Below, piece after piece: positions 1 through 64,000 of a DNA stretch of 64,000 nt. A model generated the notes under the pieces. The model saw only the letters and a program-made list of their open reading frames with translations, did not search any database and was not told the DNA's origin. Location: NCBI RefSeq assembly GCF_020782115.1, contig NZ_JAJGMW010000010.1:62001-126000 (forward strand), in the 5' to 3' direction. The stretch is from Leeuwenhoekiella parthenopeia. Lineage in GTDB: Bacteria; Bacteroidota; Bacteroidia; Flavobacteriales; Flavobacteriaceae. Numbering within the stretch: the stretch's first letter is position 1; each line of letters opens with the position of its first letter. The position numbers and the translations under genes are program-made.

Positions 1-53
1 CCGAGTTTTACAGGCGTTACGAATCTGAAATTCAAAAAGAATTTAAAGTCTAG
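1..53 (+). CDS. Possible C-terminal end of an upstream gene (partial)
   Basis: An open frame enters from the left edge and stops at TAG 51-53. The last residues read EFYRRYESEIQKEFKV, a charged helical tail typical of a cytoplasmic C-terminus. A hairpin repeat starts 5 bases after the stop, as expected at a gene end. The family cannot be recognised from 17 codons. A second frame also crosses the edge but runs on into the hairpin, which makes it less likely. Confidence 0.4.
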   Translation, partial: EFYRRYESEIQKEFKV

Positions 54-57
54 CCAA

Positions 58-88
58 GACCTCGCAGGTTTTAAAAACCTGTGAGGTC
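58..88. repeat. Dispersed 31-bp hairpin repeat, possibly also a terminator
   Basis: The arms GACCTCGCAGGTTT (58-71) and AAACCTGTGAGGTC (75-88) pair over 14 bp with one G-T pair and a 3-nt loop. From memory, near-identical GACCTC(G/A)CAGGTTTT hairpins are scattered between genes in many Flavobacteriaceae. Here it lies just after the stop at 53 and could end that transcript. Confidence 0.65.
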
Positions 89-123
89 TAAATAATAATA
101 GCAATAAAAATAACAATAGCTTT

Positions 124-1713
124 ATGAGCACCATACAACGCGATATGTCTCTTACCGGCCAGCCGCCGGCTTCTATAAACGCCATTCAAAAACTGGGCAC
201 TGCTCTTGGAGTGGTGGGCTTATTAATTCTGCTTCTGGCGGCCTTTAACATCAATTTTCCGGAAAAACCGCTTTGGCTTAGTATTGCGCTCGGCAGTCTG
301 TTTGGCGGAATCCTAATCTTTACTTACGGCGCTTACTCCGGCAAGCACGAAGGCATTAAGAATGACGGTGTCTGGTTTAAGTCGGTTTCCAGCAGGGGAT
401 TTTTAGCCTGGGTTGCAGGTCTGGCTTTGACAGGATTTTACATCATCCTTTATTTTAAGGCAGGATGGTTAGGTCTTAATACTGAAGGTGACAATACCGG
501 ACTCATCGCGCTTTTTGATCCGCTGAGCAGATTATTGAGCGGTAACCCTGCAAGCCAATGGTTTGTGTACGGTACGCTCTATACCATCGCTATACTGGCT
601 TTTGGGATCAAATTTATCTGGAAATACCGCCACAACCGTTATGAAAGGCTGCGCACGCTGAGCGTGATGTTTTTTCAGACCGCTTTTGCCTTTCTGATTC
701 CCGAGTTTATGGCGAGGCTCAATTCAGAGAATTTCAATCTGCCGTATTATGATTTAAAGAATATCTGGCCGCTCAATTACTACAATTTTGAGCAGTACCG
801 CGTCAACGATTTTATCTCTGCCGGAAATGTAGGTCTTGCTCTTTTGCTTTTCGGGATCGCTTCCATCTTTGTCATTACCCCTATTCTCACCTATAAATAC
901 GGAAAACGCTGGTATTGCAGCTGGGTTTGCGGTTGTGGCGGACTAGCCGAAACTGCCGGAGATTCCTTTAGACACCTCAGCGACAAAAGCACTTTTGCCT
1001 GGAAAGTAGAGCGCTGGGTGGTGCACAGCGTTTTGGTTTTTGTGGTGGTGATGACCACTGCGGTGGTTTCAACCTATCTGGGTTACGATGCTGATAAATA
1101 CTGGCTGACTAAAGATGTATTCCTTATTGGCGTAGCAGTTTTTCTCACCCTGCTTTTTGCCGGAATATGGTTTTTTAAAAAGGAAGAATTAAAACAGGAT
1201 GCCCGTTACGGGGCTATTGGGTATCTGGTAATTGTTTTGGCATTAAGCGGTATTCACTATTCCAGCGGAAGCACTCTTTTTCTAATTCCTGCTGAAACGC
1301 TTCGCGACTCCTATGGTTTTTTAATAGGTAGTATTTTTAGCGGGGTAATTGGCACAGGCTTCTACCCCATTTTTGGCAACCGCGTGTGGTGCCGTTTTGG
1401 ATGCCCTATGGCAGCGATTTTAGGATTGCAACAGCGCTTGTTTTCAAAATTCCGAATTACCACAAACGGCGGTCAGTGTATTTCCTGCGGAAACTGCTCG
1501 AGCTATTGTGAGATGGGTATTGATGTACGCGCCTATGCTCAAAAAGGCGAAAACATTGTACGCGCCAGTTGTGTGGGTTGTGGGATCTGCTCTGCCGTTT
1601 GTCCACGTGGCGTTTTAAAGCTTGAGAACGGAGCAGCGGATAAACGCATCAACAGTCGCGAGATCCTTCTGGGCAACGATGTGGATTTAATGGATTATGT
1701 TAACCAAAACTAG
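124..1713 (+). CDS. Membrane polyferredoxin-like 4Fe-4S protein (NapH/NosR/YccM type)
   Basis: This 529-residue integral membrane protein probably passes electrons across or along the inner membrane. Several hydrophobic segments flank two cysteine patches typical of the NapH/NosR/CcoG group: YCSWVCGCGG near residue 265 and WCRFGCP near 423. The C-terminus is a two-cluster ferredoxin domain, with CISCGNCSSYCE near 452-463 and CVGCGICSAVCPRG near 483-494. In the first cluster the usual CP is CE. ATG 124 is the first start after the upstream hairpin and gives the expected length. The electron donor and acceptor are unknown, and no redox partner is visible downstream. A partner could be the partial gene to the left. 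Confidence 0.8.
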   Translation: MSTIQRDMSLTGQPPASINAIQKLGTALGVVGLLILLLAAFNINFPEKPLWLSIALGSLFGGILIFTYGAYSGKHEGIKNDGVWFKSVSSRGFLAWVAGLALTGFYIILYFKAGWLGLNTEGDNTGLIALFDPLSRLLSGNPASQWFVYGTLYTIAILAFGIKFIWKYRHNRYERLRTLSVMFFQTAFAFLIPEFMARLNSENFNLPYYDLKNIWPLNYYNFEQYRVNDFISAGNVGLALLLFGIASIFVITPILTYKYGKRWYCSWVCGCGGLAETAGDSFRHLSDKSTFAWKVERWVVHSVLVFVVVMTTAVVSTYLGYDADKYWLTKDVFLIGVAVFLTLLFAGIWFFKKEELKQDARYGAIGYLVIVLALSGIHYSSGSTLFLIPAETLRDSYGFLIGSIFSGVIGTGFYPIFGNRVWCRFGCPMAAILGLQQRLFSKFRITTNGGQCISCGNCSSYCEMGIDVRAYAQKGENIVRASCVGCGICSAVCPRGVLKLENGAADKRINSREILLGNDVDLMDYVNQN

Positions 1714-1729
1714 TTTAAAACAAATCGGT

Positions 1730-1737
1730 TAACTTTG
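1730..1737 (+). promoter_or_regulatory. -7 promoter element TAACTTTG
   Basis: The element matches the Bacteroidota consensus TAnnTTTG and ends 19 nt before the ATG at 1757. No clear -33 TTG was found at the usual distance. Confidence 0.45.
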
Positions 1738-1756
1738 ATAACCTAAAACACGAATT

Positions 1757-1969
1757 ATGATATTAGGAATGGTAGGCCCCTGGCAAATTTTATTAATCCT
1801 CATTTTAGGAGTTTTCGGGCTCATCTTACCCCTTATCGCGCTGATCGATATTTTGCGGAACGACTTTAAGGGTAATAACGATAAGATCATTTGGGTGCTG
1901 GTTGTTTTATTCTTCAACATCATCGGATCTATGCTGTATTTCGCTATGGGCAGAAAGCAACGGGTTTAG
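1757..1969 (+). CDS. Small two-helix membrane protein with PLDc_N domain
   Basis: The 70-residue protein has one hydrophobic helix (about residues 7-30), a short loop with IDILRNDFKGNNDKIIW, and a second helix ending in MGRKQRV. This arrangement, with conserved D and N residues before the second helix, is typical of the phospholipase D nuclease N-terminal-like (PLDc_N) family, common as stand-alone small proteins in Bacteroidota. Such proteins have no catalytic HKD motif, and their role is unknown. It has its own -7 element at 1730, so it is probably transcribed separately from the polyferredoxin gene. Confidence 0.75.
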   Translation: MILGMVGPWQILLILILGVFGLILPLIALIDILRNDFKGNNDKIIWVLVVLFFNIIGSMLYFAMGRKQRV

Positions 1970-1978
1970 TGCTGAAAA

Positions 1979-1992
1979 GCTTTCGCGAAAGC
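1979..1992. repeat. GCTTTCGCGAAAGC palindrome, copy 1
   Basis: This is a perfect 14-bp palindrome in the short gap after the PLDc_N gene. The same 14-mer recurs exactly at 9780 and 29741, inside coding sequence, and with one mismatch at 44885. Confidence 0.85.
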
Positions 1993-2122
1993 GCAAAAAA
2001 TAAGGCGCAGATCTCCACCCGCGCCTCAGCTAACAAATCAATACTAAACAAACATTAATTACCATACATACGGACGAATTGCCGTCCCGGTTTTCTAATC
2101 CCTGTTAAATTGAGCCCAAAAG

Positions 2123-2152
2123 AAAAAGCAGAAACCGAAGTCCCTGCTTTTT
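2123..2152 (-). terminator. Terminator of the fasciclin operon
   Basis: The arms AAAAAGCAG (2123-2131) and CTGCTTTTT (2144-2152) form a perfect 9-bp stem whose A/T flanks serve as a U tract. It lies 25 bp beyond the minus-strand stop at 2177. Because the flanks are symmetric it may also stop plus-strand transcripts. Confidence 0.7.
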
Positions 2153-2176
2153 CCCCTAATCAAAATTTAAACAACA

Positions 2177-3205
2177 TTATAAGGTGGGCAATAATACCTG
2201 ATCAATTACGTGTACAATTCCGTTAGTAGTTTGTACATCGGGGATTACCATATTTGCGGGAGTTGCATTACTAATTCCTTTTACAGTTAAAACTCCGTCA
2301 GTAAACGCTCCAAGAGTTACATTTTCACCTTGAAAAGTCGCCACAGGACCTTGATTCATTTCCGGCGTGAATTTCTCATTTGCGGTATCTGCAAAAACGT
2401 GATAAGCTAGTACTGTGGTAACTAAATCTACTGGAAGTTTTGTTATATCAGAAGGCATACCTGTATAATCTGCTCCTAATAAACCGTCATCAGCAACAGC
2501 CGGATCACCACCAAGAAGGGTTTTAAATGCTGCGTCAGTTGGCGCAAAAACAGTATAGCTAGCAGCAGGATTACTTAATGTTTCAACTAAACCGGCGTGA
2601 ACTACTGCTGCCACTAGAAAAGTAAGCTCTGGATTCTTAAATACATTTCCGTCATTTAATGCTAAAGCTGTCTGTACGACATCAGCACCCGAGGCAATCA
2701 TCACCTTATCGATCACGTGAACCGTTCCGTTTGAAGCCGAAATATCGGTAGCCAAAATCTCTGAACCATTGATGTATAAAGTGCCGTCACGGTTGATAAA
2801 GCGTCGTGTAGGTCCTAACAATGAAGAAGCTGTACCACCATCCATTATAGAACCACTCAATAAGTTTCCATCAGAAACGTGATACAATAAGGTGTTCTTT
2901 AAAAAGGGTTGTTGTAAAACACCTAAAGTGGTTTCTTCTAATCCCAAACGTGCAAAAGCATCGTCTGTAGGTGCAAAAACCGTAAAGTCTCCTGAAGGAT
3001 CCCCTGCATTGCTATTGCTCAAAGTTACCGCAACATCACCCAAAATGGCCGCAGCTTCAAGCGTTGTAAAAGCGGGATTCGCTACAGCGATAGCTGCAAT
3101 TGACGCCGGCTCATCTTCATAAGCTGAGTCGGTCTCACACGAAGTGGTCAAAACGGTACCTAAAAACGCAAGCGCGATACCGGTATATTTATATAAATTT
3201 TTCAT
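2177..3205 (-). CDS. Fasciclin (FAS1) domain surface lipoprotein, two repeats
   Basis: The 342-residue protein starts with a lipoprotein signal ending TTSC, so Cys23 should be lipidated. Two FAS1 domains follow, at roughly residues 35-170 and 185-342. Each carries the hallmark TVFAPTDDAF or TVFAPTDAAF block early and a VHVIDKV or VHVIDQV block at its end. FAS1 domains mediate adhesion or weak ligand binding at cell surfaces. The gene lies 41 bp downstream of an outer-membrane barrel gene on the same strand and is followed by a terminator, so the two probably form one surface-protein operon. The ligand is unknown. Confidence 0.88.
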   Translation of the reverse strand: MKNLYKYTGIALAFLGTVLTTSCETDSAYEDEPASIAAIAVANPAFTTLEAAAILGDVAVTLSNSNAGDPSGDFTVFAPTDDAFARLGLEETTLGVLQQPFLKNTLLYHVSDGNLLSGSIMDGGTASSLLGPTRRFINRDGTLYINGSEILATDISASNGTVHVIDKVMIASGADVVQTALALNDGNVFKNPELTFLVAAVVHAGLVETLSNPAASYTVFAPTDAAFKTLLGGDPAVADDGLLGADYTGMPSDITKLPVDLVTTVLAYHVFADTANEKFTPEMNQGPVATFQGENVTLGAFTDGVLTVKGISNATPANMVIPDVQTTNGIVHVIDQVLLPTL

Positions 3206-3246
3206 GATATTTTATGTTTTATTGAAATTAATTATCGGTATCGATC

Positions 3247-4128
3247 TTAGAACGAATAGGTTACACCCCAGTTAAAGCCGTCTGCATCTCCCAGGTTACG
3301 CCCTTCAATGTAGTTAGCATATCCGCCGGAAACACCAATGCCCTTATAAACAGGTACATACGCATTAAAGCCGATACGGGTATAGTTTACACGGGTCGCA
3401 GGAAAGAATCCGTTAAAGCCCTCTCCTAAAATATCCACGCCGCTGTCGTCAGACAATTGATTGGCGATATACGCATCCAGATAAAATTTAGAAGCAGCAT
3501 AACCCAGCTTGAGTTCGCTTAACAACGCGTTAGGAACGCTGTTGCTGCGCAGGCTGTAGCCTATTTGCCCGGTGGCAAAAATCCCGTTGTTGTGCTTGTA
3601 GTTTGCAATCGCAAGACCGGCGATGTCTGTAGAACGGTTACCTATCGCGATAATCGACTGTAGGCCTTCATCTGCCCGGTAATCACCTAAAGGAGTTTCA
3701 ATACCCGCCGCAGCGATAAAATTGATCATCCCATTAGGAGTGGCAGTAGAAGCAAAACGGTATTTTGCATACAGACTCACGTCCTGTACGCCTTTGCGTT
3801 CGTTTTCATAACCTAGATTATCTAAGGTTTCGGGTGTAGCTTCTCCTTCTGACTTAATATAAGGAAGGTTAAATACCAGATTGAAGTTATCTGAAATTCC
3901 ATATTCAGCATATAAGGAATAACTGGTGGTCTGCACCTCGTTAAAAACCGGCACACCGTCTACCTTTTGCGGTACCAGAAATACCTCATCGTATTTTTCC
4001 GAAGAAAAAGAGGCTGTAATGCTCCCTTCTCCCTTCGCCTTCATAAAGCCGCTTACCGGACTCTGGGCAAGCATCGTAACAGGAAGCATTAAAAGCGCAC
4101 CTGCCAGCAATCGTAAATTTAAGTTCAT
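3247..4128 (-). CDS. Outer-membrane beta-barrel protein, partner of the fasciclin lipoprotein
   Basis: The chosen ATG (4126-4128) opens directly into a signal peptide, MNLNLRLLAGALLMLPVTMLAQ. The longer reading frame back to 4188 would add a Lys/Arg/Cys-rich stretch that does not fit a signal peptide. The 293-residue product has alternating aromatic and polar strands such as SYSLYAEYGISDNFNLVFNL and ends in SF, as outer-membrane barrels do. It is the first gene of the operon, with the FAS1 lipoprotein next. No substrate motif is visible. It could be a channel or a structural anchor. Confidence 0.7.
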   Translation of the reverse strand: MNLNLRLLAGALLMLPVTMLAQSPVSGFMKAKGEGSITASFSSEKYDEVFLVPQKVDGVPVFNEVQTTSYSLYAEYGISDNFNLVFNLPYIKSEGEATPETLDNLGYENERKGVQDVSLYAKYRFASTATPNGMINFIAAAGIETPLGDYRADEGLQSIIAIGNRSTDIAGLAIANYKHNNGIFATGQIGYSLRSNSVPNALLSELKLGYAASKFYLDAYIANQLSDDSGVDILGEGFNGFFPATRVNYTRIGFNAYVPVYKGIGVSGGYANYIEGRNLGDADGFNWGVTYSF

Positions 4129-4284
4129 CTTTTTTGTTTTTGGTTTACAGCAACACATACGCTGGAATCTCCTGCGCGGTTTTCCCAATTTTTTGTTAAA
4201 GAACCAAAAGCACTTTATTCTCGTATACTTAATGCCTCACACCCGGTGTCAGGTACTTTTATTCATTCAACTTAAAGACGGCAA

Positions 4285-4755
4285 ATGATTTTACGACTGA
4301 TAATTCTTTTAGTGTGTGCGGTAGGTTTTTCGCAAAGCGGAAAACACTACAGCAAAACCTATTATGAAAACGGAAACCTCAAAGCCGAAGGCTGGTTGCT
4401 CAATGAATCAAAAACCGATTACTGGTATTTTTACAACAGGGATGGAAACCTTAATGCCAAAGGATCTTATATTGATAATAAAAAGAATGGATATTGGTAT
4501 TTTTACGCAGCAGACGAGCAACTGCTTAAAGAAGGGCATTATAAAAATGATGAGGCTGCAGACTGGTGGATTTTCCACAGACCGGGCGGCATTTCAGAAA
4601 AAGTACAATTTAAATACGGCAGCCGTCAGGGTTATGCCTTAATCTATAAAAATGGGACACTTTTTAAGGCAGAACGGTATAAAAATGATATTCGTATCGG
4701 CTCCTGGACCAGTGTTTCGCAATTTAAAAAAGATAACCCTAACGCCCGATTTTAA
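4285..4755 (+). CDS. Secreted MORN-repeat (YwqK-like) protein
   Basis: The 156-residue protein has a short signal peptide (about residues 1-17) and then four or five MORN_2-type repeats of the form YYENGNLKAEGWLLN, FYNRDGNLNAKGSYID and so on, each with an aromatic pair and a central Gly. In Bacteroidota these repeats occur in periplasmic or surface proteins, often called YwqK-like antitoxin components without proof. The stop codon overlaps the start of the next gene (TAATG), which indicates translational coupling to the glycosyltransferases. The exact role is unknown. Confidence 0.7.
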   Translation: MILRLIILLVCAVGFSQSGKHYSKTYYENGNLKAEGWLLNESKTDYWYFYNRDGNLNAKGSYIDNKKNGYWYFYAADEQLLKEGHYKNDEAADWWIFHRPGGISEKVQFKYGSRQGYALIYKNGTLFKAERYKNDIRIGSWTSVSQFKKDNPNARF

Positions 4756-5444
4756 TGTATAACATCAACGTAATCATACCGGCCTTTAACGAGGAAGACT
4801 CCATAGGCCTGGTTGTGGGCGATATTCAAGACATCGTAAGCGAAGTCATCGTAGTGAGTAACAATTCTACAGACGCCACCGAAACCGTAGCAACTGAGGC
4901 AGGTGCCACTGTGCTGGCAGAAACCAGACCCGGCTATGGCTATGCCTGCCTCAAGGGAATGGACTATATCGCCGCCAAATCTGAAAAGCCAGACATCGTG
5001 GTCTTTCTGGACGGGGATTACAGCGACTATCCCGAGCAACTCAAGGAACTGGTGGCTCCTATTATTGAAAAAGACCTAGATTTTGTCATTGGCGCCCGGG
5101 TAAAACACCTGCGCGAAAATGGCAGTATGACTTTCCCGCAGCGCTTCGGCAACAAGCTTGCAACTACCCTGATGCGCTGGTTTTTCAATTCCCGTTTTAC
5201 GGACCTGGGACCCTTTCGCGCCATCAAATACGACAGGCTTTTGGCTTTAAATATGGAAGACAAGACCTACGGCTGGACGGTCGAGATGCAGCTCAAAGCC
5301 CTGCGCAAAAACTACAGTTATGTAGAAATCCCTGTAAAATACCGCAATCGTATAGGCGTCTCTAAAGTTTCGGGAACCGTTAAAGGTGCTATATTTGCCG
5401 GTATAAAAATTCTGGGTTGGATTTTTAAGTACAGTTTTAAATAA
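4755..5444 (+). CDS. Family 2 glycosyltransferase (dolichol-phosphate mannosyltransferase-like)
   Basis: The 229-residue GT-A enzyme begins INVIIPAFNEEDSIG, the usual nucleotide-sugar binding strand. It carries FLDGDYSDYPEQ, where DGD is the metal-binding DxD, around residues 88-99. There is no membrane helix apart from a weak hydrophobic C-terminus. The family transfers sugar from a nucleotide donor to a polyprenyl phosphate or lipid. The gene overlaps both neighbours by one base, so it belongs to a tight operon with the MORN protein and the next, membrane-bound GT2. It probably makes or extends a lipid-linked sugar. Donor and acceptor cannot be read from the sequence. Confidence 0.8.
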   Translation: MYNINVIIPAFNEEDSIGLVVGDIQDIVSEVIVVSNNSTDATETVATEAGATVLAETRPGYGYACLKGMDYIAAKSEKPDIVVFLDGDYSDYPEQLKELVAPIIEKDLDFVIGARVKHLRENGSMTFPQRFGNKLATTLMRWFFNSRFTDLGPFRAIKYDRLLALNMEDKTYGWTVEMQLKALRKNYSYVEIPVKYRNRIGVSKVSGTVKGAIFAGIKILGWIFKYSFK

Positions 5445-6916
5445 TGGAAACCGCAATCATCATTATCTATACCCTTGCGCTGGCAGTTATTTTTCTGTAC
5501 AGTCTGGCACAGCTCAACCTGCTCATCAACTACCTCAAGGCCAGCAAAAAAACAGAAAATGCTCCGGTTTTTGATTTGAATAATCCCGGGGAAGTTCCTT
5601 TTGTGACCGTACAGCTCCCGCTTTATAACGAACTCTACGTCGTAGAGCGTCTGCTCGACAACATCGCGAAACTGGATTATCCCAAAGACAAACTTGAAAT
5701 TCAGGTCCTTGACGACTCTACCGATACCAGTCTCGAAACCACCCGCGCCAAAATAGAAGTTTTAAAAAATGCCGGAATCCCCATAACCCACATCACCCGC
5801 ACCAACCGTAGCGGTTTTAAAGCCGGCGCGCTCAAAGAAGGGCTTGACATCGCAAAAGGCGAATTTATCGCCATTTTTGATTCTGATTTTGTGCCCAATG
5901 CAGACTGGCTGCGTAAAACCGTGCCTTATTTTAAAAGTGAAAACATCGGTGTGGTACAAACCCGCTGGGCTCACTTAAATCGCGATTACTCCTTGCTAAC
6001 CCGCATTCAGGCATTTGCATTAGACTTTCATTTTGTGCTGGAGCAGGTAGGCCGCAATTTTGGGCATCACTTCATCAACTTCAACGGTACTGCGGGCATT
6101 TGGCGCAAAACCTGTATTCTTGATGCCGGAAACTGGCAGGGCGACACCCTTACCGAAGATCTCGATCTCAGCTACCGCGCCCAGCTCAAAAAATGGGATT
6201 TTAAATACCTGGTTGATGTAGAAACACCCGCCGAACTTCCGGTTGCCATTAGTGCGGCGCGTTCTCAACAATTCCGCTGGAACAAAGGCGCTGCAGAAAA
6301 TTTTCAGAAGCTGTACGGCCGTTTGCTCAAAGACCCTTCGGTTTCTTTGAAGACTAAATTTCACAGTTTTTTCCACCTGCTCAACAGCAGTATGTTTTTG
6401 CTGGTCTTACTGGTCGCAATCCTGAGCGTCCCGGTGCTCTATATCAAAAACAACAATCCTGCATACAGTGGCTACTTCAACGTGATCGCAGGTTTTGCCT
6501 TGAGTACGCTTATTTTCTTTGGTTGCTACTGGGTGACCTACAAGCGCATACACGGGGGCGGTTTCAAGAATTTCATCAACTACATCGGGATGTTTTTTAC
6601 CTTTTTCTCGATTGCGATGGGCTTTAGTGTGCACAACTCGCTGGCTGTTTTAGAGGGGCATTTCGGAAAAAAATCAGAGTTTATACGTACGCCGAAATTC
6701 AACATCAGCAAACTGGGCGACAACTGGAAATCAAACATCTACCTCAAAAAAAGCCTTTCACTCAACACGCTGCTGGAGACTTTACTATTCCTTTATTTTG
6801 GCTTTGCCATTTACAGTGCTGTTCAATTGAATGATTTTGGACTCATCCTGTTCCATCTGATGTTATTTGCAGGCTTTGGTTTTGTCGCTTTTAAGTCTAT
6901 TTTTTCACGGGTTTAA
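5444..6916 (+). CDS. Membrane GT2 glycosyltransferase, cellulose-synthase/ceramide-glucosyltransferase-like
   Basis: The 490-residue enzyme has an N-terminal helix (about residues 3-27), a cytosolic GT2 domain and three to four C-terminal helices. All four motifs of this class are present: DDST, the DxD in IFDSDFVP, TEDLDLSYRA, and the QxxRW motif as QQFRWNKG. This class makes beta-linked glycans or glucosylates membrane lipids. ATG overlaps the previous stop (TAATG), so it is translationally coupled. A single GT2 domain without a PilZ domain argues against a c-di-GMP-controlled cellulose synthase. A glycolipid product is the more likely reading. Confidence 0.82.
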   Translation: METAIIIIYTLALAVIFLYSLAQLNLLINYLKASKKTENAPVFDLNNPGEVPFVTVQLPLYNELYVVERLLDNIAKLDYPKDKLEIQVLDDSTDTSLETTRAKIEVLKNAGIPITHITRTNRSGFKAGALKEGLDIAKGEFIAIFDSDFVPNADWLRKTVPYFKSENIGVVQTRWAHLNRDYSLLTRIQAFALDFHFVLEQVGRNFGHHFINFNGTAGIWRKTCILDAGNWQGDTLTEDLDLSYRAQLKKWDFKYLVDVETPAELPVAISAARSQQFRWNKGAAENFQKLYGRLLKDPSVSLKTKFHSFFHLLNSSMFLLVLLVAILSVPVLYIKNNNPAYSGYFNVIAGFALSTLIFFGCYWVTYKRIHGGGFKNFINYIGMFFTFFSIAMGFSVHNSLAVLEGHFGKKSEFIRTPKFNISKLGDNWKSNIYLKKSLSLNTLLETLLFLYFGFAIYSAVQLNDFGLILFHLMLFAGFGFVAFKSIFSRV

Positions 6917-6922
6917 GTATAT

Positions 6923-7025
6923 GGGCGCCTGTTTTCGGGCTTTTGGCCCGCAAACACCGCGCTTTCCGCTCTATCTTTAGGGCTTCACAGCCCTAAAGGA
7001 TGCCGCTGCAATCGCTGGCGCAGGC
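6923..7025. repeat. Dispersed REP-like element with nested hairpins
   Basis: The gap between two glycosyltransferase genes contains the hairpins CGGGC/GCCCG (6936-6950) and CTTTAGGGCT/AGCCCTAAAG (6975-6984 with 6989-6998), followed by GGATGCCGCTGCAATCGCTG and CGCAGGC. The GATGCCGCTGCAATC block next to a variable hairpin is, from memory, the signature of a repeat family scattered through Flavobacteriaceae genomes. It is much richer in GC than its surroundings. Confidence 0.65.
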
Positions 7026-7035
7026 ATTAAAATCC

Positions 7036-7043
7036 TATTTTTG
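7036..7043 (+). promoter_or_regulatory. -7 promoter element TATTTTTG
   Basis: The element fits TAnnTTTG and lies 20 nt before the ATG at 7064. It would give the GT87-like gene its own promoter downstream of the REP-like element. Confidence 0.45.
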
Positions 7044-7063
7044 AACATTCATGTGCCATACGT

Positions 7064-8464
7064 ATGCTTCAACTTTTAAAAGCCTATAAAATTCAGCTTC
7101 TGCTCGTTTTGAGTCTTCTGGCTTTTTACGCGGCTTTTGCTTACGATCTGGAACGCAGTGATTTTATAAAACTCATCACACTTTACGCAGGTTCATTTTT
7201 TATAAGCTTTAAGCTCATTCAACTGTTGAAGGTTGATTTTAAAATCTTGCTGATTTTAGCAATTCTGGTACGACTGGTATTTCTGGTTGTCATACCCAAT
7301 TTATCCCAGGATTTCTACCGTTTTTTATGGGACGGCCGACTCATCGCTCAGGGCCTCAGTCCATATCTATTAACTCCTGACGCGTGGGTACAAACAGGAA
7401 ACCTGCCCGTAGCACAGGCAAACGAACTCCTCAACGGAATGGGTTCTTTGAGCCGGCAGCATTATTCAAACTATCCGCCGGTAAACCAGTTTTTCTTTGC
7501 TCTGGCCGGTTTGTTTGCCGGCAAATCGATTTTTGGCGGGGTACTGGTTTTACGCCTGTGCATCATCGCAGCAGATTTGGGTGTTTTATGGCTTGGCCGC
7601 AAGCTGCTCAAAGCACTAAAGCTTCCACAGCATCAGATTTTTTGGTATATGCTCAATCCCTTTATTGTGATCGAACTCACCGGCAACCTGCATTTTGAAG
7701 GGGTCATGTTGTTTTTTTTATTGGCAGCCCTTTATTTACTGCATTCCGGGAAATGGTTCTTTTCTGCCGTTTTACTGGCGCTCTCTATTTCGGTAAAGTT
7801 GTTGCCGCTTCTGATGCTTCCGCTGTTGTTTCAATTTTTAATAAAGCCTGCTAGACCTTCAAGCGAATCGCAAAACTTTTGGCTCTACTTAAAAAATAAC
7901 TTTACTCAATCCCTGTGGCGACTGAGCCGCTATTACGTTGTGGTGCTTTTGGTCTTCGCCCTAAGCTTTCTTCCTTTTTTAAATTCAGCTTTGCTGGAAC
8001 ATTTCACCGCAACGATTGCGCTTTGGTTTCAAAAATTTGAGTTTAACGCCAGCATCTACTATCTCGTTCGGTGGGTAGGATTTCAGGTAAAGGGTTATAA
8101 TATTATTGAGACTGCCGGTAAAATTTTGCCGCTCGTGGTTATCGGCATCCTGGCATTGCTCGGTTTTTTGAGAAAAAACGACACTACGCTACGCGTATTT
8201 GGCGTCTTACTTTTGGGCAGCACGGCTTATTTTATGCTCTCAACCACCGTGCATCCCTGGTACATCGCCACACCCCTCCTGCTCTCGGTATTTACACGCT
8301 TTCGCTTTGCGATTTTATGGAGTTTTGTGGTAATCCTGAGCTATTCGGCCTACAAACCTGAAGGTGTGGAAGAAAACCTGTGGCTTGTTACCACGGAGTA
8401 TCTCATCCTGACAGGTTTTATGATTTGGGAGTTTGTAAAAAACCAAAAAGCAGCGGCCTTCTAG
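7064..8464 (+). CDS. Polytopic mannosyltransferase-like protein (GT87/DUF2029-like)
   Basis: The 466-residue protein has about eleven hydrophobic segments. The periplasmic loop contains QDFYRFLWDGRLIAQGLSPY near residues 84-103, the acidic loop and WDGR-type motif of GT-C polyprenyl-phosphate-dependent mannosyltransferases (GT87/PIG-M-like). The enzyme probably adds a hexose from a polyprenyl-phosphate donor on the outer face of the inner membrane. That would fit the polyprenyl-phosphate GT2 encoded upstream. Its 3' end overlaps the convergent ArnT-like gene by 4 bp. The acceptor is unknown. Confidence 0.72.
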   Translation: MLQLLKAYKIQLLLVLSLLAFYAAFAYDLERSDFIKLITLYAGSFFISFKLIQLLKVDFKILLILAILVRLVFLVVIPNLSQDFYRFLWDGRLIAQGLSPYLLTPDAWVQTGNLPVAQANELLNGMGSLSRQHYSNYPPVNQFFFALAGLFAGKSIFGGVLVLRLCIIAADLGVLWLGRKLLKALKLPQHQIFWYMLNPFIVIELTGNLHFEGVMLFFLLAALYLLHSGKWFFSAVLLALSISVKLLPLLMLPLLFQFLIKPARPSSESQNFWLYLKNNFTQSLWRLSRYYVVVLLVFALSFLPFLNSALLEHFTATIALWFQKFEFNASIYYLVRWVGFQVKGYNIIETAGKILPLVVIGILALLGFLRKNDTTLRVFGVLLLGSTAYFMLSTTVHPWYIATPLLLSVFTRFRFAILWSFVVILSYSAYKPEGVEENLWLVTTEYLILTGFMIWEFVKNQKAAAF

Positions 8465-10098
8465 CGCTTAGTAGCTTTATAAATACAGCCTATACGCCGC
8501 GATTTGTAATTGCGATCTGCTTTTGAAGTGATGTTACCATCGTAACATTCGGTGAGCTCCAGGTTGTATTCCGGAAGTTGCTCCTCTAAAACATCAACCC
8601 GATCTTTCTCGACTACCACATAAAAACTGCCGGCTTTGGGCAATTCTCTTTCGTCTTCAGAAATTAAAACCGGTACCCGCTCTCCAAAATCCCAAATCAA
8701 CTCCGGTGAGCTGGTTTGCAGATAATAAAGTGGTTTTCCACTTTCCTTATAAAGCCGAATTACGGGAGCAATCTCGCGATAATCGGGATTGGTATAGGTC
8801 AAACGCACCAGCGGAAAGGCAAAAGTGATGATGGCACAACACATAGCAACCACCGAATAGAACGCAGGCTCAATCCTTTTGCTTTTTAAGCTTCGAATAA
8901 AAACGAATGCGATGGCAATCATACTCAGCTGAAAAAGAGCAAACCAAATCCAGTCTGTAGTTTGCATATCTGAAGCAAAAAGATACAATACCGCAGGCCC
9001 TGCAAGTAAATTTATAAGCGTTAGCAGACCGAAATAAAAATAAACCGCAAACGTCTCGCGCTTATCGGTAAACGCTTTGAAGCAGCGCACCAGATATTCG
9101 ATGTAAAACGACGTATTAAGCGCCAGCGGAATGAGCACAGGAAGCAGATATCTTGATTTTTTCTCCGGAATACATGAAAGCAAAACCACAGCCGCCAGCG
9201 TCCAGATCAGACTGAAGCGATACACCTTGAGATCTGAAACCCGGGATTTTAAATAGGGATATAACAGGGCTACAAATGCAGGAACCGTCCAGATTCCGCT
9301 TTGCGTGAAAAAACTCCAGTAATAGTAAAAAGCGCGGGTATTGTGATTGGCCCAGGCAGCAGACTCCTTATCTGCAATAGCCTGTGCGGTGTCTGAATCC
9401 CCAAAATAGATCGCCAACGCCCACCAGGCACTAAGTGCCAGAGCAATAATCAACAGTGCCGCAAATGGGACTATCCTGCTCTTAAAACTCCTGAATTTAT
9501 AAACCCAGGCATAGGCAATCAAAAACGGTAAAAGCAGCGCAAAATGGCTTACAGGACCTTTGCTCATAAACGACAGGCCTATAAAAATTCCGGCAAGGAT
9601 GGCATTTTTATACTTGCGGCTAGTTTCGGTGAAAAACGCGAACAAAAAGTAGATACCTCCCAGCATAAAGCCGTGAGCAAAAATATCCCAGGTACCATTT
9701 CGCCCTGCAAAAAGCACATAATAGGAGGTCGCTAAAATAAGTGCTGCATATAAGCTTTGCTTTGCCGTGAGACCGAGACGCTTTCGCGAAAGCATATAAC
9801 TAAATAAAACCAAAACTGTGGTAATTAGAGCCGATGGCAGACGTAATGCCCAAAGTTTAGTCAACCCAAAAACAGCTGCCGAAAAAGCGGCGAGCCAGGT
9901 GGGCAATGGAGGCTTTTCATAGCGCGCATCGCCATTCATCGTGGTAAACACCCAGTTGTCAAAATGCAGCATTTCGCGAGCAGTGTTGAAGTTGCGCGCT
10001 TCCATAATGTTTGCGTACAGCACATCAAGATGCGGGAAAAACAGCAGCAGGCAAACCGCTACGAGGAGAACGGGATAATATTTTTCAGGAATGTTCAT
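8461..10098 (-). CDS. ArnT-like GT39/PMT_2 glycosyltransferase
   Basis: The 545-residue GT-C protein has about twelve membrane segments. The first periplasmic loop carries MEARNF near residues 32-37 and RYEKPPLPTW near 58-67, the acidic residue and KPPL motif conserved in ArnT and protein mannosyltransferases. The family transfers a sugar from undecaprenyl phosphate to lipid A or another envelope acceptor. It is the last gene of a minus-strand trio and overlaps the LAB_N gene by 4 bp (ATGA). The GCTTTCGCGAAAGC palindrome sits inside it at 9780, encoding Leu-Ser-Arg-Lys-Arg. L-Ara4N is not implied, because no arnA or arnB is visible. Confidence 0.82.
   Translation of the reverse strand: MNIPEKYYPVLLVAVCLLLFFPHLDVLYANIMEARNFNTAREMLHFDNWVFTTMNGDARYEKPPLPTWLAAFSAAVFGLTKLWALRLPSALITTVLVLFSYMLSRKRLGLTAKQSLYAALILATSYYVLFAGRNGTWDIFAHGFMLGGIYFLFAFFTETSRKYKNAILAGIFIGLSFMSKGPVSHFALLLPFLIAYAWVYKFRSFKSRIVPFAALLIIALALSAWWALAIYFGDSDTAQAIADKESAAWANHNTRAFYYYWSFFTQSGIWTVPAFVALLYPYLKSRVSDLKVYRFSLIWTLAAVVLLSCIPEKKSRYLLPVLIPLALNTSFYIEYLVRCFKAFTDKRETFAVYFYFGLLTLINLLAGPAVLYLFASDMQTTDWIWFALFQLSMIAIAFVFIRSLKSKRIEPAFYSVVAMCCAIITFAFPLVRLTYTNPDYREIAPVIRLYKESGKPLYYLQTSSPELIWDFGERVPVLISEDERELPKAGSFYVVVEKDRVDVLEEQLPEYNLELTECYDGNITSKADRNYKSRRIGCIYKATKR
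9780..9793. repeat. GCTTTCGCGAAAGC palindrome, copy 2
   Basis: This perfect 14-bp copy lies inside the ArnT-like gene and is read there as LSRKR between two membrane helices. Confidence 0.85.
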
Positions 10099-10724
10099 GA
10101 TTTATCAATTCCTATTGAGAGTCGCATATTTCTAAAATAAATAAAAACACCCATTAAATGCCCTACGAAAAGCACCGGGTCGCGGCGTAAAATGGCGTAG
10201 GTTAAAATCAGGAGTCCGCCTACGAGGCTCAACAACCAGAACCCTAGAGGCAGACTTGATTTTTTCTTTCGTTCGGAATAAATCCATTGATAAATAAACC
10301 GAAGGGTAAAAATCACCTGAGCTATACTGCCTAAAAGCAGAAGCCAAAGCGGAATATTCTCATTTCTAAACAGTTTATCCACGTCATAATCGCCGTTATT
10401 ATAACCGTAAATAACTATGAGCACGGGGAAAATCCATAAAAACCAGCGGATGGCTTTGGGCGATTTTACCCATTGTCCCTGCAGTTGCAGATTGCGGATG
10501 TAAATAAAATAGGTCAGCGTTTGCCCCAGCATAATCGCAAAATCATCCCGCAAATAGCCGTAAACGAAAAGCAAAAAGGAAGCACCCAGACTCAGCCACC
10601 AAAAAGTTGAAGGCGTAAGCACGCGCTTTTGCTTTTCAGATAAAAACCACTGTATAATGAGCCGCCCACTGAACATCAGCTGGGCCAAAAACCCGATGGT
10701 ATATATCCAGAACGGACTATGCAT
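10095..10724 (-). CDS. LAB_N (lipid-A-disaccharide synthase N-terminal-like) membrane protein, duplicated domain
   Basis: The 209-residue protein is almost entirely membrane-embedded and holds two copies of one unit. Copy one (residues about 8-82) reads AQLMFSGRLIIQWFLSEK and then FWWLSLGASFLL. Copy two (about 130-203) reads AQVIFTLRFIYQWIYSERK and then FWLLSLVGGLLI. Both end in a YFIYIRNLQL or VFIYFRNMRL type motif. LAB_N proteins resemble small sugar-lipid translocating or scaffold subunits and usually accompany ArnC-like GT2 and ArnT-like genes, exactly as here. It overlaps both neighbours, so it is a core operon member. Its biochemical role is not established. Confidence 0.78.
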   Translation of the reverse strand: MHSPFWIYTIGFLAQLMFSGRLIIQWFLSEKQKRVLTPSTFWWLSLGASFLLFVYGYLRDDFAIMLGQTLTYFIYIRNLQLQGQWVKSPKAIRWFLWIFPVLIVIYGYNNGDYDVDKLFRNENIPLWLLLLGSIAQVIFTLRFIYQWIYSERKKKSSLPLGFWLLSLVGGLLILTYAILRRDPVLFVGHLMGVFIYFRNMRLSIGIDKS

Positions 10725-11436
10725 CTGACTTCTTGCCCACTTGGTAATTAATATACTTTTTCTTCATCCACAGATAGGCAAAACAATCGATGAGCGGGCC
10801 TATGAGGCGGTTCCACAAGCCAAACTTGGCTGTGCCTGCAATACGTGGAAAGTGACGAATAGGGACCTGAATGGTTTTGCCATTCTGAAGCATAATCATC
10901 GCCGGTAAAAACCGATGCAAACCTTTAAACATAGGGATGCGCTGGGCATAGTCTGTCTTGATTATTTTAAGCGGACAACCGGTGTCGTCCATCCCATCGT
11001 GGGTAAAGGCGCGGCGAATTTTATTGGCAATCGTACTCGACATATTTTTTACGAAAGAATCTTTACGGTCGGCACGGTGGCCGGTAACCAAATCGTACTC
11101 GCCAATGTATTTGAGCAGTATATTAAAATCTTCAGGAGTGGTTTGTAAATCGCTGTCAATATAACCTACCAAGGGCGTTTTGGTATAGTCAAACCCGGCT
11201 TTGATCGCGGCACTCAGCCCACAATTCTTTTGAAAGGATATATACTGAAAACCGTTGCTGCGCGTACAAATTTCTTCAATAAGCTGCCGACTGTTATCTT
11301 TTGAGCCGTCATTGACAAATAAAACCTGTGTGGGAACGTCTGCTATTTTGAAGTAATCCTTAAAGACCTGTTCTACACGAAGCAAATTATCTTCTTCGTT
11401 GTACACCGGCACGACTACTGTTAGTTGATAGGTCAT
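10717..11436 (-). CDS. Family 2 glycosyltransferase (ArnC/DPMS-like)
   Basis: The start is taken at ATG 11434-11436, giving 239 residues that begin MTYQLTVVVPVYNEEDNLL. A frame back to 11466 adds only a short hydrophobic extension not seen in this family. Key motifs are VNDGSKDNS near residue 40 and YIDSDLQTTPED (DxD) near 86-97. The enzyme most likely loads a sugar onto undecaprenyl phosphate for use by the ArnT-like protein two genes downstream, with the LAB_N protein between them. It is the first gene of the trio and overlaps the next by 8 bp. The sugar is unknown. Confidence 0.8.
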   Translation of the reverse strand: MTYQLTVVVPVYNEEDNLLRVEQVFKDYFKIADVPTQVLFVNDGSKDNSRQLIEEICTRSNGFQYISFQKNCGLSAAIKAGFDYTKTPLVGYIDSDLQTTPEDFNILLKYIGEYDLVTGHRADRKDSFVKNMSSTIANKIRRAFTHDGMDDTGCPLKIIKTDYAQRIPMFKGLHRFLPAMIMLQNGKTIQVPIRHFPRIAGTAKFGLWNRLIGPLIDCFAYLWMKKKYINYQVGKKSDA

Positions 11437-11531
11437 AGTAAAAAATGAGTACGCGAAAATAAGCAATACTTCTAAGGCACATCTAAAGATTGATGAGTTT
11501 TGTTAATGCTCCTATAAACACAAAACAGAAA

Positions 11532-11564
11532 AAAGCCTCATAAACACGAGGCTTATGAGGCTTT
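11532..11564 (-). terminator. Terminator of the polyamine operon
   Basis: AAAGCCTCATAA (11532-11543) and TTATGAGGCTTT (11553-11564) form a perfect 12-bp stem. On the minus strand it is followed by a six-T run. It lies 22 bp past the stop of the deoxyhypusine-synthase-like gene. Confidence 0.85.
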
Positions 11565-11585
11565 AAATCTTTTGGCAGATTTGCT

Positions 11586-12566
11586 TTACATATCAAGCAA
11601 ATACGCAAAAACAAGAGGAGCAACTATGGTTGCATCACTCTCTATAATAAATTTTGGAGTATTGATATCCAGTTTACCCCAGGTAATTTTTTCGTTAGGC
11701 ACTGCTCCGGAATACGAACCGTAACTGGTTGTTGAGTCTGAAATCTGACAGAAATAACTCCAGAAAGGCGTGTCTTCTCGTTCCATATCCTGATACAGCA
11801 TAGGCACCACACAGATTGGGAAATCCCCTGCGATACCACCACCTATCTGGAAGAATCCAATTCCATTCTCGCTGTTATTTGTGTACCAGTCTGCAAGGAA
11901 GGTCATATACTCAATACCCGACTTCATCGTAGATGCTTTAAGCTCTCCTTTCAACACATAGGAAGCAAAGATGTTACCCATTGTACTATCTTCCCATCCC
12001 GGGCAGACAATAGGCAGGTTTTTCTCGGCTGCTGCGTACATCCAGGAATCCTTCAGGTCGATCTCGTAGTATTCTTCAAGCACTCCGCTCAACAACATTT
12101 TATACATGAATTCGTGCGGTAGATAACGCTCACCGGCATCATCTGCATCTTTCCAGATTTTGAAAATATGTTGTTGCAGTCTGCGGAAAGCTTCTTCTTC
12201 AGGAATACAGGTATCGGTCACCCGATTAAGACCTTTTTCTAAAAGATCCCACTCTTCCTGCGGCGTTAAATCACGGTAGTTAGGCACGCGCTTGTAGTGC
12301 GAATGCGCCACAAGGTTCATGATATCTTCCTCAAGGTTTGCACCGGTACAGGAAATGATTTGCACTTTATCCTGACGGATCATTTCGGCAAAAATCTTAC
12401 CCAACTCTGCGGTACTCATTGCACCTGCAAGAGAAACGAGCATTTTGGCCCCGTTCTCCAGTTGTGCTTCATAGGCTTTTGCAGCGTCTACAACCGAAGC
12501 TGCATTGAAGTGTAAATAGTATTTTTCTATAAATTGAGAGATTGCTCCCTTAGTCTTCATCGTCAT
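11586..12566 (-). CDS. Deoxyhypusine-synthase-family protein, probable homospermidine synthase
   Basis: The 326-residue protein has the NAD-binding blocks of the DHS fold: SLAGAMSTAELGKIFAEMI near 43-61, then SCTGANLEEDIMN. It also has the C-terminal signature SYSGAVPNEKITWGKL. The Lys of TWGK (residue 298) aligns with the catalytic Lys of eukaryotic DHS, which forms the aminobutyl enzyme intermediate. Bacteria lack eIF5A, so a true DHS reaction is not expected. DHS relatives can act as homospermidine synthase, and Flavobacteriaceae typically contain sym-homospermidine, so that reaction is the best inference. The start may be ATG 12566 or 12560; both overlap the upstream agmatinase gene, which indicates coupling. 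Confidence 0.82.
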   Translation of the reverse strand: MTMKTKGAISQFIEKYYLHFNAASVVDAAKAYEAQLENGAKMLVSLAGAMSTAELGKIFAEMIRQDKVQIISCTGANLEEDIMNLVAHSHYKRVPNYRDLTPQEEWDLLEKGLNRVTDTCIPEEEAFRRLQQHIFKIWKDADDAGERYLPHEFMYKMLLSGVLEEYYEIDLKDSWMYAAAEKNLPIVCPGWEDSTMGNIFASYVLKGELKASTMKSGIEYMTFLADWYTNNSENGIGFFQIGGGIAGDFPICVVPMLYQDMEREDTPFWSYFCQISDSTTSYGSYSGAVPNEKITWGKLDINTPKFIIESDATIVAPLVFAYLLDM

Positions 12567-13494
12567 CTAAATCGAATTTATTGACACCGCCTTTTCCAGT
12601 TTTTGCGGTATACGTGTTATCATATTCTTCTTCTGCGTCTTCTCCTTCAAACTTATAGCTCAACATCTTGTAATAAAGTTTTGCTGCTAAAAAGTCTGAA
12701 GATTTATCATTAGGATTAGGGCAAAGCTCCATAATATCAAACCCCACCACATTGCATTCTGCGAAAACGCGTTTCAGGAAGTCCATAGTCTCGTACCAGA
12801 ACAATCCGCCCGGCTCAGGAGTTCCTGTTGAAGGCAGAATTGAAGGGTCAAGACCATCCAGATCAAAGGTTATAAATACATTTTCGGTACACAGATCTAT
12901 TACATTATCTAACCAGTACTCGTCCTGAACCATTTGGTGAGCAAAAAAGGTTTTGTCCTCATCCATTACGGTTTTTTCAAGCACATCCATACTGCGAATG
13001 CCTACCTGAATCAAATTAGTATTCTGGCTGGCTTCATACATCGCACAGGCGTGATTGCATTTGCTGCCCATATATTCTTCACGCAGATCTGCATGCGCAT
13101 CGATCTGGATTACTGTAAGGTTGTCATAGAGCTCATTAAATGCTCTAATGGCACCTATAGAAACCGAATGTTCACCTCCAAAAAGGGTGACAAATTTATT
13201 GCGCTTTATGAAGTCTTTTGTGGTCTTATGAACTTCGGCAACCATGGCTTCGGGTGAGCTGTTTTGAGTAATCGCCGGAGCCAAATAAATGCCCTGTTTA
13301 AAAACCTCGGTATCGGTCTCGATATCGTAGGTTTCCATGTTCTCAGAGGCTTCCAGAAAAGCTTGCGGTCCTTTGTCAGCTCCCTTACCCCAGGTGCTGG
13401 TACCGTCATAAGGCACAGGGATCAATACAATCTTTGAAGTCTCAAGCTTGGCAAACTCATCAGGAATGCCGGCATAATTTTTAGTTGTACTCAT
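12550..13494 (-). CDS. speB: Agmatinase / ureohydrolase family protein
   Basis: The 314-residue enzyme has every metal ligand of the arginase/agmatinase fold: GGEHS with His109, DAHAD with Asp132, His134 and Asp136, and FDLDGLDPS with Asp211 and Asp213. The manganese centre hydrolyses a guanidino group to urea. Sitting directly after arginine decarboxylase, it most likely converts agmatine to putrescine. The C-terminus ends in an unusually acidic tail (NKFDLDDDED). It overlaps the decarboxylase gene by 14 bp and the DHS-like gene by about 17 bp. A related activity on a longer guanidino-polyamine cannot be excluded. Confidence 0.88.
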   Translation of the reverse strand: MSTTKNYAGIPDEFAKLETSKIVLIPVPYDGTSTWGKGADKGPQAFLEASENMETYDIETDTEVFKQGIYLAPAITQNSSPEAMVAEVHKTTKDFIKRNKFVTLFGGEHSVSIGAIRAFNELYDNLTVIQIDAHADLREEYMGSKCNHACAMYEASQNTNLIQVGIRSMDVLEKTVMDEDKTFFAHQMVQDEYWLDNVIDLCTENVFITFDLDGLDPSILPSTGTPEPGGLFWYETMDFLKRVFAECNVVGFDIMELCPNPNDKSSDFLAAKLYYKMLSYKFEGEDAEEEYDNTYTAKTGKGGVNKFDLDDDED

Positions 13495-14881
13495 AACCTA
13501 AAATCTTAAGCAGTTGTTCTGCCTTTTGTTGTTCATTAAATATACGGGTTGTTAAGTTACCATTTTCATCCCTATCTATCAGAATGTGTTTAGGCTGAGG
13601 GATTAAACAGTGTTGTAAACCTCCATAACCACCTATGGTTTCCTGATAGGCACCGGTGTTAAAGAAGCCTATGTATAAAGGTTTGTCTTTTTTATAGCGC
13701 GGCAGGTAAATCGCGTTACTGTGCTGCTCGCTGTTGTAATAATCATCGCTGTCGCAGGTGAGACCGCCCAGAAGCACGCGCTCATACTCATCGTCCCAAC
13801 GATTGATAGGCAACATGATAAAACGCTTACTAATCGCCCAGGTATCGGGCAATGTGGTGATGAATGAGGAGTTGATCATATTCCACTTCTCACGGTCGTT
13901 TTGTTGCTTTTGGTACAATACTTCATAAATAGCACCACCGCTCTCTCCAACCGTAAAGCTTCCAAACTCGGTAAAGATATTGGGAACAGGCACTTCGGCC
14001 TCATCGCAGGTTATTTTAATCTGATTGATGATTTCATCTACCATATAGGCATAATCATAATCGAAAGCCAGCGAATTTTTGATAGGAAAGCCTCCTCCAA
14101 TGTTCAGGCTGTCAAGCGTGGGGCAAATCTTTTTAAGCCTGATGTAGACTTTAAGACATTTGTTGAGCTCATTCCAATAATAGGCATTATCACGTATGCC
14201 GGTGTTGATGAAGAAATGCAGCATTTTAAGCTCAACCTGATCGTTGTTTTTAATCTGGTCTTCGTAAAACGGAACAATGTTCTTGTAACCTATACCAAGT
14301 CGTGACGTATAGAATTCAAACTTAGGCTCCTCTTCTGAAGCGATACGGATCCCTATTCTAAAATCGCCTTTAATGCTTTCGGTAAGGAGATTGATTTCCT
14401 CATAATTATCTATGATAGGAATACAGTTCTGATGCCCGCCATTGACGAGATCTGCGATATTATCTATGTATTGATCGCGTTTAAAACCGTTACAAATTAC
14501 ATAGGTATCGTTTCCGATTTTACCGTTATCCTTCAGTTTATTGACAATATTGATATCAAAAGCAGAAGAGGTCTCGATATGTATATCATTTTTAAGCGCT
14601 TCGTCAAGCACATGCTTAAAATGAGAACTTTTGGTACAATAACAATAACTATAAGTTCCCTTATAATTATGCTTGGCTATTGCATCTGCAAACCAGGTTT
14701 TTGCCCTGTTGATATTATCTGATATTTTAGGAAGGTAACTGAACTTTAACGGAGCTCCATATTTTTCTACCAGCTCCATCAGATTGATGTCGTGAAACTC
14801 AAGCTGATTGTTTTCAAGTTTAAAATCTTCCTGTGGAAAGTAAAACGATTGATCTATAAGATCGATGTACTTAGTATTCAT
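13481..14881 (-). CDS. speA: Arginine decarboxylase, short fold-III PLP type
   Basis: The 466-residue enzyme belongs to the alanine-racemase-fold PLP decarboxylases. Lys84 in YCTKSSHF is the expected PLP Schiff-base lysine. GGGFPIKNS near residue 270 is the phosphate-binding glycine loop, and CDSDDYY near 385 resembles the active-site cysteine-aspartate motif. It is shorter than the E. coli SpeA (about 650 residues), matching the compact form typical of Bacteroidota. As first gene of the speA-speB-DHS-like operon it commits arginine to agmatine. A palindrome at 14949-14974 lies upstream of its start and may control it. Confidence 0.83.
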   Translation of the reverse strand: MNTKYIDLIDQSFYFPQEDFKLENNQLEFHDINLMELVEKYGAPLKFSYLPKISDNINRAKTWFADAIAKHNYKGTYSYCYCTKSSHFKHVLDEALKNDIHIETSSAFDINIVNKLKDNGKIGNDTYVICNGFKRDQYIDNIADLVNGGHQNCIPIIDNYEEINLLTESIKGDFRIGIRIASEEEPKFEFYTSRLGIGYKNIVPFYEDQIKNNDQVELKMLHFFINTGIRDNAYYWNELNKCLKVYIRLKKICPTLDSLNIGGGFPIKNSLAFDYDYAYMVDEIINQIKITCDEAEVPVPNIFTEFGSFTVGESGGAIYEVLYQKQQNDREKWNMINSSFITTLPDTWAISKRFIMLPINRWDDEYERVLLGGLTCDSDDYYNSEQHSNAIYLPRYKKDKPLYIGFFNTGAYQETIGGYGGLQHCLIPQPKHILIDRDENGNLTTRIFNEQQKAEQLLKILGYEYN

Positions 14882-14948
14882 TAATTGATTATGAAATTGA
14901 AAAATAAAAAAAGAAAATGATATAGCGCAAACTCATTTTATTAAGGTA

Positions 14949-14974
14949 TTGTGAAAGAATGAATTCTTTCACAA
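14949..14974. promoter_or_regulatory. Perfect 26-bp interrupted palindrome upstream of speA
   Basis: TTGTGAAAGAAT and ATTCTTTCACAA are perfect 12-bp arms around GA. It lies 68 bp before the speA start and 52 bp after the stop of the pseudouridine-synthase-like gene. There is no T run on either side, so an operator is favoured over a terminator, but both are possible. Confidence 0.5.
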
Positions 14975-15025
14975 ATAAAGCTTTAAACGCGGTATTTTTA
15001 GGTATCAACTTAATAAACGGAAAGC

Positions 15026-15880
15026 TTAAAGCATCATCAGGTTGTTAATTTCCTGCTGACTCAGGTGTTTATATTTACCTCTTGGCAGGTCTTTTTTGGT
15101 TAAAGGCCCCAGTGTAACACAGTCAACACGCACCACCTGATACTCCAAATGTTCAAAAATGGTACGAATTATTCCGCTGCCGATGTTGCGAATTTTGAGT
15201 CCTATTTCTTTTTTAGGCGCTCCATCTACATAGCTAATATCTTCTACCTCATATTTTTTTCCCTGAACCGTAAGCCCTTTTTTGATTTTTTCTAAATCTT
15301 CGGCTTTAAGGTTTTTATCTAATTCTATATGAAAAAGGCGCGGCATCCCCACTTTAGAGTTGGTAAGCTTCTGCATCATTTTGTCATCATTGGTAAAAAG
15401 AATAAGGCCTGTAGCATTGCGCCCCAATCTTCCCACCGGCTGAATACGTGATTTTGTGGCAGGTGCCACGAGATCCATCACGGTCATCCCTTTAGAATTG
15501 CTGGTGGTTACCGAAAAACCTTTGGGTTTATTCAGTAACACATAAGCTTTAGCTTCCGGATTTATGCGACGCCCGTCAAAACGCACATCATCATCAAGAT
15601 TGACTTTATATCCCATCTCATTGATGATTTCGCCATTAACAGAGACCTGCCCGGTAGAAATATACATATCAGCCTCCCGGCGTGAGCATATACCGCTGTT
15701 GGCAATATATTTATTGAGTCTGATTCCTCCTTTATTTGGGTTAGGTGTAGTATTACGGCTTGCCTGAGGCGCTGCCTTCTGTATAGGTGCATTGCCTCGC
15801 GCCTGACTTTTACCTTTAGAATTATTAGTACCGCGACCAGACGCTTTTCCGCCCTTGTTCCTTTCCTGATGTCTGCTCAT
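15026..15880 (-). CDS. RsuA/RluB-family pseudouridine synthase homologue, catalytic residues lost
   Basis: The start is ATG 15878-15880 (284 residues). A -7 element at 15896 lies just upstream and would fall inside any longer frame. A basic, Gly/Asn-rich tail (about residues 1-55) precedes an S4 RNA-binding domain (IRLNKYIANSGICSRREAD) and an RsuA-type core. The family motif GRLDxxTxGL reads GRLGRNATGL here, so the catalytic Asp is Gly153 (codon GGG, 15422-15424). The usual K/R-x-Y motif reads RLFH, and the RNRQVRR-type motif reads GSGIIRT. By sequence it should bind rRNA but not make pseudouridine. It may be a ribosome-assembly factor or a diverged paralogue. Confidence 0.8.
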   Translation of the reverse strand: MSRHQERNKGGKASGRGTNNSKGKSQARGNAPIQKAAPQASRNTTPNPNKGGIRLNKYIANSGICSRREADMYISTGQVSVNGEIINEMGYKVNLDDDVRFDGRRINPEAKAYVLLNKPKGFSVTTSNSKGMTVMDLVAPATKSRIQPVGRLGRNATGLILFTNDDKMMQKLTNSKVGMPRLFHIELDKNLKAEDLEKIKKGLTVQGKKYEVEDISYVDGAPKKEIGLKIRNIGSGIIRTIFEHLEYQVVRVDCVTLGPLTKKDLPRGKYKHLSQQEINNLMML

Positions 15881-15895
15881 AGTTAAAATTTTGGG

Positions 15896-15903
15896 CAAAG
15901 ATA
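15896..15903 (-). promoter_or_regulatory. -7 promoter element TATCTTTG (minus strand)
   Basis: It fits TAnnTTTG and lies 15 nt upstream of ATG 15880. It supports the shorter start of the pseudouridine-synthase-like gene. Confidence 0.5.
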
Positions 15904-16219
15904 CATATTTAATAAAGCATTTGGCATCCAAGCACAGACACCTCTGCATACTTTTGCGTCATCTGTCGCTCATCCCAACGTAACCTCTGCTTTACGTAAG
16001 AGCGAATTGGCTTTATTAAAAACAAATTGATTAGTATCCAAGACCAAATCCTAACTATCAAAAACTCATAAAGTCAACTAAAACTGAAACAAAAAGCCGG
16101 GAGTTCCTGAAGAATTTACAATTGTTTATAAATCGTTACGCCTGCTTCATTTTACGCTTTAACCCTTTTTAAACACAATTACATAATCTGAAAATCAGCC
16201 CGGAGACGCCCGAGCCCAA

Positions 16220-16227
16220 TATCTTTG
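16220..16227 (+). promoter_or_regulatory. -7 promoter element TATCTTTG
   Basis: It fits TAnnTTTG and lies 25 nt before the ATG at 16253. No good -33 TTG is present. Confidence 0.5.
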
Positions 16228-16252
16228 ACCTGTAATCGAAAACTAAAAAGCC

Positions 16253-16597
16253 ATGAAAAAAGCAATCATTATTCTAAGCCTTTTGTTTGTATCAAGTTTT
16301 AATGCTTTACAAGCAGCAACAGATCCTAAGCCCGTAACAGAGAGCCAAAAAATACGGGAAAAGATCATTGAGTTATTAGGCGTGCCACAAATCGAGTTTG
16401 AAGAAGAACTTATTGAAAACACCATTCATTTTATGATCACACAAAAAGGCACTGTAATTGTCCTGGATGTAAAAACGAAAAATGAGGTAATGGAGAAGTA
16501 TATTAAAGACCGGTTAAATTATAAGTCCTGCGGCTCTGACTTGACCAAAATGCGTTTTTACAGCTTCACCTATAAAGTGAAGAAACCCGAAGCATAA
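16253..16597 (+). CDS. Small secreted hypothetical protein
   Basis: The 114-residue protein begins with a clear signal peptide (MKKAIIILSLLFVSSFNALQA, cleavage near residue 21). The mature part, about 93 residues, is mixed charged alpha/beta with one Cys (in YKSCGSDL) and the phrase IHFMITQKGTVIVLDVKTKN. The pattern suggests a small periplasmic domain with a beta hairpin. I do not recognise the family. It is a single-gene unit with its own -7 element upstream and a strong terminator 26 bp after the stop. That suggests an abundant, independently controlled transcript. Confidence 0.75.
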   Translation: MKKAIIILSLLFVSSFNALQAATDPKPVTESQKIREKIIELLGVPQIEFEEELIENTIHFMITQKGTVIVLDVKTKNEVMEKYIKDRLNYKSCGSDLTKMRFYSFTYKVKKPEA

Positions 16598-16623
16598 CTA
16601 AACTGCTTTTTGAATTTAGCCAC

Positions 16624-16648
16624 AGCCATCTCAACGATGGCTTTTTTT
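16624..16648 (+). terminator. Rho-independent terminator
   Basis: AGCCATC and GATGGCT (16624-16630 with 16636-16642) form a perfect 7-bp stem with a 5-nt loop, followed by a run of eight T. It ends the small secreted-protein gene and abuts the stop of the convergent prenyltransferase gene. Confidence 0.9.
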
Positions 16649-17559
16649 TATATAAATCGCTTGATTATAAGTCCCGGATCTATGAGTAAAATACTAAAAA
16701 CCCCCAGAACCAAAATCAATTTCAGGATATTATGCAGCAACACATAATGGGGTTTTGCCTTTGATTGCCAGAGCCAAAATAGAAAAGTCACCAAAAGCAC
16801 CAGACTGCCGTAGAAATAATAATTCATGAGACCCACATCAAACTTGTTGATCAAAAAATACGTGGGTATAACGGTAAGTCCGCCCAGGAGGGTGATTAAA
16901 GATTTTGCACAACGTTCCCCGTAAGCTACCGGAATGGTATGATAGCCCAGTGCCAGATCGCCTTTTAAATTTTCAAGGTCTTTCACCAGTTCGCGTATCA
17001 TAATGATAAGACCCAAAAATGTTGCGTGAACAAAGATTACGGTTTCAAAATTTCGGTAGTAAATAAACACCGCAAAGAAAGGGATAAGTGCGAGTGATGC
17101 AGAAACCAAATTGCCTAAAAAAGCGATTTTCTTCAGTTTATGGGAATAAAACCAAATCCCGAAAATATACCCCGAAAAAAACAACACCGCAAAAAAGGAA
17201 ACATAACTGGCTACTATAATGGCCAAAAAGTTAAGCACAAAATAAAGGGTCAATATTTTTTTTTGACTCACTAAATGATCTAAGCGGGTTTTATGAGGCC
17301 TGTTGATTAAATCTTTTTCACTGTCGTAAAAACTGTTTATGATATACCCGCCGGCAATGACTAAAGCTGTGGCCAGAACAATCAAAAAAAGATTTAGATC
17401 AAAAATAACAGCCTTAAGCGGAAGGTCTGGAGAAAGAATAAACAGGGACGCCAGATATTGAGCGATTACTATAATGAGAATATTATAGCCGCGTACAACC
17501 GAAAACAAACTCAGGAATTTTAAAAGTAAGAGTTTGTTTTTACGGCTTAGATGTGACAT
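16648..17559 (-). CDS. UbiA-family prenyltransferase, geranylgeranylglyceryl-phosphate synthase-like
   Basis: The 303-residue protein has eight to nine helices and both Asp-rich motifs of the UbiA fold: NSFYDSEKD (Asn75, Asp79, Asp83) and KDLENLKGD (Asp194, Asp201). These bind Mg and the prenyl diphosphate. In Flavobacteriia this group is usually named geranylgeranylglycerol-phosphate geranylgeranyltransferase after the archaeal lipid enzyme. Its real acceptor in bacteria is uncertain, and a quinone or haem-type acceptor is possible. Being downstream of a mevalonate-type kinase and the decarboxylase ties it to isoprenoid supply. Confidence 0.78.
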   Translation of the reverse strand: MSHLSRKNKLLLLKFLSLFSVVRGYNILIIVIAQYLASLFILSPDLPLKAVIFDLNLFLIVLATALVIAGGYIINSFYDSEKDLINRPHKTRLDHLVSQKKILTLYFVLNFLAIIVASYVSFFAVLFFSGYIFGIWFYSHKLKKIAFLGNLVSASLALIPFFAVFIYYRNFETVIFVHATFLGLIIMIRELVKDLENLKGDLALGYHTIPVAYGERCAKSLITLLGGLTVIPTYFLINKFDVGLMNYYFYGSLVLLVTFLFWLWQSKAKPHYVLLHNILKLILVLGVFSILLIDPGLIIKRFI

Positions 17560-17563
17560 AGTA

Positions 17564-17590
17564 GTGTAATTACACCTTCAGATCTGAAGG
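17564..17590. promoter_or_regulatory. Two adjacent perfect palindromes between the kinase and prenyltransferase genes
   Basis: GTGTAATTACAC (17564-17575) and CCTTCAGATCTGAAGG (17575-17590) are both perfect, share one base, and fill most of the 64-bp gap. They could be operators, an RNA processing site, or a weak attenuator for the prenyltransferase gene. Confidence 0.5.
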
Positions 17591-17623
17591 AATTGAGCGA
17601 GCCGGAAAATTCAGTAACCGAAT

Positions 17624-18562
17624 CTAAAAATTGTAAACCACTTCCAGCTTATACTCTTTTAGGGCTTCGCGTGCCTTGTCAATATCTTCGGTAAAACCCA
17701 AAATATAACCACCACCACCTGAGCCGCAAAGTTTCAGGTAATAGTCGTTTGTATCCAGACCTTGTTTCCACAAGTCGTGAAAACTGGCAGGAATCATAGG
17801 CTTAAAGTTACGCAAGACGGTTTTTGACAGTTGTTTTACATTTCCGAATAACGACTTAACATCGCCCTTAAGAAAATCTTCAACGCAGGCATCGGTATGT
17901 TTTACAAACTGATTTTTTATCATTTTCCGGAAACCTTCCTGCTTCATATTTTCCATGAAAATCTGTACCATAGGAGCTGTTTCACCCACGCTTCCGCTGT
18001 CCAATAAAAATACGGCCCCTTTGCCATCAAGGGTTTGTGAAGGTATGCCGGCAGGCTCTATATCGTCTTTACTGTTTATTAAAATAGGAAGGCTCAGATA
18101 ACTGTTTAGCGGGTCAAGACCTGAAGATTTACCGTGAAAGAAGGACTCCATTTCGCCAAAAACAGCTTTAAGTTTCAGCAATTTTTCGCGGGTTAGATTT
18201 TCAAGAACCGTAATCTTATCAAAAGCATATTTATCGTAAATTGAGGCAACGAGCGCTCCGCTGCTACCTACACCGTATCCCTGCGGAATGGTTGAATCAA
18301 AATACATTCCCGCAGCTATGTCTTTCTTAAGTTCTGCCAGATCAAAACGCACCAATTCGGGTTTCTCCTGCTCAAGAGTTGCCAGATAATCTGCAAAGCG
18401 AGCCAGACTTCTGTTTGAAGCCTTTGCGGCCTCGTCCGGATTTTCATCAACCTTTAAGGCTCCATTATAAAAGTTATAAGGTATTGACAAACCCTTAGAG
18501 TTTTTGATGATGCCATACTCACCAAACAATAAAATCTTTGAATAAAATAAAGGTCCTTTCAT
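17624..18562 (-). CDS. GHMP kinase, mevalonate-pathway type
   Basis: The 312-residue protein has the GHMP kinase motifs in order: an N-terminal KILLFGEYGI strand, the ATP loop PQGYGVGSSGALVAS near residues 90-104, and a C-terminal LCGSGGGGYILGF. The ATP loop follows the PxxxGxGSS pattern. The family phosphorylates mevalonate, phosphomevalonate or a related alcohol. Directly downstream of the decarboxylase, mevalonate or phosphomevalonate is the likely substrate. A -7 element at 18586 overlaps the end of the decarboxylase gene, so this kinase may also have its own promoter. Confidence 0.82.
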   Translation of the reverse strand: MKGPLFYSKILLFGEYGIIKNSKGLSIPYNFYNGALKVDENPDEAAKASNRSLARFADYLATLEQEKPELVRFDLAELKKDIAAGMYFDSTIPQGYGVGSSGALVASIYDKYAFDKITVLENLTREKLLKLKAVFGEMESFFHGKSSGLDPLNSYLSLPILINSKDDIEPAGIPSQTLDGKGAVFLLDSGSVGETAPMVQIFMENMKQEGFRKMIKNQFVKHTDACVEDFLKGDVKSLFGNVKQLSKTVLRNFKPMIPASFHDLWKQGLDTNDYYLKLCGSGGGGYILGFTEDIDKAREALKEYKLEVVYNF

Positions 18563-18585
18563 CGAGCTTAACAGATTAATACAGG

Positions 18586-18593
18586 CAAAGTTA
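18586..18593 (-). promoter_or_regulatory. -7 promoter element TAACTTTG (minus strand)
   Basis: It fits TAnnTTTG and lies 23 nt upstream of ATG 18562, overlapping the stop codon of the decarboxylase gene. It would be an internal operon promoter. Confidence 0.4.
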
Positions 18594-19673
18594 CAATTTT
18601 AAAGCACCATTGCCCACGGTGTCAAAAATATAACGATTATCCTGACAATACGTGCTTAATTCAGTTTTAACAAAATCTTGTACATCTTCGCGGTATTCCT
18701 GCGGGAATAAAACGTGAACATTAGCCCCGGCATCAAGCGTAAAACAAACCGGAATTTTAGTTTCCCTGCGGTATTGCCAAAGGTTTTCAATAATTTTTAA
18801 CGTATTGGGTTTCATTAAAATGAAATACGGATTACTCGTAAGCATCATGGCGTGAAGCGTTAAGGCTTCACTCTCAACAATATTTATGAATTGGTCTAAA
18901 TCCCCACTTTCCAAAACCGGGATGAGACTCGAAAGGTTTTCAATAGCCTGACTAAAACGACTGGGAGCATAGGCGTGATTATGCATCAGATTATGGCCTA
19001 CGGTACTACTCACCTGCTTTTCACCCTGATCAACCAGCAAAATAGCATCCTGATAATTATCAAACACCGGGTTAACCTGATAGGGATATTCTATTCCATA
19101 AATATCGCTGCTACCCTTAATCTCGGGATGCTCACCCCAAACAACCAAAGGTCCTTTCAGAGAGCGGCAACCACTTCCGGAACCCAAACGGGCTATAAAC
19201 GAAGCTTTTTGATCAAAAGCCTTTTGACTCATCTGCGGATTCATTTCCCGTTCCATCTCCATCAAACAAAGCGCCAGAGCGCTAAAACCACTCGCCGATG
19301 ATGCGATACCCGAGCTGTGCGGAAAACTATTACTGGTATCTACTGTAAAAGCATAATCCTTTATGAAGGGCAAATATTCGGCAACGCGACCAAAAAATTG
19401 ATGAATTTTAGGTTCAAACCCCGGTTTGTGCTTACCGTCAAGAATAACCTTTACCTCGTAATCATCTTTATGCTGAGTACGCTCGTTCCAGCTCAGGGTG
19501 GTGGTTGTCCTGCACGTATTAAGGGTAAAACTTATAGAAGGATTCTTTGGTATTTGCAAACCGTGTTTCCCCCAGTATTTAATAAGGGCAATATTGCTGG
19601 GAGACTGATAGCTAACCGACTGCATCTGAAGTACACCATCAGATTTGACGGGTAAAAATTTTGTAATTGTCAT
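18591..19673 (-). CDS. mvaD: Diphosphomevalonate decarboxylase
   Basis: The 360-residue GHMP-fold enzyme converts mevalonate 5-diphosphate to isopentenyl diphosphate with ATP. It carries the MvaD blocks SNIALIKYWGKHG near residues 26-38, FPHSSGIASSASGFSAL (phosphate loop) near 116-132, RLGSGSGCRSLKGP near 167-180, and DAGANVHVLF near 321. The Arg of SGSGCRS corresponds to a conserved substrate-binding Arg. It is the first gene of the mvaD / kinase / UbiA group. Its -7 element lies only 4 nt before the ATG, which suggests a leaderless transcript. Confidence 0.92.
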   Translation of the reverse strand: MTITKFLPVKSDGVLQMQSVSYQSPSNIALIKYWGKHGLQIPKNPSISFTLNTCRTTTTLSWNERTQHKDDYEVKVILDGKHKPGFEPKIHQFFGRVAEYLPFIKDYAFTVDTSNSFPHSSGIASSASGFSALALCLMEMEREMNPQMSQKAFDQKASFIARLGSGSGCRSLKGPLVVWGEHPEIKGSSDIYGIEYPYQVNPVFDNYQDAILLVDQGEKQVSSTVGHNLMHNHAYAPSRFSQAIENLSSLIPVLESGDLDQFINIVESEALTLHAMMLTSNPYFILMKPNTLKIIENLWQYRRETKIPVCFTLDAGANVHVLFPQEYREDVQDFVKTELSTYCQDNRYIFDTVGNGALKL

Positions 19674-19677
19674 ACTG

Positions 19678-19685
19678 CAAATATA
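19678..19685 (-). promoter_or_regulatory. -7 promoter element TATATTTG, 4 nt from the start codon
   Basis: It fits TAnnTTTG on the minus strand directly upstream of mvaD. With transcription starting a few bases downstream, the mRNA would begin at or next to the ATG. Confidence 0.45.
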
Positions 19686-19775
19686 AAGCCTCTGTCAACT
19701 TTTGAAAGTATCTTACTCAATTTTAAAGCTCTTAAACTTGCAATTATTTCATAAATTGGGCTCAAGCTACTAACC

Positions 19776-20252
19776 ATGGCAACCAGAAAAACGTTACATA
19801 TATTAATTCCCATCGCAATCTGCCTGCTGGTGGCCTTTCTGGCTGCCATTGCAACGCAGACCAGTGTGAATACGTGGTACGTAACGCTCGAAAAGCCGTT
19901 CTTTACGCCACCATCCTGGCTTTTTGCACCGGTATGGATTGTGTTGTACGTATTAATGGGAATTGCTGCCGGACTGGTTTGGGACAGGGGCTTCTATCAC
20001 AAATGGGTGAAAACCGCTTTGTATCATTTTGGTTTTCAGCTCATTTTAAATGCCTCCTGGTCTATTTTCTTTTTTGGCGGGCGATTAATACTACCGGCAT
20101 TACTTATAATTGTAACACTTTTTATCGTCTTACTCTTTACGTACAAATGGTTTAAAGTTGTAAATCCTGTTGCTGCTTACCTGCTCATACCCTATATAAT
20201 TTGGGTGGGATTTGCCACAGCCCTCAATTTTGAAATCTGGAGACTCAACTAG
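19776..20252 (+). CDS. tspO: TspO/MBR family protein
   Basis: The 158-residue protein has five hydrophobic helices and the tryptophan-rich motifs of TspO/peripheral benzodiazepine receptor homologues: WYVTLEKPFFTPPSWLFAPVW near residues 32-52, and NASWSIFFFGGR near 92. The last helix ends in ALNFEIWRLN. TspO binds porphyrins, sterols or carotenoids and modulates stress responses. In marine bacteria it often lies near carotenoid or retinal genes. Here it sits beside the mevalonate genes but on the opposite strand. Its 3' end overlaps the convergent flavoprotein gene by 8 bp. Confidence 0.9.
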   Translation: MATRKTLHILIPIAICLLVAFLAAIATQTSVNTWYVTLEKPFFTPPSWLFAPVWIVLYVLMGIAAGLVWDRGFYHKWVKTALYHFGFQLILNASWSIFFFGGRLILPALLIIVTLFIVLLFTYKWFKVVNPVAAYLLIPYIIWVGFATALNFEIWRLN

Positions 20253-21516
20253 TTTCAACATCTACCAACTTGCCGGCTATGTCCCGCGCAGCAATAAACC
20301 CACCGGTCCATGCATTTTGAAAATTAAAGCCTCCGGTTACAGCATCAATATTCAAAACTTCTCCTACAAGATAAAGACCTTCAAACTTTTTAGACTCATA
20401 AGTTCTAAAATCAACTTCCTTAAGATCAACCCCTCCGGCTGTCACAAATTCTTCTTTAAACGTACTTTTTCCGCTTACGCGAAAAATCCCGGAACACAAT
20501 TGCTCAGAGAGGGCTGAAATTTCAGCTGAAGTAAGATCGGCCCATTTTTGCGTTTCCGAAATACCTGCAGCTGTCATCAATCGTTGCCAAAGACGTTTAG
20601 GCAAATTAAATGGAGTGTATTTAAACAAGTTTTGCTTTGCAAGTTTCAGGCGATAGCGGTTTAACAAATCAAAAACCTGTTGCTTTGAAAAATCGGGCAG
20701 CCAGTTAATTTTAATCTTAAATTCATAATTTAAATTTTTAAGGCTACGCGCGCCCCAGGCAGAAAGCTTCAAAATACCGGGACCACTAAGCCCCCAGTGT
20801 GTGACAAGAACAGGACCCCGGGCACCTTCCTTACCTACGGCAGAATTTTCTATATCCAAATACTTTTCATCCAAATCAAGTAGAGAAACAACCGCATCTG
20901 TACTTAGTCCGGCAAGATCTTTTATACGTGTATCCGTTATATTAAACGTAAATAAGGAAGGAACCTGAGGTACAATATCAAAACCCATAACGCCAAGCAT
21001 TTGAAGTATTTTAGGATTGCTTCCGGTAGCCACGATTACGACCCGCGCCTCAAAAGATTGATTTTTTGTCGTTACCCTCCATAACAGGCCCTGCTTTTCG
21101 ATTTTTAAAACAGTGGCCTTTTTAAAAATAGCAATACCCAATTGCTCAGCCTGATTCAGAAAACAATCAATTACAGTTTGTGAGCTGTTAGATACCGGAA
21201 AAACGCGTCCGTCATCTTCAATCTTAAGATCAACTCCAAGATTTTCAAACCATTGCATCGTATCTCCCGTCATAAAAGAATGAAAGGGTCCTAACAGTTC
21301 GCGCTTGCCCCGCGGATAATATTCGGTAAGGGGTTTCGGCTCAAAAACTGCGTGGGTGAGGTTACAGCGCCCTCCTCCGGAGATCCGCACTTTTTCTAAA
21401 ACTTCGGCACCGCGTTCTAAAATGGCAACAGATAAATCGGGGCTTAATTGGGAACAATTAATTGCGGAAAAAAAACCTGCCGCTCCTCCTCCAAGTACAA
21501 GTACATCAACTTTCAT
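20245..21516 (-). CDS. BaiN/HI0933-family FAD-dependent oxidoreductase
   Basis: The 423-residue flavoprotein begins with an FAD-binding Rossmann motif, VLVLGGGAAGFFSAI, and continues with RISGGGRCNLTHA, the hallmark of the HI0933/YhiN/BaiN group. GLYLVGEVLNIDAVTGGFNFQNAWTGG near the C-terminus is the second FAD contact. Members reduce double bonds or act on tRNA, and the physiological substrate is unknown in Flavobacteriia. The -7 element at 21521 is only 4 nt from the start codon, suggesting a leaderless transcript. Confidence 0.88.
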   Translation of the reverse strand: MKVDVLVLGGGAAGFFSAINCSQLSPDLSVAILERGAEVLEKVRISGGGRCNLTHAVFEPKPLTEYYPRGKRELLGPFHSFMTGDTMQWFENLGVDLKIEDDGRVFPVSNSSQTVIDCFLNQAEQLGIAIFKKATVLKIEKQGLLWRVTTKNQSFEARVVIVATGSNPKILQMLGVMGFDIVPQVPSLFTFNITDTRIKDLAGLSTDAVVSLLDLDEKYLDIENSAVGKEGARGPVLVTHWGLSGPGILKLSAWGARSLKNLNYEFKIKINWLPDFSKQQVFDLLNRYRLKLAKQNLFKYTPFNLPKRLWQRLMTAAGISETQKWADLTSAEISALSEQLCSGIFRVSGKSTFKEEFVTAGGVDLKEVDFRTYESKKFEGLYLVGEVLNIDAVTGGFNFQNAWTGGFIAARDIAGKLVDVETS

Positions 21517-21520
21517 AATG

Positions 21521-21528
21521 CAAATATA
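21521..21528 (-). promoter_or_regulatory. -7 promoter element TATATTTG, 4 nt from the start codon
   Basis: It fits TAnnTTTG on the minus strand, immediately upstream of ATG 21516. The transcript would be leaderless or nearly so. Confidence 0.45.
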
Positions 21529-21876
21529 GTCTGCTAAAAACGAATGTAAGTTTTACATTAAAACAGAAAAATACTTAATCGATTTAGGCTCTTTATCTAT
21601 AAAGGTTTCTTGATTTTCTAAATGCTCAAAAATCGCAAATCTGACGTTTTATGCTTTTTGTTAGCGTCCGATTTATCATTTTAAGTCGAAAATTCATAAA
21701 ATTTAACATTTTTAAGATAAAAATATTAGCCTTTTTGAAGCTTGAAGACCAACACGGTCATTTTCAACCTATTCCAAAAAGCTTTGAATTTTTGATAAAA
21801 TTATGAGTATATTTTATCAACTTATTAATTTATCAATAAAAAAATGTCGATAAACGTATAATTTACATTTTTCATT

Positions 21877-21892
21877 ACGATATCGATTTCGT
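21877..21892. promoter_or_regulatory. Candidate LacI-type operator upstream of susC
   Basis: ACGATATCGATTTCGT is a 16-bp palindrome with one mismatched pair and a central CG, as in LacI-family operators. It shares the frame AC-n8 or more-GT around ATCGAT with the site at 43801 next to the lacI-like gene. Confidence 0.4.
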
Positions 21893-21934
21893 TACTTAAA
21901 CGTTGTAGTGCCCATTTTTAAATAATTATTTATA

Positions 21935-21942
21935 TAAATTTG
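21935..21942 (+). promoter_or_regulatory. -7 promoter element TAAATTTG
   Basis: It fits TAnnTTTG and lies 55 nt before the susC start, downstream of the candidate operator. Confidence 0.45.
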
Positions 21943-21997
21943 ATCACCAAGAAACACTTTTGGAAAACCAAATAATTCAATTAAAAATTTCAAACTT

Positions 21998-24900
21998 ATG
22001 AAGCATGTAATACTTAGAGGTATGTTGTTTTTAGCTTCGCTTTTACTGGCAGGTATGGCGAATGCACAAACAGTATCCGGGACAGTATCGGAGCCTAACG
22101 GCCCATTACCAGGTGCTAACGTCCTTGTTAAGGGAACCACCAATGGTACTACAACAGATTTTGACGGTAACTATACTTTAAATAATGTTCCCTCAAATGC
22201 AACACTTGTTTTCAGTTATGTAGGTTTTGCACAGCAGGAAGTTGCTGTTAACGGAAGATCTACCGTAAATGTAACACTAGAAGAAGATGCTGCGGCACTT
22301 GAGGAAGTGGTGGTAATTGGTTACGGTACTACGACCGTACGTGATGCAACCGGTTCTGTTTCTTCGGTCACCGCAGAAGAGTTTAATCAGGGTGCTATCG
22401 CATCTCCGGAACAACTTATTCAAGGTAAAACTGCGGGGGTCAACATTTCTCAAAATAGTGGTGAGCCAGGAGCTGGTAATAATATTCGTATCCGTGGTTC
22501 CAACTCTATTCGCTCGAACAACAATCCTCTTTTCGTAGTGGATGGTATTCCACTTTCCGGTGAGTCAACAACACCATCAGGAGGTGATATCATCAATGGT
22601 GCTAATGCTACAAGAAACCCGTTAAACTTTATCAACCCTAACGATATCGAGAGCATTTCTATCTTAAAGGATGCTTCTGCTACAGCAATCTACGGTTCTC
22701 GTGGTGCTAATGGGGTTGTAATTGTAACCACAAAAAGCGGTCGCGGTGCACAGGGAGGTGTGTTCGAATTTTCTTCAAACATGAGTTTTTCTGCTCCTGC
22801 TCAAAACTATGACTTATTTAATGCTCAACAATTCCTTGCAAATACTGAAGAGTTAAGAGGGCAGGATATTGCTAATGATTTGGACTTTGGTTTTAATACA
22901 GATTGGCAGGATTATATAACCCGTTCAACAATATCTACAAACAACAACCTATCTTATTCGAATAACTACAACTCAGGTAATATACGTGCAACCGTAAGTT
23001 ATGGTAATATAGAAGGGGTTATCCAAAACTCTTCTCAAGAGCGTATCACTACGCGTCTTAACGCCAATCAGCGTTTCTTTGATGATAAATTAAGTTTTGC
23101 GTTGCAGGCATCGTATTCACGTGTAAATGATGAAGCACCACCTATCAGTGGGCAGGGTGGAGCCAGTGGTAACCTTATTGGTGCTGCTTACTCAGCTAAC
23201 CCTACCTGGCCGGCTGACCCTGAGTTCTTTTTTGCGGGAAACCTTTTGAACCCCGCAAACTATTTGAACAACTACAATGCAAATACAAATACCAACAGGT
23301 ATCTAATCAATTTATCTACAGAATATAAATTTACTGATGCCATTACCGGTAAAGTAAGTTTAGGTTATGATAACTCAGACGCTGAGGCACAAGCTTCGGT
23401 ATCTCCGAACATCAATAACTTTAACCGTGTAACTGATAATGGGCAGGCATCTTTCAATACACTGGAGAACACCAGCAAATTATTAGAAGCAACCCTTCGT
23501 TATGCTAAAGAATTTGACAATTTCAAAATTGATGCACTTGCAGGGTATTCATTTCAGGATTTCAGACGTCAGGGATTCAATGCGCAAGGTTATGGTTCTC
23601 CTGTAACAAATCTGTTAGATATGCAGGATGCTCTTAGAGGTGCTGTAAGTGATCTTCGCGGAAGAATCAATGTACCTTATCAACAATTTGGTTATGACAG
23701 TAATGGTGCTAATTCATTCTTAAATTCTCTTGTACCTTTTGACGACAGCGGTGTATTACCATCTTTTACCGGAGTTTATGAAACTCTTTGGTTAGACACT
23801 TTTGATAACACAGACGAATTACAATCCTATTTTGCTCGATTACAGTTTACATTTTCTGAAAAATATCTACTTACAGCCACAATGAGAGCTGATGGTTCTT
23901 CTCGTTTTGGAGAAAACAATAAATATGGATATTTCCCTTCTGCTGCATTCGCTTGGCAATTGGGTGATGAAGATTTTATAGGCGATGCATTCTCAACCCT
24001 TAAATTAAGAGTTGGTGCAGGTTCTACCGGTAACCAGGAAGGTTTAGGTTATGCTCAGTATTTAAACAGACAGCGCTTTGGAGGTCCTGGTATTACTGAT
24101 GATGGTACTGTTAACAGACCAGGTCTCGAAACTGTTGCGGTACAAAACCCTGATCTTAAATGGGAATCAACAATAGACCTAAACTTTGGTATTGATTTTG
24201 GATTTAATAATGACCGTTTTAATGGATCACTTGACCTTTATCGCAAAGCCACAAGAGACTTACTTTTTAGATCACCAGCTCCTGCTCCTGCATTTGATCC
24301 GTTCCGATTTGTTAACCTTGAAGATGGAGAAGTAATAAATAAAGGTGTGGAATTAGCTCTTAACTACGATCTTATACAGACTGAAGATGTAAACTTCTCA
24401 GCTTCTTTCAATATTTCTTACAACCATAACGAGGTAACGGGATTAAATGGTGCTGTTGCAAATTTTGGTGAAGTAAATGGACCTGGTCTTACCGGGGCGT
24501 TTGTTCAAAGACTTGGTGAAGGCAGATCCTTATTCTCCTACTATATGGCTGAATATGCAGAAGATGCTAGTGGTAATCCTGATTTCTCTGCAGATGACAA
24601 AGTTTTTGTTGGCAAAGATGCATTACCAGACTGGAACACCGGTTTGTCTCTTAACCTGAGCGTTAAAAACTGGGATTTTTCTACGTTCTTTACCGGTCAG
24701 TTCGGTTTTTATGTGTACAACAACACTGCAAACGCATTCTTAAACAGACCTACATTCTTAACTTCAAGAAACAGTACATCTGATGGTTTGGCTTTGGTTT
24801 CACAGGAAGTTTCTACTCTCTATTTAGAGAACGGAGATTTTGTACGACTTCAAAACGCTTCTGTAGGTTACAACATTCCTATGCGTGAGGGCTCTGCAAT

Positions 24901-25084
24901 TCAATCGATGCGCGTAAATGTAACTGGTCAAAACTTATTACTGATCACGGGGTATAGTGGTTTGGATCCTGAAGTTTCCTCTTCAACCGGTGACTTTGGT
25001 AGTGGTATTCCTAGTGCAGGTATTGACTATACGTCATTCCCAAGACCTACTACAGTTACAGTTGGCTTAAATGCAAGATTTTAA
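21998..25084 (+). CDS. SusC/RagA-type TonB-dependent outer-membrane transporter
   Basis: The 1,028-residue protein has a signal peptide (to about residue 24). A CarboxypepD_reg-like domain follows (about 26-100, with VSGTVSEPNGPLPGANVLVKG and DFDGNYTL), then the TonB plug with SILKDASATAIYGSRGANGVVIVTT near 222-246, the SusC signature. A 22-strand barrel ends in VGLNARF, with the terminal Phe used for barrel assembly. It forms the import channel under the SusD lid, driven by TonB. The next gene is SusD, 19 bp away. No glycoside hydrolase is linked, so the ligand may not be a polysaccharide. Confidence 0.95.
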   Translation: MKHVILRGMLFLASLLLAGMANAQTVSGTVSEPNGPLPGANVLVKGTTNGTTTDFDGNYTLNNVPSNATLVFSYVGFAQQEVAVNGRSTVNVTLEEDAAALEEVVVIGYGTTTVRDATGSVSSVTAEEFNQGAIASPEQLIQGKTAGVNISQNSGEPGAGNNIRIRGSNSIRSNNNPLFVVDGIPLSGESTTPSGGDIINGANATRNPLNFINPNDIESISILKDASATAIYGSRGANGVVIVTTKSGRGAQGGVFEFSSNMSFSAPAQNYDLFNAQQFLANTEELRGQDIANDLDFGFNTDWQDYITRSTISTNNNLSYSNNYNSGNIRATVSYGNIEGVIQNSSQERITTRLNANQRFFDDKLSFALQASYSRVNDEAPPISGQGGASGNLIGAAYSANPTWPADPEFFFAGNLLNPANYLNNYNANTNTNRYLINLSTEYKFTDAITGKVSLGYDNSDAEAQASVSPNINNFNRVTDNGQASFNTLENTSKLLEATLRYAKEFDNFKIDALAGYSFQDFRRQGFNAQGYGSPVTNLLDMQDALRGAVSDLRGRINVPYQQFGYDSNGANSFLNSLVPFDDSGVLPSFTGVYETLWLDTFDNTDELQSYFARLQFTFSEKYLLTATMRADGSSRFGENNKYGYFPSAAFAWQLGDEDFIGDAFSTLKLRVGAGSTGNQEGLGYAQYLNRQRFGGPGITDDGTVNRPGLETVAVQNPDLKWESTIDLNFGIDFGFNNDRFNGSLDLYRKATRDLLFRSPAPAPAFDPFRFVNLEDGEVINKGVELALNYDLIQTEDVNFSASFNISYNHNEVTGLNGAVANFGEVNGPGLTGAFVQRLGEGRSLFSYYMAEYAEDASGNPDFSADDKVFVGKDALPDWNTGLSLNLSVKNWDFSTFFTGQFGFYVYNNTANAFLNRPTFLTSRNSTSDGLALVSQEVSTLYLENGDFVRLQNASVGYNIPMREGSAIQSMRVNVTGQNLLLITGYSGLDPEVSSSTGDFGSGIPSAGIDYTSFPRPTTVTVGLNARF

Positions 25085-25103
25085 TCTTAAAAAAATTGAT
25101 AAA

Positions 25104-26726
25104 ATGAAAAGACTAAACAAATTTAAATTGGTTTTTCTCAGTGTCCTAACGGTTACAGCTTTTAGTGCCTGTACCGATCTAGAAATTGAGGAGACAGATT
25201 CAATACTTACTGACGGTTTTACTGGTATTCCTACAGCTGAGGAAGCGGCTAGTACCGTTAGTGGTATGTACAATAATATTAGAGGATATGTTGGTGATCA
25301 GGCAAACCTGTATGCTCTTAGTGAAGTTACTACCGATGCTCAATTAGTACCTACCCGAGGATCTGACTGGGGGGATAACGGAATCTGGAGGCAGCTTCAC
25401 CAGCACACCTGGACTGCAGACCATCAATATATCAGAACCGTATTCGATCAGTGGAACGAGTTGCAATTGACCGCAAGTACAGTACTTGACGAACGCTCTG
25501 CTTCTTCATCTGACTCAAGGGCACAAGCCTCTTTCTTAAGAGCTTTAGGTATGTTTGTGATATTAGATAATTTCGGTCAGGTTCCGTACAGAGATACCAC
25601 AGCCGATCCACGTGAAAATCCCGAAGTTCTTACCGGTGCAGATGCAGTAGCTTTTATCGCTTCTGATTTACAAAATGCTATTTCAGGCTTACCGAGTTCT
25701 TCTGCAGGAGACGACAACCCACGCGCAACACAAGCAGCGGCTCGTTATCTATTGGCTAAACTTCATTTGAATAGACATATATATGAAGGAACAGGAAGTC
25801 CTGCTGCTTCAGATATGAATGAAGTGATTTCTTTAGTTGAAGAAATTGAAGAAGATGGATACGCATTGCACGATGGCTACTTTGAACTATTTGAGCCTAC
25901 AGCTGATACTGAAACCATCTGGTATATCAACACCTCTACCGGTAACCGTATCTGGAATACGCTGCACTATAACTTCACCCACCCTGATAACACAGGTGGT
26001 GGTTGGAATGGTTTTGCCACACTTGCTGAATATTACGATCTTTTTGAAGGTCCCGCTAACAGTAACAACCCAGGTGAAGGACAGGAAGAGCGCAGAGGTT
26101 ATGTGGCACAACGTGGTGTAGCTTTTACTGGACAGGAATTTATGACTGACGCTGATAACGATGGCTTTGCTGATGCTTCAAACGTTGGTTATGGATTCTT
26201 AATTGGCCAGCAATACGCCCTAAATGGAGCTCCTCTTACAGATAGAGGTAATGTGCCCTTACAATTTAAACGTGATTTTGTTGACGCCAGTACCGGCCAA
26301 CCTAGTCTTGTAGAAAACGGCGAGCAAACGGGGATTCGTGTAATTAAATACAACCCGAGAAACGGTGCCTTTAGAGAGCACGAAATTTTCTTCCGTTATT
26401 CTGATGCTTATTTGATGAAAATTGAGGCCATTCACAATGGTGGAACCAGTTCAGATAATGCATTAACTCTTATGAATGCGTTGAGAACATTAAGAGATGC
26501 AACCCCTTTAACAAGTTTAACCGATCAGGATATTATTGATGAAAGAGGTCGTGAATTATACACTGAATTTTGGAGACGTAATGACTTAATTCGTTTTGGT
26601 CAATACACCAAAGACTGGGCGTTTAAAGATCCTTCTGCAGTAGGTAATACAGACAAGAATTTGTTCCCAATACCTAACACTCAGGTTATTCTCAACCCTA
26701 ATTTAGTTCAAAACCCGGGCTACTAA
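25104..26726 (+). CDS. SusD/RagB-type surface lipoprotein
   Basis: The start is ATG 25104. The longer frame begins inside the end of susC and would bury the signal. The 540-residue product has the lipobox FSAC with Cys23. The body shows SusD features: an N-terminal TPR-like region (FLRALGMFVILDNFGQVPYRD), an extended ligand-binding middle, and a C-terminal RGRELYTEFWRRNDLIRFGQY motif. It caps the SusC channel and captures the ligand at the cell surface. A terminator follows 22 bp after the stop, so susC-susD may be separable from the large FG-GAP genes downstream. Confidence 0.93.
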   Translation: MKRLNKFKLVFLSVLTVTAFSACTDLEIEETDSILTDGFTGIPTAEEAASTVSGMYNNIRGYVGDQANLYALSEVTTDAQLVPTRGSDWGDNGIWRQLHQHTWTADHQYIRTVFDQWNELQLTASTVLDERSASSSDSRAQASFLRALGMFVILDNFGQVPYRDTTADPRENPEVLTGADAVAFIASDLQNAISGLPSSSAGDDNPRATQAAARYLLAKLHLNRHIYEGTGSPAASDMNEVISLVEEIEEDGYALHDGYFELFEPTADTETIWYINTSTGNRIWNTLHYNFTHPDNTGGGWNGFATLAEYYDLFEGPANSNNPGEGQEERRGYVAQRGVAFTGQEFMTDADNDGFADASNVGYGFLIGQQYALNGAPLTDRGNVPLQFKRDFVDASTGQPSLVENGEQTGIRVIKYNPRNGAFREHEIFFRYSDAYLMKIEAIHNGGTSSDNALTLMNALRTLRDATPLTSLTDQDIIDERGRELYTEFWRRNDLIRFGQYTKDWAFKDPSAVGNTDKNLFPIPNTQVILNPNLVQNPGY

Positions 26727-26748
26727 TTTCTAGAATTTGCCAAATATG

Positions 26749-26782
26749 AAAAGAGGGTCATTTTTTAAATGATCCTCTTTTT
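26749..26782 (+). terminator. Terminator after susD
   Basis: AAAAGAGGGTCATTT (26749-26763) and AAATGATCCTCTTTT (26767-26781) pair over 15 bp with one G-T pair and end in a T run. The symmetric A/T flanks could act in both directions. Confidence 0.85.
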
Positions 26783-26861
26783 AAATTTAAGAACGCACGT
26801 ATTTAGAGTAGCAAACACATTTAAAGAATACGTATTAAGTCACTCCAGCCTTTTAAAATTG

Positions 26862-26874
26862 GGCACATTGTGCC
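26862..26874. promoter_or_regulatory. Palindrome GGCACATTGTGCC upstream of the FG-GAP gene trio
   Basis: The perfect 6-bp arms GGCACA and TGTGCC surround one T. It lies 31 bp before the first FG-GAP gene and touches a TATATTTC sequence resembling a -7 element. It could be an operator. A shorter related palindrome, GCACCTGTGC, occurs at 30222 before the second gene. Confidence 0.4.
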
Positions 26875-26905
26875 TATATTTCCCCAAATTTTAGAACAAG
26901 TCTTC

Positions 26906-29900
26906 ATGTCCCGAAGTTGTCTTTATTTATTAATTGCTCTGTTGCTAGTAGCATCCTGTACGAAACAAAGCCGAGAGTCTGTTATGCTGACGGCTCTTGA
27001 AGATACCGGCATTGATTTTAGCAATGACCTGACCACTACAACGCAACTCAACATTCTCAATTACCTGTACTTCTACAATGGCGCCGGTACCGCAATTGCA
27101 GATTTTAATAATGACGGACTGCAAGACATTTACTTTACCGGAAATCTGGTTAACGATAAGCTCTATCTCAATCAGGGCAACTTAAAATTTAAAGACATCA
27201 GCAAAGAAGCCGGAATAACAAATACCGATTGGAATACCGGTGTTACCTCAGTCGACATAAATGCAGACGGCCTTCTTGATATTTATGTGTGTACGGTAAG
27301 TGGACATCTGGATCTTCAAGGTCGCAACAAACTGTATGTCAATCAGGGCGTAAAAAACGGAGTTCCTACCTTCAAAGAAGCTGCCGCAGATTACGGTCTC
27401 GACTATGCGGGGCTTTCAACTCAAGCTGCTTTTTTTGACTACGATCTGGACGGTGATCTCGATATGTACCTGCTCAACCACTCGGTTCATCCCAATTCAA
27501 ACTACGGCCGGGCAGCAATACGCACGGTTTCAGACAGCCTGCGCGGCGATAAACTCTTCCAAAACAACAACGGCTATTTTACAGATGTTACTTCTGCCGC
27601 CGGGATTTTAAGCAGCAAAATAGGCTACGGCCTTGGGGTTTCGGTATCTGATTTAAACAATGACAACTACCCGGATCTCTATATTGCCAATGACTTCTTT
27701 GAAAACGACTACGTTTATCTCAACAATCAGGATGGAAGCTTTACAGAGGTAAATACTTCCGAGGATTTGTTAGGACACACATCCCACTTTTCAATGGGAA
27801 GCGCCATTGCAGACCTCAATAACGATAGTCATCCCGATATTTTGAGCCTTGATATGCTACCCGAAGATCTCGAAGTATTGAAAGCTTCAGGTACCGAATA
27901 CACTTACCCCATCTATCAAAATCAATTGCGCAACGGTTACGATTATCAGTTTATGCAAAATGCGTTGCAACTCAATCTGAGCAACAACCGCTTTGCCGAA
28001 ACCGCCTTTCAAAGCGGTATCGCCGCAACCGAATGGTCATGGAGTCCGCTGGCGGCTGATTTTGACAACGACGGCTTTAAAGATTTATACATTGCCAACG
28101 GGATTCTGGGCGCAACCAATGATATGGACTTCGTGAGTTTTATCTCAAACGAATCTATTCAGAAGCGATTGGGCAAAAACATGTCTGAAGCCGAACTCGA
28201 ATTCATCAAGCAATTACCCCAAACCTATGTGCCCAATTACGCCTACAAAAACAACGCTGACGGCAGCTTTACCGATGTAACCCAGAGCTGGACCGCAAAC
28301 ATTCCCTCGTTTAGCAACGGAGCTTCGTATGCCGATCTGGATAATGATGGCGACCTCGATATAGTGGTGAATAACATCAACGCGAAAGCTTTTATCCTGG
28401 AGAATAAAACCACAAACCCCGGGATTCAGATTCAGTTTAAGGGAGAAAAAGAAAACACCTTCGGAATCGGCACAAAACTCACCACCTTCTCTGGCGATAC
28501 CATTCAGTTTTTTGAGAATTATACCACAACCGGTTTTATGTCTGCCGTACCGCCTTCGGTAGTAATCGGTTTGGGTAAAGCTTCCAAAATTGACTCACTT
28601 CAGGTCCTTTGGCCTTCTGGGAAAACCCAGTCTTTGAAAAACATCAAAACCGGTTTGGTTTTAGAAGAAAAAAATGCTCAGGTAAAACCCCTGACAAGAA
28701 CTTTGATAAAGCCCGAAATCAACTGGATTCAGGATTCTCTGAACCTCAATTTCACGCATAAAGACGGTTCTTCCATCGAATTTAGCCGCGATCCGCTCGT
28801 GCCTTACGCCGGTACTAATACGGGTCCGCAAATTGAAAGGGCCGATTTTAACCAGGACGGATTGGATGACCTTATCATTCTCGGTGCCAAAGCTCAAAAA
28901 ACGTCACTTTTCCTTCAAAATAAAGACGGAAGCTTAACCGAGTCTTTTTTACCCGAAGCCGATGACGATGCCATCAACGAAGATACTGCGGTCGCGATTT
29001 TTGATGCAGACGGAAACGGCACTCCCGACATTGTCATCGCCAGCGGTGGCAACGAGTTCACTCAGGGAAAAGCACTTACTCCCCGCCTCTACCTCAACAC
29101 AAACGGAAGCTTTCAGAAGTCGGAAAACGCATTTGAAGGTATTAATCTTAATGCATCTCAGATTAAGGCGGTAGATCTCAATGGGGATGGAAGTCTCGAT
29201 CTTTCGATTACAGCTGATTTGGTTCCGCAGGAATTTGGCGCCACACCACAACAGTACCTGTTGAAAAACGACGGCTCCGGTAATTTTACAGATATTACCT
29301 CAAGCTATGCTCCTGAATTTGAAAGCATCGGCAACGTAAAAGACATCATTTGGGCAGACCTCGATCAAAATGGTTATCCCGACGCTATCGTATGCGGCCA
29401 TTGGATGCCGATTTCCATCTTTACTAATGACGGAAAGCAATTAAAACCGGTGGATTCGGAAAGTTTGCACTACACAAACGGACTTTGGAACAGCCTTCAG
29501 GTGGCCGATTTTGACGGAGACGGAGACTTAGATATCGTTGCCGGAAACTGGGGCCTGAATACCCGCCTTAATGCTTCGGTTGAAGAGCCGCTGAACCTGT
29601 ACCGTTTCGATTTTGACGCTAACGGAAAAATTGATCCGGTGACTACTTATTTTTATAAAGGAACCGAAACGGTTTTGGCTACTAAAGACGAACTCGTAAA
29701 ACAGCTGCCCTATCTCAACAAACGTTTTCTGAGTTATAAAGCTTTCGCGAAAGCGAGCATTACCGATTTACTTTCCGCAGAGAAACTGAAAAAAGCCGAA
29801 AAAAAACAGGTATTTACTCTCGCAAGTACGTATTTTGAAAACACCGGTAATTTCAGTTTTAAAGCACATCAGCTTCCTTTTATGGCTCAAATTACCAGCG

Positions 29901-30187
29901 TGAAAAACATCGTGGCTTACGATTTTAATGAAGACGGACGTGAAGATCTGCTTTTGCTTGGCAACGATAGTGAAATCAGCACCCAACTGGGCAGACTCGA
30001 CGCTTCTCACGGTGTATTTTTACTCAATAAAGGCACAACATTTGAGTACGCAGATGCACCGAAAATTAACATTACCGGAGCGGTGCGCAGCAGTGCATTT
30101 TTTAATTTAAACAGCGAACCCTATCTTATTTTGGGGCGCAACAACGACAAACCTATTTTTATAAAAAAGCCCAAAATGGGCTTGTAA
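26906..30187 (+). CDS. FG-GAP/VCBS and ASPIC/UnbV repeat lipoprotein (CRTAC1-like), paralogue 1
   Basis: The start is ATG 26906, which opens straight into a lipoprotein signal ending VASC (Cys18). The 1,093-residue protein has many FG-GAP/VCBS blades with calcium-type loops such as DFNNDGLQDIY, DYDLDGDLDMY and DLDNDGDLDIV. An ASPIC/UnbV domain lies near residues 510-580 (SLQVLWPSGKTQ), and a second set of blades follows, as in CRTAC1-like proteins. It is probably a surface-anchored beta-propeller binding protein. No hydrolase motif is visible. The GCTTTCGCGAAAGC palindrome at 29741 encodes KAFAK here. It is the first of three tandem paralogues. Confidence 0.85.
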   Translation: MSRSCLYLLIALLLVASCTKQSRESVMLTALEDTGIDFSNDLTTTTQLNILNYLYFYNGAGTAIADFNNDGLQDIYFTGNLVNDKLYLNQGNLKFKDISKEAGITNTDWNTGVTSVDINADGLLDIYVCTVSGHLDLQGRNKLYVNQGVKNGVPTFKEAAADYGLDYAGLSTQAAFFDYDLDGDLDMYLLNHSVHPNSNYGRAAIRTVSDSLRGDKLFQNNNGYFTDVTSAAGILSSKIGYGLGVSVSDLNNDNYPDLYIANDFFENDYVYLNNQDGSFTEVNTSEDLLGHTSHFSMGSAIADLNNDSHPDILSLDMLPEDLEVLKASGTEYTYPIYQNQLRNGYDYQFMQNALQLNLSNNRFAETAFQSGIAATEWSWSPLAADFDNDGFKDLYIANGILGATNDMDFVSFISNESIQKRLGKNMSEAELEFIKQLPQTYVPNYAYKNNADGSFTDVTQSWTANIPSFSNGASYADLDNDGDLDIVVNNINAKAFILENKTTNPGIQIQFKGEKENTFGIGTKLTTFSGDTIQFFENYTTTGFMSAVPPSVVIGLGKASKIDSLQVLWPSGKTQSLKNIKTGLVLEEKNAQVKPLTRTLIKPEINWIQDSLNLNFTHKDGSSIEFSRDPLVPYAGTNTGPQIERADFNQDGLDDLIILGAKAQKTSLFLQNKDGSLTESFLPEADDDAINEDTAVAIFDADGNGTPDIVIASGGNEFTQGKALTPRLYLNTNGSFQKSENAFEGINLNASQIKAVDLNGDGSLDLSITADLVPQEFGATPQQYLLKNDGSGNFTDITSSYAPEFESIGNVKDIIWADLDQNGYPDAIVCGHWMPISIFTNDGKQLKPVDSESLHYTNGLWNSLQVADFDGDGDLDIVAGNWGLNTRLNASVEEPLNLYRFDFDANGKIDPVTTYFYKGTETVLATKDELVKQLPYLNKRFLSYKAFAKASITDLLSAEKLKKAEKKQVFTLASTYFENTGNFSFKAHQLPFMAQITSVKNIVAYDFNEDGREDLLLLGNDSEISTQLGRLDASHGVFLLNKGTTFEYADAPKINITGAVRSSAFFNLNSEPYLILGRNNDKPIFIKKPKMGL
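29741..29754. repeat. GCTTTCGCGAAAGC palindrome, copy 3
   Basis: This perfect 14-bp copy inside the first CRTAC1-like gene is read as Lys-Ala-Phe-Ala-Lys. The other two paralogues have different bases at the matching place, so the palindrome is not required by the protein. Confidence 0.85.
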
Positions 30188-30247
30188 TAATTAATATCCG
30201 AAAACCTGATTATAGCATAGCGCACCTGTGCTTAAAAAATATAATTG

Positions 30248-33200
30248 ATGAAAAATGTGTTTATGAATAGCTTAAAGCAAATTACCTTTTTCGGCTTATG
30301 CCTTCTTTTTGCAGCCTGCGGCAAAGACAGTTCAGAAACCCAGGAAACCGGGCCTCAGGAACCCAAACTTTTTAGTCTTTTGGGGCCTGAAACCACAGGT
30401 ATCGATTTTGTAAATGCCATCCAGAACGAAAAAGATTTCAATATTTTCAAATACCGCAATTTCTACAACGGCGGTGGCGTGGCTATTGGCGATATCAATA
30501 ACGATGGACTTGCAGACATCTATTTGACTGCCAATATGGGCCAAAACAAACTCTACCTCAACAAGGGCGATTTCAAGTTTGAAGACATTACCGAAAAAGC
30601 CGGTTTAGCTGGTGATAAACCCTGGTCTACCGGTGTGGTGATGGCCGATGTAAATGCAGACGGCCTGCTTGATATTTACGTCAGCAACGCAGGGAATATG
30701 GAAGGCGACAACCACGATAACGACCTGTACATCAACAACGGCGACCTTACTTTTACCGAAAAAGCAGAACAATACAATCTTGCAAAAACCGGCTTCTCCA
30801 CTCAAGCAAGCTTTTTTGACTACGATAAAGACGGCGATCTCGACGTGTATATCCTAAACAACAGCAACGTGCCTGTAAGTGGTTTGGGCTATGCCGAGCA
30901 ACGCGATACCCGTGCTGAAAACTGGGAAAATGTACCCGATATTTTTAAAGGTGTGGGCGATCTCTTGATGCGTAACGACGGAGACACCTTTACCGATGTG
31001 AGCGAGGAAGCAGGCATTTACGGCAGTCTTATTGGCTTTGGCCTGGGCGTGATGGTCACAGACATCAACAACGACCTCTGGCCCGACATCTACATTTCAA
31101 ACGACTTTTACGAGCGCGATTACCTGTACATCAACCAGCAGGATGGTACGTTTAGCGAAGAGATTAAAGACTGGACCTCGCACCTTTCGCTTTCGGCGAT
31201 GGGCGTTGACATCTCAGACGTCAACAACGATGGCTTGCAGGATATTTTTATCACCGATATGCTTCCCGAGCCGGAAGAGCGTGTAAAATCGGTGATGGAG
31301 TTTGACAGCTACAATGTGTACAAACTCAAGCAGAGCAAAGACTTTTACCAACAGTTCATTCAGAATACGCTACAGATCAACAACGGTAACGGCAGTTTTT
31401 CAGAAACCGCTTATTACAGTGGCGTTGATGCGACCGACTGGAGCTGGGCGGGCTTGCTAGTTGACCTGGACAATGACGGCTACCGCGATATTTACGTCAC
31501 AAACGGTATCAATCACGATCTGACTGACCTGGATTTCGTTGATTTTTTCGCCAACGAAATCATTCAAAATATGGCTTTAACCGGCAAACGCCAGGCTATT
31601 GATTCTATCATCAATAAAATGCCGAAAAAACCTTTGGTGAATGCGGTTTACCGAAACAAAAAAGACCTGAAATTTGAAAATGCAGCCACGCTCTGGGGAC
31701 TTGACCAGCCGGGTATGTCAAACGGTTCGGCCTACGGGGACCTTGATAATGACGGCGATCTGGATCTGGTGGTTAATAATGTGAATATGCAGGCTTTTGT
31801 GTACCGCAATGAGGCCGAAGAGCAAACCCAAAAGCGCTACCTCAACATCAGCCTTAAAGGCGGCGAGAAAAATCCGTTTGCCGTGGGTGCTTCGGTACGA
31901 CTGTATTTTGACAATCAGCAGATTTATCAGGAATTGTATCCCGTGCGCGGTTTTCAGTCTTCTATGGATTATGAGATGACTATAGGTCTGGGGCAAACGC
32001 AAAAGCTCGACTCGCTACGCGTACTTTGGCCTAATGACAAAACCCAATTGCTGACTGATGTTGCCACCAATCAAACCCTAAACCTTAGTCAGGCAGAAGC
32101 CACCGAAACTTTTATTCCGCGCAAGCAAAACACAGGGCCCCAGTTACTCACGGAGCTTAGCAATGGCAGTCTCAAAGCCAATCCGGAGAACGCCTACAAC
32201 GACTTTGATTATGAAGGTTTGATCGCCAAAAAACTTTCGCAGGAGGGTCCGGCTCTTGCCGTGGGCGATGTTAATGGAGATGGAAACGACGATGTATTTG
32301 TGGGTGCCCCTAGCGGAAGCGTGGCTACACTCTATCTGCATTCCGGTGACGGAAAACTGACTCCTAAAAATCAGGCCGTTTTTACGACTGACGACTATTT
32401 CGAAGATACCGCCGCTGCGCTTTTTGACGCAGACGGTGACGGAGACCTCGATTTATTGGTAGCTTCGGGCGGAAACGAGGTAGATAAAAAAGAACTTTTC
32501 CGACCGCGATTATACCTCAACGACGGCAAAGGGAATTTCACCAAATCACCTAACGAACTGCCTTCGGCCTTTCAGAATATGAGCGTGGTAGCACCAAATG
32601 ATTTTGACGGCGATGGCGATATGGATGTGTTTATTGGTTCCCGAAGTGTGGTGGGCGTTTACGGGGTTGATCCGCAGCAGTTGTTTTTAGAAAATACCGG
32701 CAACGGCATTTTTGTAGATGCGACTGAGCGTCTGGCTTACGATCTCAAAGATGCCGGAATGGTCACCGATGCGCTTTGGCTTGATATTGATGGCAACGGT
32801 TTTGACGATTTGATCACTGTTTCCGAATGGGGCACGCCACACATTTACCGCAATTCGGGCCGCAGACTTTCCGAAAAGGAAAGCAATCTGAGCGATAAAA
32901 CAGGCTGGTGGAATACGCTTGCGGCAACCGATATTGACAACGACGGCGACATGGATCTGGTTTTGGGTAACGAGGGCGAAAACCTGCATTACCTGCCCAC
33001 GGTCGAAAACCCGATGGTGATGTACATCAACGATTTTGACAACAACGGCACCATCGAGCAGATCACCACAATGCGTAAAAAAGGAAAGGATTATCCGCTG
33101 CATCAGAAGAAAGAGATCACGGCGCAAATGACTTCGCTTAAAAAGCAAAACCTGAAAGCTTCAGACTACGCAAGCCGTTTTATTGACGAGATCGTTTCAC

Positions 33201-33613
33201 CCGAGAGCCTTAAAAACGCGATCAAAAAGGAAGTGAGTTACTCCCAATCAGTGATCGCGATTAATGACGGCAAGGGGAATTTCAGCTTTAAAGCCCTGCC
33301 TTACCAGACGCAATTGTCCTGCGTGTGTGATATTTTGGCCACAGATCTAAATAAAGATGGCCTTGCAGACCTTATTATGGCGGGCAACAATTTTGAATTT
33401 AAACCGCAATATTCGCAATTGGATGCCAACTATGGTAACGTTTTGCTCAACACGGGCGGCGATAATTTTGACTGGCAGAATTACAGCAAAAGCGGATTTT
33501 TTGTAAAAGATGAAGTGAAGCAACTGGCGACCTTTAGCGATAAAAACGGAAACACCTTTGTCATAGCTGCCATAAACGATAAAAAACCGAAGATTTTTGA
33601 ACTCAATAACTAA
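30248..33613 (+). CDS. FG-GAP/VCBS and ASPIC/UnbV repeat lipoprotein (CRTAC1-like), paralogue 2
   Basis: The ATG at 30248 gives 1,121 residues with lipobox FAAC (Cys24); ATG 30266 is an alternative. The architecture matches paralogue 1: calcium-type blades (DINNDGLADIY, DYDKDGDLDVY, DLDNDGDLDLV), an ASPIC/UnbV domain near residues 535-605 including ELYPVRGFQSSMDYEMTIGLG, and a second blade set (GDVNGDGNDDVFVG, DFDGDGDMDVFIG). It follows paralogue 1 by 60 bp and overlaps paralogue 3. It is probably surface-exposed and involved in ligand binding for the SusCD pair, though this is an inference from position. Confidence 0.85.
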   Translation: MKNVFMNSLKQITFFGLCLLFAACGKDSSETQETGPQEPKLFSLLGPETTGIDFVNAIQNEKDFNIFKYRNFYNGGGVAIGDINNDGLADIYLTANMGQNKLYLNKGDFKFEDITEKAGLAGDKPWSTGVVMADVNADGLLDIYVSNAGNMEGDNHDNDLYINNGDLTFTEKAEQYNLAKTGFSTQASFFDYDKDGDLDVYILNNSNVPVSGLGYAEQRDTRAENWENVPDIFKGVGDLLMRNDGDTFTDVSEEAGIYGSLIGFGLGVMVTDINNDLWPDIYISNDFYERDYLYINQQDGTFSEEIKDWTSHLSLSAMGVDISDVNNDGLQDIFITDMLPEPEERVKSVMEFDSYNVYKLKQSKDFYQQFIQNTLQINNGNGSFSETAYYSGVDATDWSWAGLLVDLDNDGYRDIYVTNGINHDLTDLDFVDFFANEIIQNMALTGKRQAIDSIINKMPKKPLVNAVYRNKKDLKFENAATLWGLDQPGMSNGSAYGDLDNDGDLDLVVNNVNMQAFVYRNEAEEQTQKRYLNISLKGGEKNPFAVGASVRLYFDNQQIYQELYPVRGFQSSMDYEMTIGLGQTQKLDSLRVLWPNDKTQLLTDVATNQTLNLSQAEATETFIPRKQNTGPQLLTELSNGSLKANPENAYNDFDYEGLIAKKLSQEGPALAVGDVNGDGNDDVFVGAPSGSVATLYLHSGDGKLTPKNQAVFTTDDYFEDTAAALFDADGDGDLDLLVASGGNEVDKKELFRPRLYLNDGKGNFTKSPNELPSAFQNMSVVAPNDFDGDGDMDVFIGSRSVVGVYGVDPQQLFLENTGNGIFVDATERLAYDLKDAGMVTDALWLDIDGNGFDDLITVSEWGTPHIYRNSGRRLSEKESNLSDKTGWWNTLAATDIDNDGDMDLVLGNEGENLHYLPTVENPMVMYINDFDNNGTIEQITTMRKKGKDYPLHQKKEITAQMTSLKKQNLKASDYASRFIDEIVSPESLKNAIKKEVSYSQSVIAINDGKGNFSFKALPYQTQLSCVCDILATDLNKDGLADLIMAGNNFEFKPQYSQLDANYGNVLLNTGGDNFDWQNYSKSGFFVKDEVKQLATFSDKNGNTFVIAAINDKKPKIFELNN

Positions 33614-36600
33614 AATAAGCCTGCTGGCCCTGCTTGGGATGCTTAGCTACTCGTGCTCAGATAAGCCCAAGTTGTTTACCAATCCCGATACGCAAAAGGC
33701 CGGTATCAGCTTTCAGAATACACTGACCGCCAACGAGGACATGAACATCCTCGACTACCTCTATTTCTACAACGGGGGCGGACTCGCGATAGGCGACATC
33801 AACAACGATGGATTACCGGATATTTATTTCTCAGGAAATCAGGTAAAAAACCAGTTGTACCTCAACAAGGGCAATTTGCAATTTGAAGACATAACCAAAA
33901 CCGCCGGTGTGGCCGGAAACAGCGACTGGAATACCGGAGCAGTGATGGGCGATGTTAACGGTGACGGCTTTCTGGATATTTACGTGTGCGCCGTGGTAGG
34001 CCTCAACGGTCTGGATGGCTACAACGAACTGTTTATCAACAACGGCGACGGCACCTTTACCGAAAGCGCTGCGCAATACGGCCTGGACCTTGACACCTTC
34101 TCCTCTTCTGCTGCTTTTTTAGACTACGATCTGGATGGCGATCTGGATATGTACATTCTCAATCACGCGGTGCATACGCAGAGTTCTTTTGGCAAAGCCG
34201 AATTGCGCTACGAGCGAAATCCGCAAACCGGAGACCGCCTGATGCGCAACGACGATGGGCATTTTACAGACGTGAGCGAAGAAGCCGGTATTTACGGCGG
34301 AATCAATTCGTATGGCCTGGGCATCGCGGTGTCTGATTTTAACCTGGACGGCTTTCCCGATTTGTACATTGGTAACGATTTTCACGAGGATGATTACTAT
34401 TACATCAACAACGGCGACGGTACTTTTACCGAAGATTTAAAAGGCCATTTTGGGCATACCAGCAGGTTTTCTATGGGAAGCGATGTGGCTGATCTCAATC
34501 ACGACGGCTGGCCCGATTTGATTTCGCTTGATATGTTGCCGCAGGATGAAAACGTACTCAAGTCAACGGAAGGCGATGACAACATTCAAACACAGCGTTT
34601 GCGCACAGACCGCTACGGCTATCATTATCAGTTTACCCGCAATATGCTGTTTATAAACCGTGAGGGTGGCGATTATCAGGAAACCGCATTATTAAGTGGG
34701 GTTGCTGCGACCGACTGGAGCTGGAGTGCGCTTTTTGGCGATTACAATCAGGATATGCAGCAGGATTTGTTTATCTCAAACGGAATCCCCAAAAGACCTA
34801 ACGATCTGGATTACATCAAGTTTGTTTCGAGCGATCAGATTCAGAATAAAATAAACAACACGGCACTGATAGATCAAAAAGCCCTGGAGCTTATGCCCGG
34901 CGGCGTTACCCGCAACTATGTTTATGAGGGCAGTGAAGACCTTCAGTTTAAAGACCGAAGTGAAACCTGGATCGCAAACGACACGCTCGTGTCGGGCGCT
35001 ACAGCTTATGCTGACCTCGACAATGATGGAGATCTTGATTTGGTCACTAATAACATCAACACCGCTCCTACCCTTTATATCAATCAGACCAACGACAAAG
35101 CCAGTTATCTTAAAATCTATTTGAAGTCGGCTTCGCGAAATGATTTTGCGCTGGGCGCGAAAGTCTATGCCTACGCAAAGGGTGTACAGCAATTTAAAGA
35201 ACTGTATCCGGTACGCGGTTTTCAGGCATCGTCTGAGCCGGTGATTCATTTTGGCTTTGCAAACCAAAAACAGGTAGATTCGATACGTATTATTTGGCCA
35301 GATCGTACGAGCCAGATGCTAACCAATATTGCTACAAATCAGACGTTGCAGGTCAAACAGGAAAACACTTCGCCCTTTGACTATGCTGCACTTAGACCGA
35401 AGCGACAACTGCTTTTCAAACCGGTAACCGACTCGCTGGGTCTTGATTTTGTGCATCGCGAGGATGCCTATTCTGATTTTGACCGCGAGAAATTAATTCC
35501 CTATCTGGTGGGAGATCGCGGACCTGCTGTGGCTCAGGGCGACTTAAACGGCGACGGCAAAACCGATTTGTTCTTTGGCGGCTCTAAGTATATTTCCAGC
35601 AAAATCTATCTCCAAAGCGATTCAACTTTTGTAGAAACGAAATATCCAGGAATCCAAAACGATTCGATTAACGAAGAAGTGGTTGCTGTGATTGCCGATT
35701 TCAACAACGATGGTAAAAACGATTTGATGACCGGTACCGGCGGAGGTGATTTTTACAACCGCTCGAAACCCTTGCTTGATGTGTTGTATCTTAACGAGGG
35801 AGCTAGTTTTAAAGCTTCGGCCCTGCCGGAATTGTTTGAAAACACTTCGGTTTTAGCGACCTACGATTACGACGGCGACGGCGATCTTGACGTATTTGCG
35901 GGTTCACAGAGCGTCACGGCAAGTTTTGGGAAGTTGCCTTCCTCCTATTTGCTCGAAAACAATCAGGGTACTTTTCGCGTAGCGCAGGAATTCAAAGAAC
36001 TGGGTATGGTCACGGCTGCGGTTTGGGATGATTTTGACGCAGACGGCAAAGCCGATTTGATCGCGGTGGGCGAGTGGATGGCGCCAACCTTTCTAAAAAA
36101 CGAAGGCACCAAACTCAAACGGGTTTCTAAAACCGAAAAAGACCTCGAAGGGCTTTGGCAAAGCATCATTCCGTTTGATATAGATGATGATGGTGATACC
36201 GATTATATTGTGGGAAATTGGGGCGAAAACAGCAAGTTTCAGGCTTCGGCAGCATCGCCTATGAAAATGTACTACAGCGATTTTGACACTAACGGGCAAA
36301 CTGAAACCATCGTAACCACAGCAAAAGACGGTAAATACTATCCGCTTATGGGTCTCGATGCGCTGGCGTCACAGGTGGTAAGCCTCCGTAAAAAGTATCA
36401 AAGTTACCGGGATTTTGCAGGTCAGAGCATCGAGGAAATTCTTAGCGCCGAACAGTTAAAGAATTCCAAAATTTTAAACGTAAGCACCCTGAAAACCGGA
36501 TACTTACAAAATAATGGAAATTCATTTGATTTTGTACCTTTAGCGCGCGATTTACAGGTTGCTCCTGTTATGGCTTTTTGCCTGTTTGACTTTGATGGCG

Positions 36601-36845
36601 ATGGTAAGGAAGAGGTGCTCGCAGGTGGAAATTATTTTGGCGTACAACCCTTTCACGGAAGGCTCGACAGTTTTACGGGGGCTTTAATTAACAGTGAAAG
36701 CAACATCATTTCGGGTGAAAAACTCGGGTTAAAGTTTGCCGGGAAGTCCATACGTGATTTGTCTGTAATTCGTTTAAACGGGAAAGCTTATTTGATGGCA
36801 ACTGTAAATGACGCGCCTGTTCAGCTTTATGCTTTACAACCCTGA
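33597..36845 (+). CDS. FG-GAP/VCBS and ASPIC/UnbV repeat lipoprotein (CRTAC1-like), paralogue 3, TTG start
   Basis: The only in-frame start that keeps the lipoprotein signal (MNSITKISLLALLGMLSYSC, Cys20) is TTG 33597, because an in-frame stop lies at 33573 and the next Met is residue 15. The gene overlaps the end of paralogue 2 by 17 bp, so it is translationally coupled. The 1,082-residue product repeats the family plan: blades with DINNDGLPDIY and DYDLDGDLDMY, ASPIC/UnbV near residues 505-580 with ELYPVRGFQASSEPVIHFGFA, then further blades. It is more similar in layout to paralogue 2 than to 1. Its function is unknown, presumably shared with the SusCD system. Confidence 0.85.
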   Translation: MNSITKISLLALLGMLSYSCSDKPKLFTNPDTQKAGISFQNTLTANEDMNILDYLYFYNGGGLAIGDINNDGLPDIYFSGNQVKNQLYLNKGNLQFEDITKTAGVAGNSDWNTGAVMGDVNGDGFLDIYVCAVVGLNGLDGYNELFINNGDGTFTESAAQYGLDLDTFSSSAAFLDYDLDGDLDMYILNHAVHTQSSFGKAELRYERNPQTGDRLMRNDDGHFTDVSEEAGIYGGINSYGLGIAVSDFNLDGFPDLYIGNDFHEDDYYYINNGDGTFTEDLKGHFGHTSRFSMGSDVADLNHDGWPDLISLDMLPQDENVLKSTEGDDNIQTQRLRTDRYGYHYQFTRNMLFINREGGDYQETALLSGVAATDWSWSALFGDYNQDMQQDLFISNGIPKRPNDLDYIKFVSSDQIQNKINNTALIDQKALELMPGGVTRNYVYEGSEDLQFKDRSETWIANDTLVSGATAYADLDNDGDLDLVTNNINTAPTLYINQTNDKASYLKIYLKSASRNDFALGAKVYAYAKGVQQFKELYPVRGFQASSEPVIHFGFANQKQVDSIRIIWPDRTSQMLTNIATNQTLQVKQENTSPFDYAALRPKRQLLFKPVTDSLGLDFVHREDAYSDFDREKLIPYLVGDRGPAVAQGDLNGDGKTDLFFGGSKYISSKIYLQSDSTFVETKYPGIQNDSINEEVVAVIADFNNDGKNDLMTGTGGGDFYNRSKPLLDVLYLNEGASFKASALPELFENTSVLATYDYDGDGDLDVFAGSQSVTASFGKLPSSYLLENNQGTFRVAQEFKELGMVTAAVWDDFDADGKADLIAVGEWMAPTFLKNEGTKLKRVSKTEKDLEGLWQSIIPFDIDDDGDTDYIVGNWGENSKFQASAASPMKMYYSDFDTNGQTETIVTTAKDGKYYPLMGLDALASQVVSLRKKYQSYRDFAGQSIEEILSAEQLKNSKILNVSTLKTGYLQNNGNSFDFVPLARDLQVAPVMAFCLFDFDGDGKEEVLAGGNYFGVQPFHGRLDSFTGALINSESNIISGEKLGLKFAGKSIRDLSVIRLNGKAYLMATVNDAPVQLYALQP

Positions 36846-36870
36846 TTTTAGAAACAAGAAGTTTAGAATT

Positions 36871-38226
36871 ATGTTTAAGAATATTTCAATCCTGACTTTC
36901 AGTATATGTGTTTTTATCTCGTGTAACACCGAGCAGAAGCCTCTTAGCGTTACGCCCGATGACTACAACAATGCCGTAGATAAAGTTACCGAGGTTATTA
37001 TTCACGATATTTTTTCACCTCCGGTGGCGAGTCGTATTTATGCCTATTCCAATATTGCGGCCTATGAAGTTTTGGCCCAAAACCATCCCGAGTATAATTC
37101 GCTGGCCGGTAAATTAAATGGTCTGGGCGAAACGCCAAAGGCTGAAAATCCTGCTGTAAACTATGACGTAGCGGCTTTGATCGCACAAATGGAGATGGCT
37201 AAAAGCCTTATTTTTAGTGAAGATCGAATCACCGAGGTTCGCGACAGTCTGTATAAAACCTGGGAAGATCAAAACGCTGACGAACTCGCGGCGTCAAAAG
37301 CATACGGACTTCAGGTTGCCGACCACATCAAAAGCTGGATGGATGGCGACAATTACAAACAAACCCGTACGATGCCCAAATTTTCGGTAAATGCTGATAA
37401 TCCTTCACGCTGGCAACCCACTCCTCCTGCTTATATGGACGGGATTGAACCACACTGGATGAAGATTCGTCCTTTTGTGCTCGACTCGGCTTCACAGTTT
37501 AAGCCTCTGCCTCCACCGGCCTTTTCGATGGAAGAAGGCAGCGAGTTCCACAAGCAATTGATGGAAGTCTATAACGTACGCAACGAGATGACGGCTAAGG
37601 GTGATGACTCTGAGGAAGCGCAAATCGCAAAATTCTGGGATTGTAACCCTTATGTGTCAACCCACAAAGGCCATCTGATGTTTGCAACCAAAAAAATCAC
37701 TCCGGGCGGGCACTGGATTGGGATTGTAAAGATCGCTACCAAAAAGAACAATGCAGACCTGATGGAAACGGTTTATGCGTATACCAAAACTTCAATCGCC
37801 CTGTTTGATGGCTTTATCAGCTGCTGGGATGAAAAATACCGCAGTAACCTCATTCGTCCGGAGACCCTGATCAACCAATATATCGATGACAGCTGGGCGC
37901 CGGTATTACAAACCCCGCCATTTCCTGAATACAGCAGCGGTCATTCGGTAGTTTCCGGTGCTGCCTCAGAAGTACTTACCGAAATTTATGGGGATAATTT
38001 TCAGTTTGATGACGACACGGAGACCGCTTATGGCTTACCGGTGCGCAGCTTTACTTCATTTAGAGCAGCATCATCAGAAGCTGCTTTAAGCAGATTATAT
38101 GGTGGTATTCATTACCGTGCGGCCATAGAGGAAGGCTTAAAACAAGGTCGCCAGCTGGGGCAGCATATCGTTAATAACCTCCACATGAAAAACGACGGCG
38201 AAGCCCTTTCGCACAGCGGAAACTAG
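36871..38226 (+). CDS. Vanadium-dependent haloperoxidase / PAP2-like lipoprotein
   Basis: The start is ATG 36871. The longer frame begins inside the preceding gene. The 451-residue product has lipobox FISC (Cys18). The acid-phosphatase/haloperoxidase motifs are present: KYRSNLIRP (Lys322, Arg329), SSGHS (His358) and SRLYGGIH (Arg408, His414). These residues hold phosphate or vanadate. In motif 3, the Asp that normally follows four residues after His is Ala418. The protein therefore binds an oxyanion but may not be a normal PAP2 phosphatase. It lies 25 bp after the last FG-GAP gene, so it probably belongs to the same operon. The substrate is unknown. Confidence 0.82.
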   Translation: MFKNISILTFSICVFISCNTEQKPLSVTPDDYNNAVDKVTEVIIHDIFSPPVASRIYAYSNIAAYEVLAQNHPEYNSLAGKLNGLGETPKAENPAVNYDVAALIAQMEMAKSLIFSEDRITEVRDSLYKTWEDQNADELAASKAYGLQVADHIKSWMDGDNYKQTRTMPKFSVNADNPSRWQPTPPAYMDGIEPHWMKIRPFVLDSASQFKPLPPPAFSMEEGSEFHKQLMEVYNVRNEMTAKGDDSEEAQIAKFWDCNPYVSTHKGHLMFATKKITPGGHWIGIVKIATKKNNADLMETVYAYTKTSIALFDGFISCWDEKYRSNLIRPETLINQYIDDSWAPVLQTPPFPEYSSGHSVVSGAASEVLTEIYGDNFQFDDDTETAYGLPVRSFTSFRAASSEAALSRLYGGIHYRAAIEEGLKQGRQLGQHIVNNLHMKNDGEALSHSGN

Positions 38227-38278
38227 ATCTTTTCAATTTATTAAATACTAAATCACACCCCGATTTAAATTAGAATCT

Positions 38279-39193
38279 ATGATCAAGAAAATTGGTTTTG
38301 TAGTGGCTACCCTGCTCTTTGTTGCACTCGCCTGGTATCTTTTTGTAAAACCCAGTGATTACATCATCAATTTCAAAGTAAAAACCACGCCGGGTACGGT
38401 TGTTCAGTCTGTAAAAAGCTGGAATAGCAATTTAACGGCGAGTACAATTACCGAGCAGCACGGAACTTCGGCTATTGTTCAGAAAAGGCAGTTTGGAGAT
38501 TCTACGGTTACCTATACCTATCACGCTTATGCCCTTAACGATTCAATTACCAAGGTAAGTGTAGGTATCAAAGATGCAGAGCACAGCCTAAAAAACCGGC
38601 TAACGGTGCCTTTTGCCAATACACTTTTTAAGGAGCGTAGTACCGCAAATGTGATGGAGTTTTTTGAGACGCTGAATGAACACCTCAAGCAAATAAAAAT
38701 CGAAATAACGGGCATTGAGAAAACACCTTCAACCTATTGCGCCTACATTCCGCTTAAAAGTATGCAGGAAGCCAAAGCGCTGGGAATGATGCGTAATTAC
38801 GGGTATATAGGCGATGTGTTGGCACGTAATAATGTAGAAATGAACGGACCTCCATTTGTAGAGGTAACTGAGTGGAATCAGGAAACAGACAGCATCTCAT
38901 ACAACTTTTGCTTCCCAATTATACGCTCCGAAAATTTACCTATAACAGACGGAATCAAATACAAACGCCTGTTTGAAAAAGAAGCAATTCACGCAGTATA
39001 TAATGGAAATTATATCACTTCAGACCGCGCCTGGTACGCTTTATTAGCTTACGCAAAGCAAAATAATATCGAAGTTGATGCCAAGCCTTTAGAGGTTTTT
39101 TTTAACAACCCAAATATGGGAGGCAATGAGCTGGAATGGAAAGCAGACATTTATATGCCACTAAAGCAGGAAAGTCCGGTGAAGATAAACTAA
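38279..39193 (+). CDS. Membrane-anchored GyrI-like/effector-binding domain protein
   Basis: The 304-residue protein has one N-terminal membrane helix (about residues 5-24) and an SRPBCC-like middle part. The C-terminal half (about residues 145-300) resembles the GyrI-like, AraC-type effector-binding domain, with YCAYIPLKSMQEA and the later HAVYNGNYITSDRAWYALLAYAKQ block. Such domains bind small hydrophobic ligands. It is 52 bp downstream of the haloperoxidase-like gene on the same strand and could be the last gene of that operon. It overlaps the convergent hypothetical gene by 4 bp. Its role is unknown. Confidence 0.65.
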   Translation: MIKKIGFVVATLLFVALAWYLFVKPSDYIINFKVKTTPGTVVQSVKSWNSNLTASTITEQHGTSAIVQKRQFGDSTVTYTYHAYALNDSITKVSVGIKDAEHSLKNRLTVPFANTLFKERSTANVMEFFETLNEHLKQIKIEITGIEKTPSTYCAYIPLKSMQEAKALGMMRNYGYIGDVLARNNVEMNGPPFVEVTEWNQETDSISYNFCFPIIRSENLPITDGIKYKRLFEKEAIHAVYNGNYITSDRAWYALLAYAKQNNIEVDAKPLEVFFNNPNMGGNELEWKADIYMPLKQESPVKIN

Positions 39194-39657
39194 CGGGTGA
39201 AATCTAACTGTCGGTTTTCTGCGGCAGCTTTTTTGTCTAACCGGGTGCCTAAAATAGTGCCCGCAACCATTCCTAAGGGTAATCCCACCCCTAAGAGAGC
39301 TATATTTCCTACAAGCAAACCTATTATGATGCCTATAGGCATTCCAAATGCCGAAAGCCCAACGACCATCCATAACCTACGGTAATGATTTTTTGCTACC
39401 AGATTTTCATTTTTTTCAAGAAATATCAATAGGTCTGACTTAGCTTTTACCAGTTGCTTTTTAAAGCGTTTTTCATTTTTGAACTCCATATTAACACGCT
39501 CAATTTCAGTATTGATATATGCTACAGTTTCCGGCTTGAGTTGCTCTGATTCAAGAGATTTTATAAGGTTTTGAAAACTTTCCAGATGAAACTTTAGCCA
39601 AGAATTATCTAACCTGGATTCAGAAACCTTGATAAGAGAGAATGTATTTCGTTTCAT
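39190..39657 (-). CDS. Hypothetical protein with coiled coil and C-terminal membrane hairpin
   Basis: The 155-residue protein has a charged helical N-terminal half (about residues 25-80) predicted to be a coiled coil. Two hydrophobic segments rich in Gly then span about residues 95-140 (GMPIGIIIGLLVGNIALLGVGLPLGMVAGTILGTR, quoted in part: GIIIGLLVG and GVGLPLGMVAG). The Gly pattern suggests tight helix packing. I do not recognise the family. It starts right after a strong terminator that separates it from the GH65 operon, so it is probably transcribed alone. Confidence 0.6.
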   Translation of the reverse strand: MKRNTFSLIKVSESRLDNSWLKFHLESFQNLIKSLESEQLKPETVAYINTEIERVNMEFKNEKRFKKQLVKAKSDLLIFLEKNENLVAKNHYRRLWMVVGLSAFGMPIGIIIGLLVGNIALLGVGLPLGMVAGTILGTRLDKKAAAENRQLDFTR

Positions 39658-39664
39658 AGTAAAA

Positions 39665-39699
39665 AAATACTCCTAATAACTTACGTATTAGGAGTATTT
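39665..39699 (-). terminator. Terminator of the GH65 operon
   Basis: AAATACTCCTAATA (39665-39678) and TATTAGGAGTATTT (39686-39699) form a perfect 14-bp stem with a 7-nt loop. On the minus strand a run of seven T follows. It lies 22 bp past the GH65 stop. Confidence 0.88.
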
Positions 39700-39721
39700 G
39701 GTTTTATTCATTTTCTAAAGA

Positions 39722-42028
39722 CTAAACCTCAACTGAGCTGCCCGCTTTCACAGTCACCCCTTTTCCGTGTATCAAAAGATTAAGGTCGTCGCCTTCGTTG
39801 AGCGTAAAAACGGTTTTATTTTTACCCACGGCTACTTTCAAGATTTGATCTCTATAATTCAGTTTAAAGGAAAATCCATCCCAGGCATCCGGCATTTTAG
39901 GATCAAATGACAGGGTATTGTCTTTAATACGCATTCCGCCAAAACCTTCTACCACACTCATCCAGGTACCGGCCATACTCGTGATGTGCAAGCCTTCGTG
40001 AACTTCTTTGTTATAATCATCCAGATCCAGACGTGAGGTACGCAGGTAAAACGCATAAGCCTGATCCATCTGCCCCAGTTTTGCAGCCTGTATGGCATGT
40101 ACACAAGGGCTTAGGGAAGATTCATGTACCGTAAACGGCTCATAAAAGTCAAAATGTTTCTTCAATTGCTCCTCGCTGAAATCGTCTTCAAACACATAAA
40201 ACGCCTGCAAAGTATCGGCCTGTTTGATGTAAGGTGAACGTAGAATACGGTCCCAACTCCATTTCTGGTTAATGGGTCGCTCTGATTTTGGCAAATCGGC
40301 CACAGTAACCAATTCTTTATCTAAGAAGCCGTCCTGCTGCAGGTATACGCCCTTCTCTTCTGAATAAGGCAGATACATTTTTTCGGCAACTTCAGCCCAG
40401 GTTTTTAATTCTTCGTCTTTTAATTCGGTTTGACCCACAATACGCTTGTAATCTGACCCGAATTCTTTTGCTACATTTTTACAATGCTCAACAGCGTATT
40501 CCAGACACCATTTAGCCAGATAATTGGTATAAAAGTTATTGTTTACGTTGTTTTCGTATTCATTGGGACCGGTCACACCAAGAATTACATAGTTTTCTTT
40601 TTGAGCAGACCAGGTGGCGCGTTGTTTCCAGAAACGGGCAACGCCTATCATCACTTCAAGTCCTTTCTCAGGAATGTAGCTGTAATCACCGGTATACTTC
40701 ACGTAATCGCGAATGGCAAAAATCATCGCACCATTACGGTGTATTTCTTCAAACGTAATTTCCCACTCATTATGGCATTCTTCGCCGTTCATAGTTACCA
40801 TGGGGTACAAGGCTGCTCCATCTTTAAAACCAAGCTTAGCGGCGTTCTCAATCGCTTTAGTCAAATGATTGTAACGATAGGTCAGGAGGCTGCGGGCAAC
40901 ATCCTGATTTTTGGTCGCCATATAAAAGTGCAGACAGTAAGCTTCGGTATCCCAATAGGTAGAACCTCCGTATTTCTCACCGGTAAAGCCTTTTGGCCCA
41001 ATATTTAAACGGGAATCTTTACCCAGATACGTTTGGTTGAGATGAAAAATATTGAAACGGATACCTTGCTGAGCACGTACGTCACCTTCTATCACGATAT
41101 CAGCCATTGACCAGATTTCTGCCCAGTCTTCTTTTTGTTTTGCCAACAAATTATCAAAACCGGCATCTAGAGCCGTGTCAAGAACCTTTTGAGCTGCCTG
41201 TTTCAGCTCGTTTTGATCGTGGTTGAAAGAGGTAATATATCCGGCATATTTTTGAATGCCAAAAGTCTCGCCTTCGCGAATATCGGTCTCGTAAACGTGA
41301 CCAATGTAGGTATCGCTTTTATTTGTACTAAGGGTAAGTGAAATCTCTTTACCATCTACGGTAAAGGTATTGGCCATCGCTGTACACACGTAGAAAAAGG
41401 TTTTCATCGTATGCGCGGTGATGTAGGCTTTGTTACCATCTTCCTCAACACTCAGAGTATTCCAGAATTTATCGTCCCAGTTGGTGTCTTCGTTGGTGAT
41501 TCCGCTATCCAGATAAGGTTCATAACTGATGCTAACGTCTTTGTTGAGCGGGGTTACCTCATAATGTATCGCTCCGATCTCATCGTGCGCCAGGCTCAGA
41601 AAACGTTTAGACTCAACTTTAAGCTTTACGCCATTTTGCAGTTCTGCTTCAAAACTGCGGCCCAGCCAGCCTTCTTTCATATTGAGCTCTCTGCGGAAAT
41701 TAGAAACACGTTTAGCGGTGTTCAAATCCAGAGATTCGCCATCAACTTTCACCTTAATGCCTATCCAGCTGGGTGCATTAAGCACTTTTGCAAAATACTC
41801 GGGATAACCGTTTTTCCACCAGCCTACACGGGTTTTATCGGGATAGTAAACTCCGCCAATGTAGCTTCCCTGAAAGGTTTTGCCGCTGTATTCTTCTTCA
41901 AAATTGGCACGCTGTCCCATAGCACCGTTACCGATACTGAACAAACTCTCTGATGATTTTACGCGATCTTTCTCAAACCCTTCTTCAATAATGGCCCAGG
42001 GTGCTGGCACTATATAATCCTGATTCAT
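39722..42028 (-). CDS. Glycoside hydrolase family 65 phosphorylase (maltose-phosphorylase-like)
   Basis: The 768-residue enzyme has the GH65 layout: N-terminal beta-sandwich, (alpha/alpha)6 barrel and C-terminal domain. VTGPNEYENNVNNN carries the general acid Glu490, in a context like that of maltose phosphorylase, and HESSLSPCVHA fits the phosphate-binding loop. It has no signal peptide, so it acts in the cytoplasm, releasing beta-glucose 1-phosphate from an alpha-glucoside. The next gene, four bases upstream, is beta-phosphoglucomutase, which consumes that product. Maltose is the default guess. Trehalose, nigerose, kojibiose or glucosylglycerol are family alternatives. Confidence 0.88.
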   Translation of the reverse strand: MNQDYIVPAPWAIIEEGFEKDRVKSSESLFSIGNGAMGQRANFEEEYSGKTFQGSYIGGVYYPDKTRVGWWKNGYPEYFAKVLNAPSWIGIKVKVDGESLDLNTAKRVSNFRRELNMKEGWLGRSFEAELQNGVKLKVESKRFLSLAHDEIGAIHYEVTPLNKDVSISYEPYLDSGITNEDTNWDDKFWNTLSVEEDGNKAYITAHTMKTFFYVCTAMANTFTVDGKEISLTLSTNKSDTYIGHVYETDIREGETFGIQKYAGYITSFNHDQNELKQAAQKVLDTALDAGFDNLLAKQKEDWAEIWSMADIVIEGDVRAQQGIRFNIFHLNQTYLGKDSRLNIGPKGFTGEKYGGSTYWDTEAYCLHFYMATKNQDVARSLLTYRYNHLTKAIENAAKLGFKDGAALYPMVTMNGEECHNEWEITFEEIHRNGAMIFAIRDYVKYTGDYSYIPEKGLEVMIGVARFWKQRATWSAQKENYVILGVTGPNEYENNVNNNFYTNYLAKWCLEYAVEHCKNVAKEFGSDYKRIVGQTELKDEELKTWAEVAEKMYLPYSEEKGVYLQQDGFLDKELVTVADLPKSERPINQKWSWDRILRSPYIKQADTLQAFYVFEDDFSEEQLKKHFDFYEPFTVHESSLSPCVHAIQAAKLGQMDQAYAFYLRTSRLDLDDYNKEVHEGLHITSMAGTWMSVVEGFGGMRIKDNTLSFDPKMPDAWDGFSFKLNYRDQILKVAVGKNKTVFTLNEGDDLNLLIHGKGVTVKAGSSVEV

Positions 42029-42032
42029 ACTA

Positions 42033-42689
42033 TTAAGCGTTGATTAGTTGGTCTAGAAATGTACTATTTATTTCTGTAAAGTCTCTAAAGTTATGATCTG
42101 CTTCGTGCAAAATACCGGGATCACCTATACCTATACTCACCATATCTACCGAGTTAGCGGCCTGAATTCCGGCAATAGAATCTTCAAAAACGATTGCATC
42201 GCTATAGCTTACGCCAAGCTCATCTGCTCCAATGGTAAACACTTCCGGATCAGGTTTTGCTTTCTGAACATGATTACCATCTACAATGGTGTCAAACATA
42301 TCAAACAAACCCACCCGTTTTAAAATAGGCTGCGCGTTTTTGCTGGCAGAACCCAGAGCCATCGGGATGTTCTTAGACTTCAAATAATTGAGTGTTTTCA
42401 ATACGCCCGGCAGTATATCTGCATCGGTCATTTTCTCAATATAGCTCAGGTATTCTTCATTTTTAGAAACCAGCCATTTGTCTTTTTGGTCCTGCGTGGC
42501 ATTAATATCCCCAATTTCTAAAAGAATATCTAATGAACGTACCCGGCTTACACCTTTAAATTGTTCGTTTTGCTCTTCGGTAAACTCAAAGCCCAGCTCA
42601 TTTGCCAGACTTTTCCAGGCCAGGTAATGAAAACCTGCGGTGTCTACGATTACCCCATCGAGGTCAAAAATAAATCCTTTTTTTGCCAT
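42033..42689 (-). CDS. pgmB: Beta-phosphoglucomutase
   Basis: The 218-residue HAD-family enzyme interconverts beta-glucose 1-phosphate and glucose 6-phosphate. FDLDGVIVDTAGFHYLAWK gives the nucleophile Asp9, acid/base Asp11 and cap His19 typical of PgmB. GSASKN and FEDSIAGIQAA are HAD motifs II and IV. It is squeezed between GH65 (4-bp gap) and the LacI gene (1-bp gap), so the three are one operon. The pairing fixes the GH65 enzyme as an inverting phosphorylase that makes beta-glucose 1-phosphate. Confidence 0.92.
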   Translation of the reverse strand: MAKKGFIFDLDGVIVDTAGFHYLAWKSLANELGFEFTEEQNEQFKGVSRVRSLDILLEIGDINATQDQKDKWLVSKNEEYLSYIEKMTDADILPGVLKTLNYLKSKNIPMALGSASKNAQPILKRVGLFDMFDTIVDGNHVQKAKPDPEVFTIGADELGVSYSDAIVFEDSIAGIQAANSVDMVSIGIGDPGILHEADHNFRDFTEINSTFLDQLINA

Positions 42690-42690
42690 T

Positions 42691-43734
42691 TTATCTCAGG
42701 AGTTTTCGGGTTGATTCGCGTTCAATAAGACTGGTTTCGATATACGTGGTTCCGTATTCTTCGGTCTCATCCTCAGGACGTTCGAGCTTATTAATAAGTA
42801 TAGAAGCTGCCTTGCGTCCCATTTCCTCACCATGCTGACTCACGGCTGTGATACTGGGTACCATGTGCTCTGAAAGTTCACCATCTGTAAAACAAACAAT
42901 AGAAATATCGTCAGGAATACTCTTGCCTGACTGAGCAATTACCCGTGCCGCGTAAACGGCAAAAAGTTCATTAACGGTAAACAAGCCATCCAAATCGTTG
43001 TTCAGGATAAACTCTTTGATACGCTTTTTAGAACCTTCGCCCAAATCGTCAATATTATCCAGTTTTAAGATGCGGTTTTCATCTACTTCAATACCAAAAT
43101 CATCATGTGCATCCAGGTAACCTTCGGTACGCAGGCGTCCTACGCTCACGTAATCTTCGCTGGTGATAATTCCTATTTTACGGCAACCGGAGCGTATTAA
43201 GTGGCTTACGCCTTTTTTGGCCCCCTGTGTATCATTTATAAGTACACGATCACAGGCAATACCTTCTACCACACGGTCAAACATCACCACGGGCATCCCC
43301 TGCTCAATGACTTCATTTAAATGATGATAATCTTCTTTTTGCATGGTTTCCTTTGATACCGAAAGAATAAAACCATCTGTACTGCCATTTGCCAAAAGCT
43401 CCATATTAAGAACTTCCTTATCGAAATCGTTATTGGAAAGGCAAATAATAACATTGTAATTATTCTCACGCGCTTCAGCCTCAATACCGCGTATTACCGT
43501 GGTAAAAAAGTGATGCACAATCTGAGGAATGATAACACCGATGGTATTGGTCTTACGGTTTTTAAGACTCAAGGCAATGTTGTTCGGCTTATAATTGTAA
43601 AGCTTTGCATAAGCTTTGATTTTCTCGCGGGTTTCTTCGCTGATTTCGGGGCTATCTCTCAGCGCTTTAGACACTGTAGAGATGGAAACATCCATCTCTT
43701 TAGCGATTGATTTAAGGGTTAATTTCCTTTTCAT
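42691..43734 (-). CDS. LacI-family transcriptional regulator
   Basis: The 347-residue protein starts with a helix-turn-helix and hinge (LTLKSIAKEMDVSISTVSKALRDSPEISEETREKI) and continues with a periplasmic-binding-protein-like sensor domain (NTIGVIIPQIVHHFFTTVIRGIEAEARE, quoted in part: VIIPQIVHHFF). It probably represses both its own operon (with pgmB and GH65) and the divergent GH32 operon in the absence of a sugar effector. A near-perfect 16-bp palindrome with a central CG at 43801-43816 in the shared 134-bp gap is the likely operator. Confidence 0.9.
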   Translation of the reverse strand: MKRKLTLKSIAKEMDVSISTVSKALRDSPEISEETREKIKAYAKLYNYKPNNIALSLKNRKTNTIGVIIPQIVHHFFTTVIRGIEAEARENNYNVIICLSNNDFDKEVLNMELLANGSTDGFILSVSKETMQKEDYHHLNEVIEQGMPVVMFDRVVEGIACDRVLINDTQGAKKGVSHLIRSGCRKIGIITSEDYVSVGRLRTEGYLDAHDDFGIEVDENRILKLDNIDDLGEGSKKRIKEFILNNDLDGLFTVNELFAVYAARVIAQSGKSIPDDISIVCFTDGELSEHMVPSITAVSQHGEEMGRKAASILINKLERPEDETEEYGTTYIETSLIERESTRKLLR

Positions 43735-43800
43735 GGGTATTCTAGTATAATTCTGTAGGTTTACGTATAATTTTATCCATTACGCGTGCAAATTTAACCA

Positions 43801-43816
43801 ACTAAATCGATTAAGT
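43801..43816. promoter_or_regulatory. Candidate LacI-family operator in the divergent lacI/GH32 gap
   Basis: ACTAAATCGATTAAGT is a 16-bp palindrome with one mismatched pair, centred on AATCGATT. It lies 67 bp from the regulator start and 53 bp from the GH32 start, where it could control both directions. Confidence 0.5.
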
Positions 43817-43868
43817 TTACTTGAATTATGCTAACTTTCGATGCTATTTTAATCAAACAATGTTGATT

Positions 43869-45428
43869 ATGTTCAAAAATCTAGGCATAACCTGCGCATT
43901 ACTGTCTCTATTCTGGTCCTGTAAAACAGACCCGTCTCAAAATTTAAACCCTAAAGATACAGCAGATATGTTATATCACGAAAATTTTCGTCCAAAATAC
44001 CACTTTAGCCCAAAATCACACTGGATGAACGACCCAAACGGGCTGGTTTATCACAAGGGCACCTATCATTTATATTATCAGTTTTACCCCGATTCGACCG
44101 TATGGGGACCCATGCACTGGGGTCACGCAACCAGTGATAATCTCAGAGACTGGAAACACCAGCCCATTGCGCTTGAGCCGGATTCGCTGGGATATATCTT
44201 TTCGGGCAGTGCGGTGATTGATCATCAAAACACTTCCGGTTTTGGGACTGAAGAAAACCCGCCGCTGGTTGCCATGTTCACCTATCACGAGCCTAACGGT
44301 GCGCAGGCCAAAACAAACGATTACCAGTATCAGGGAATCGCCTACAGCCTCGATAACGGCAAAACCTTTACCAAATATGAAGGCAATCCCGTAGTACCCA
44401 ATACCGAAGGTTTTATCGACTTCAGAGATCCTAAAGTATTTTGGCACGAAGCTTCCCAAAAATGGATTTTAATACTGGTGGCGGGTGACCGCGCTTTATT
44501 TTACAATTCAGAAAATCTTAAAGACTGGAATTATTTGAGCGAATTTGGAAAAGACACCGGCGCTCATGGCGGCGTCTGGGAATGTCCTGATCTCTTTCCG
44601 CTGAAAGTCGCAGAGACCGGCGAGACCAAATGGGTATTACTCATCAGCATCAATCCGGGTGCACCAAACAGCGGCTCGGGAACGCAATACTTTGTGGGCG
44701 AATTTGACGGTGAACACTTTACCACTTCACAAACCGAAGAGCTTTGGATTGATCTGGGACGTGATAATTACGCCGGAATTACCTACAACAACCTGCCCGG
44801 GGAGGATCGCATCTTTATAGGCTGGATGAGCAACTGGGAATACGGCCAGCAGGTACCTACCGAAAAATGGCGCAGCGCGATGACGCTTCCGCGAAAGCTG
44901 AACTTGCATAACAACAACGGGTATTTTTTAAGCAACTTCCCGGTTGCTGCGATAACTGACCAATTAGAAAAGCAAAAACCCGAAACGATAAAGGAAGACG
45001 GAATCCTTCATTTTAAAAATCCTAAACTCAATCAAGCCGAAATTTCTTTTAGTCTGCCATCACCCGTGACTGACTTTGAAATTATGCTGAGCAATGATGA
45101 CGGGGAGCGTTTAAGCATTAGCTATAACGCTGCGCAAAACACGTATAGTCTTGACCGTTCCCTAAGCGGACTCACCGATTTTGCCGATAGTTTTGCCAAA
45201 CCCGTTATGAAAGCCCCGGCCCGGTTCACAGCGGGGGATTCCGTACCTTTTTCGATCTTTTTGGATACCTCATCCATAGAATTTTTTGCCGATGGTGGAG
45301 CAAATGCACTCACAGCCGTATTTTTCCCTAAAAAACCCTATACCCATTTTCAATTGAAGACCGACGCCCCGGTTTCTGAACTGAGCCTGACCCCTATCCC
45401 GTCAATCTGGAATACCGAAAACCAATAA
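43869..45428 (+). CDS. Glycoside hydrolase family 32 lipoprotein (levanase/fructanase type)
   Basis: The start at ATG 43869 places the lipobox FWSC at Cys18 of a 519-residue product. The three GH32 catalytic motifs are clear: WMNDPNG with nucleophile Asp55, FRDPKVFW with the transition-state Asp, and WECPDLFPL with the acid/base Glu. A C-terminal beta-sandwich follows. It should release fructose from levan, inulin or sucrose at the cell surface or in the periplasm. The next genes, a sugar porter and a fructokinase, take up and phosphorylate the product. A one-mismatch GCTTTCGCGAAAGC site lies inside at 44885. Confidence 0.92.
   Translation: MFKNLGITCALLSLFWSCKTDPSQNLNPKDTADMLYHENFRPKYHFSPKSHWMNDPNGLVYHKGTYHLYYQFYPDSTVWGPMHWGHATSDNLRDWKHQPIALEPDSLGYIFSGSAVIDHQNTSGFGTEENPPLVAMFTYHEPNGAQAKTNDYQYQGIAYSLDNGKTFTKYEGNPVVPNTEGFIDFRDPKVFWHEASQKWILILVAGDRALFYNSENLKDWNYLSEFGKDTGAHGGVWECPDLFPLKVAETGETKWVLLISINPGAPNSGSGTQYFVGEFDGEHFTTSQTEELWIDLGRDNYAGITYNNLPGEDRIFIGWMSNWEYGQQVPTEKWRSAMTLPRKLNLHNNNGYFLSNFPVAAITDQLEKQKPETIKEDGILHFKNPKLNQAEISFSLPSPVTDFEIMLSNDDGERLSISYNAAQNTYSLDRSLSGLTDFADSFAKPVMKAPARFTAGDSVPFSIFLDTSSIEFFADGGANALTAVFFPKKPYTHFQLKTDAPVSELSLTPIPSIWNTENQ
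44885..44898. repeat. Near-copy of the GCTTTCGCGAAAGC palindrome
   Basis: GCTTCCGCGAAAGC differs from the 14-mer at one base and lies in the GH32 coding sequence. It may be coincidental or a decayed site. Confidence 0.4.
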
Positions 45429-45449
45429 AAAAACACAACCTAATTTATT

Positions 45450-46787
45450 ATGAAAGCAGTACAAAAATGGTCAATAACCGTAGCGCTTGCCGGATTTCTC
45501 TTCGGTTTTGATACCGTAGTAATTTCGGGAGCTAACTTACCGGTACGCGAACTCTGGAATTTATCGCCCTGGTTTCATGGACTCTTTATCATGTCTATGG
45601 CGCTTTGGGGTACGGTTCTAGGCTCACTCACCGGCGGCATACCCTGTGATCGTTTTGGACGCAAAAAAACCCTGTTCTGGATTGGGGTGCTGTATTTTGT
45701 ATCTGCGATAGGTTCGGCTTTATCGCCAGATCCTTATCTGTTCTCGTTCTTCCGGTTTATTGGCGGGGTGGGCGTAGGCGCTTCTTCGGTAGCAGCACCT
45801 ACCTATATTTCTGAAATTTCAACAGCCTCAAACCGTGGTAAACTGGTGGCGTTGTACCAATTCAATATTGTTTTTGGGATCCTGATCGCGTTTTTCTCCA
45901 ATTATCTGCTTGAAGGTTTTCAGGGTGCAAACGACTGGCGCTGGATGCTCGGCGTAGAAGGCATTCCTGCTATTCTTTATGTAATACTGGTTTTGAGCGT
46001 GCCTGAAAGTCCGCGCTGGCTTTTACATAAAAAGAAAGACGAAAAATCAGCTTTTGAAATTCTCAACCGGGTGTACCCAAAAGCGGAAGTACAGCAAAAA
46101 ATTGACGCTATTAAAACCGAACTTGCCAAAACTTCAGACGAGGTCACCTTGTTTACCAAACGCTATAAAAAACCGCTCATTCTGGCATTTTTGATCGCCT
46201 TTTTCAATCAGATTTCGGGTATCAATTTCATTTTATATTATGCTCCTGAAATTTTGGTAAAAGCCGGTTTAGCGACTGAAGATTCGTTGTTCAACTCGAT
46301 CTCCATAGGTTTTGTGAACCTGATTTTCACCTTTGTGGGTGTGGGTCTGATTGACAAACTGGGCCGCAGAACCCTGATGTACATCGGTTCGCTGGGTTAC
46401 ATTATAAGCCTTTCGACTGTAGCCTGGTGTTTTTACGCTTCGGCAAGCCCTACCTTGCTGCTCGCGTTTATTTTGGTGTTCATTGCCTCGCACGCTGTGG
46501 GACAGGGCGCCGTGATCTGGGTTTTTATTTCTGAAATTTTCCCGAACAAAGTACGTGCCTACGGGCAATCCTGGGGAACCGGAACCCACTGGGTTTTCGC
46601 AGCCTTAATAACCTTACTCACCCCTGTATTTTTAGACGGTGACGACGGCATCTTTAAAGACAATCCCTGGCCTATTTTTGCGTTTTTTGCCTTTATGATG
46701 GTGCTGCAATTGCTGTTCACTAAATTCATGATGCCTGAAACCAAAGGTATTTCGCTCGAAGAGCTGGAAGAAAAACTATTAAAGTAA
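45450..46787 (+). CDS. MFS sugar porter (fructose/hexose uptake)
   Basis: The 445-residue transporter has twelve helices and the sugar-porter signatures GGIPCDRFGRKKTLF after helix 2, PESPRWLLHKKK in the central loop, DKLGRRTLMYIG after helix 8 and PETKGISLEELEE at the C-terminus. It is a proton-linked hexose symporter type. It lies 21 bp after the GH32 gene and 48 bp before fructokinase, so fructose is the likely substrate. A role in taking up the alpha-glucoside used by GH65 is possible, because the GH65 operon has no transporter of its own here. Confidence 0.88.
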   Translation: MKAVQKWSITVALAGFLFGFDTVVISGANLPVRELWNLSPWFHGLFIMSMALWGTVLGSLTGGIPCDRFGRKKTLFWIGVLYFVSAIGSALSPDPYLFSFFRFIGGVGVGASSVAAPTYISEISTASNRGKLVALYQFNIVFGILIAFFSNYLLEGFQGANDWRWMLGVEGIPAILYVILVLSVPESPRWLLHKKKDEKSAFEILNRVYPKAEVQQKIDAIKTELAKTSDEVTLFTKRYKKPLILAFLIAFFNQISGINFILYYAPEILVKAGLATEDSLFNSISIGFVNLIFTFVGVGLIDKLGRRTLMYIGSLGYIISLSTVAWCFYASASPTLLLAFILVFIASHAVGQGAVIWVFISEIFPNKVRAYGQSWGTGTHWVFAALITLLTPVFLDGDDGIFKDNPWPIFAFFAFMMVLQLLFTKFMMPETKGISLEELEEKLLK

Positions 46788-46835
46788 ATCACTCTAAATC
46801 AAACTAACTAGTAAGATCTGTAAACCCGTAATGCT

Positions 46836-47729
46836 ATGAAAGACTCCTTAAAAGCAGTAAGCTATGGTGAAATCCTTTGGGATGTATTTCCTGACGGAAA
46901 AAAACTGGGCGGTGCCCCGCTTAATCTTTGTCTTCGCCTAAAAAGTCTTGGAGTTTCCACAACCATGATCAGCCGTCTGGGAACCGATGCTCTGGCTGAA
47001 GAAACCCGGGCTAAACTAGATGTGCTTGATTTAAACCAAAGCCTCATTCAGGAGGACGATGAACTCGAAACCGGGCAGGTACTGGTTACACTTGACGATT
47101 CCGGTAGTGCTTCTTACGAGATTAAAGAGCCCGTTGCCTGGGATGCTATTTCCATCTCTAACGAAAACATGAAAGCGGTCTCTCATGCCGATTTGTTTGT
47201 GTTTGGCTCTCTGGCAGCCCGGTGTGAAACGTCACGTGCAACTTTAAAAGAACTGCTTCCGCAAAGTAAATATGCCGTTTTTGATGTAAACCTTCGGGCA
47301 CCGCACTATAAAATGGAGCATTTGGTGCAGTTTATGAAACAGGCGCAAATGGTTAAAATGAATGACGAGGAACTGGAGATACTTGCGGAGCATTTCGGTA
47401 TAAAAAGCGGTGCTATTGAAGATCAACTGGCTCAGTTAAGCAAAGAAACCAACACTTCACTGATCTGCGTCACGCTGGGGAAAGCGGGCGCTGTACTCTA
47501 CAAAGACGGAAAATTATACTCACATCCCGGTTATCCCACCACTGTGGTTGATACCGTTGGGGCGGGAGATTCGTTTTTGGGCGGACTGCTTTACCAACTT
47601 TTTAAAGAAGAATCGGAACCCGAATATGCGCTGGGCTTTGCCTGTGCTTTGGGGGCTATGGTCGCCGGTAAAAAAGGTGCCAACCCCAAAATCACCAAAG
47701 ACGAGATTTTAGATAAGATGGAGGAATAA
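46836..47729 (+). CDS. PfkB-family fructokinase
   Basis: The 297-residue enzyme has the ribokinase-fold motifs: GEILWDVFPDGKKLGGAPLNLCLRL at the N-terminus (quoted in part, GEILWDVFPDG and GGAPLNL), and VDTVGAGDSFLGGLLY near residues 229-244, with the catalytic Asp in GAGDS. It should phosphorylate fructose to fructose 6-phosphate after import by the MFS porter. It is the last gene of the GH32 operon, and a hairpin made from TTCAAGGTTCA repeats follows immediately. Other PfkB substrates cannot be excluded, but the context strongly suggests fructose. Confidence 0.88.
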   Translation: MKDSLKAVSYGEILWDVFPDGKKLGGAPLNLCLRLKSLGVSTTMISRLGTDALAEETRAKLDVLDLNQSLIQEDDELETGQVLVTLDDSGSASYEIKEPVAWDAISISNENMKAVSHADLFVFGSLAARCETSRATLKELLPQSKYAVFDVNLRAPHYKMEHLVQFMKQAQMVKMNDEELEILAEHFGIKSGAIEDQLAQLSKETNTSLICVTLGKAGAVLYKDGKLYSHPGYPTTVVDTVGAGDSFLGGLLYQLFKEESEPEYALGFACALGAMVAGKKGANPKITKDEILDKMEE

Positions 47730-47789
47730 TTCAAGGTTCAAAACTTAAGATTCAAGGTTCAGATTTGAAATTTTGAACCTTTGAATCTT
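47730..47789. terminator. Convergent-gene hairpin built of TTCAAGGTTCA repeats
   Basis: TTCAAGGTTCA occurs twice in direct order (47730-47740, 47751-47761). AAGATTCAAGGTTCA (47747-47761) pairs with TGAACCTTTGAATCTT (47774-47789) apart from one extra base. It fills the gap between two convergent genes and probably terminates both. Similar repeats occur in other Flavobacteriaceae, from memory. Confidence 0.6.
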
Positions 47790-47794
47790 GAACT

Positions 47795-49225
47795 TTAAAT
47801 TTTTTCCGCAACGGCTTCACACAAATCAATGGTCTCTTTGACGTGATCAAAGGTAGTACGCGGATTTATCAAACACATACGCAATACGATTTGTCCATTT
47901 AGAATCGTGGTTACCAGCATCGCCTCACGCGATTGTACTACCGCTTCCGATATTTTTGAATTGAGCTTATCGAGTTCAGCTTCAGAATATTTTTTATCAA
48001 TAGGATTGTACCTAAAATTGATGATCGCAAGCGTTGATGGCGAGACTACTTCCCATTTTTTGCTCTTACGTAAAAGACTTTCGGTCGCATCACAAAGTTT
48101 AAAATTGTAATCTATGGCTTCGCGAAAAGCTTTCAGTCCAAAAGTTTTGATACTCATGTAAAATTTAAGCGCCCGGAATCTGCGCGTAAGTTGGATGCCG
48201 TGATCGTAAAAATTGATTTCAGAACTGTTTCCTTCTACATCTTTAAGATATTCGGGCTTTTCGGTAAACGTACCGCTCAGCCATTTGTGATTGCGCACCA
48301 GTAAACAGCCCATCTCATAGGGCTGGTAAAACCACTTGTGCGGATCAACGGTTAAGGAATCGGCTTTATCAACACCTTTCAGCAATTGTTTTCCGTCTTT
48401 CGCCAAAATAGCCGCTCCGCCATAAGCCCCGTCAATGTGAAACCAAAGATCTTCGGCCTTTGCGATTTCAGAAAGTTCGGTGAGCTGATCAACCGTTCCC
48501 GTATTGGTCGTCCCGGCTGAAGCCAACAGGCAAAAAGGTTTCCAGCCTTCCAATCGGTCTTTATTAATCGCGTTTTTAAGCTTGTTAATGGCAAATTTAA
48601 ACTCCATATCGGTTGGGATGATGCGTATTTGCTCTTTGGTAAAACCCATCACCCGTATCGCTTTTACATTAGAGGAATGCGCCTGATCTGAAAGATAGAT
48701 AACCGCTTTCGAAAAATCATCGCCGCATTTTACATTACGGGCGGTAACCAAAGCCGTGAGGTTGGCCATAGAACCTCCGCTGGTAAAAATACCGCCACCC
48801 CGCTTTTTAGGGAAGCCATACAGATTAAGCAGCCAGTTGATGGTAATGATCTCCAGTTCGGCAGCTGCCGGAGAAGCAGCCCAGCCTCCTGAAAAGACAT
48901 TAAAACCGGTCGCCAGGGTATCGGCCAAAACACTTACAAAATTGCTGGGTCCCGGGACAAAGGAGAAAAACTTGGGATGGCTCAAGAGATTGATATGCGG
49001 AATCACTTTTTCCATCACGCCCTGCATCACCGTTTCAAAAGAAGTAGCCTCTTCGGGTGCGTTTTCGGTTAACAGCTCATCCATCTCGGCTCTGCTGGCC
49101 ACAGCCACAGGTTTTTTAGATTCCTGCCCCGCGTGATGGGCGACTAAGGCATCTACCACCTTATAGCCATATTCACGCATTTGAGCTTCGGTCAACTCCA
49201 AACGAGCCTCTGTTTTTGCTTTCAT
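47795..49225 (-). CDS. Group II PLP-dependent amino-acid decarboxylase (aromatic-L-amino-acid decarboxylase-like)
   Basis: The 476-residue enzyme belongs to the AADC/GAD/HDC family. The N-terminal HPKFFSFVPGPSNFVSVLAD is the family substrate region, FTSGGSMANLTAL is the PLP-phosphate loop, FHIDGAYGGAAIL holds the PLP-ring Asp, and TVDPHKWFYQPYEMG contains the Schiff-base Lys. It decarboxylates an aromatic or acidic amino acid, but the exact substrate cannot be told from motifs. It stands alone with its own -7 element and no linked transporter. Confidence 0.86.
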   Translation of the reverse strand: MKAKTEARLELTEAQMREYGYKVVDALVAHHAGQESKKPVAVASRAEMDELLTENAPEEATSFETVMQGVMEKVIPHINLLSHPKFFSFVPGPSNFVSVLADTLATGFNVFSGGWAASPAAAELEIITINWLLNLYGFPKKRGGGIFTSGGSMANLTALVTARNVKCGDDFSKAVIYLSDQAHSSNVKAIRVMGFTKEQIRIIPTDMEFKFAINKLKNAINKDRLEGWKPFCLLASAGTTNTGTVDQLTELSEIAKAEDLWFHIDGAYGGAAILAKDGKQLLKGVDKADSLTVDPHKWFYQPYEMGCLLVRNHKWLSGTFTEKPEYLKDVEGNSSEINFYDHGIQLTRRFRALKFYMSIKTFGLKAFREAIDYNFKLCDATESLLRKSKKWEVVSPSTLAIINFRYNPIDKKYSEAELDKLNSKISEAVVQSREAMLVTTILNGQIVLRMCLINPRTTFDHVKETIDLCEAVAEKI

Positions 49226-49239
49226 CTTTCGGTTTTTGG

Positions 49240-49247
49240 CAAAATTA
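49240..49247 (-). promoter_or_regulatory. Promoter of the decarboxylase gene: -7 TAATTTTG with -33 TTG
   Basis: TAATTTTG fits TAnnTTTG, 14 nt upstream of ATG 49225. A TTG on the minus strand at 49269-49271 gives a 21-nt spacer, within the Bacteroidota range. Confidence 0.55.
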
Positions 49248-49363
49248 AGTTTTTAAAATACCATAGCGCAATGCTCAACACCAGTAGTCATTTCATTTAA
49301 CGCTTTAAAACCAAATTTTAGAATACTTTAAGACCCAAATCTCAACAGAATTTAGATTTGCAA

Positions 49364-49371
49364 TACCTTTG
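49364..49371 (+). promoter_or_regulatory. -7 promoter element TACCTTTG
   Basis: It fits TAnnTTTG and lies 23 nt before the TTG start of the potassium transporter. Confidence 0.5.
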
Positions 49372-49394
49372 CGCATATTCTTAATGTTTGGGAT

Positions 49395-51161
49395 TTGAAC
49401 GACACTTCAGCAAAATCTAAGTTCCTCAAAACGATTTACCGTACAGCTTTTATACTGAGCCTGATTGGTGTTTTTGCTTTTATCATCGACTTTGGTTACG
49501 AACAGTCTTCAACCATACAGCGGGCGCTCAATGCTTTTTACCTGATTATTCTGTTTATTGGTATTGGGGCCACACTTACGCGGTATTTTGCCGAACACAT
49601 CAAACGCAGCAGGCAGGTGGTCTTGTTTGATTATGCCAGTATTGCTGTTACCATCTACATCATTGCCATACATTTTCTGGGCCAGGAAGCTAACCGGCAT
49701 CTCGATTTCCTATACAACGACAACTGGATCAAAGTAGCGATTTTACTCACGTTTATACGGGAATTTGCCGAGCAAAAAGTTTCCTATAAAAAAAGTGCGC
49801 TAAACCCGGCTCAGCTCTTTATTGTAAGCTTTTTGGGAATCATTGTACTGGGTGCATTTTTACTGATGCTTCCCAATGCTACCTACGAGGGAATCAGTTT
49901 TCTGGATGCCTTGTTTACCTCAACCAGTGCCGTTTGCGTAACCGGTTTGATTGTGGTAGATACCGGAAGCTATTTTACAGCCTTTGGTCAAAATATCATC
50001 GTTTTTCTTATTCAGCTTGGCGGACTGGGCATTCTTACTTTTGCCAGTTACTTCAGCTACTTTTTTAAAGGCGTTTCTTCCTTTGAGAATCAGGTGATGC
50101 TGAGTGATATGAACAATTCCAAGAAAATTGGCGAGGTTTTTTCAACGCTGAAACGCATTCTGGCCATTACTTTTTCTATCGAAATTGTAGGCGCATTTCT
50201 CATTTTTTTAAGCCTAAAGGCGAAAGTGCTTCCCGAATTGGGTGACCGCATCGCTTTTTCTATTTTCCACTCGGTTTCCGCTTTTTGCAACGCCGGGTTT
50301 TCAACCTTATCAAACGGTATTTACGACATCAACTACCGCTATAACTACGGCTTGCAGCTCACGTTAATCGCGCTGTTTGTCTTTGGCGGACTCGGTTTCC
50401 CCATTGTGATCAACGTTTTGCGGTATTTGAAATATAAAATCATCAAACCCCTTTCAGACCGGGATCACGAGATTGTTTACAAGCCATGGTTGCTTAGTCT
50501 AAGCAGTCGCATAACGCTTATAACCACCAGCAGTCTTTTGCTTATCGGTACCGTTTTGGTCTACATCAACGAATACTCCAACACGCTTGCAGAGCACAAC
50601 GGTTTTGGGAAAGTGGTAACTGCGCTATTTGGTGCCGCGACCCCGCGTACAGCAGGTTTCAATACGGTAGATATGAATCAGCTTCACTTTTCTACCCTGA
50701 TGCTTATCTTTTTATTGATGTGGGTGGGAGCCTCACCCGCTTCAACCGGAGGGGGTATTAAAACCAGCACCTTTGCCATCGCGACTCTTAACTTTTTCAG
50801 CCTTGCTAAAGGAAAAACCCGCATCGAGGTGTACCGCCGCGAGATTGCAGAAATTTCGGTACGCCGGGCGTTTGCTATTATTTCGCTTTCTTTGGTTGTC
50901 ATCGGGTTTGCGGTGATCGCGATTTCGAGTTTCGATTCCCAAAAAACGCTGCTCAGCATTGCTTTTGAATGCTTTTCGGCTTACAGTACGGTAGGACTCA
51001 GTCTGGGTATTACTTCAAGTCTTTCGGCAGCAAGCAAAGGAGTGATTATTGCGGTTATGTTTATAGGAAGAGTAAGTATGCTTACCCTGATGATCGCATT
51101 ATTTAGAAAAGTAAAACAACAGGCATACCGCTATCCTACCGAAGAAATTTTAATCAATTAA
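49395..51161 (+). CDS. TrkH/KtrB-type potassium uptake channel subunit, TTG start
   Basis: The 588-residue protein begins at TTG 49395. A nearby ATG (49384) is out of frame and stops after four codons, and the next in-frame Met is beyond residue 150. About 180 residues with extra N-terminal helices precede the four M1-P-M2 units of the Trk/Ktr fold. Selectivity-filter regions are readable as TSAVCVTGL, SAFCNAGFS, TPRTAGFNTVD and SAYSTVGLS. It imports potassium, gated by the RCK protein encoded 11 bp downstream. Confidence 0.88.
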   Translation: MNDTSAKSKFLKTIYRTAFILSLIGVFAFIIDFGYEQSSTIQRALNAFYLIILFIGIGATLTRYFAEHIKRSRQVVLFDYASIAVTIYIIAIHFLGQEANRHLDFLYNDNWIKVAILLTFIREFAEQKVSYKKSALNPAQLFIVSFLGIIVLGAFLLMLPNATYEGISFLDALFTSTSAVCVTGLIVVDTGSYFTAFGQNIIVFLIQLGGLGILTFASYFSYFFKGVSSFENQVMLSDMNNSKKIGEVFSTLKRILAITFSIEIVGAFLIFLSLKAKVLPELGDRIAFSIFHSVSAFCNAGFSTLSNGIYDINYRYNYGLQLTLIALFVFGGLGFPIVINVLRYLKYKIIKPLSDRDHEIVYKPWLLSLSSRITLITTSSLLLIGTVLVYINEYSNTLAEHNGFGKVVTALFGAATPRTAGFNTVDMNQLHFSTLMLIFLLMWVGASPASTGGGIKTSTFAIATLNFFSLAKGKTRIEVYRREIAEISVRRAFAIISLSLVVIGFAVIAISSFDSQKTLLSIAFECFSAYSTVGLSLGITSSLSAASKGVIIAVMFIGRVSMLTLMIALFRKVKQQAYRYPTEEILIN

Positions 51162-51172
51162 GACATTCGTTT

Positions 51173-51859
51173 ATGAAATACATCATTATAGGACTTGGTA
51201 GTTTTGGAGCCTCTTTGGCCGAAAAACTCACAGCACAGGGCAATGAAGTTATAGGTATTGACATCAATATGCAGAAGGTAGAGGCGATGAAAGAAAAAAT
51301 ATCCCATACCATTTGCCTCGATGCGACAGACGAACATACCGTAAACGGATTGCCTCTTAAAGATACCGACATTGTAATTGTGGCGATTGGCGAAAATCAG
51401 GGAACCAATGTAATGGTAAGTGCCCTGCTCAAAAACCTGAAAGTGAAAAAACTCATCAGCCGGGCCGTAAACAACCTGCACGAAAATGTACTGAATGCCA
51501 TTGGGGTTGATGAAATCGTGCACCCGGAGCAGGAAAGTGCCGAGCGCTGGGCCAAAAAGTTATGTATGCACGGCGTGGTAGACTCGTTTGAGCTAAATGA
51601 TTATTTCAGTATTGTTGAAGTAAAACTGCCCAGAAAGTATGAGAATAAGACGGTTGAAGATGTTCAATTTAGAGAACGTTATAACCTGCTGGTACTTACC
51701 ACGCTCAAAAATGCGCAGGTTGATACCAATGTAGGCAAAACCAAAACCATCGTAGATGTGCAAAGTGTTGCCACGCCTCATCTGCTGCTCGAAAAAGACG
51801 ATATTTTAGTCTTGTACGGGTCTAATAAGGATATTAAAAAATTCATAAGCGCCTCTTAG
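51173..51859 (+). CDS. TrkA/KtrA-type RCK regulatory subunit
   Basis: The 228-residue cytoplasmic protein has an RCK_N Rossmann domain (IIGLGSFGASLAEKL near residues 4-18, then GIDINMQKVEAM) and an RCK_C domain at about 135-225. It binds a nucleotide and gates the TrkH-like channel encoded just upstream. The stop is followed directly by the end of the convergent outer-membrane gene, one base apart. One RCK unit (about 220 residues) matches KtrA rather than the double-length E. coli TrkA. Confidence 0.9.
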   Translation: MKYIIIGLGSFGASLAEKLTAQGNEVIGIDINMQKVEAMKEKISHTICLDATDEHTVNGLPLKDTDIVIVAIGENQGTNVMVSALLKNLKVKKLISRAVNNLHENVLNAIGVDEIVHPEQESAERWAKKLCMHGVVDSFELNDYFSIVEVKLPRKYENKTVEDVQFRERYNLLVLTTLKNAQVDTNVGKTKTIVDVQSVATPHLLLEKDDILVLYGSNKDIKKFISAS

Positions 51860-51860
51860 A

Positions 51861-52640
51861 TTAAAACAAGGTTACAGCCACTTCAATCGCACCGTATTCC
51901 TGCTCGGGATTCCACATCGCTGTTGCGGCAAAGGGTAAGCTGAATTTCTTAAGCACCATAACTTCTTTGGTATAAATTACTCCAAGATTGGTCACATTGG
52001 GTTTGTCCCCATAGAAATGAGACGCGCTTTTAAACGAGAATGCACCACCCGCAAACGCACTGATTGACCAGTACCTCTTCTGAATGAGTTTATAGCTGGC
52101 CTCTACGTAATTGGAAAAAGCATTCCGTAGGTTTCCGGAATCTGTTACATAAATATCCCTACCCTGAACGATGGTACTCCACGAAAGTTTGAGCGGTACA
52201 GACTTAAACTGATAACCCAGGGTTACATCTATAAAATGAGAGGTAGTGCTTCGATCGTAGTCAAAAATGTCTGCATCAGGAAAATCACTGGAATTGTTAA
52301 TATCCCAGACCGAAAGTGAAAAACCCCGATACGAGTACGACGCATAATAATCAAACTCGGTATAGTATCCGGTCACACCTGCACCACCCCATAAGCCTGC
52401 TTTAAAACGACCGTCTTTTGACGTATAGTTGAGATCGACATCAACTACAGGCGCATCGGTTACCCGCAGACCTTTCCATAAATGCATGGTTTTTACCCGG
52501 ACGTTAAAGTCAAAAGCCTGCTGTTCCTGAGCCGTTGAATCTGCGATTTCCAGTTGAGATGAGCGTACGTCTTCCTGAGCCTCCAGCTGCTGGAATGCCA
52601 TAAAGCACACCAGCGCGAGGGCTGTGTTTAAAAATTTCAT
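51861..52640 (-). CDS. Outer-membrane beta-barrel protein, last gene of the glycerol operon
   Basis: The 259-residue protein has a signal peptide (MKFLNTALALVCFMAFQQLEAQ) and a body of amphipathic strands (FRVTMH-like starts such as VRVKTMHLWKGLRV and YYASYSYRGFSLSVWDI). It ends in VAVTLF with a terminal Phe, as outer-membrane barrels do. It lies 18 bp downstream of glpF on the same strand, after glpD-glpK-glpF. This suggests a channel or accessory protein for glycerol or a glycerol ester across the outer membrane. No family name can be given. Confidence 0.65.
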   Translation of the reverse strand: MKFLNTALALVCFMAFQQLEAQEDVRSSQLEIADSTAQEQQAFDFNVRVKTMHLWKGLRVTDAPVVDVDLNYTSKDGRFKAGLWGGAGVTGYYTEFDYYASYSYRGFSLSVWDINNSSDFPDADIFDYDRSTTSHFIDVTLGYQFKSVPLKLSWSTIVQGRDIYVTDSGNLRNAFSNYVEASYKLIQKRYWSISAFAGGAFSFKSASHFYGDKPNVTNLGVIYTKEVMVLKKFSLPFAATAMWNPEQEYGAIEVAVTLF

Positions 52641-52658
52641 AATGGTGTTTTCGATTAT

Positions 52659-53390
52659 TTAATTTAAAGCGAGGTAAAGCAGGGCCGCCAGGACGGCACC
52701 TATTATGGGGCCTAAAAGAGGAATCCAGGCATAACTCCAGCCGCTGTCTGTTTTGCCTTTAATGGGCAATAATGCGTGTACAATACGAGGTCCCAAATCC
52801 CGTGCGGGATTGATCGCATATCCTGTAGTTCCTCCTAAAGAGAGACCTATTCCCCATACGACAAAGGCTACCGGGATGGCTCCTATAGAACCCAATCCCA
52901 CTTTTGTCCCTGTACCATCGTTAATTTCGGCACCAGAGAAATAGAAAACACAAAATATAAGTACGAAAGTACCAATGATCTCACTGATGATGTTTCTAAA
53001 GTTATTGGGGATTGCGGGATCTGTACAGAATACAGCGCGCTTAAGCCCCGCATCTTCGGTGGCGTCAAAATGGTCTTTATACATCAGGTAAACCAATGCA
53101 GACCCGATCATGGCTCCTATAAATTCTGCAGCGATATAAGCAGGAACATCTTCCCACGGAAAGAGCCCTCCAATTGCTAACCCCAGAGTAACTGCCGGAT
53201 TTAAATGTGCCCCGCTGTAAGGCCCGGCAACCACCACGCCTACAAAAACAGCAAGGCCCCAGGCCGTGGTAATTGTCATCCAGCCACCGCCGTGTCCTTT
53301 GGTTTTACTTAAAATATCGTTTGCAACAATTCCTCCTCCTAAAAGAATGAGTAAGCCTGTGCCAATAATTTCTGCTACGAAAGGTGTCAT
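52659..53390 (-). CDS. glpF: Glycerol uptake facilitator (aquaglyceroporin)
   Basis: The start is taken at ATG 53388-53390 (243 residues, MTPFVAEIIGTGLLILLGGG), the usual beginning for Bacteroidota GlpF. A TTG at 53417 would add nine residues overlapping glpK. Six helices and two half-helices carry the NPA motifs SGAHLNPAVTLG and GYAINPARDLGPR. The Asp after the second NPAR is typical of glycerol rather than water channels. It conducts glycerol into the cytoplasm, where GlpK traps it. It lies 11 bp after glpK. Confidence 0.93.
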   Translation of the reverse strand: MTPFVAEIIGTGLLILLGGGIVANDILSKTKGHGGGWMTITTAWGLAVFVGVVVAGPYSGAHLNPAVTLGLAIGGLFPWEDVPAYIAAEFIGAMIGSALVYLMYKDHFDATEDAGLKRAVFCTDPAIPNNFRNIISEIIGTFVLIFCVFYFSGAEINDGTGTKVGLGSIGAIPVAFVVWGIGLSLGGTTGYAINPARDLGPRIVHALLPIKGKTDSGWSYAWIPLLGPIIGAVLAALLYLALN

Positions 53391-53401
53391 AAACTCGGGT
53401 A

Positions 53402-54895
53402 TTATAGGGTTGTCCAATATTCTAACGCCTTAATTGCGCGATACCATCCTTTAATACCTTCCTCGACAGCAGACCTGTCTTTCTCCGGGTTGAAACGTTT
53501 TTCTTCCTGCCACATTTCTTCAATTTCTTCCTGGCTTTTCCAGAATCCCACTGCGAGTCCTGCAAGATAGGCCGCACCTAATGCAGTGGTTTCTGTAATT
53601 TTAGGTCGTATGGTAATAGAGTCTAAAACATCTGCCTGAAACTGCATCAGGGTATCGTTGATAGAAGCACCACCGTCAACGCGCAATTCTTTAATTTCTA
53701 TATCCGAATCGGCGTGCATGGCTTTAAGAATGTCCATCGTCTGGTAAGCGATTGCCTCAATAGAAGCTCTGGCAATGTGCGCGTCTGTTGTGCCGCGGGT
53801 AATCCCAAAGATGGTTCCTTTTCCTTTTTGGTTCCAATAGGGCGCTCCCAATCCCGCAAATGCCGGAATAAAATAAACGCCATCTGTAGAATCTACCGAA
53901 GCCGCTAATTTTTCGACGTGATTCGATTTTTTAATAATCCCAAGACCATCACGCAACCACTGTACAACCGCCCCTCCAATGAAAATACTTCCTTCCAGAG
54001 CATATTCGGTTTTACCGTTAATACGCCATGCAACTGTTGTAAGCAGGTTATTTTTAGATAAGATAGGCTTGTCACCAATATTCATAAGCATAAAGCAACC
54101 GGTGCCGTAGGTGCTTTTTACCATACCTTTTTTGGTACACATCTGACCAAAAAGAGCGGCCATCTGGTCTCCTGCGATACCTGCAATTGGGATTTTGGAA
54201 GCAAACACCGTAGTTTTTGTATGACCGTATATTTCACTGGAATCCTTCACCTCGGGAAGCATGCTTTTTGGGATATCAAAAAGTTCGAGAAGTTCATCAT
54301 CCCAGTCCATCGTATTGATGTTATACAACAAAGTTCTACACGCATTGGTAACGTCTGTAACGTGCAATTCACCTTTGGTGAAATTCCAAATCAACCAGGT
54401 ATCAATGGTTCCCAGAACCAGATCTCCGGCTTCCGCTTTTTCGCGGGCACCTTCTACATTATCCAGAATCCATTTTACTTTGGTTCCCGAAAAATAAGAA
54501 TCAATTACCAGCCCTGTTTTCTCCTGGATCATTTCGGCTTTGCCGCTTTCCTTCAGTTCATCGCAATAATCTGCTGTACGTTTATCCTGCCATACAATCG
54601 CATTATAAATCGCTTTGCCGGTGTTTCGGTCCCAAACTACCACCGTTTCCCGCTGATTGGTAATCCCAATCCCGGCTATATTTTTTCCATTTAAACCTTC
54701 AGAAACCGTTGCTTCTGCGGCTACCCCTGCCTGTGTGGACCAAATTTCCTGAGGATCGTGTTCTACCCAGCCCGGTTTCGGGAAATACTGTTTAAACTCC
54801 TTTTGAGCAATTGAAACAATGCTTCCGCTTTTATCGAAAACGATTGCGCGAGAACTTGTAGTTCCCTGATCTAAGGCTAAAATATACTGGTCCAT
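53402..54895 (-). CDS. glpK: Glycerol kinase
   Basis: The 497-residue FGGY kinase phosphorylates glycerol to sn-glycerol 3-phosphate. It starts with the phosphate-1 motif [17 protein letters not shown], has [11 protein letters not shown] and the catalytic-region [13 protein letters not shown], and the FGGY signature [21 protein letters not shown] (quoted in part, GLGAPYWN) in the C-terminal half. Its length is standard. A 167-bp gap to glpD holds a hairpin repeat, the only break in this operon. Confidence 0.95.
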
Positions 54896-54917
54896 TTAAT
54901 TAGGTTTTTAGGTTAAA

Positions 54918-55047
54918 GAGGCTGTCTAAAAAGTCTTAGCAACTTGAGTTTTCAGATTTAACCTGTCGAAACTGATTCTGACAATCAGTAAGTTGAATAT
55001 ATTTCGACAAGCTCAACTTGACATGGCCTTACTTTTTAGACAACCTC
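54918..55047. repeat. 130-bp MITE-like nested palindrome inside the glp operon
   Basis: GAGGCTGTCTAAAAAGT (54918-54934) is inverted as ACTTTTTAGACAACCTC (55031-55047), 17 bp with one mismatch. Nested inside are TGTCGAAA/TTTCGACA (54964-54971, 55002-55009) and ACTGATT/AATCAGT (54971-54977, 54983-54989). The whole element can fold into one long hairpin. Terminal GGCTGTCTAAAAAGT sequences with inner TTTCGACAAGCTCAA blocks are, from memory, a dispersed Bacteroidota repeat. It separates glpD from glpK. Confidence 0.7.
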
Positions 55048-55062
55048 ATATATTGGTTTTAT

Positions 55063-56658
55063 TTATGCGGTTACGGTATTGCTTTCAATACAATAGTGGT
55101 TGGCCAATTTTGTGAATTTATCTACCTGTTCTATCCTCCAGGCTTCGTCACGATTTAATTCTTTGGCTAAAATCTGTGCTACTTCCGGGGTCATATCTAT
55201 TGCTGCGTGAGCATCTAAAAACAAGGCTCTTACCCGTCTCGCCAACACATCATCTACCGTACGGGCCATCTCATATCGGGCTGCCCAAACCACCTCTGCT
55301 TTTAGAAATGGCAATCTTGGGTGTAATTTTTCACCGAGTGAGGCATCTTCTTTAATCAGATCTGCGATACCTTTTTGATCTGTACCGTAAATGTATTTGT
55401 GATCGTTGCGGTCTTCCGTGGGTTTTGCTCCGTGAATTTTTAAATCTTTGGTCCTGCAGGGTTGCTTCGGAAGTCTTTTTAAAGAAATTGCTTTGTCTAT
55501 AGTGTCTTGAGCCATCCGTCTGTAGGTCGTCCACTTACCACCTGTGATGGTTAGCAATCCTGATTCTGAAACGATTACTTTATGACTACGCGAGATTTCT
55601 TTGGTCTTTTCTGAAGAATCTTTTGGCGCTGCCAGCGGGCGTAATCCGGCATAGATACTACGTACATCTGCACGCGTTACTTTTTTATCCAGATAATTAT
55701 TGAAGGTTTGCAGAATGAATTCAATCTCCTGTTCCTGAGCCTGAGGTTCCAGACTGTGATCATCCAGATTGGTATCTGTCGTACCTACGATTACTTTATC
55801 GTGCCAGGGGACAGCAAATAATACCCTGCCGTCGTCTGTCTTAGGAATCATTATGGCATCTTCGCCGGGCAAAAAGGATTTATCAAAAACCAGATGCACA
55901 CCCTGACTGGGAACAATAGATTTACGTGCATCTTTATTCTGCATTTTTAAAATTTCATCAGAAAATACTCCGGTTGCGTTAATAACCAGATTGGCGTCAA
56001 ATGAATAACTGGTATTCGTCTCGGCATCGAGGGCCTCTACTCCGGTGATTTTTCCGGAAGTATCCTGGGCTAAATCTGTAACCTTAAAATGATTGAGCAA
56101 GGTTGCCCCCTGTTCTATAGCGGTTTGTGCAAGGTTCACTGCCAGTCTGGAATCATCAAACTGACCATCTTTATAAACCACACCACCGTATAAACCTTTC
56201 TGGCGCAGCGTAGAGAGTCGCTCAACCGTATTGGTTTTATTGATGTGGGTAGATTTACCCAAACTTAATTTTCCGGCTAAAAAATCATAAGCCTTTAAAC
56301 CAATTGTGTAATAAATACCTTCCCACCAGCGGTAGTTAGGAATCACAAAACTTTGATTTTTAACCAAATGCGGTGCGTTTTTCTCAAGCAAACCACGTTC
56401 GTGCAGCGCTTCGCGTACCAGATCAATATTTCCCTGAGCCAGGTAACGCACCCCACCGTGCACTAATTTTGTACTACGGCTCGAAGTACCCTTGGCGTAG
56501 TCTACCTGTTCCAGCAATAAGGTTTTATAGCCACGGGTTGCGCTGTCAACAGCAACACCAAGTCCACTGGCACCACCACCTATTACAATTACATCCCATT
56601 TTTTTACGCCGGGAAGCTGACTGATAAGTTGCTCTCTATTAAAAATATTGGTTTTCAT
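55063..56658 (-). CDS. glpD: FAD-dependent glycerol-3-phosphate dehydrogenase
   Basis: The 531-residue flavoprotein oxidises sn-glycerol 3-phosphate to dihydroxyacetone phosphate and passes electrons to the quinone pool. The FAD Rossmann motif VIVIGGGASGLGVAVDSATRG is near residues 24-44, followed by GTSSRSTKLVHGGVRYL, a GlpD hallmark. LLTITGGKWTTYRRMAQDT near 365 is the second FAD contact. It is the first gene of the glp operon, facing away from the DeoR-type regulator, and has a -7 element at 56687. Confidence 0.94.
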   Translation of the reverse strand: MKTNIFNREQLISQLPGVKKWDVIVIGGGASGLGVAVDSATRGYKTLLLEQVDYAKGTSSRSTKLVHGGVRYLAQGNIDLVREALHERGLLEKNAPHLVKNQSFVIPNYRWWEGIYYTIGLKAYDFLAGKLSLGKSTHINKTNTVERLSTLRQKGLYGGVVYKDGQFDDSRLAVNLAQTAIEQGATLLNHFKVTDLAQDTSGKITGVEALDAETNTSYSFDANLVINATGVFSDEILKMQNKDARKSIVPSQGVHLVFDKSFLPGEDAIMIPKTDDGRVLFAVPWHDKVIVGTTDTNLDDHSLEPQAQEQEIEFILQTFNNYLDKKVTRADVRSIYAGLRPLAAPKDSSEKTKEISRSHKVIVSESGLLTITGGKWTTYRRMAQDTIDKAISLKRLPKQPCRTKDLKIHGAKPTEDRNDHKYIYGTDQKGIADLIKEDASLGEKLHPRLPFLKAEVVWAARYEMARTVDDVLARRVRALFLDAHAAIDMTPEVAQILAKELNRDEAWRIEQVDKFTKLANHYCIESNTVTA

Positions 56659-56686
56659 TTGGTTTTCAAGTATTACTAATTACACA

Positions 56687-56694
56687 CAAACTTA
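56687..56694 (-). promoter_or_regulatory. -7 promoter element TAAGTTTG for glpD (minus strand)
   Basis: It fits TAnnTTTG and lies 28 nt upstream of ATG 56658. The operator at 56718 would cover its -33 region. Confidence 0.5.
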
Positions 56695-56717
56695 TAAAAA
56701 ATGAAATTAAACGATTA

Positions 56718-56742
56718 TAAACGAAAGTTAAATTTTCGTTTA
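56718..56742. promoter_or_regulatory. Candidate GlpR operator 1
   Basis: TAAACGAAA (56718-56726) and TTTCGTTTA (56734-56742) are perfect 9-bp inverted arms with a 7-bp spacer. TTTCG/CGAAA half-sites are known for DeoR/GlpR-family regulators, and the gene for one lies next door. Confidence 0.6.
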
Positions 56743-56763
56743 AATTTAAATTACACGTATTTC

Positions 56764-56801
56764 GATTAAAAACGAAACTAAAAGAAACTTAGTTTTTAAT
56801 C
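56764..56801. promoter_or_regulatory. Candidate GlpR operator 2
   Basis: GATTAAAAAC (56764-56773) and GTTTTTAATC (56792-56801) are perfect 10-bp inverted arms. The spacer contains AAACGAAAC, which repeats the half-site of operator 1. It lies just upstream of the regulator's own -7 element, so autoregulation is likely. Confidence 0.5.
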
Positions 56802-56815
56802 CGATACGAACCGCT

Positions 56816-56823
56816 TATATTTG
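56816..56823 (+). promoter_or_regulatory. -7 promoter element TATATTTG for the DeoR/GlpR gene
   Basis: It fits TAnnTTTG and lies 39 nt before ATG 56863. Confidence 0.5.
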
Positions 56824-56862
56824 TGATGCTTAACTAAAATTTTACGCGCGCCCTTCAGCACT

Positions 56863-57615
56863 ATGGAAAGACATCAGAAAATACTCGATCAATTAAAGAC
56901 CGAAAAGCATATTAAAGTTACTACGCTTTGCGAACGATTAAATGTTTCTGCCGTAACCATACGAAAGGACCTGAAATTATTAGAAGATAAAGGATTGCTT
57001 TTTCGCACGCACGGAGGAGCTTCATTAGAAAATCCCTACATAAATGAACGGGATATTACCGAAAAGGCCGCAATCTCTGCCACCGAAAAATCCCTAATTG
57101 CAGATATGGCCGCAACCCGTATTCAGGAAAACGATTCGATTATCATTGCCAGTGGTACAACCGTGCAACAGCTTGCAAAAGTCATTGTACCCAAAGGAAA
57201 ACTGAATATCATCACCTCTTCACTTCAGGTGACGATTGAGCTGCTCAATCACCGGGATATCGATATCATACAGCTGGGTGGAAACATAAGACACCGCTCT
57301 GCCTCGGTTACCGGACACTATGCAGAACACATCTTAAATCACATCTCTTCCAACCAATTATTTATGGGAGTTGATGGGATAGATCTCGATTTTGGCTGTA
57401 CCACAACAAATATTGAAGAAGCCATTCTCAATCAAAAAATGATGCAGGCAGCACAAAAAACCATAATTCTGGCCGATTCAAGTAAATTTGGAAAACGCAG
57501 TCTCGCTAAAATTTGCAACCTGGATGAGATAGACGAGATCATTACAGATAAAGATCTTTCCGAAAACCTGGCAGACCGCATCCAGGAGCTGGGAATAAAA
57601 TTAACTCTGGTATAA
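56863..57615 (+). CDS. glpR: DeoR/GlpR-family transcriptional regulator
   Basis: The 250-residue protein has the DeoR helix-turn-helix (ERHQKILDQLKTEKHIKVTTLCERLNVSAVTIRKDLKLLE, quoted in part: LCERLNVSAVTIRKDLKLLE) and a C-terminal sugar-phosphate sensor domain with IASGTTVQQLAK and LADSSKFGKRSLAKI. It is divergent from glpD-glpK-glpF, with two operator-like inverted repeats in the 204-bp gap. It is therefore the likely repressor of the glycerol genes, released by glycerol 3-phosphate. The effector is inferred from the family and the context. Confidence 0.88.
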   Translation: MERHQKILDQLKTEKHIKVTTLCERLNVSAVTIRKDLKLLEDKGLLFRTHGGASLENPYINERDITEKAAISATEKSLIADMAATRIQENDSIIIASGTTVQQLAKVIVPKGKLNIITSSLQVTIELLNHRDIDIIQLGGNIRHRSASVTGHYAEHILNHISSNQLFMGVDGIDLDFGCTTTNIEEAILNQKMMQAAQKTIILADSSKFGKRSLAKICNLDEIDEIITDKDLSENLADRIQELGIKLTLV

Positions 57616-58080
57616 ATAGCTATTCCCCGGAAGCAAGGCTCAAATCCGGTATTTAAACAAGGTATTTCATTGAGGTTTCGGCAGGTATTCTATCAGGAAC
57701 ATTGAATTCCCCATCTGGTCTGAGCTCTCCGCGGGATTCAAAAAAAGCACGCAATTACAGCATTTATTTGGGTTTGTACCAAAAGTTTACGTTTCAAAAA
57801 CCGGCCCTTGACGCCTGTTTAGAAGCAACAATACTTTTTTCAAAATCCCTTAAAACCAACTCGCCAAAGAAGTTCTCACAAGACCGCTTACCCGGCTTTT
57901 CCTGTCCTGAAACAACTTTATCAGCTAGTTCTGCTCCAAATATCTCATGAAGCAGGGGCGAAATCCCAAAGCAAAAGCCCGACTGGTATCAAACTGAAGA
58001 AGCCCTCCATTTTTGATCTCATGGGCGCTTGCTAAAATTATAAACGTTTTTAGTACATTTATAAAAACTAAAACAGAATT
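57616..58080. other. Intergenic region, 465 bp, with decayed coding sequence on the minus strand
   Basis: No intact gene is present. A short plus-strand frame at 57702-57950 has a composition unlike the neighbours and is not accepted. The minus strand shows three or more gene-like frames in series (see the pseudogene entry). AAACGTTT at 58042-58049 before GH43 is a small palindrome with a central CG. Confidence 0.5.
57653..58060 (-). pseudogene. Possible frameshifted gene remnant, family unknown
   Basis: Read leftwards on the minus strand, gene-like segments follow one another in shifting frames. They are ASAHEIKNGGLLQFDTSRAF, then SPLLHEIFGAELADKVVSG to ASRAGF with a stop at 57794-57796, then KRKLLVQTQINAVIACF, and last ESRGELRPDGEFNVPDR to MKYLV with a stop at 57653-57655. 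Two shifts fall at T runs (five and seven T), which are usual frameshift points. None of the segments has a start codon of its own. I do not recognise the family. The segments could be chance frames, so confidence is low. Confidence 0.35.
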
Positions 58081-59139
58081 ATGCTTCCTTTTACTTCAAT
58101 TTACCGCAAAGCATTTATGCTAGCTGCAGGTATCCTGACATTTACCTCTTGTGCAACCGCTCAAACAAAGGCTGTAGCTTCAGCCAACACCGCTGATAAC
58201 TGCGAAGAACTGCCTTATATAAACCCCATCGTTCCGCAACGCGCAGACCCTTTTGTTTACAAAGACAGTGATGGCACTTATTATTTTATCGCTACGGCAC
58301 CGGAGTATGATCGTATCGAAATCAGAAAATCAAACACCCTAAATGGTTTGGGTACGGCAGAGCCGAAAGTAATCTGGACCAAGCACGAAACCGGTAAAAT
58401 GGGCGCTCACATTTGGGCTCCTGAGCTTCATAAAATAGATGGTAAATGGTATGTCTATTTTGCGGCAGGCGAAGTAGAAGATGTATGGAAGATACGCATG
58501 TTTGCGCTTTCTACAGATGCGGCAGATCCTACCGAAGGAACCTGGAAAGAAGAAGGCCAGATGACCACCGAACAGGATTCATTCTCTTTAGACGCCACTC
58601 CGTTTGAACATAAGGGGAAACGTTATTTAATTTGGGCACAGGCCAAAAGTCCTTATGAAGGCACTTCACTCGTTTTAGCTGAGATGGACTCCCCTACCAG
58701 CATTACCGGAAAAGAGCTCATCATCACTTATCCCAAATACGACTGGGAGCTTAAAGGCTACAAGGTAAATGAGGGACCGGCGGTACTCAAACACGCTGAT
58801 AAAATTTTTATTACGTATTCTGCCAGTGCTACAGATGCCAACTACGCATTAGGTCTGCTCTGGGTCGATGTAGATTCAGATTTGATGAACCCCGAATCCT
58901 GGAATAAATCTGAAACTCCCGTTTTTTATACCAATGCTGAAGTACGGCGTTTTGGCCCCGGCCATAATTCCTTCACAAAATCTGAAGACGGCAAGAATGA
59001 TGTACTAATCTACCATGCCCGGGTTTATGAGCAGGTGCGCGGCAACTCCCTTTATGATTTTAACCGCCATGCCCGCGCCCGGATCATCGAATGGGATGAG
59101 AACGGATTCCCAAATTTCAGACAGGCAGAGCGGGATTAA
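58081..59139 (+). CDS. Glycoside hydrolase family 43 lipoprotein
   Basis: The 352-residue protein has lipobox FTSC (Cys24) and a single five-bladed beta-propeller. Likely catalytic residues are the Asp in QRADPFVYK near residue 56, the pKa-modulating Asp in SLDATPF near 171, and the Glu in VNEGPAVLK near 235. The propeller continues to RFGPGHNSF and ARVYEQ. GH43 enzymes remove arabinose or xylose from plant or algal glycans, often as arabinofuranosidase, but the specificity cannot be read. It is a single gene between a decayed region and a terminator, away from any SusCD pair. Confidence 0.88.
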   Translation: MLPFTSIYRKAFMLAAGILTFTSCATAQTKAVASANTADNCEELPYINPIVPQRADPFVYKDSDGTYYFIATAPEYDRIEIRKSNTLNGLGTAEPKVIWTKHETGKMGAHIWAPELHKIDGKWYVYFAAGEVEDVWKIRMFALSTDAADPTEGTWKEEGQMTTEQDSFSLDATPFEHKGKRYLIWAQAKSPYEGTSLVLAEMDSPTSITGKELIITYPKYDWELKGYKVNEGPAVLKHADKIFITYSASATDANYALGLLWVDVDSDLMNPESWNKSETPVFYTNAEVRRFGPGHNSFTKSEDGKNDVLIYHARVYEQVRGNSLYDFNRHARARIIEWDENGFPNFRQAERD

Positions 59140-59146
59140 TAGCTCA

Positions 59147-59179
59147 AAATAAACCTCTGGAAAACCGAGGGCTTTATTT
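59147..59179 (+). terminator. Terminator after GH43
   Basis: AAATAAACCTC (59147-59157) and GAGG-GC-TTTATTT (59167-59179) form a stem with a 2-nt bulge and T-rich end, 7 bp after the GH43 stop. Confidence 0.7.
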
Positions 59180-59181
59180 CC

Positions 59182-59189
59182 TATTTTTG
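59182..59189 (+). promoter_or_regulatory. -7 promoter element TATTTTTG
   Basis: It fits TAnnTTTG and lies 25 nt before ATG 59215, directly after the GH43 terminator. Confidence 0.45.
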
Positions 59190-59214
59190 GATTATACCTA
59201 AATTTTCGTTCTCG

Positions 59215-60387
59215 ATGACACGATTATATTGCTTCATAAGCTGTTTATTTCTAAGCATTAGCGCTGTAGCCCAGGATCAGGTTTCGGCCCAAATTATTAA
59301 GGAGCGCGACTCGCTATTACTCAACCTAAACAAGCAATTGGAAGAAAACGCAGTAAAGCTAAAAATGCTGCAAAATGAATTTTCTGATCTGAATCCTAAC
59401 CGGGGCAGTCAGCGATTAGAACGCTTAGACAGTATTATTTCAAAGCAGGAAAATCGCATCAGCCTGCTTGAAAATTCCAGAAAGATTCAGCTTAAATTAA
59501 ACGGGCAACTCGCGTTTACCGAGTTGATGAGCATTCAGCGGGATATTAAGCCCAGCAACCTGTTGCTTTCTTCTCAGGATTTTTTCAGCAAAATCGCGGC
59601 GATAAATAACCCTACTCAATACAAGGCCTACACCGAATGGTTTAAAGAATACGAGGAGTGGTATGAGCGAAAAAAAGGCAAAGACAATTGGCTCGACCTC
59701 ATCAACAACAGTCTCAATATTCTCAACACGCCTGCCAGCCAGGTACCTTTATATGGGTCACTGTACCAAAGCTTTTCTACCGGAATTTCTTCAGCGATTG
59801 ACCTGGTAGGCGGTGCCGGCAAGGATTTGCGTGACAAAACCCCCGTCATGCTTCAGGTTTTGAATACCGCAAGCCAGTTTAGCCAGCAACAGAGTATTAT
59901 AGATAATGAATGGCAGAGCATCAATGAGGAACTCAATAAACTGGAGGATGAATACCAGCGTTTACTTCAGGAACAGTCTAATTATTACGGTATTGAATCA
60001 GGCAGGCTTAAACAATATCAAAACGCGACTCTTGACAGTGAACGGGAAACCCTTAAAAATGACTTTAGAAAAGTTATCAGTGCCAAAATCACCCAAAAGG
60101 AGCTTGAGCACCGTCAGGAATGGCTAACGGAAGTGGAACGTTTTATGGTAAAAACCCAGTCGCTTCGCCAGCGATTTGGACAATTAACCCTGCGTATGAA
60201 GAGCAATATTTCAAAATACCGGGAACTGATCAAACTCTTTTCTCAAAATACCGTTTTTGCTGAAGAATTTCGCAGTAAATTAACAGGGCTTCAGAGCAGT
60301 ATCGATCAGGTGGATTCCAATTTTAATGCAGTTTTCAATCCTTCAAAATATATCGAAGACTCAGAAGTCATGTATATCACGCAATAA
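59215..60387 (+). CDS. Secreted coiled-coil protein of unknown function
   Basis: The 390-residue protein has a signal peptide (about residues 1-19) and is otherwise mostly helical. Coiled-coil heptads are visible at about residues 25-85 (LNKQLEENAVKLKMLQNEF) and again at about 235-300 (SINEELNKLEDEYQRLLQEQ). A middle region has WFKEYEEWYERKKGKDNW and a Gly/Ala segment. I do not recognise the family. It probably acts in the periplasm as a structural or scaffold protein. The dienelactone hydrolase gene starts 18 bp downstream, so they may be co-transcribed. Confidence 0.65.
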   Translation: MTRLYCFISCLFLSISAVAQDQVSAQIIKERDSLLLNLNKQLEENAVKLKMLQNEFSDLNPNRGSQRLERLDSIISKQENRISLLENSRKIQLKLNGQLAFTELMSIQRDIKPSNLLLSSQDFFSKIAAINNPTQYKAYTEWFKEYEEWYERKKGKDNWLDLINNSLNILNTPASQVPLYGSLYQSFSTGISSAIDLVGGAGKDLRDKTPVMLQVLNTASQFSQQQSIIDNEWQSINEELNKLEDEYQRLLQEQSNYYGIESGRLKQYQNATLDSERETLKNDFRKVISAKITQKELEHRQEWLTEVERFMVKTQSLRQRFGQLTLRMKSNISKYRELIKLFSQNTVFAEEFRSKLTGLQSSIDQVDSNFNAVFNPSKYIEDSEVMYITQ

Positions 60388-60405
60388 GTCGTAAAAAATA
60401 GCGCT

Positions 60406-61290
60406 ATGAAAAAGCTTAAAAAAGAAGATATCAGTCAGGAAGTTTTCAATCTTTATGATGCCTATGCGCATAACAAACTCGAACGCCGGGAGTTTGTTGA
60501 AAAGCTTTCGCTATTTGCTGCAGGAAGTGTTACCGTGCCTGCTTTGCTGAGTTTCCTGATGCCCGATTATAAGAATACGATGTTGGTTGACCCCAATCAT
60601 CCCGATCTGGAGTCAGACTACATGACCTATAATTCTCCCAAAGGAGGCGGTGAAATCAAAGCTTTACTTTCAAAACCTAAAAATGCTACAGAAAAACTAG
60701 GCGGCATTGTGGTGGTCCACGAAAATCGCGGACTCAACCCGTATATCGAAGACACAGCCCGACAGGCAGCGCTTGCAGGCTTTATCACCATCGCACCCGA
60801 TGCCCTTACTCCGCTGGGCGGCTATCCCGGTAATGATGACGAAGGACGCGAGATGCAGCGCAAGCGGGATAGTAAAGAAATGCTGGAAGATTTTATAGCC
60901 GCGTTTGAATACCTCAAAGCGCATCCCGACTGTAACGGCAAAGTAGGTGTTGTGGGCTTTTGCTTTGGCGGCTCGATCTCCAATATGATGGCGGTTAAAG
61001 TTCCTGATCTTGCAGCTTCAGTGCCCTTTTACGGCGGGCAGCCGAGCGAAGATATAGACCAGATACAAGCTCCGCTTTTGCTGCAATACGCCGGTCTTGA
61101 CGAGCGTATAAATGCCGGCTGGCCTGCTTACGAAGCCAAGCTGAAAGAATTCAGTAAAGAGTACGGGATGTTTATGTACCCGGATGTCAATCACGGCTTT
61201 CACAATACCACGACACCACGCTATGACAAAGAAGCTGCCGAGTTGGCCTGGGAGCGTACAATTGCTTTTTTTAAAGAGCATTTGGAATAG
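60406..61290 (+). CDS. Dienelactone hydrolase family protein with Tat-like signal
   Basis: The 294-residue alpha/beta hydrolase has the catalytic triad Cys186 (GFCFGGS), Asp232 (AGLDERI) and His263 (VNHGFH), as in dienelactone hydrolases. A Cys nucleophile is the norm in this family. The first 60 residues carry a twin-arginine-like motif (ERREFVEKLSLFAAGSV) followed by a hydrophobic stretch, so it is probably exported folded and kept at the membrane. The substrate could be a lactone, an ester or an aromatic ring-cleavage product. It is downstream of the coiled-coil protein gene. Confidence 0.85.
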   Translation: MKKLKKEDISQEVFNLYDAYAHNKLERREFVEKLSLFAAGSVTVPALLSFLMPDYKNTMLVDPNHPDLESDYMTYNSPKGGGEIKALLSKPKNATEKLGGIVVVHENRGLNPYIEDTARQAALAGFITIAPDALTPLGGYPGNDDEGREMQRKRDSKEMLEDFIAAFEYLKAHPDCNGKVGVVGFCFGGSISNMMAVKVPDLAASVPFYGGQPSEDIDQIQAPLLLQYAGLDERINAGWPAYEAKLKEFSKEYGMFMYPDVNHGFHNTTTPRYDKEAAELAWERTIAFFKEHLE

Positions 61291-61892
61291 GAAGAACTCC
61301 GATTTTATTTGATTACAGACGAGAAAAGATACTCTTAAAATTAGTCAGTATTCAATTGGAAGTCTGAGCCCGAAGTAGACTATTGGGATATCAACATCTT
61401 AAACCTTCAGCTATTGCTATACGTTTATAGAAAGTTTAAAATTGCTTTCTTATCTAAATTATTTACAGATTCATTTCCGAGTTAAAACAAAATTGGAAAC
61501 GGAAATCTTTCGCCTCTATATCTTTAGGCAAATTAAAGACCTGCGAAATTTATTCATTTAGCTAAATACAGCACGGAGTTTGGCACCTAAATAAAGACGC
61601 TAAAGGATACAATGCTATTTCAAACAGGGGCCCAATCAAAATCGAAAATACCTCGGGAAAAATTTTAAAAGAACAAACCCGGAAACCTTTATAAAAAGTA
61701 TCCGGGTTGCTTCTAAAATAATCAAAAATCCCTTTTTCAGTAAAACATAAACTTAGTAACAGCTGATTGTCTGGAATTGATAATAGCTTATGGAACACTA
61801 TTTATTTCTGTCTCTTTCAGCCAGCCACATAATAACTAGAGCCTTATCCTCTGCCCACCAAACAGATCTATGCTAAAGTTTACAAATCAACC
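61291..61892. other. Gene-poor region, 602 bp
   Basis: The region is AT-rich without a convincing gene. A 78-codon minus-strand frame at 61562-61798 is not credible as a protein, because it has no family features and ends in RCQTPCCI. The inverted repeat AACCCGGA (61676-61683) with TCCGGGTT (61701-61708) is the only clear structure. An undetected small RNA is possible but not shown. Confidence 0.5.
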
Positions 61893-62591
61893 CTAAAACG
61901 TGTGATGCATGCTAAACTGCAGCTGCCCCTTTTGCCAGTTTACTGTAGTCTGCTCCATCCAACCTATCTGAAAGCGAATACTGTCCCTAAAGGCATATCC
62001 CAAACCTAGATAAGTACGATTACGATCAAAAAATTGCACATTTCGGTCTAAACCGATGTTACGCTCACCATTGATAAAAATTTCATTGTAAAAAGCAAAG
62101 TAAGGAGTTCCCTGGTCAAGCTTAGTTCCCTCAAAGGGAATGTTTACAAATAAGTTAAAGCGGTATCTCGTCCTAAGATCTTCATCCTCAACAAAACGTT
62201 GTTCGTAACGAAAGCGATGTGTAACTAAGAGTCTTTTTAATACAACCTGTCCAAAAAGTGCCTCTTGATAAATTCTGCTTTCTGAAATTGGCGCATCCCG
62301 ATCCTGACCGTACTGCCCGGTTGTAATATGTGCATATCCCAGAGTGAATTTTACCCCTGACTCTTTTGGCTCATAGGTGATTCCGCTTCTAAGCAATAGT
62401 TGTTCGCGGTCACCAAGGCCTCTCCAATCGCGATATTGGTAATCACCCTGAAAACCTAAACCAGATTCTCCGATAGTGGTATTCCAAAAATACATATACC
62501 ACGCACCGAGTTGATTTTCATCTATACCCTGTGCCTGAGAATTTTGAATGAAGCCAAGACACAAACCTAATAAAACAACATACTGTCTCAT
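61893..62591 (-). CDS. DUF2490 outer-membrane barrel protein
   Basis: The ATG at 62589-62591 gives 232 residues with a signal peptide to about residue 21 (ending SQAQ). The body fits DUF2490, beta-barrel proteins of Bacteroidota, with LGAWYMYFWNTTIG at the start, RYEQRFVEDEDLRTRYRFNL in the middle and a C-terminal LQFSMHHTF ending in Phe. The function of the family is unknown. It lies 11 bp downstream of the periplasmic carbonic anhydrase gene, so the two form an operon and may act together in the envelope. Confidence 0.82.
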   Translation of the reverse strand: MRQYVVLLGLCLGFIQNSQAQGIDENQLGAWYMYFWNTTIGESGLGFQGDYQYRDWRGLGDREQLLLRSGITYEPKESGVKFTLGYAHITTGQYGQDRDAPISESRIYQEALFGQVVLKRLLVTHRFRYEQRFVEDEDLRTRYRFNLFVNIPFEGTKLDQGTPYFAFYNEIFINGERNIGLDRNVQFFDRNRTYLGLGYAFRDSIRFQIGWMEQTTVNWQKGQLQFSMHHTF

Positions 62592-62602
62592 CAAAACTAT
62601 CG

Positions 62603-63355
62603 TTAGTTAGAATTCCTAAATTTCGGAAGACTTGTTATGGTTTCTTCAATGAACTCAACTTTGCCAGACTGCATATTATAGACAGCACCAACAATTAGTA
62701 GCTCACCTGAATCGAATTTACGACTTAAAAGTGGTTCCAAATTTCTCAGCATTTCTACCTGAACGAGAACATTTTCACGAACTGCCAGTTCCAGTTTAGT
62801 CTCATCAGAATTAGTGCTCTGCTTGGCCTTTAAAGATGCCGGTTTGATGGCGTTGATGAGCGTAACAATATGTCCCGGTGGATTTTCCGGTAATTTCATA
62901 GCTGCATCTACTGCGCCGCAGCTTTGATGACCCAATACGACAATCAATTTTGTATTTAATGCTGCTGCTGCATACTCAATGGTACCAAAGGAAGCTTCTG
63001 CCATAACCTGGCCGGCAGTACGCGTGATAAAAAGGTCTCCTACACCCTGATCAAAAATAATTTCATTTGGAACACGACTATCGGCACAACCGATGATAAC
63101 CGCAAAAGGTTTTTGCCCCAACTCTGCATTTTTAAGGTCTTGTTCCGTTTGTCTGGGATTAATACTCTTGTTTTCAGAAAATCGCTTATTACCATAAATT
63201 AATTTTTTGAGACCGTAGTATGGATCGGCATACGCGGTATCACGATCGGCAAAATACATGCCTTTTTCCAGCTGAAGAAGCTGATCTACTTTTTCCGATT
63301 GACCAAAAGTTAATGTAGTCATCAGGAGGATCGAAAAACAAAGCAATTTTTTCAT
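62603..63355 (-). CDS. Periplasmic beta-class carbonic anhydrase
   Basis: The start is ATG 63353-63355, directly opening a signal peptide (MKKLLCFSILLMTTLTFGQ). A longer frame to 63427 has no such start. The 250-residue product has the zinc ligands Cys90 (GCADSR), His143 and Cys146 (GHQSCGA), and the catalytic Asp92-Arg94 pair. It hydrates CO2 to bicarbonate. Export is unusual for many beta-class enzymes but common in Bacteroidota. A -7 element (63385) and a pair of 21-bp-spaced repeats (63433) lie upstream. The gene is followed by the DUF2490 barrel gene. Confidence 0.9.
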   Translation of the reverse strand: MKKLLCFSILLMTTLTFGQSEKVDQLLQLEKGMYFADRDTAYADPYYGLKKLIYGNKRFSENKSINPRQTEQDLKNAELGQKPFAVIIGCADSRVPNEIIFDQGVGDLFITRTAGQVMAEASFGTIEYAAAALNTKLIVVLGHQSCGAVDAAMKLPENPPGHIVTLINAIKPASLKAKQSTNSDETKLELAVRENVLVQVEMLRNLEPLLSRKFDSGELLIVGAVYNMQSGKVEFIEETITSLPKFRNSN

Positions 63356-63384
63356 AATGTTTAACTTTTTTACGTTTGATAAAG

Positions 63385-63392
63385 CAAAAATA
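63385..63392 (-). promoter_or_regulatory. -7 promoter element TATTTTTG for the carbonic anhydrase gene
   Basis: It fits TAnnTTTG on the minus strand, 29 nt upstream of ATG 63355. A TTG on that strand at 63409-63411 gives a 16-nt spacer, slightly short. Confidence 0.45.
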
Positions 63393-63432
63393 ACCGGCTT
63401 AAAGTCAACAATAACAGCGCTTAACAAATATT

Positions 63433-63463
63433 TAGTAGTATTACTATCATAAATAGTAGTATT
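63433..63463. promoter_or_regulatory. Direct repeat TAGTAGTATT x2 upstream of the carbonic anhydrase
   Basis: TAGTAGTATT occurs at 63433-63442 and 63454-63463, 21 bp apart, two helical turns. The first copy overlaps the palindrome TAGTA-T-TACTA (63436-63446). Upstream of the -7 element, this looks like a pair of activator sites. Confidence 0.4.
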
Positions 63464-63734
63464 GCCTTTAATATTGTGTGCCTTGCTTCCCTTTAAAAAG
63501 CGAAAAAGCTGAAACGTTATCTTTTGAGCCTATCGTAAAAATTAATTAATGTAATTACCCAGCCTGAATTAGCTATGACCGATTTCGTATCAGTTTTAAT
63601 ATTTGAGTTGCACTAAAAACACTCTTATTCGGCTATTAAAACTCTAAATAAGGACCAACTTCTGTTTCAAAATGCTTTTGATAATTCTTAAATGCCTGAC
63701 TCCAGATCTTGTAATTTTTAACTGCAATAAAAAA

Positions 63735-63756
63735 AGCCGACTCCTAAAAGTCGGCT
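63735..63756 (-). terminator. Strong terminator, minus strand
   Basis: AGCCGACT (63735-63742) and AGTCGGCT (63749-63756) form a perfect 8-bp stem with a 6-nt loop and seven T after it on the minus strand. No gene ends here inside the window, so it must serve a transcript coming from the right. Confidence 0.85.
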
Positions 63757-64000
63757 ATTCGATTTTTTGCTTTAGTTGAAAAAAATTGAGCTTAACGATT
63801 TTGATCCGCCCCCCCTATCCCAAAATCCCTGATGCTGGTTTATGTAAGCGCAAATGCTTCAAAACACTTGACTAGCTCCTCCGATAATCGTTCTTAAACA
63901 GGCGTACCGGCAGTCTCAATTCGTTATCTCAATTTTGATTTATGCGCCAAATACTTTAGATATTGAAGCAATCTGATTTTTACGGGATAAAACCACCACA

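Follow-up and report, generated by a model that had tools for sequence, protein, structure and literature searches.

A Flavobacteriaceae locus that places a predicted vanadium haloperoxidase beside a SusCD importer and CRTAC1-like lipoproteins

In the sea, Bacteroidota rank among the leading consumers of algal material, and brown algae defend themselves by means of peroxide and halogens. Neither the vanadium iodoperoxidases nor the CRTAC1-like UnbV proteins of bacteria have a settled physiological role. What, then, might such proteins do in a stretch of 64,000 nucleotides from Leeuwenhoekiella parthenopeia (hereafter the window), where both are encoded next to a SusC-SusD pair? Our tentative answer, to which we give a probability of roughly 0.4, is that this is a two-unit Flavobacteriaceae surface locus in which sugar uptake is co-deployed with a peroxide-driven, halide-oxidising module.

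Composition of the block

An initial annotation of the window had described SusC, SusD, three paralogous FG-GAP/UnbV lipoproteins and a haloperoxidase/PAP2-like lipoprotein on a single strand. ORF analysis together with Pfam and NCBIfam profiles confirmed all six within the same span (Table 1), the likely start codons of SusD, FG1 and the haloperoxidase being internal to their ORFs. The short gaps and overlaps reported among the last four genes were likewise found, with 57 nt between FG1 and FG2, a 17 nt overlap between FG2 and FG3, and 25 nt between FG3 and the likely ATG of the haloperoxidase. The further statement that there is no glycan-degrading enzyme is correct for the block itself, since none of the carbohydrate-active enzymes that mark a polysaccharide utilisation locus lies between 21998 and 39193, but a GH65-type gene follows on the other strand.

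Table 1 Features of the block and its surroundings (positions in the window)
Feature	Position	Strand	Evidence or remark
Candidate LacI-type operator, 119 nt ahead of susC; degenerate, with two mismatches	21879..21890		Position matches relatives' sites
SusC/RagA TonB-linked outer-membrane transporter, 1028 aa	21998..25084	+	TIGR04056, 698 bits
SusD lipoprotein lid, 540 aa	25104..26726 (ORF opens 25071)	+	PF07980, PF14322
Terminator-like hairpin with U tail, susD/FG1 gap	26747..26783	+	-20.6 kcal/mol, z -6.0
FG1, CRTAC1-like lipoprotein, 1093 aa	26906..30187 (ORF opens 26870)	+	FG-GAP_3, UnbV_ASPIC
FG2, CRTAC1-like lipoprotein, 1122 aa	30245..33613	+	FG-GAP_3, UnbV_ASPIC; AlphaFold model
FG3, CRTAC1-like lipoprotein, 1082 aa	33597..36845	+	FG-GAP_3, UnbV_ASPIC; phmmer to CRTAC1
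Predicted vanadium haloperoxidase lipoprotein, Zobellia iodoperoxidase (4cit/4usz) type, 451 aa	36871..38226 (ORF opens 36808)	+	PAP2; phmmer
Membrane-anchored GyrI-like small-molecule-binding protein, 304 aa	38279..39193	+	PF06445 at residues 179-296
GH65-type gene, beta-phosphoglucomutase, LacI regulator; outside core block	39722..43734	-	Neighbours

As expected for a SusCD importer, a SusC/RagA barrel is followed by a SusD lipoprotein, with TIGR04056 and PF07980 both exceeding their cut-offs; the best-scoring solved relative of the SusC is 8aa4, from the B. theta dextran system, and the SusD matches 3jys (best) and the starch SusD 3ck7. Each predicted lipoprotein of the block carries a lipobox-type Cys, and a relaxed lipobox rule holds in relatives for 250/291 FG, 125/138 haloperoxidase and 87/88 SusD ORFs. 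FG1-3 are about 40% identical to one another over their length and are therefore paralogues, each combining FG-GAP repeats with a UnbV_ASPIC domain as CRTAC1-like proteins do. The AlphaFold model of FG2 (pLDDT 85, pTM 0.85) found murine CRTAC1 (9etn) as its best Foldseek match (E 8.5e-25), to which FG3 is also related by phmmer (1.6e-12). In aligned FG proteins the lipobox Cys is invariant (48/48), as are Asp-rich loops of a kind typical of calcium sites, which suggests that the propellers bind calcium; a role as capture or docking proteins is plausible.

The identity of the last lipoprotein of the six genes, which the initial annotation had called haloperoxidase-like, is supported by both kinship and active site. 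It has 67% identity to zgVIPO1, the iodoperoxidase of Zobellia galactanivorans whose structure is solved (phmmer 1.6e-213, covering residues 24-465 of the ORF), and all the vanadate-binding and catalytic residues tested are present, where we take the roles and numbering of K324, R331, S358, H360, R410, H416 and G359 as given. Eight active-site residues (K324, R331, S358, H360, R410, H416, W321 and F353) are unchanged in 200/200 proteins at least 50% identical to zgVIPO1 and in 21/21 more distant ones, and G359 is kept in 199/200 and 21/21, in counts that include the window, cover ORFs of more than 380 aa and contain some duplicates because two collections were used. These residues and the close kinship fit a peroxidase of the Zobellia iodoperoxidase group, and a phosphatase reading of the PAP2 match was set aside. 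The preferred halide cannot be read safely from the residues, because a Rhodopirellula enzyme with an indirect connection to iodoperoxidase-like sequences is described, in passages of PMC12871659, as a chloroperoxidase that prefers bromide. No H2O2-producing enzyme was found among the genes of the block.

The block has a further member, a GyrI-like gene, because 73 of its 77 matches in 299 genomes of the family (own genome included) have a haloperoxidase gene no more than 10 kb away, at a median distance of 26 nt. It stands directly downstream of the haloperoxidase in 69 of 140 relatives' loci, the other 71 having no adjacent GyrI. The protein model (pLDDT 92) matches CtaZ, CTR107 and the BmrR domain in Foldseek. 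Aromatic residues are conserved among the aligned GyrI-like proteins, and Glu E272 is invariant (38/38); judged by its motif, this is probably the key acidic residue of the family.

Recurrence of the gene order and its two predicted units

Conservation of the gene order elsewhere, on which the initial annotation had staked its proposal, was observed. Among 140 fetched relatives' loci, an FG gene lies directly beside the haloperoxidase in 106, and genes of both kinds, FG and SusC/SusD, are present in 99. Across the 299 family genomes (own included), 60 of the 68 closest SusC matches lie within 30 kb of a haloperoxidase gene on the same strand, and the enzyme is encoded in 66 of the 68 genomes with a close SusC vs 129/299 overall. 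The association extends to distant enzymes, with 13 of 16 low-ranked haloperoxidase copies adjoining an FG gene, and beyond the family, where 47/93 haloperoxidase genes have a UnbV domain within 8 kb; among the matches listed, 98/150 UnbV domains from outside the family have no haloperoxidase gene nearby. The window's own genome contains a second SusC-SusD-FG-haloperoxidase set, and FG genes also adjoin other SusC genes without a haloperoxidase in the same genome (loci L098 and L099). The gene order of the block is far beyond chance. The enzyme may nonetheless work alone, because no FG gene directly adjoins it in 34/140 stretches and neither FG nor SusC/SusD is present in 14/140, absences that are affected by the clipping of some stretches.

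A single operon for all of these genes was considered and replaced by two units after hairpins and insertions had been counted. A hairpin of -14 kcal/mol or lower followed by a T tail is found at 59/60 SusD-FG junctions in relatives and at none of the other junctions tested, and an opposite-strand gene separates susCD from the FG genes in 20/93 loci. Two predicted units are thus visible, susC-susD and a tightly packed FG-haloperoxidase-GyrI unit, and susCD may in part be expressed independently of the genes that follow it, an outcome that the initial annotation had regarded as counting against its proposal. Generic scans of the window gave 29 terminators vs 18.7 in shuffles, with the susD hairpin absent from the output, and an uninformative 26 sigma-70 promoter sites vs 33.6 in shuffles. 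In a FastTree phylogeny of SusC, used lightly given its several long branches (76 rows, three of them own-genome paralogues), 50 block SusCs including that of the window fall in one clade, and a separate clade holds 15 whose loci encode a small additional lipoprotein.

The imported ligand and the role of the oxidising module

A LacI-type operator precedes susC in 38/59 relatives' promoters, as compared with 0.02 per 450 nt elsewhere. The relatives' sites read GAAAMCGWTTTC, and the degenerate site of the window agrees in position; this weak site is not significant alone, two-mismatch matches numbering 46 in the window vs 32 expected. About 21 kb separate the start of susC from the window's LacI gene further downstream. 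LacI regulators, beta-phosphoglucomutase (beta-PGM), xylose isomerase (XylA), xylulokinase (XylB) and a sodium symporter occur near the block in relatives: XylA and XylB together in 23/140 stretches, the symporter in 39/140, relatives of the window's LacI in 31/140, beta-PGM in 7/140 and GH65 in 1/140. XylA/XylB was rejected as a fixed partner, being limited to 23/140 stretches and scattered on the SusC tree (6 changes in 7 rows), and in 2/23 XylA loci the stretch contains neither SusCD nor FG. Because of the operators in relatives and the sugar genes near some of them, a sugar is more likely to be the imported ligand than the halogenated or phosphorylated compound or lipid first proposed, a suggestion against which the dextran origin of the best solved SusC relative also speaks.

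What we observe is gene identity, gene order, co-occurrence, an unchanged active site, and the operator and hairpin of relatives; what we infer is a surface complex, calcium binding, a ligand, a halide and a purpose for the module. In the sugar-uptake reading, susC-susD would import a small sugar or oligosaccharide, under a LacI-type operator in many relatives, and FG1-FG2-FG3-haloperoxidase-GyrI would place a calcium-binding propeller scaffold and the vanadium haloperoxidase next to it. The enzyme would oxidise iodide, or possibly bromide, with H2O2, so consuming peroxide with iodide as electron donor during feeding at algal or particle surfaces, while the GyrI-like protein would serve at the membrane to bind aromatic by-products that are reactive or halogenated. 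Accumulation of iodine might then follow, and the Arenibacter observations given below also speak for this reading.

That iodine accumulation is itself the purpose seems somewhat unlikely. Here hypoiodite would be formed from seawater iodide, the propellers or SusCD would concentrate it or an iodinated carrier, iodine would be stored in the cell, and sugars would be a source of peroxide or energy. Iodine uptake by Arenibacter C-21 requires either glucose, oxygen and calcium together or a source of peroxide, and at least five homologues of the iodoperoxidase-type enzyme are encoded in the genome of this strain (PMC5064120); two other Arenibacter genomes (loci L042 and L046) carry SusD, two FG, the enzyme and GyrI in order, and the invariant Asp-rich loops would suit a need for calcium. 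However, no iodide transporter- or reductase-like gene was detected in the block by Pfam/NCBIfam, and the LacI-type operator of SusC relatives argues against it. The original proposal, in which propellers capture a halogenated, phosphorylated or lipid ligand and the last lipoprotein processes it by halogenation or PAP2 phosphatase-like chemistry, is unlikely: the GyrI-like fold binds hydrophobic aromatics and the haloperoxidase-SusCD link recurs across many genomes, but sugars are indicated by the operator and by some of the linked genes, the enzyme appears to be a peroxidase rather than a phosphatase, and neither a dehalogenase nor a lipase was detected in the block by the profiles. It is quite unlikely that halogenation is the uptake step, with the enzyme iodinating or oxidising a propeller-held sugar-aromatic ligand or carrier that SusCD imports and an inner-membrane GyrI receives; if true, this would be an importer with an oxidant, not a hydrolase, as its surface enzyme.

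A use in competition, with surface hypohalous acid harming rivals or breaking their signals during feeding and GyrI giving self-protection, is very unlikely; it would draw on the lipoprotein nature of the enzyme and on the 69 loci with GyrI directly downstream, yet adjacent GyrI is absent from the other 71 and the block is without a toxin, export or immunity gene, GyrI perhaps excepted. We regard as highly improbable a merely neutral neighbourhood of surface genes inherited together. The sugar genes around the block vary by genome and may themselves be neutral neighbours, and 14/140 enzymes have neither FG nor SusC/SusD in their stretch, but the link recurs with distant enzymes, in the second set of the same genome and near UnbV domains outside the family.

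Comparison with known systems

Among the matches listed in our literature searches, no title or abstract described the combined SusCD-FG-haloperoxidase-GyrI locus. The window enzyme shares 67% identity and its active-site residues with zgVIPO1 (PDB 4cit, 4usz), which the passages of the literature at hand treat as a single enzyme, with propellers, SusCD and GyrI unmentioned there. The orthologue in Z. uliginosa, with 98.4% identity to the solved enzyme, stands in an FG-FG-FG-haloperoxidase-GyrI locus, and so the characterised Z. galactanivorans enzyme probably does too; in Z. uliginosa the SusC relative is encoded on the same strand, about 22 kb further upstream. This conserved setting provides the enzyme with partner genes, with two predicted transcription units and with a candidate signal for a regulator, and through the block sugar uptake may be linked to bacterial iodine accumulation and hence to the marine iodine cycle.

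The FG proteins share with CRTAC1 (cartilage acidic protein 1, PDB 9etn) FG-GAP repeats followed by an ASPIC/UnbV domain, but are lipoproteins about twice as long, with extra FG-GAP repeats after UnbV. According to passages of PMC5684135, GyrI-like proteins bind xenobiotics, and one subfamily hydrolyses DNA-alkylating cyclopropanoids; the block protein shares the fold of such proteins (CTR107, CtaZ, lin2189), from which it differs in carrying an N-terminal helix and a further domain fused to its GyrI domain. Finally, the block resembles the Bacteroides SusCD glycan utilisomes for levan and dextran, as presented in parts of PMC7618045, in encoding SusC, SusD and surface lipoproteins together, whereas its surface enzyme would be a vanadium peroxidase in place of a glycoside hydrolase, and its auxiliary lipoproteins are CRTAC1-like.

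Components of the block and their relatives

ORF calls and domain searches recovered all six ORFs that the initial annotation had read as one surface system (a SusCD pair, three FG lipoproteins combining FG-GAP and UnbV_ASPIC domains, and a haloperoxidase-like lipoprotein), each with the domains claimed for it, and added a seventh ORF encoding a GyrI-like protein. Pairwise identity among FG1, FG2 and FG3 is about 40% along their length. The genes at 39722-47729 form a disaccharide/fructan-type cluster that directly adjoins the block.

Features in and around the block (window coordinates)
Feature	Position	Strand	Remarks
Two-mismatch version of GAAAMCGWTTTC	21879-21890		119 nt before susC; alone not significant
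Haloperoxidase gene	36871-38226	+	lipoprotein
GyrI-like gene	38279-39193	+	PF06445; seventh ORF, belongs to block
14-pair hairpin	39665-39699		terminator-like on both strands; between a 155-aa ORF (no Pfam match) and the GH65-type gene
GH65-type gene, beta-phosphoglucomutase, LacI regulator	from 39722	-	outside block
GH32, sugar transporter, pfkB kinase	after LacI cluster, to 47729	+	outside block

The haloperoxidase is 92% identical to that of a Leeuwenhoekiella MAG, the closest named relative in a scan that may omit records of the window's own genome, and 67% identical (E 1.6e-213) to the solved vanadium haloperoxidase 4cit/4usz, the Zobellia galactanivorans iodoperoxidase (4USZ_A, PMC5064120; 4CIT, PMC13198595). 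The orthologue in Z. uliginosa shares 98.4% identity with this solved enzyme, and its locus (L109) reads symporter (- strand), FG, FG, FG, haloperoxidase, GyrI; a close relative of SusC lies about 22 kb upstream (genome G001). In a comparison of ORFs longer than 380 aa, which mixed two collections and contains duplicates (L015 and L109 give identical results), K324, R331, S358, H360, R410, H416, W321 and F353 were invariant in 200 of 200 proteins at least 50% identical to the Zobellia enzyme, including the window's own, as well as in all 21 more distant enzymes. G359 is kept in 199 of the close and all 21 distant proteins; Y263 is replaced by F in 12 proteins of the close set (Y in the other 188) and is kept in just 4 of the distant one, and D322 is D in 194 and 14, respectively. 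The halide preference of the block's haloperoxidase has to be measured: one enzyme with an indirect link to iodoperoxidase-like sequences turned out to be a chloroperoxidase with a preference for bromide (PMC12871659).

The predicted FG2 model (pLDDT 85, pTM 0.85) has CRTAC1 as its best Foldseek match, 13 orders of magnitude ahead of the next, and an alignment of 48 FG proteins shows no variation at the lipobox Cys or at many positions in Asp-rich loops; judged by sequence, FG proteins would bind calcium. The GyrI-like model (pLDDT 92) comprises an N-terminal helix and further domains, and matches CtaZ, CTR107 and BmrR in Foldseek. Proteins of this type bind xenobiotics, and one subfamily hydrolyses DNA-alkylating cyclopropanoids and has a protective effect on cells (PMC5684135).

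Gene order within and beyond the family

Among 80 loci chosen by haloperoxidase similarity, with flanks of up to 10 kb, 76 have at least one FG ORF and 69 a GyrI ORF. As a context-free sample, we searched 299 Flavobacteriaceae genomes for the haloperoxidase, which was present in 129, the window's own included (147 matches with the window's). Stretches of 20 kb (16.5 kb of each upstream, truncated where a contig ends) were taken around 140 of the 146 other matches, six distant copies being omitted, and their genes were labelled with profiles of our own at 60 bits or more. In 106 of the 140, FG directly adjoins the haloperoxidase in the same orientation, and 124 have FG anywhere; SusC or SusD occurs in 101, together with FG in 99; GyrI is adjacent in 69, and 14 have neither FG nor SusC/SusD. 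For the 111 of 124 best-ranked copies with at least 15 kb of upstream DNA, the counts were 84 (FG adjacent), 101 (FG anywhere), 90 (SusC/SusD), 88 (both) and 8 (neither), with three FG ORFs in 67. Of 16 low-ranked copies, among them L227 (56% identical but split), 13 have an adjacent FG and 8 have SusC/SusD.

In L111, L155, L169, L173, L215 and L227, some genes for FG, SusC or haloperoxidase are represented by two ORFs and were counted unmerged. A lipoprotein of about 200 aa adjoins FG genes, with GyrI absent, in 27 of the 140 stretches (L107, L116, L150 and 24 others), and in the 15 such loci where SusC is whole, the SusCs group in a clade of their own. In 36 stretches (L103, L105 and 34 others) a conserved lipoprotein-like protein, about 285 aa long, lies downstream, mostly about 18.7 kb in. 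One representative of each was scanned, with no Pfam match.

In the reciprocal search, scoring the two best candidates per genome, we found the window's SusC matched at E <= 1e-250 in 68 of the 299 genomes, own included, and 60 of these matches lie on the same strand within 30 kb of the haloperoxidase. The enzyme is present in 66 of the 68, as against 129 of 299 overall (hypergeometric 3e-27, relatedness ignored); it was not found in G094 and G297, and SusC lies away from it in G108, G278, G210, G232, G062 and G289. GyrI matches lie within 10 kb of the haloperoxidase in 73 of 77 cases, own included (median 26 nt), and away from it in G289 and G225; the enzyme was not found in G146 and G047. 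In G289 the SusC and GyrI matches share one contig, apart from the haloperoxidase.

Haloperoxidases at E <= 1e-20 occur in 54 of 296 Bacteroidia genomes, 50 of these outside the family, where UnbV_ASPIC lies within 8 kb on the same strand at no fewer than 47 of 93 haloperoxidase genes and in at least 30 of 50 genomes, lower bounds because positions came from the best 150 domain matches. Of those 150, 52 were near a haloperoxidase and 98 were not. The window's own genome holds a second SusC-SusD-FG-haloperoxidase set (contig C1, L094/L095) whose distant, 497-aa enzyme is 30% and 40% identical to the window's in two segments, with no lipobox seen in its signal peptide. FG genes there also adjoin other SusC genes without a haloperoxidase (L098, L099), which counts against propeller specificity. 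On contig C2 (L098:2941-6180), an FG/UnbV gene that neighbours a SusCD pair is broken into two ORFs.

Two probable transcription units

Between neighbouring labelled genes less than 450 nt apart, measured from ORF ends, median spacing in relatives is 11 nt for SusC-SusD, 108.5 nt for SusD-FG, -8 nt for FG-FG, 2 nt for FG-haloperoxidase and 3 nt for haloperoxidase-GyrI. In the window, a U-tailed hairpin (-20.6 kcal/mol, z -6.0) lies in the SusD-FG gap. T-tail hairpins at or below -14 kcal/mol occur at 59 of 60 SusD-FG junctions; none appeared in 66 SusC-SusD, 70 FG-FG, 70 FG-haloperoxidase or 68 haloperoxidase-GyrI junctions. The FG-FG and FG-haloperoxidase junctions folded (out of 145 and 100) are shorter stretches, favouring fewer hairpins; at -10 kcal/mol, three haloperoxidase-GyrI junctions had one. 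An opposite-strand gene separates SusD from the first FG in 20 of 93 loci. Judged by spacing, hairpins and insertions together, susCD probably forms a unit separate from, or partly coupled to, the FG-enzyme-GyrI group.

Ligand and proposed role

Of the 140 stretches, 23 carry both xylose isomerase and xylulokinase, two of these lacking SusCD or FG; a sodium:solute symporter is found in 39, a LacI regulator in 31 and beta-phosphoglucomutase in 7. These names were checked on one relative each, or on the window's own gene for beta-phosphoglucomutase, and the xylulokinase relative scored below the NCBIfam cut-off. In 23 of the 57 loci whose upstream DNA is long enough, LacI and susC are divergent neighbours. 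The 450 nt preceding susC contain the palindrome GAAAMCGWTTTC (up to one mismatch) in 22 of these 23 promoters and in 16 of 36 not LacI-linked; only the latter group is an independent test, because the motif was read off the former. Its frequency elsewhere is 0.02 per 450 nt, and the 300 nt preceding the first FG gene contain it in 2 of 112 cases. The window's LacI, encoded about 21 kb downstream of where susC starts, shares 50-56% identity with those of 12 of the 31 stretches. The best solved relatives of the window's SusC are 8aa4 (338 bits), from the B. theta dextran system (PMC7618045), and 5t3r (270 bits); SusD best matches 3jys, with starch SusD (3ck7) at 6e-19. Taken together, neighbouring genes, operator and SusC/SusD kinship favour a sugar as the ligand of SusCD, though none of them proves it.

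We favour a reading in which SusCD would import a sugar while the surface haloperoxidase would spend peroxide on iodide and the GyrI-like protein would give protection. In Z. galactanivorans, expression of one vanadium iodoperoxidase, vIPO3, was higher on the brown alga Ascophyllum nodosum than on alginate, and macroalgae induced oxidative-stress genes in the same study (PMC9296495). The main rival, to which the Arenibacter iodine work (PMC5064120) gives its weight, is that the block serves iodine accumulation. The combination of parts is not described among the literature matches listed, from a search that had most subscription papers outside it; every single part of the block is already known.
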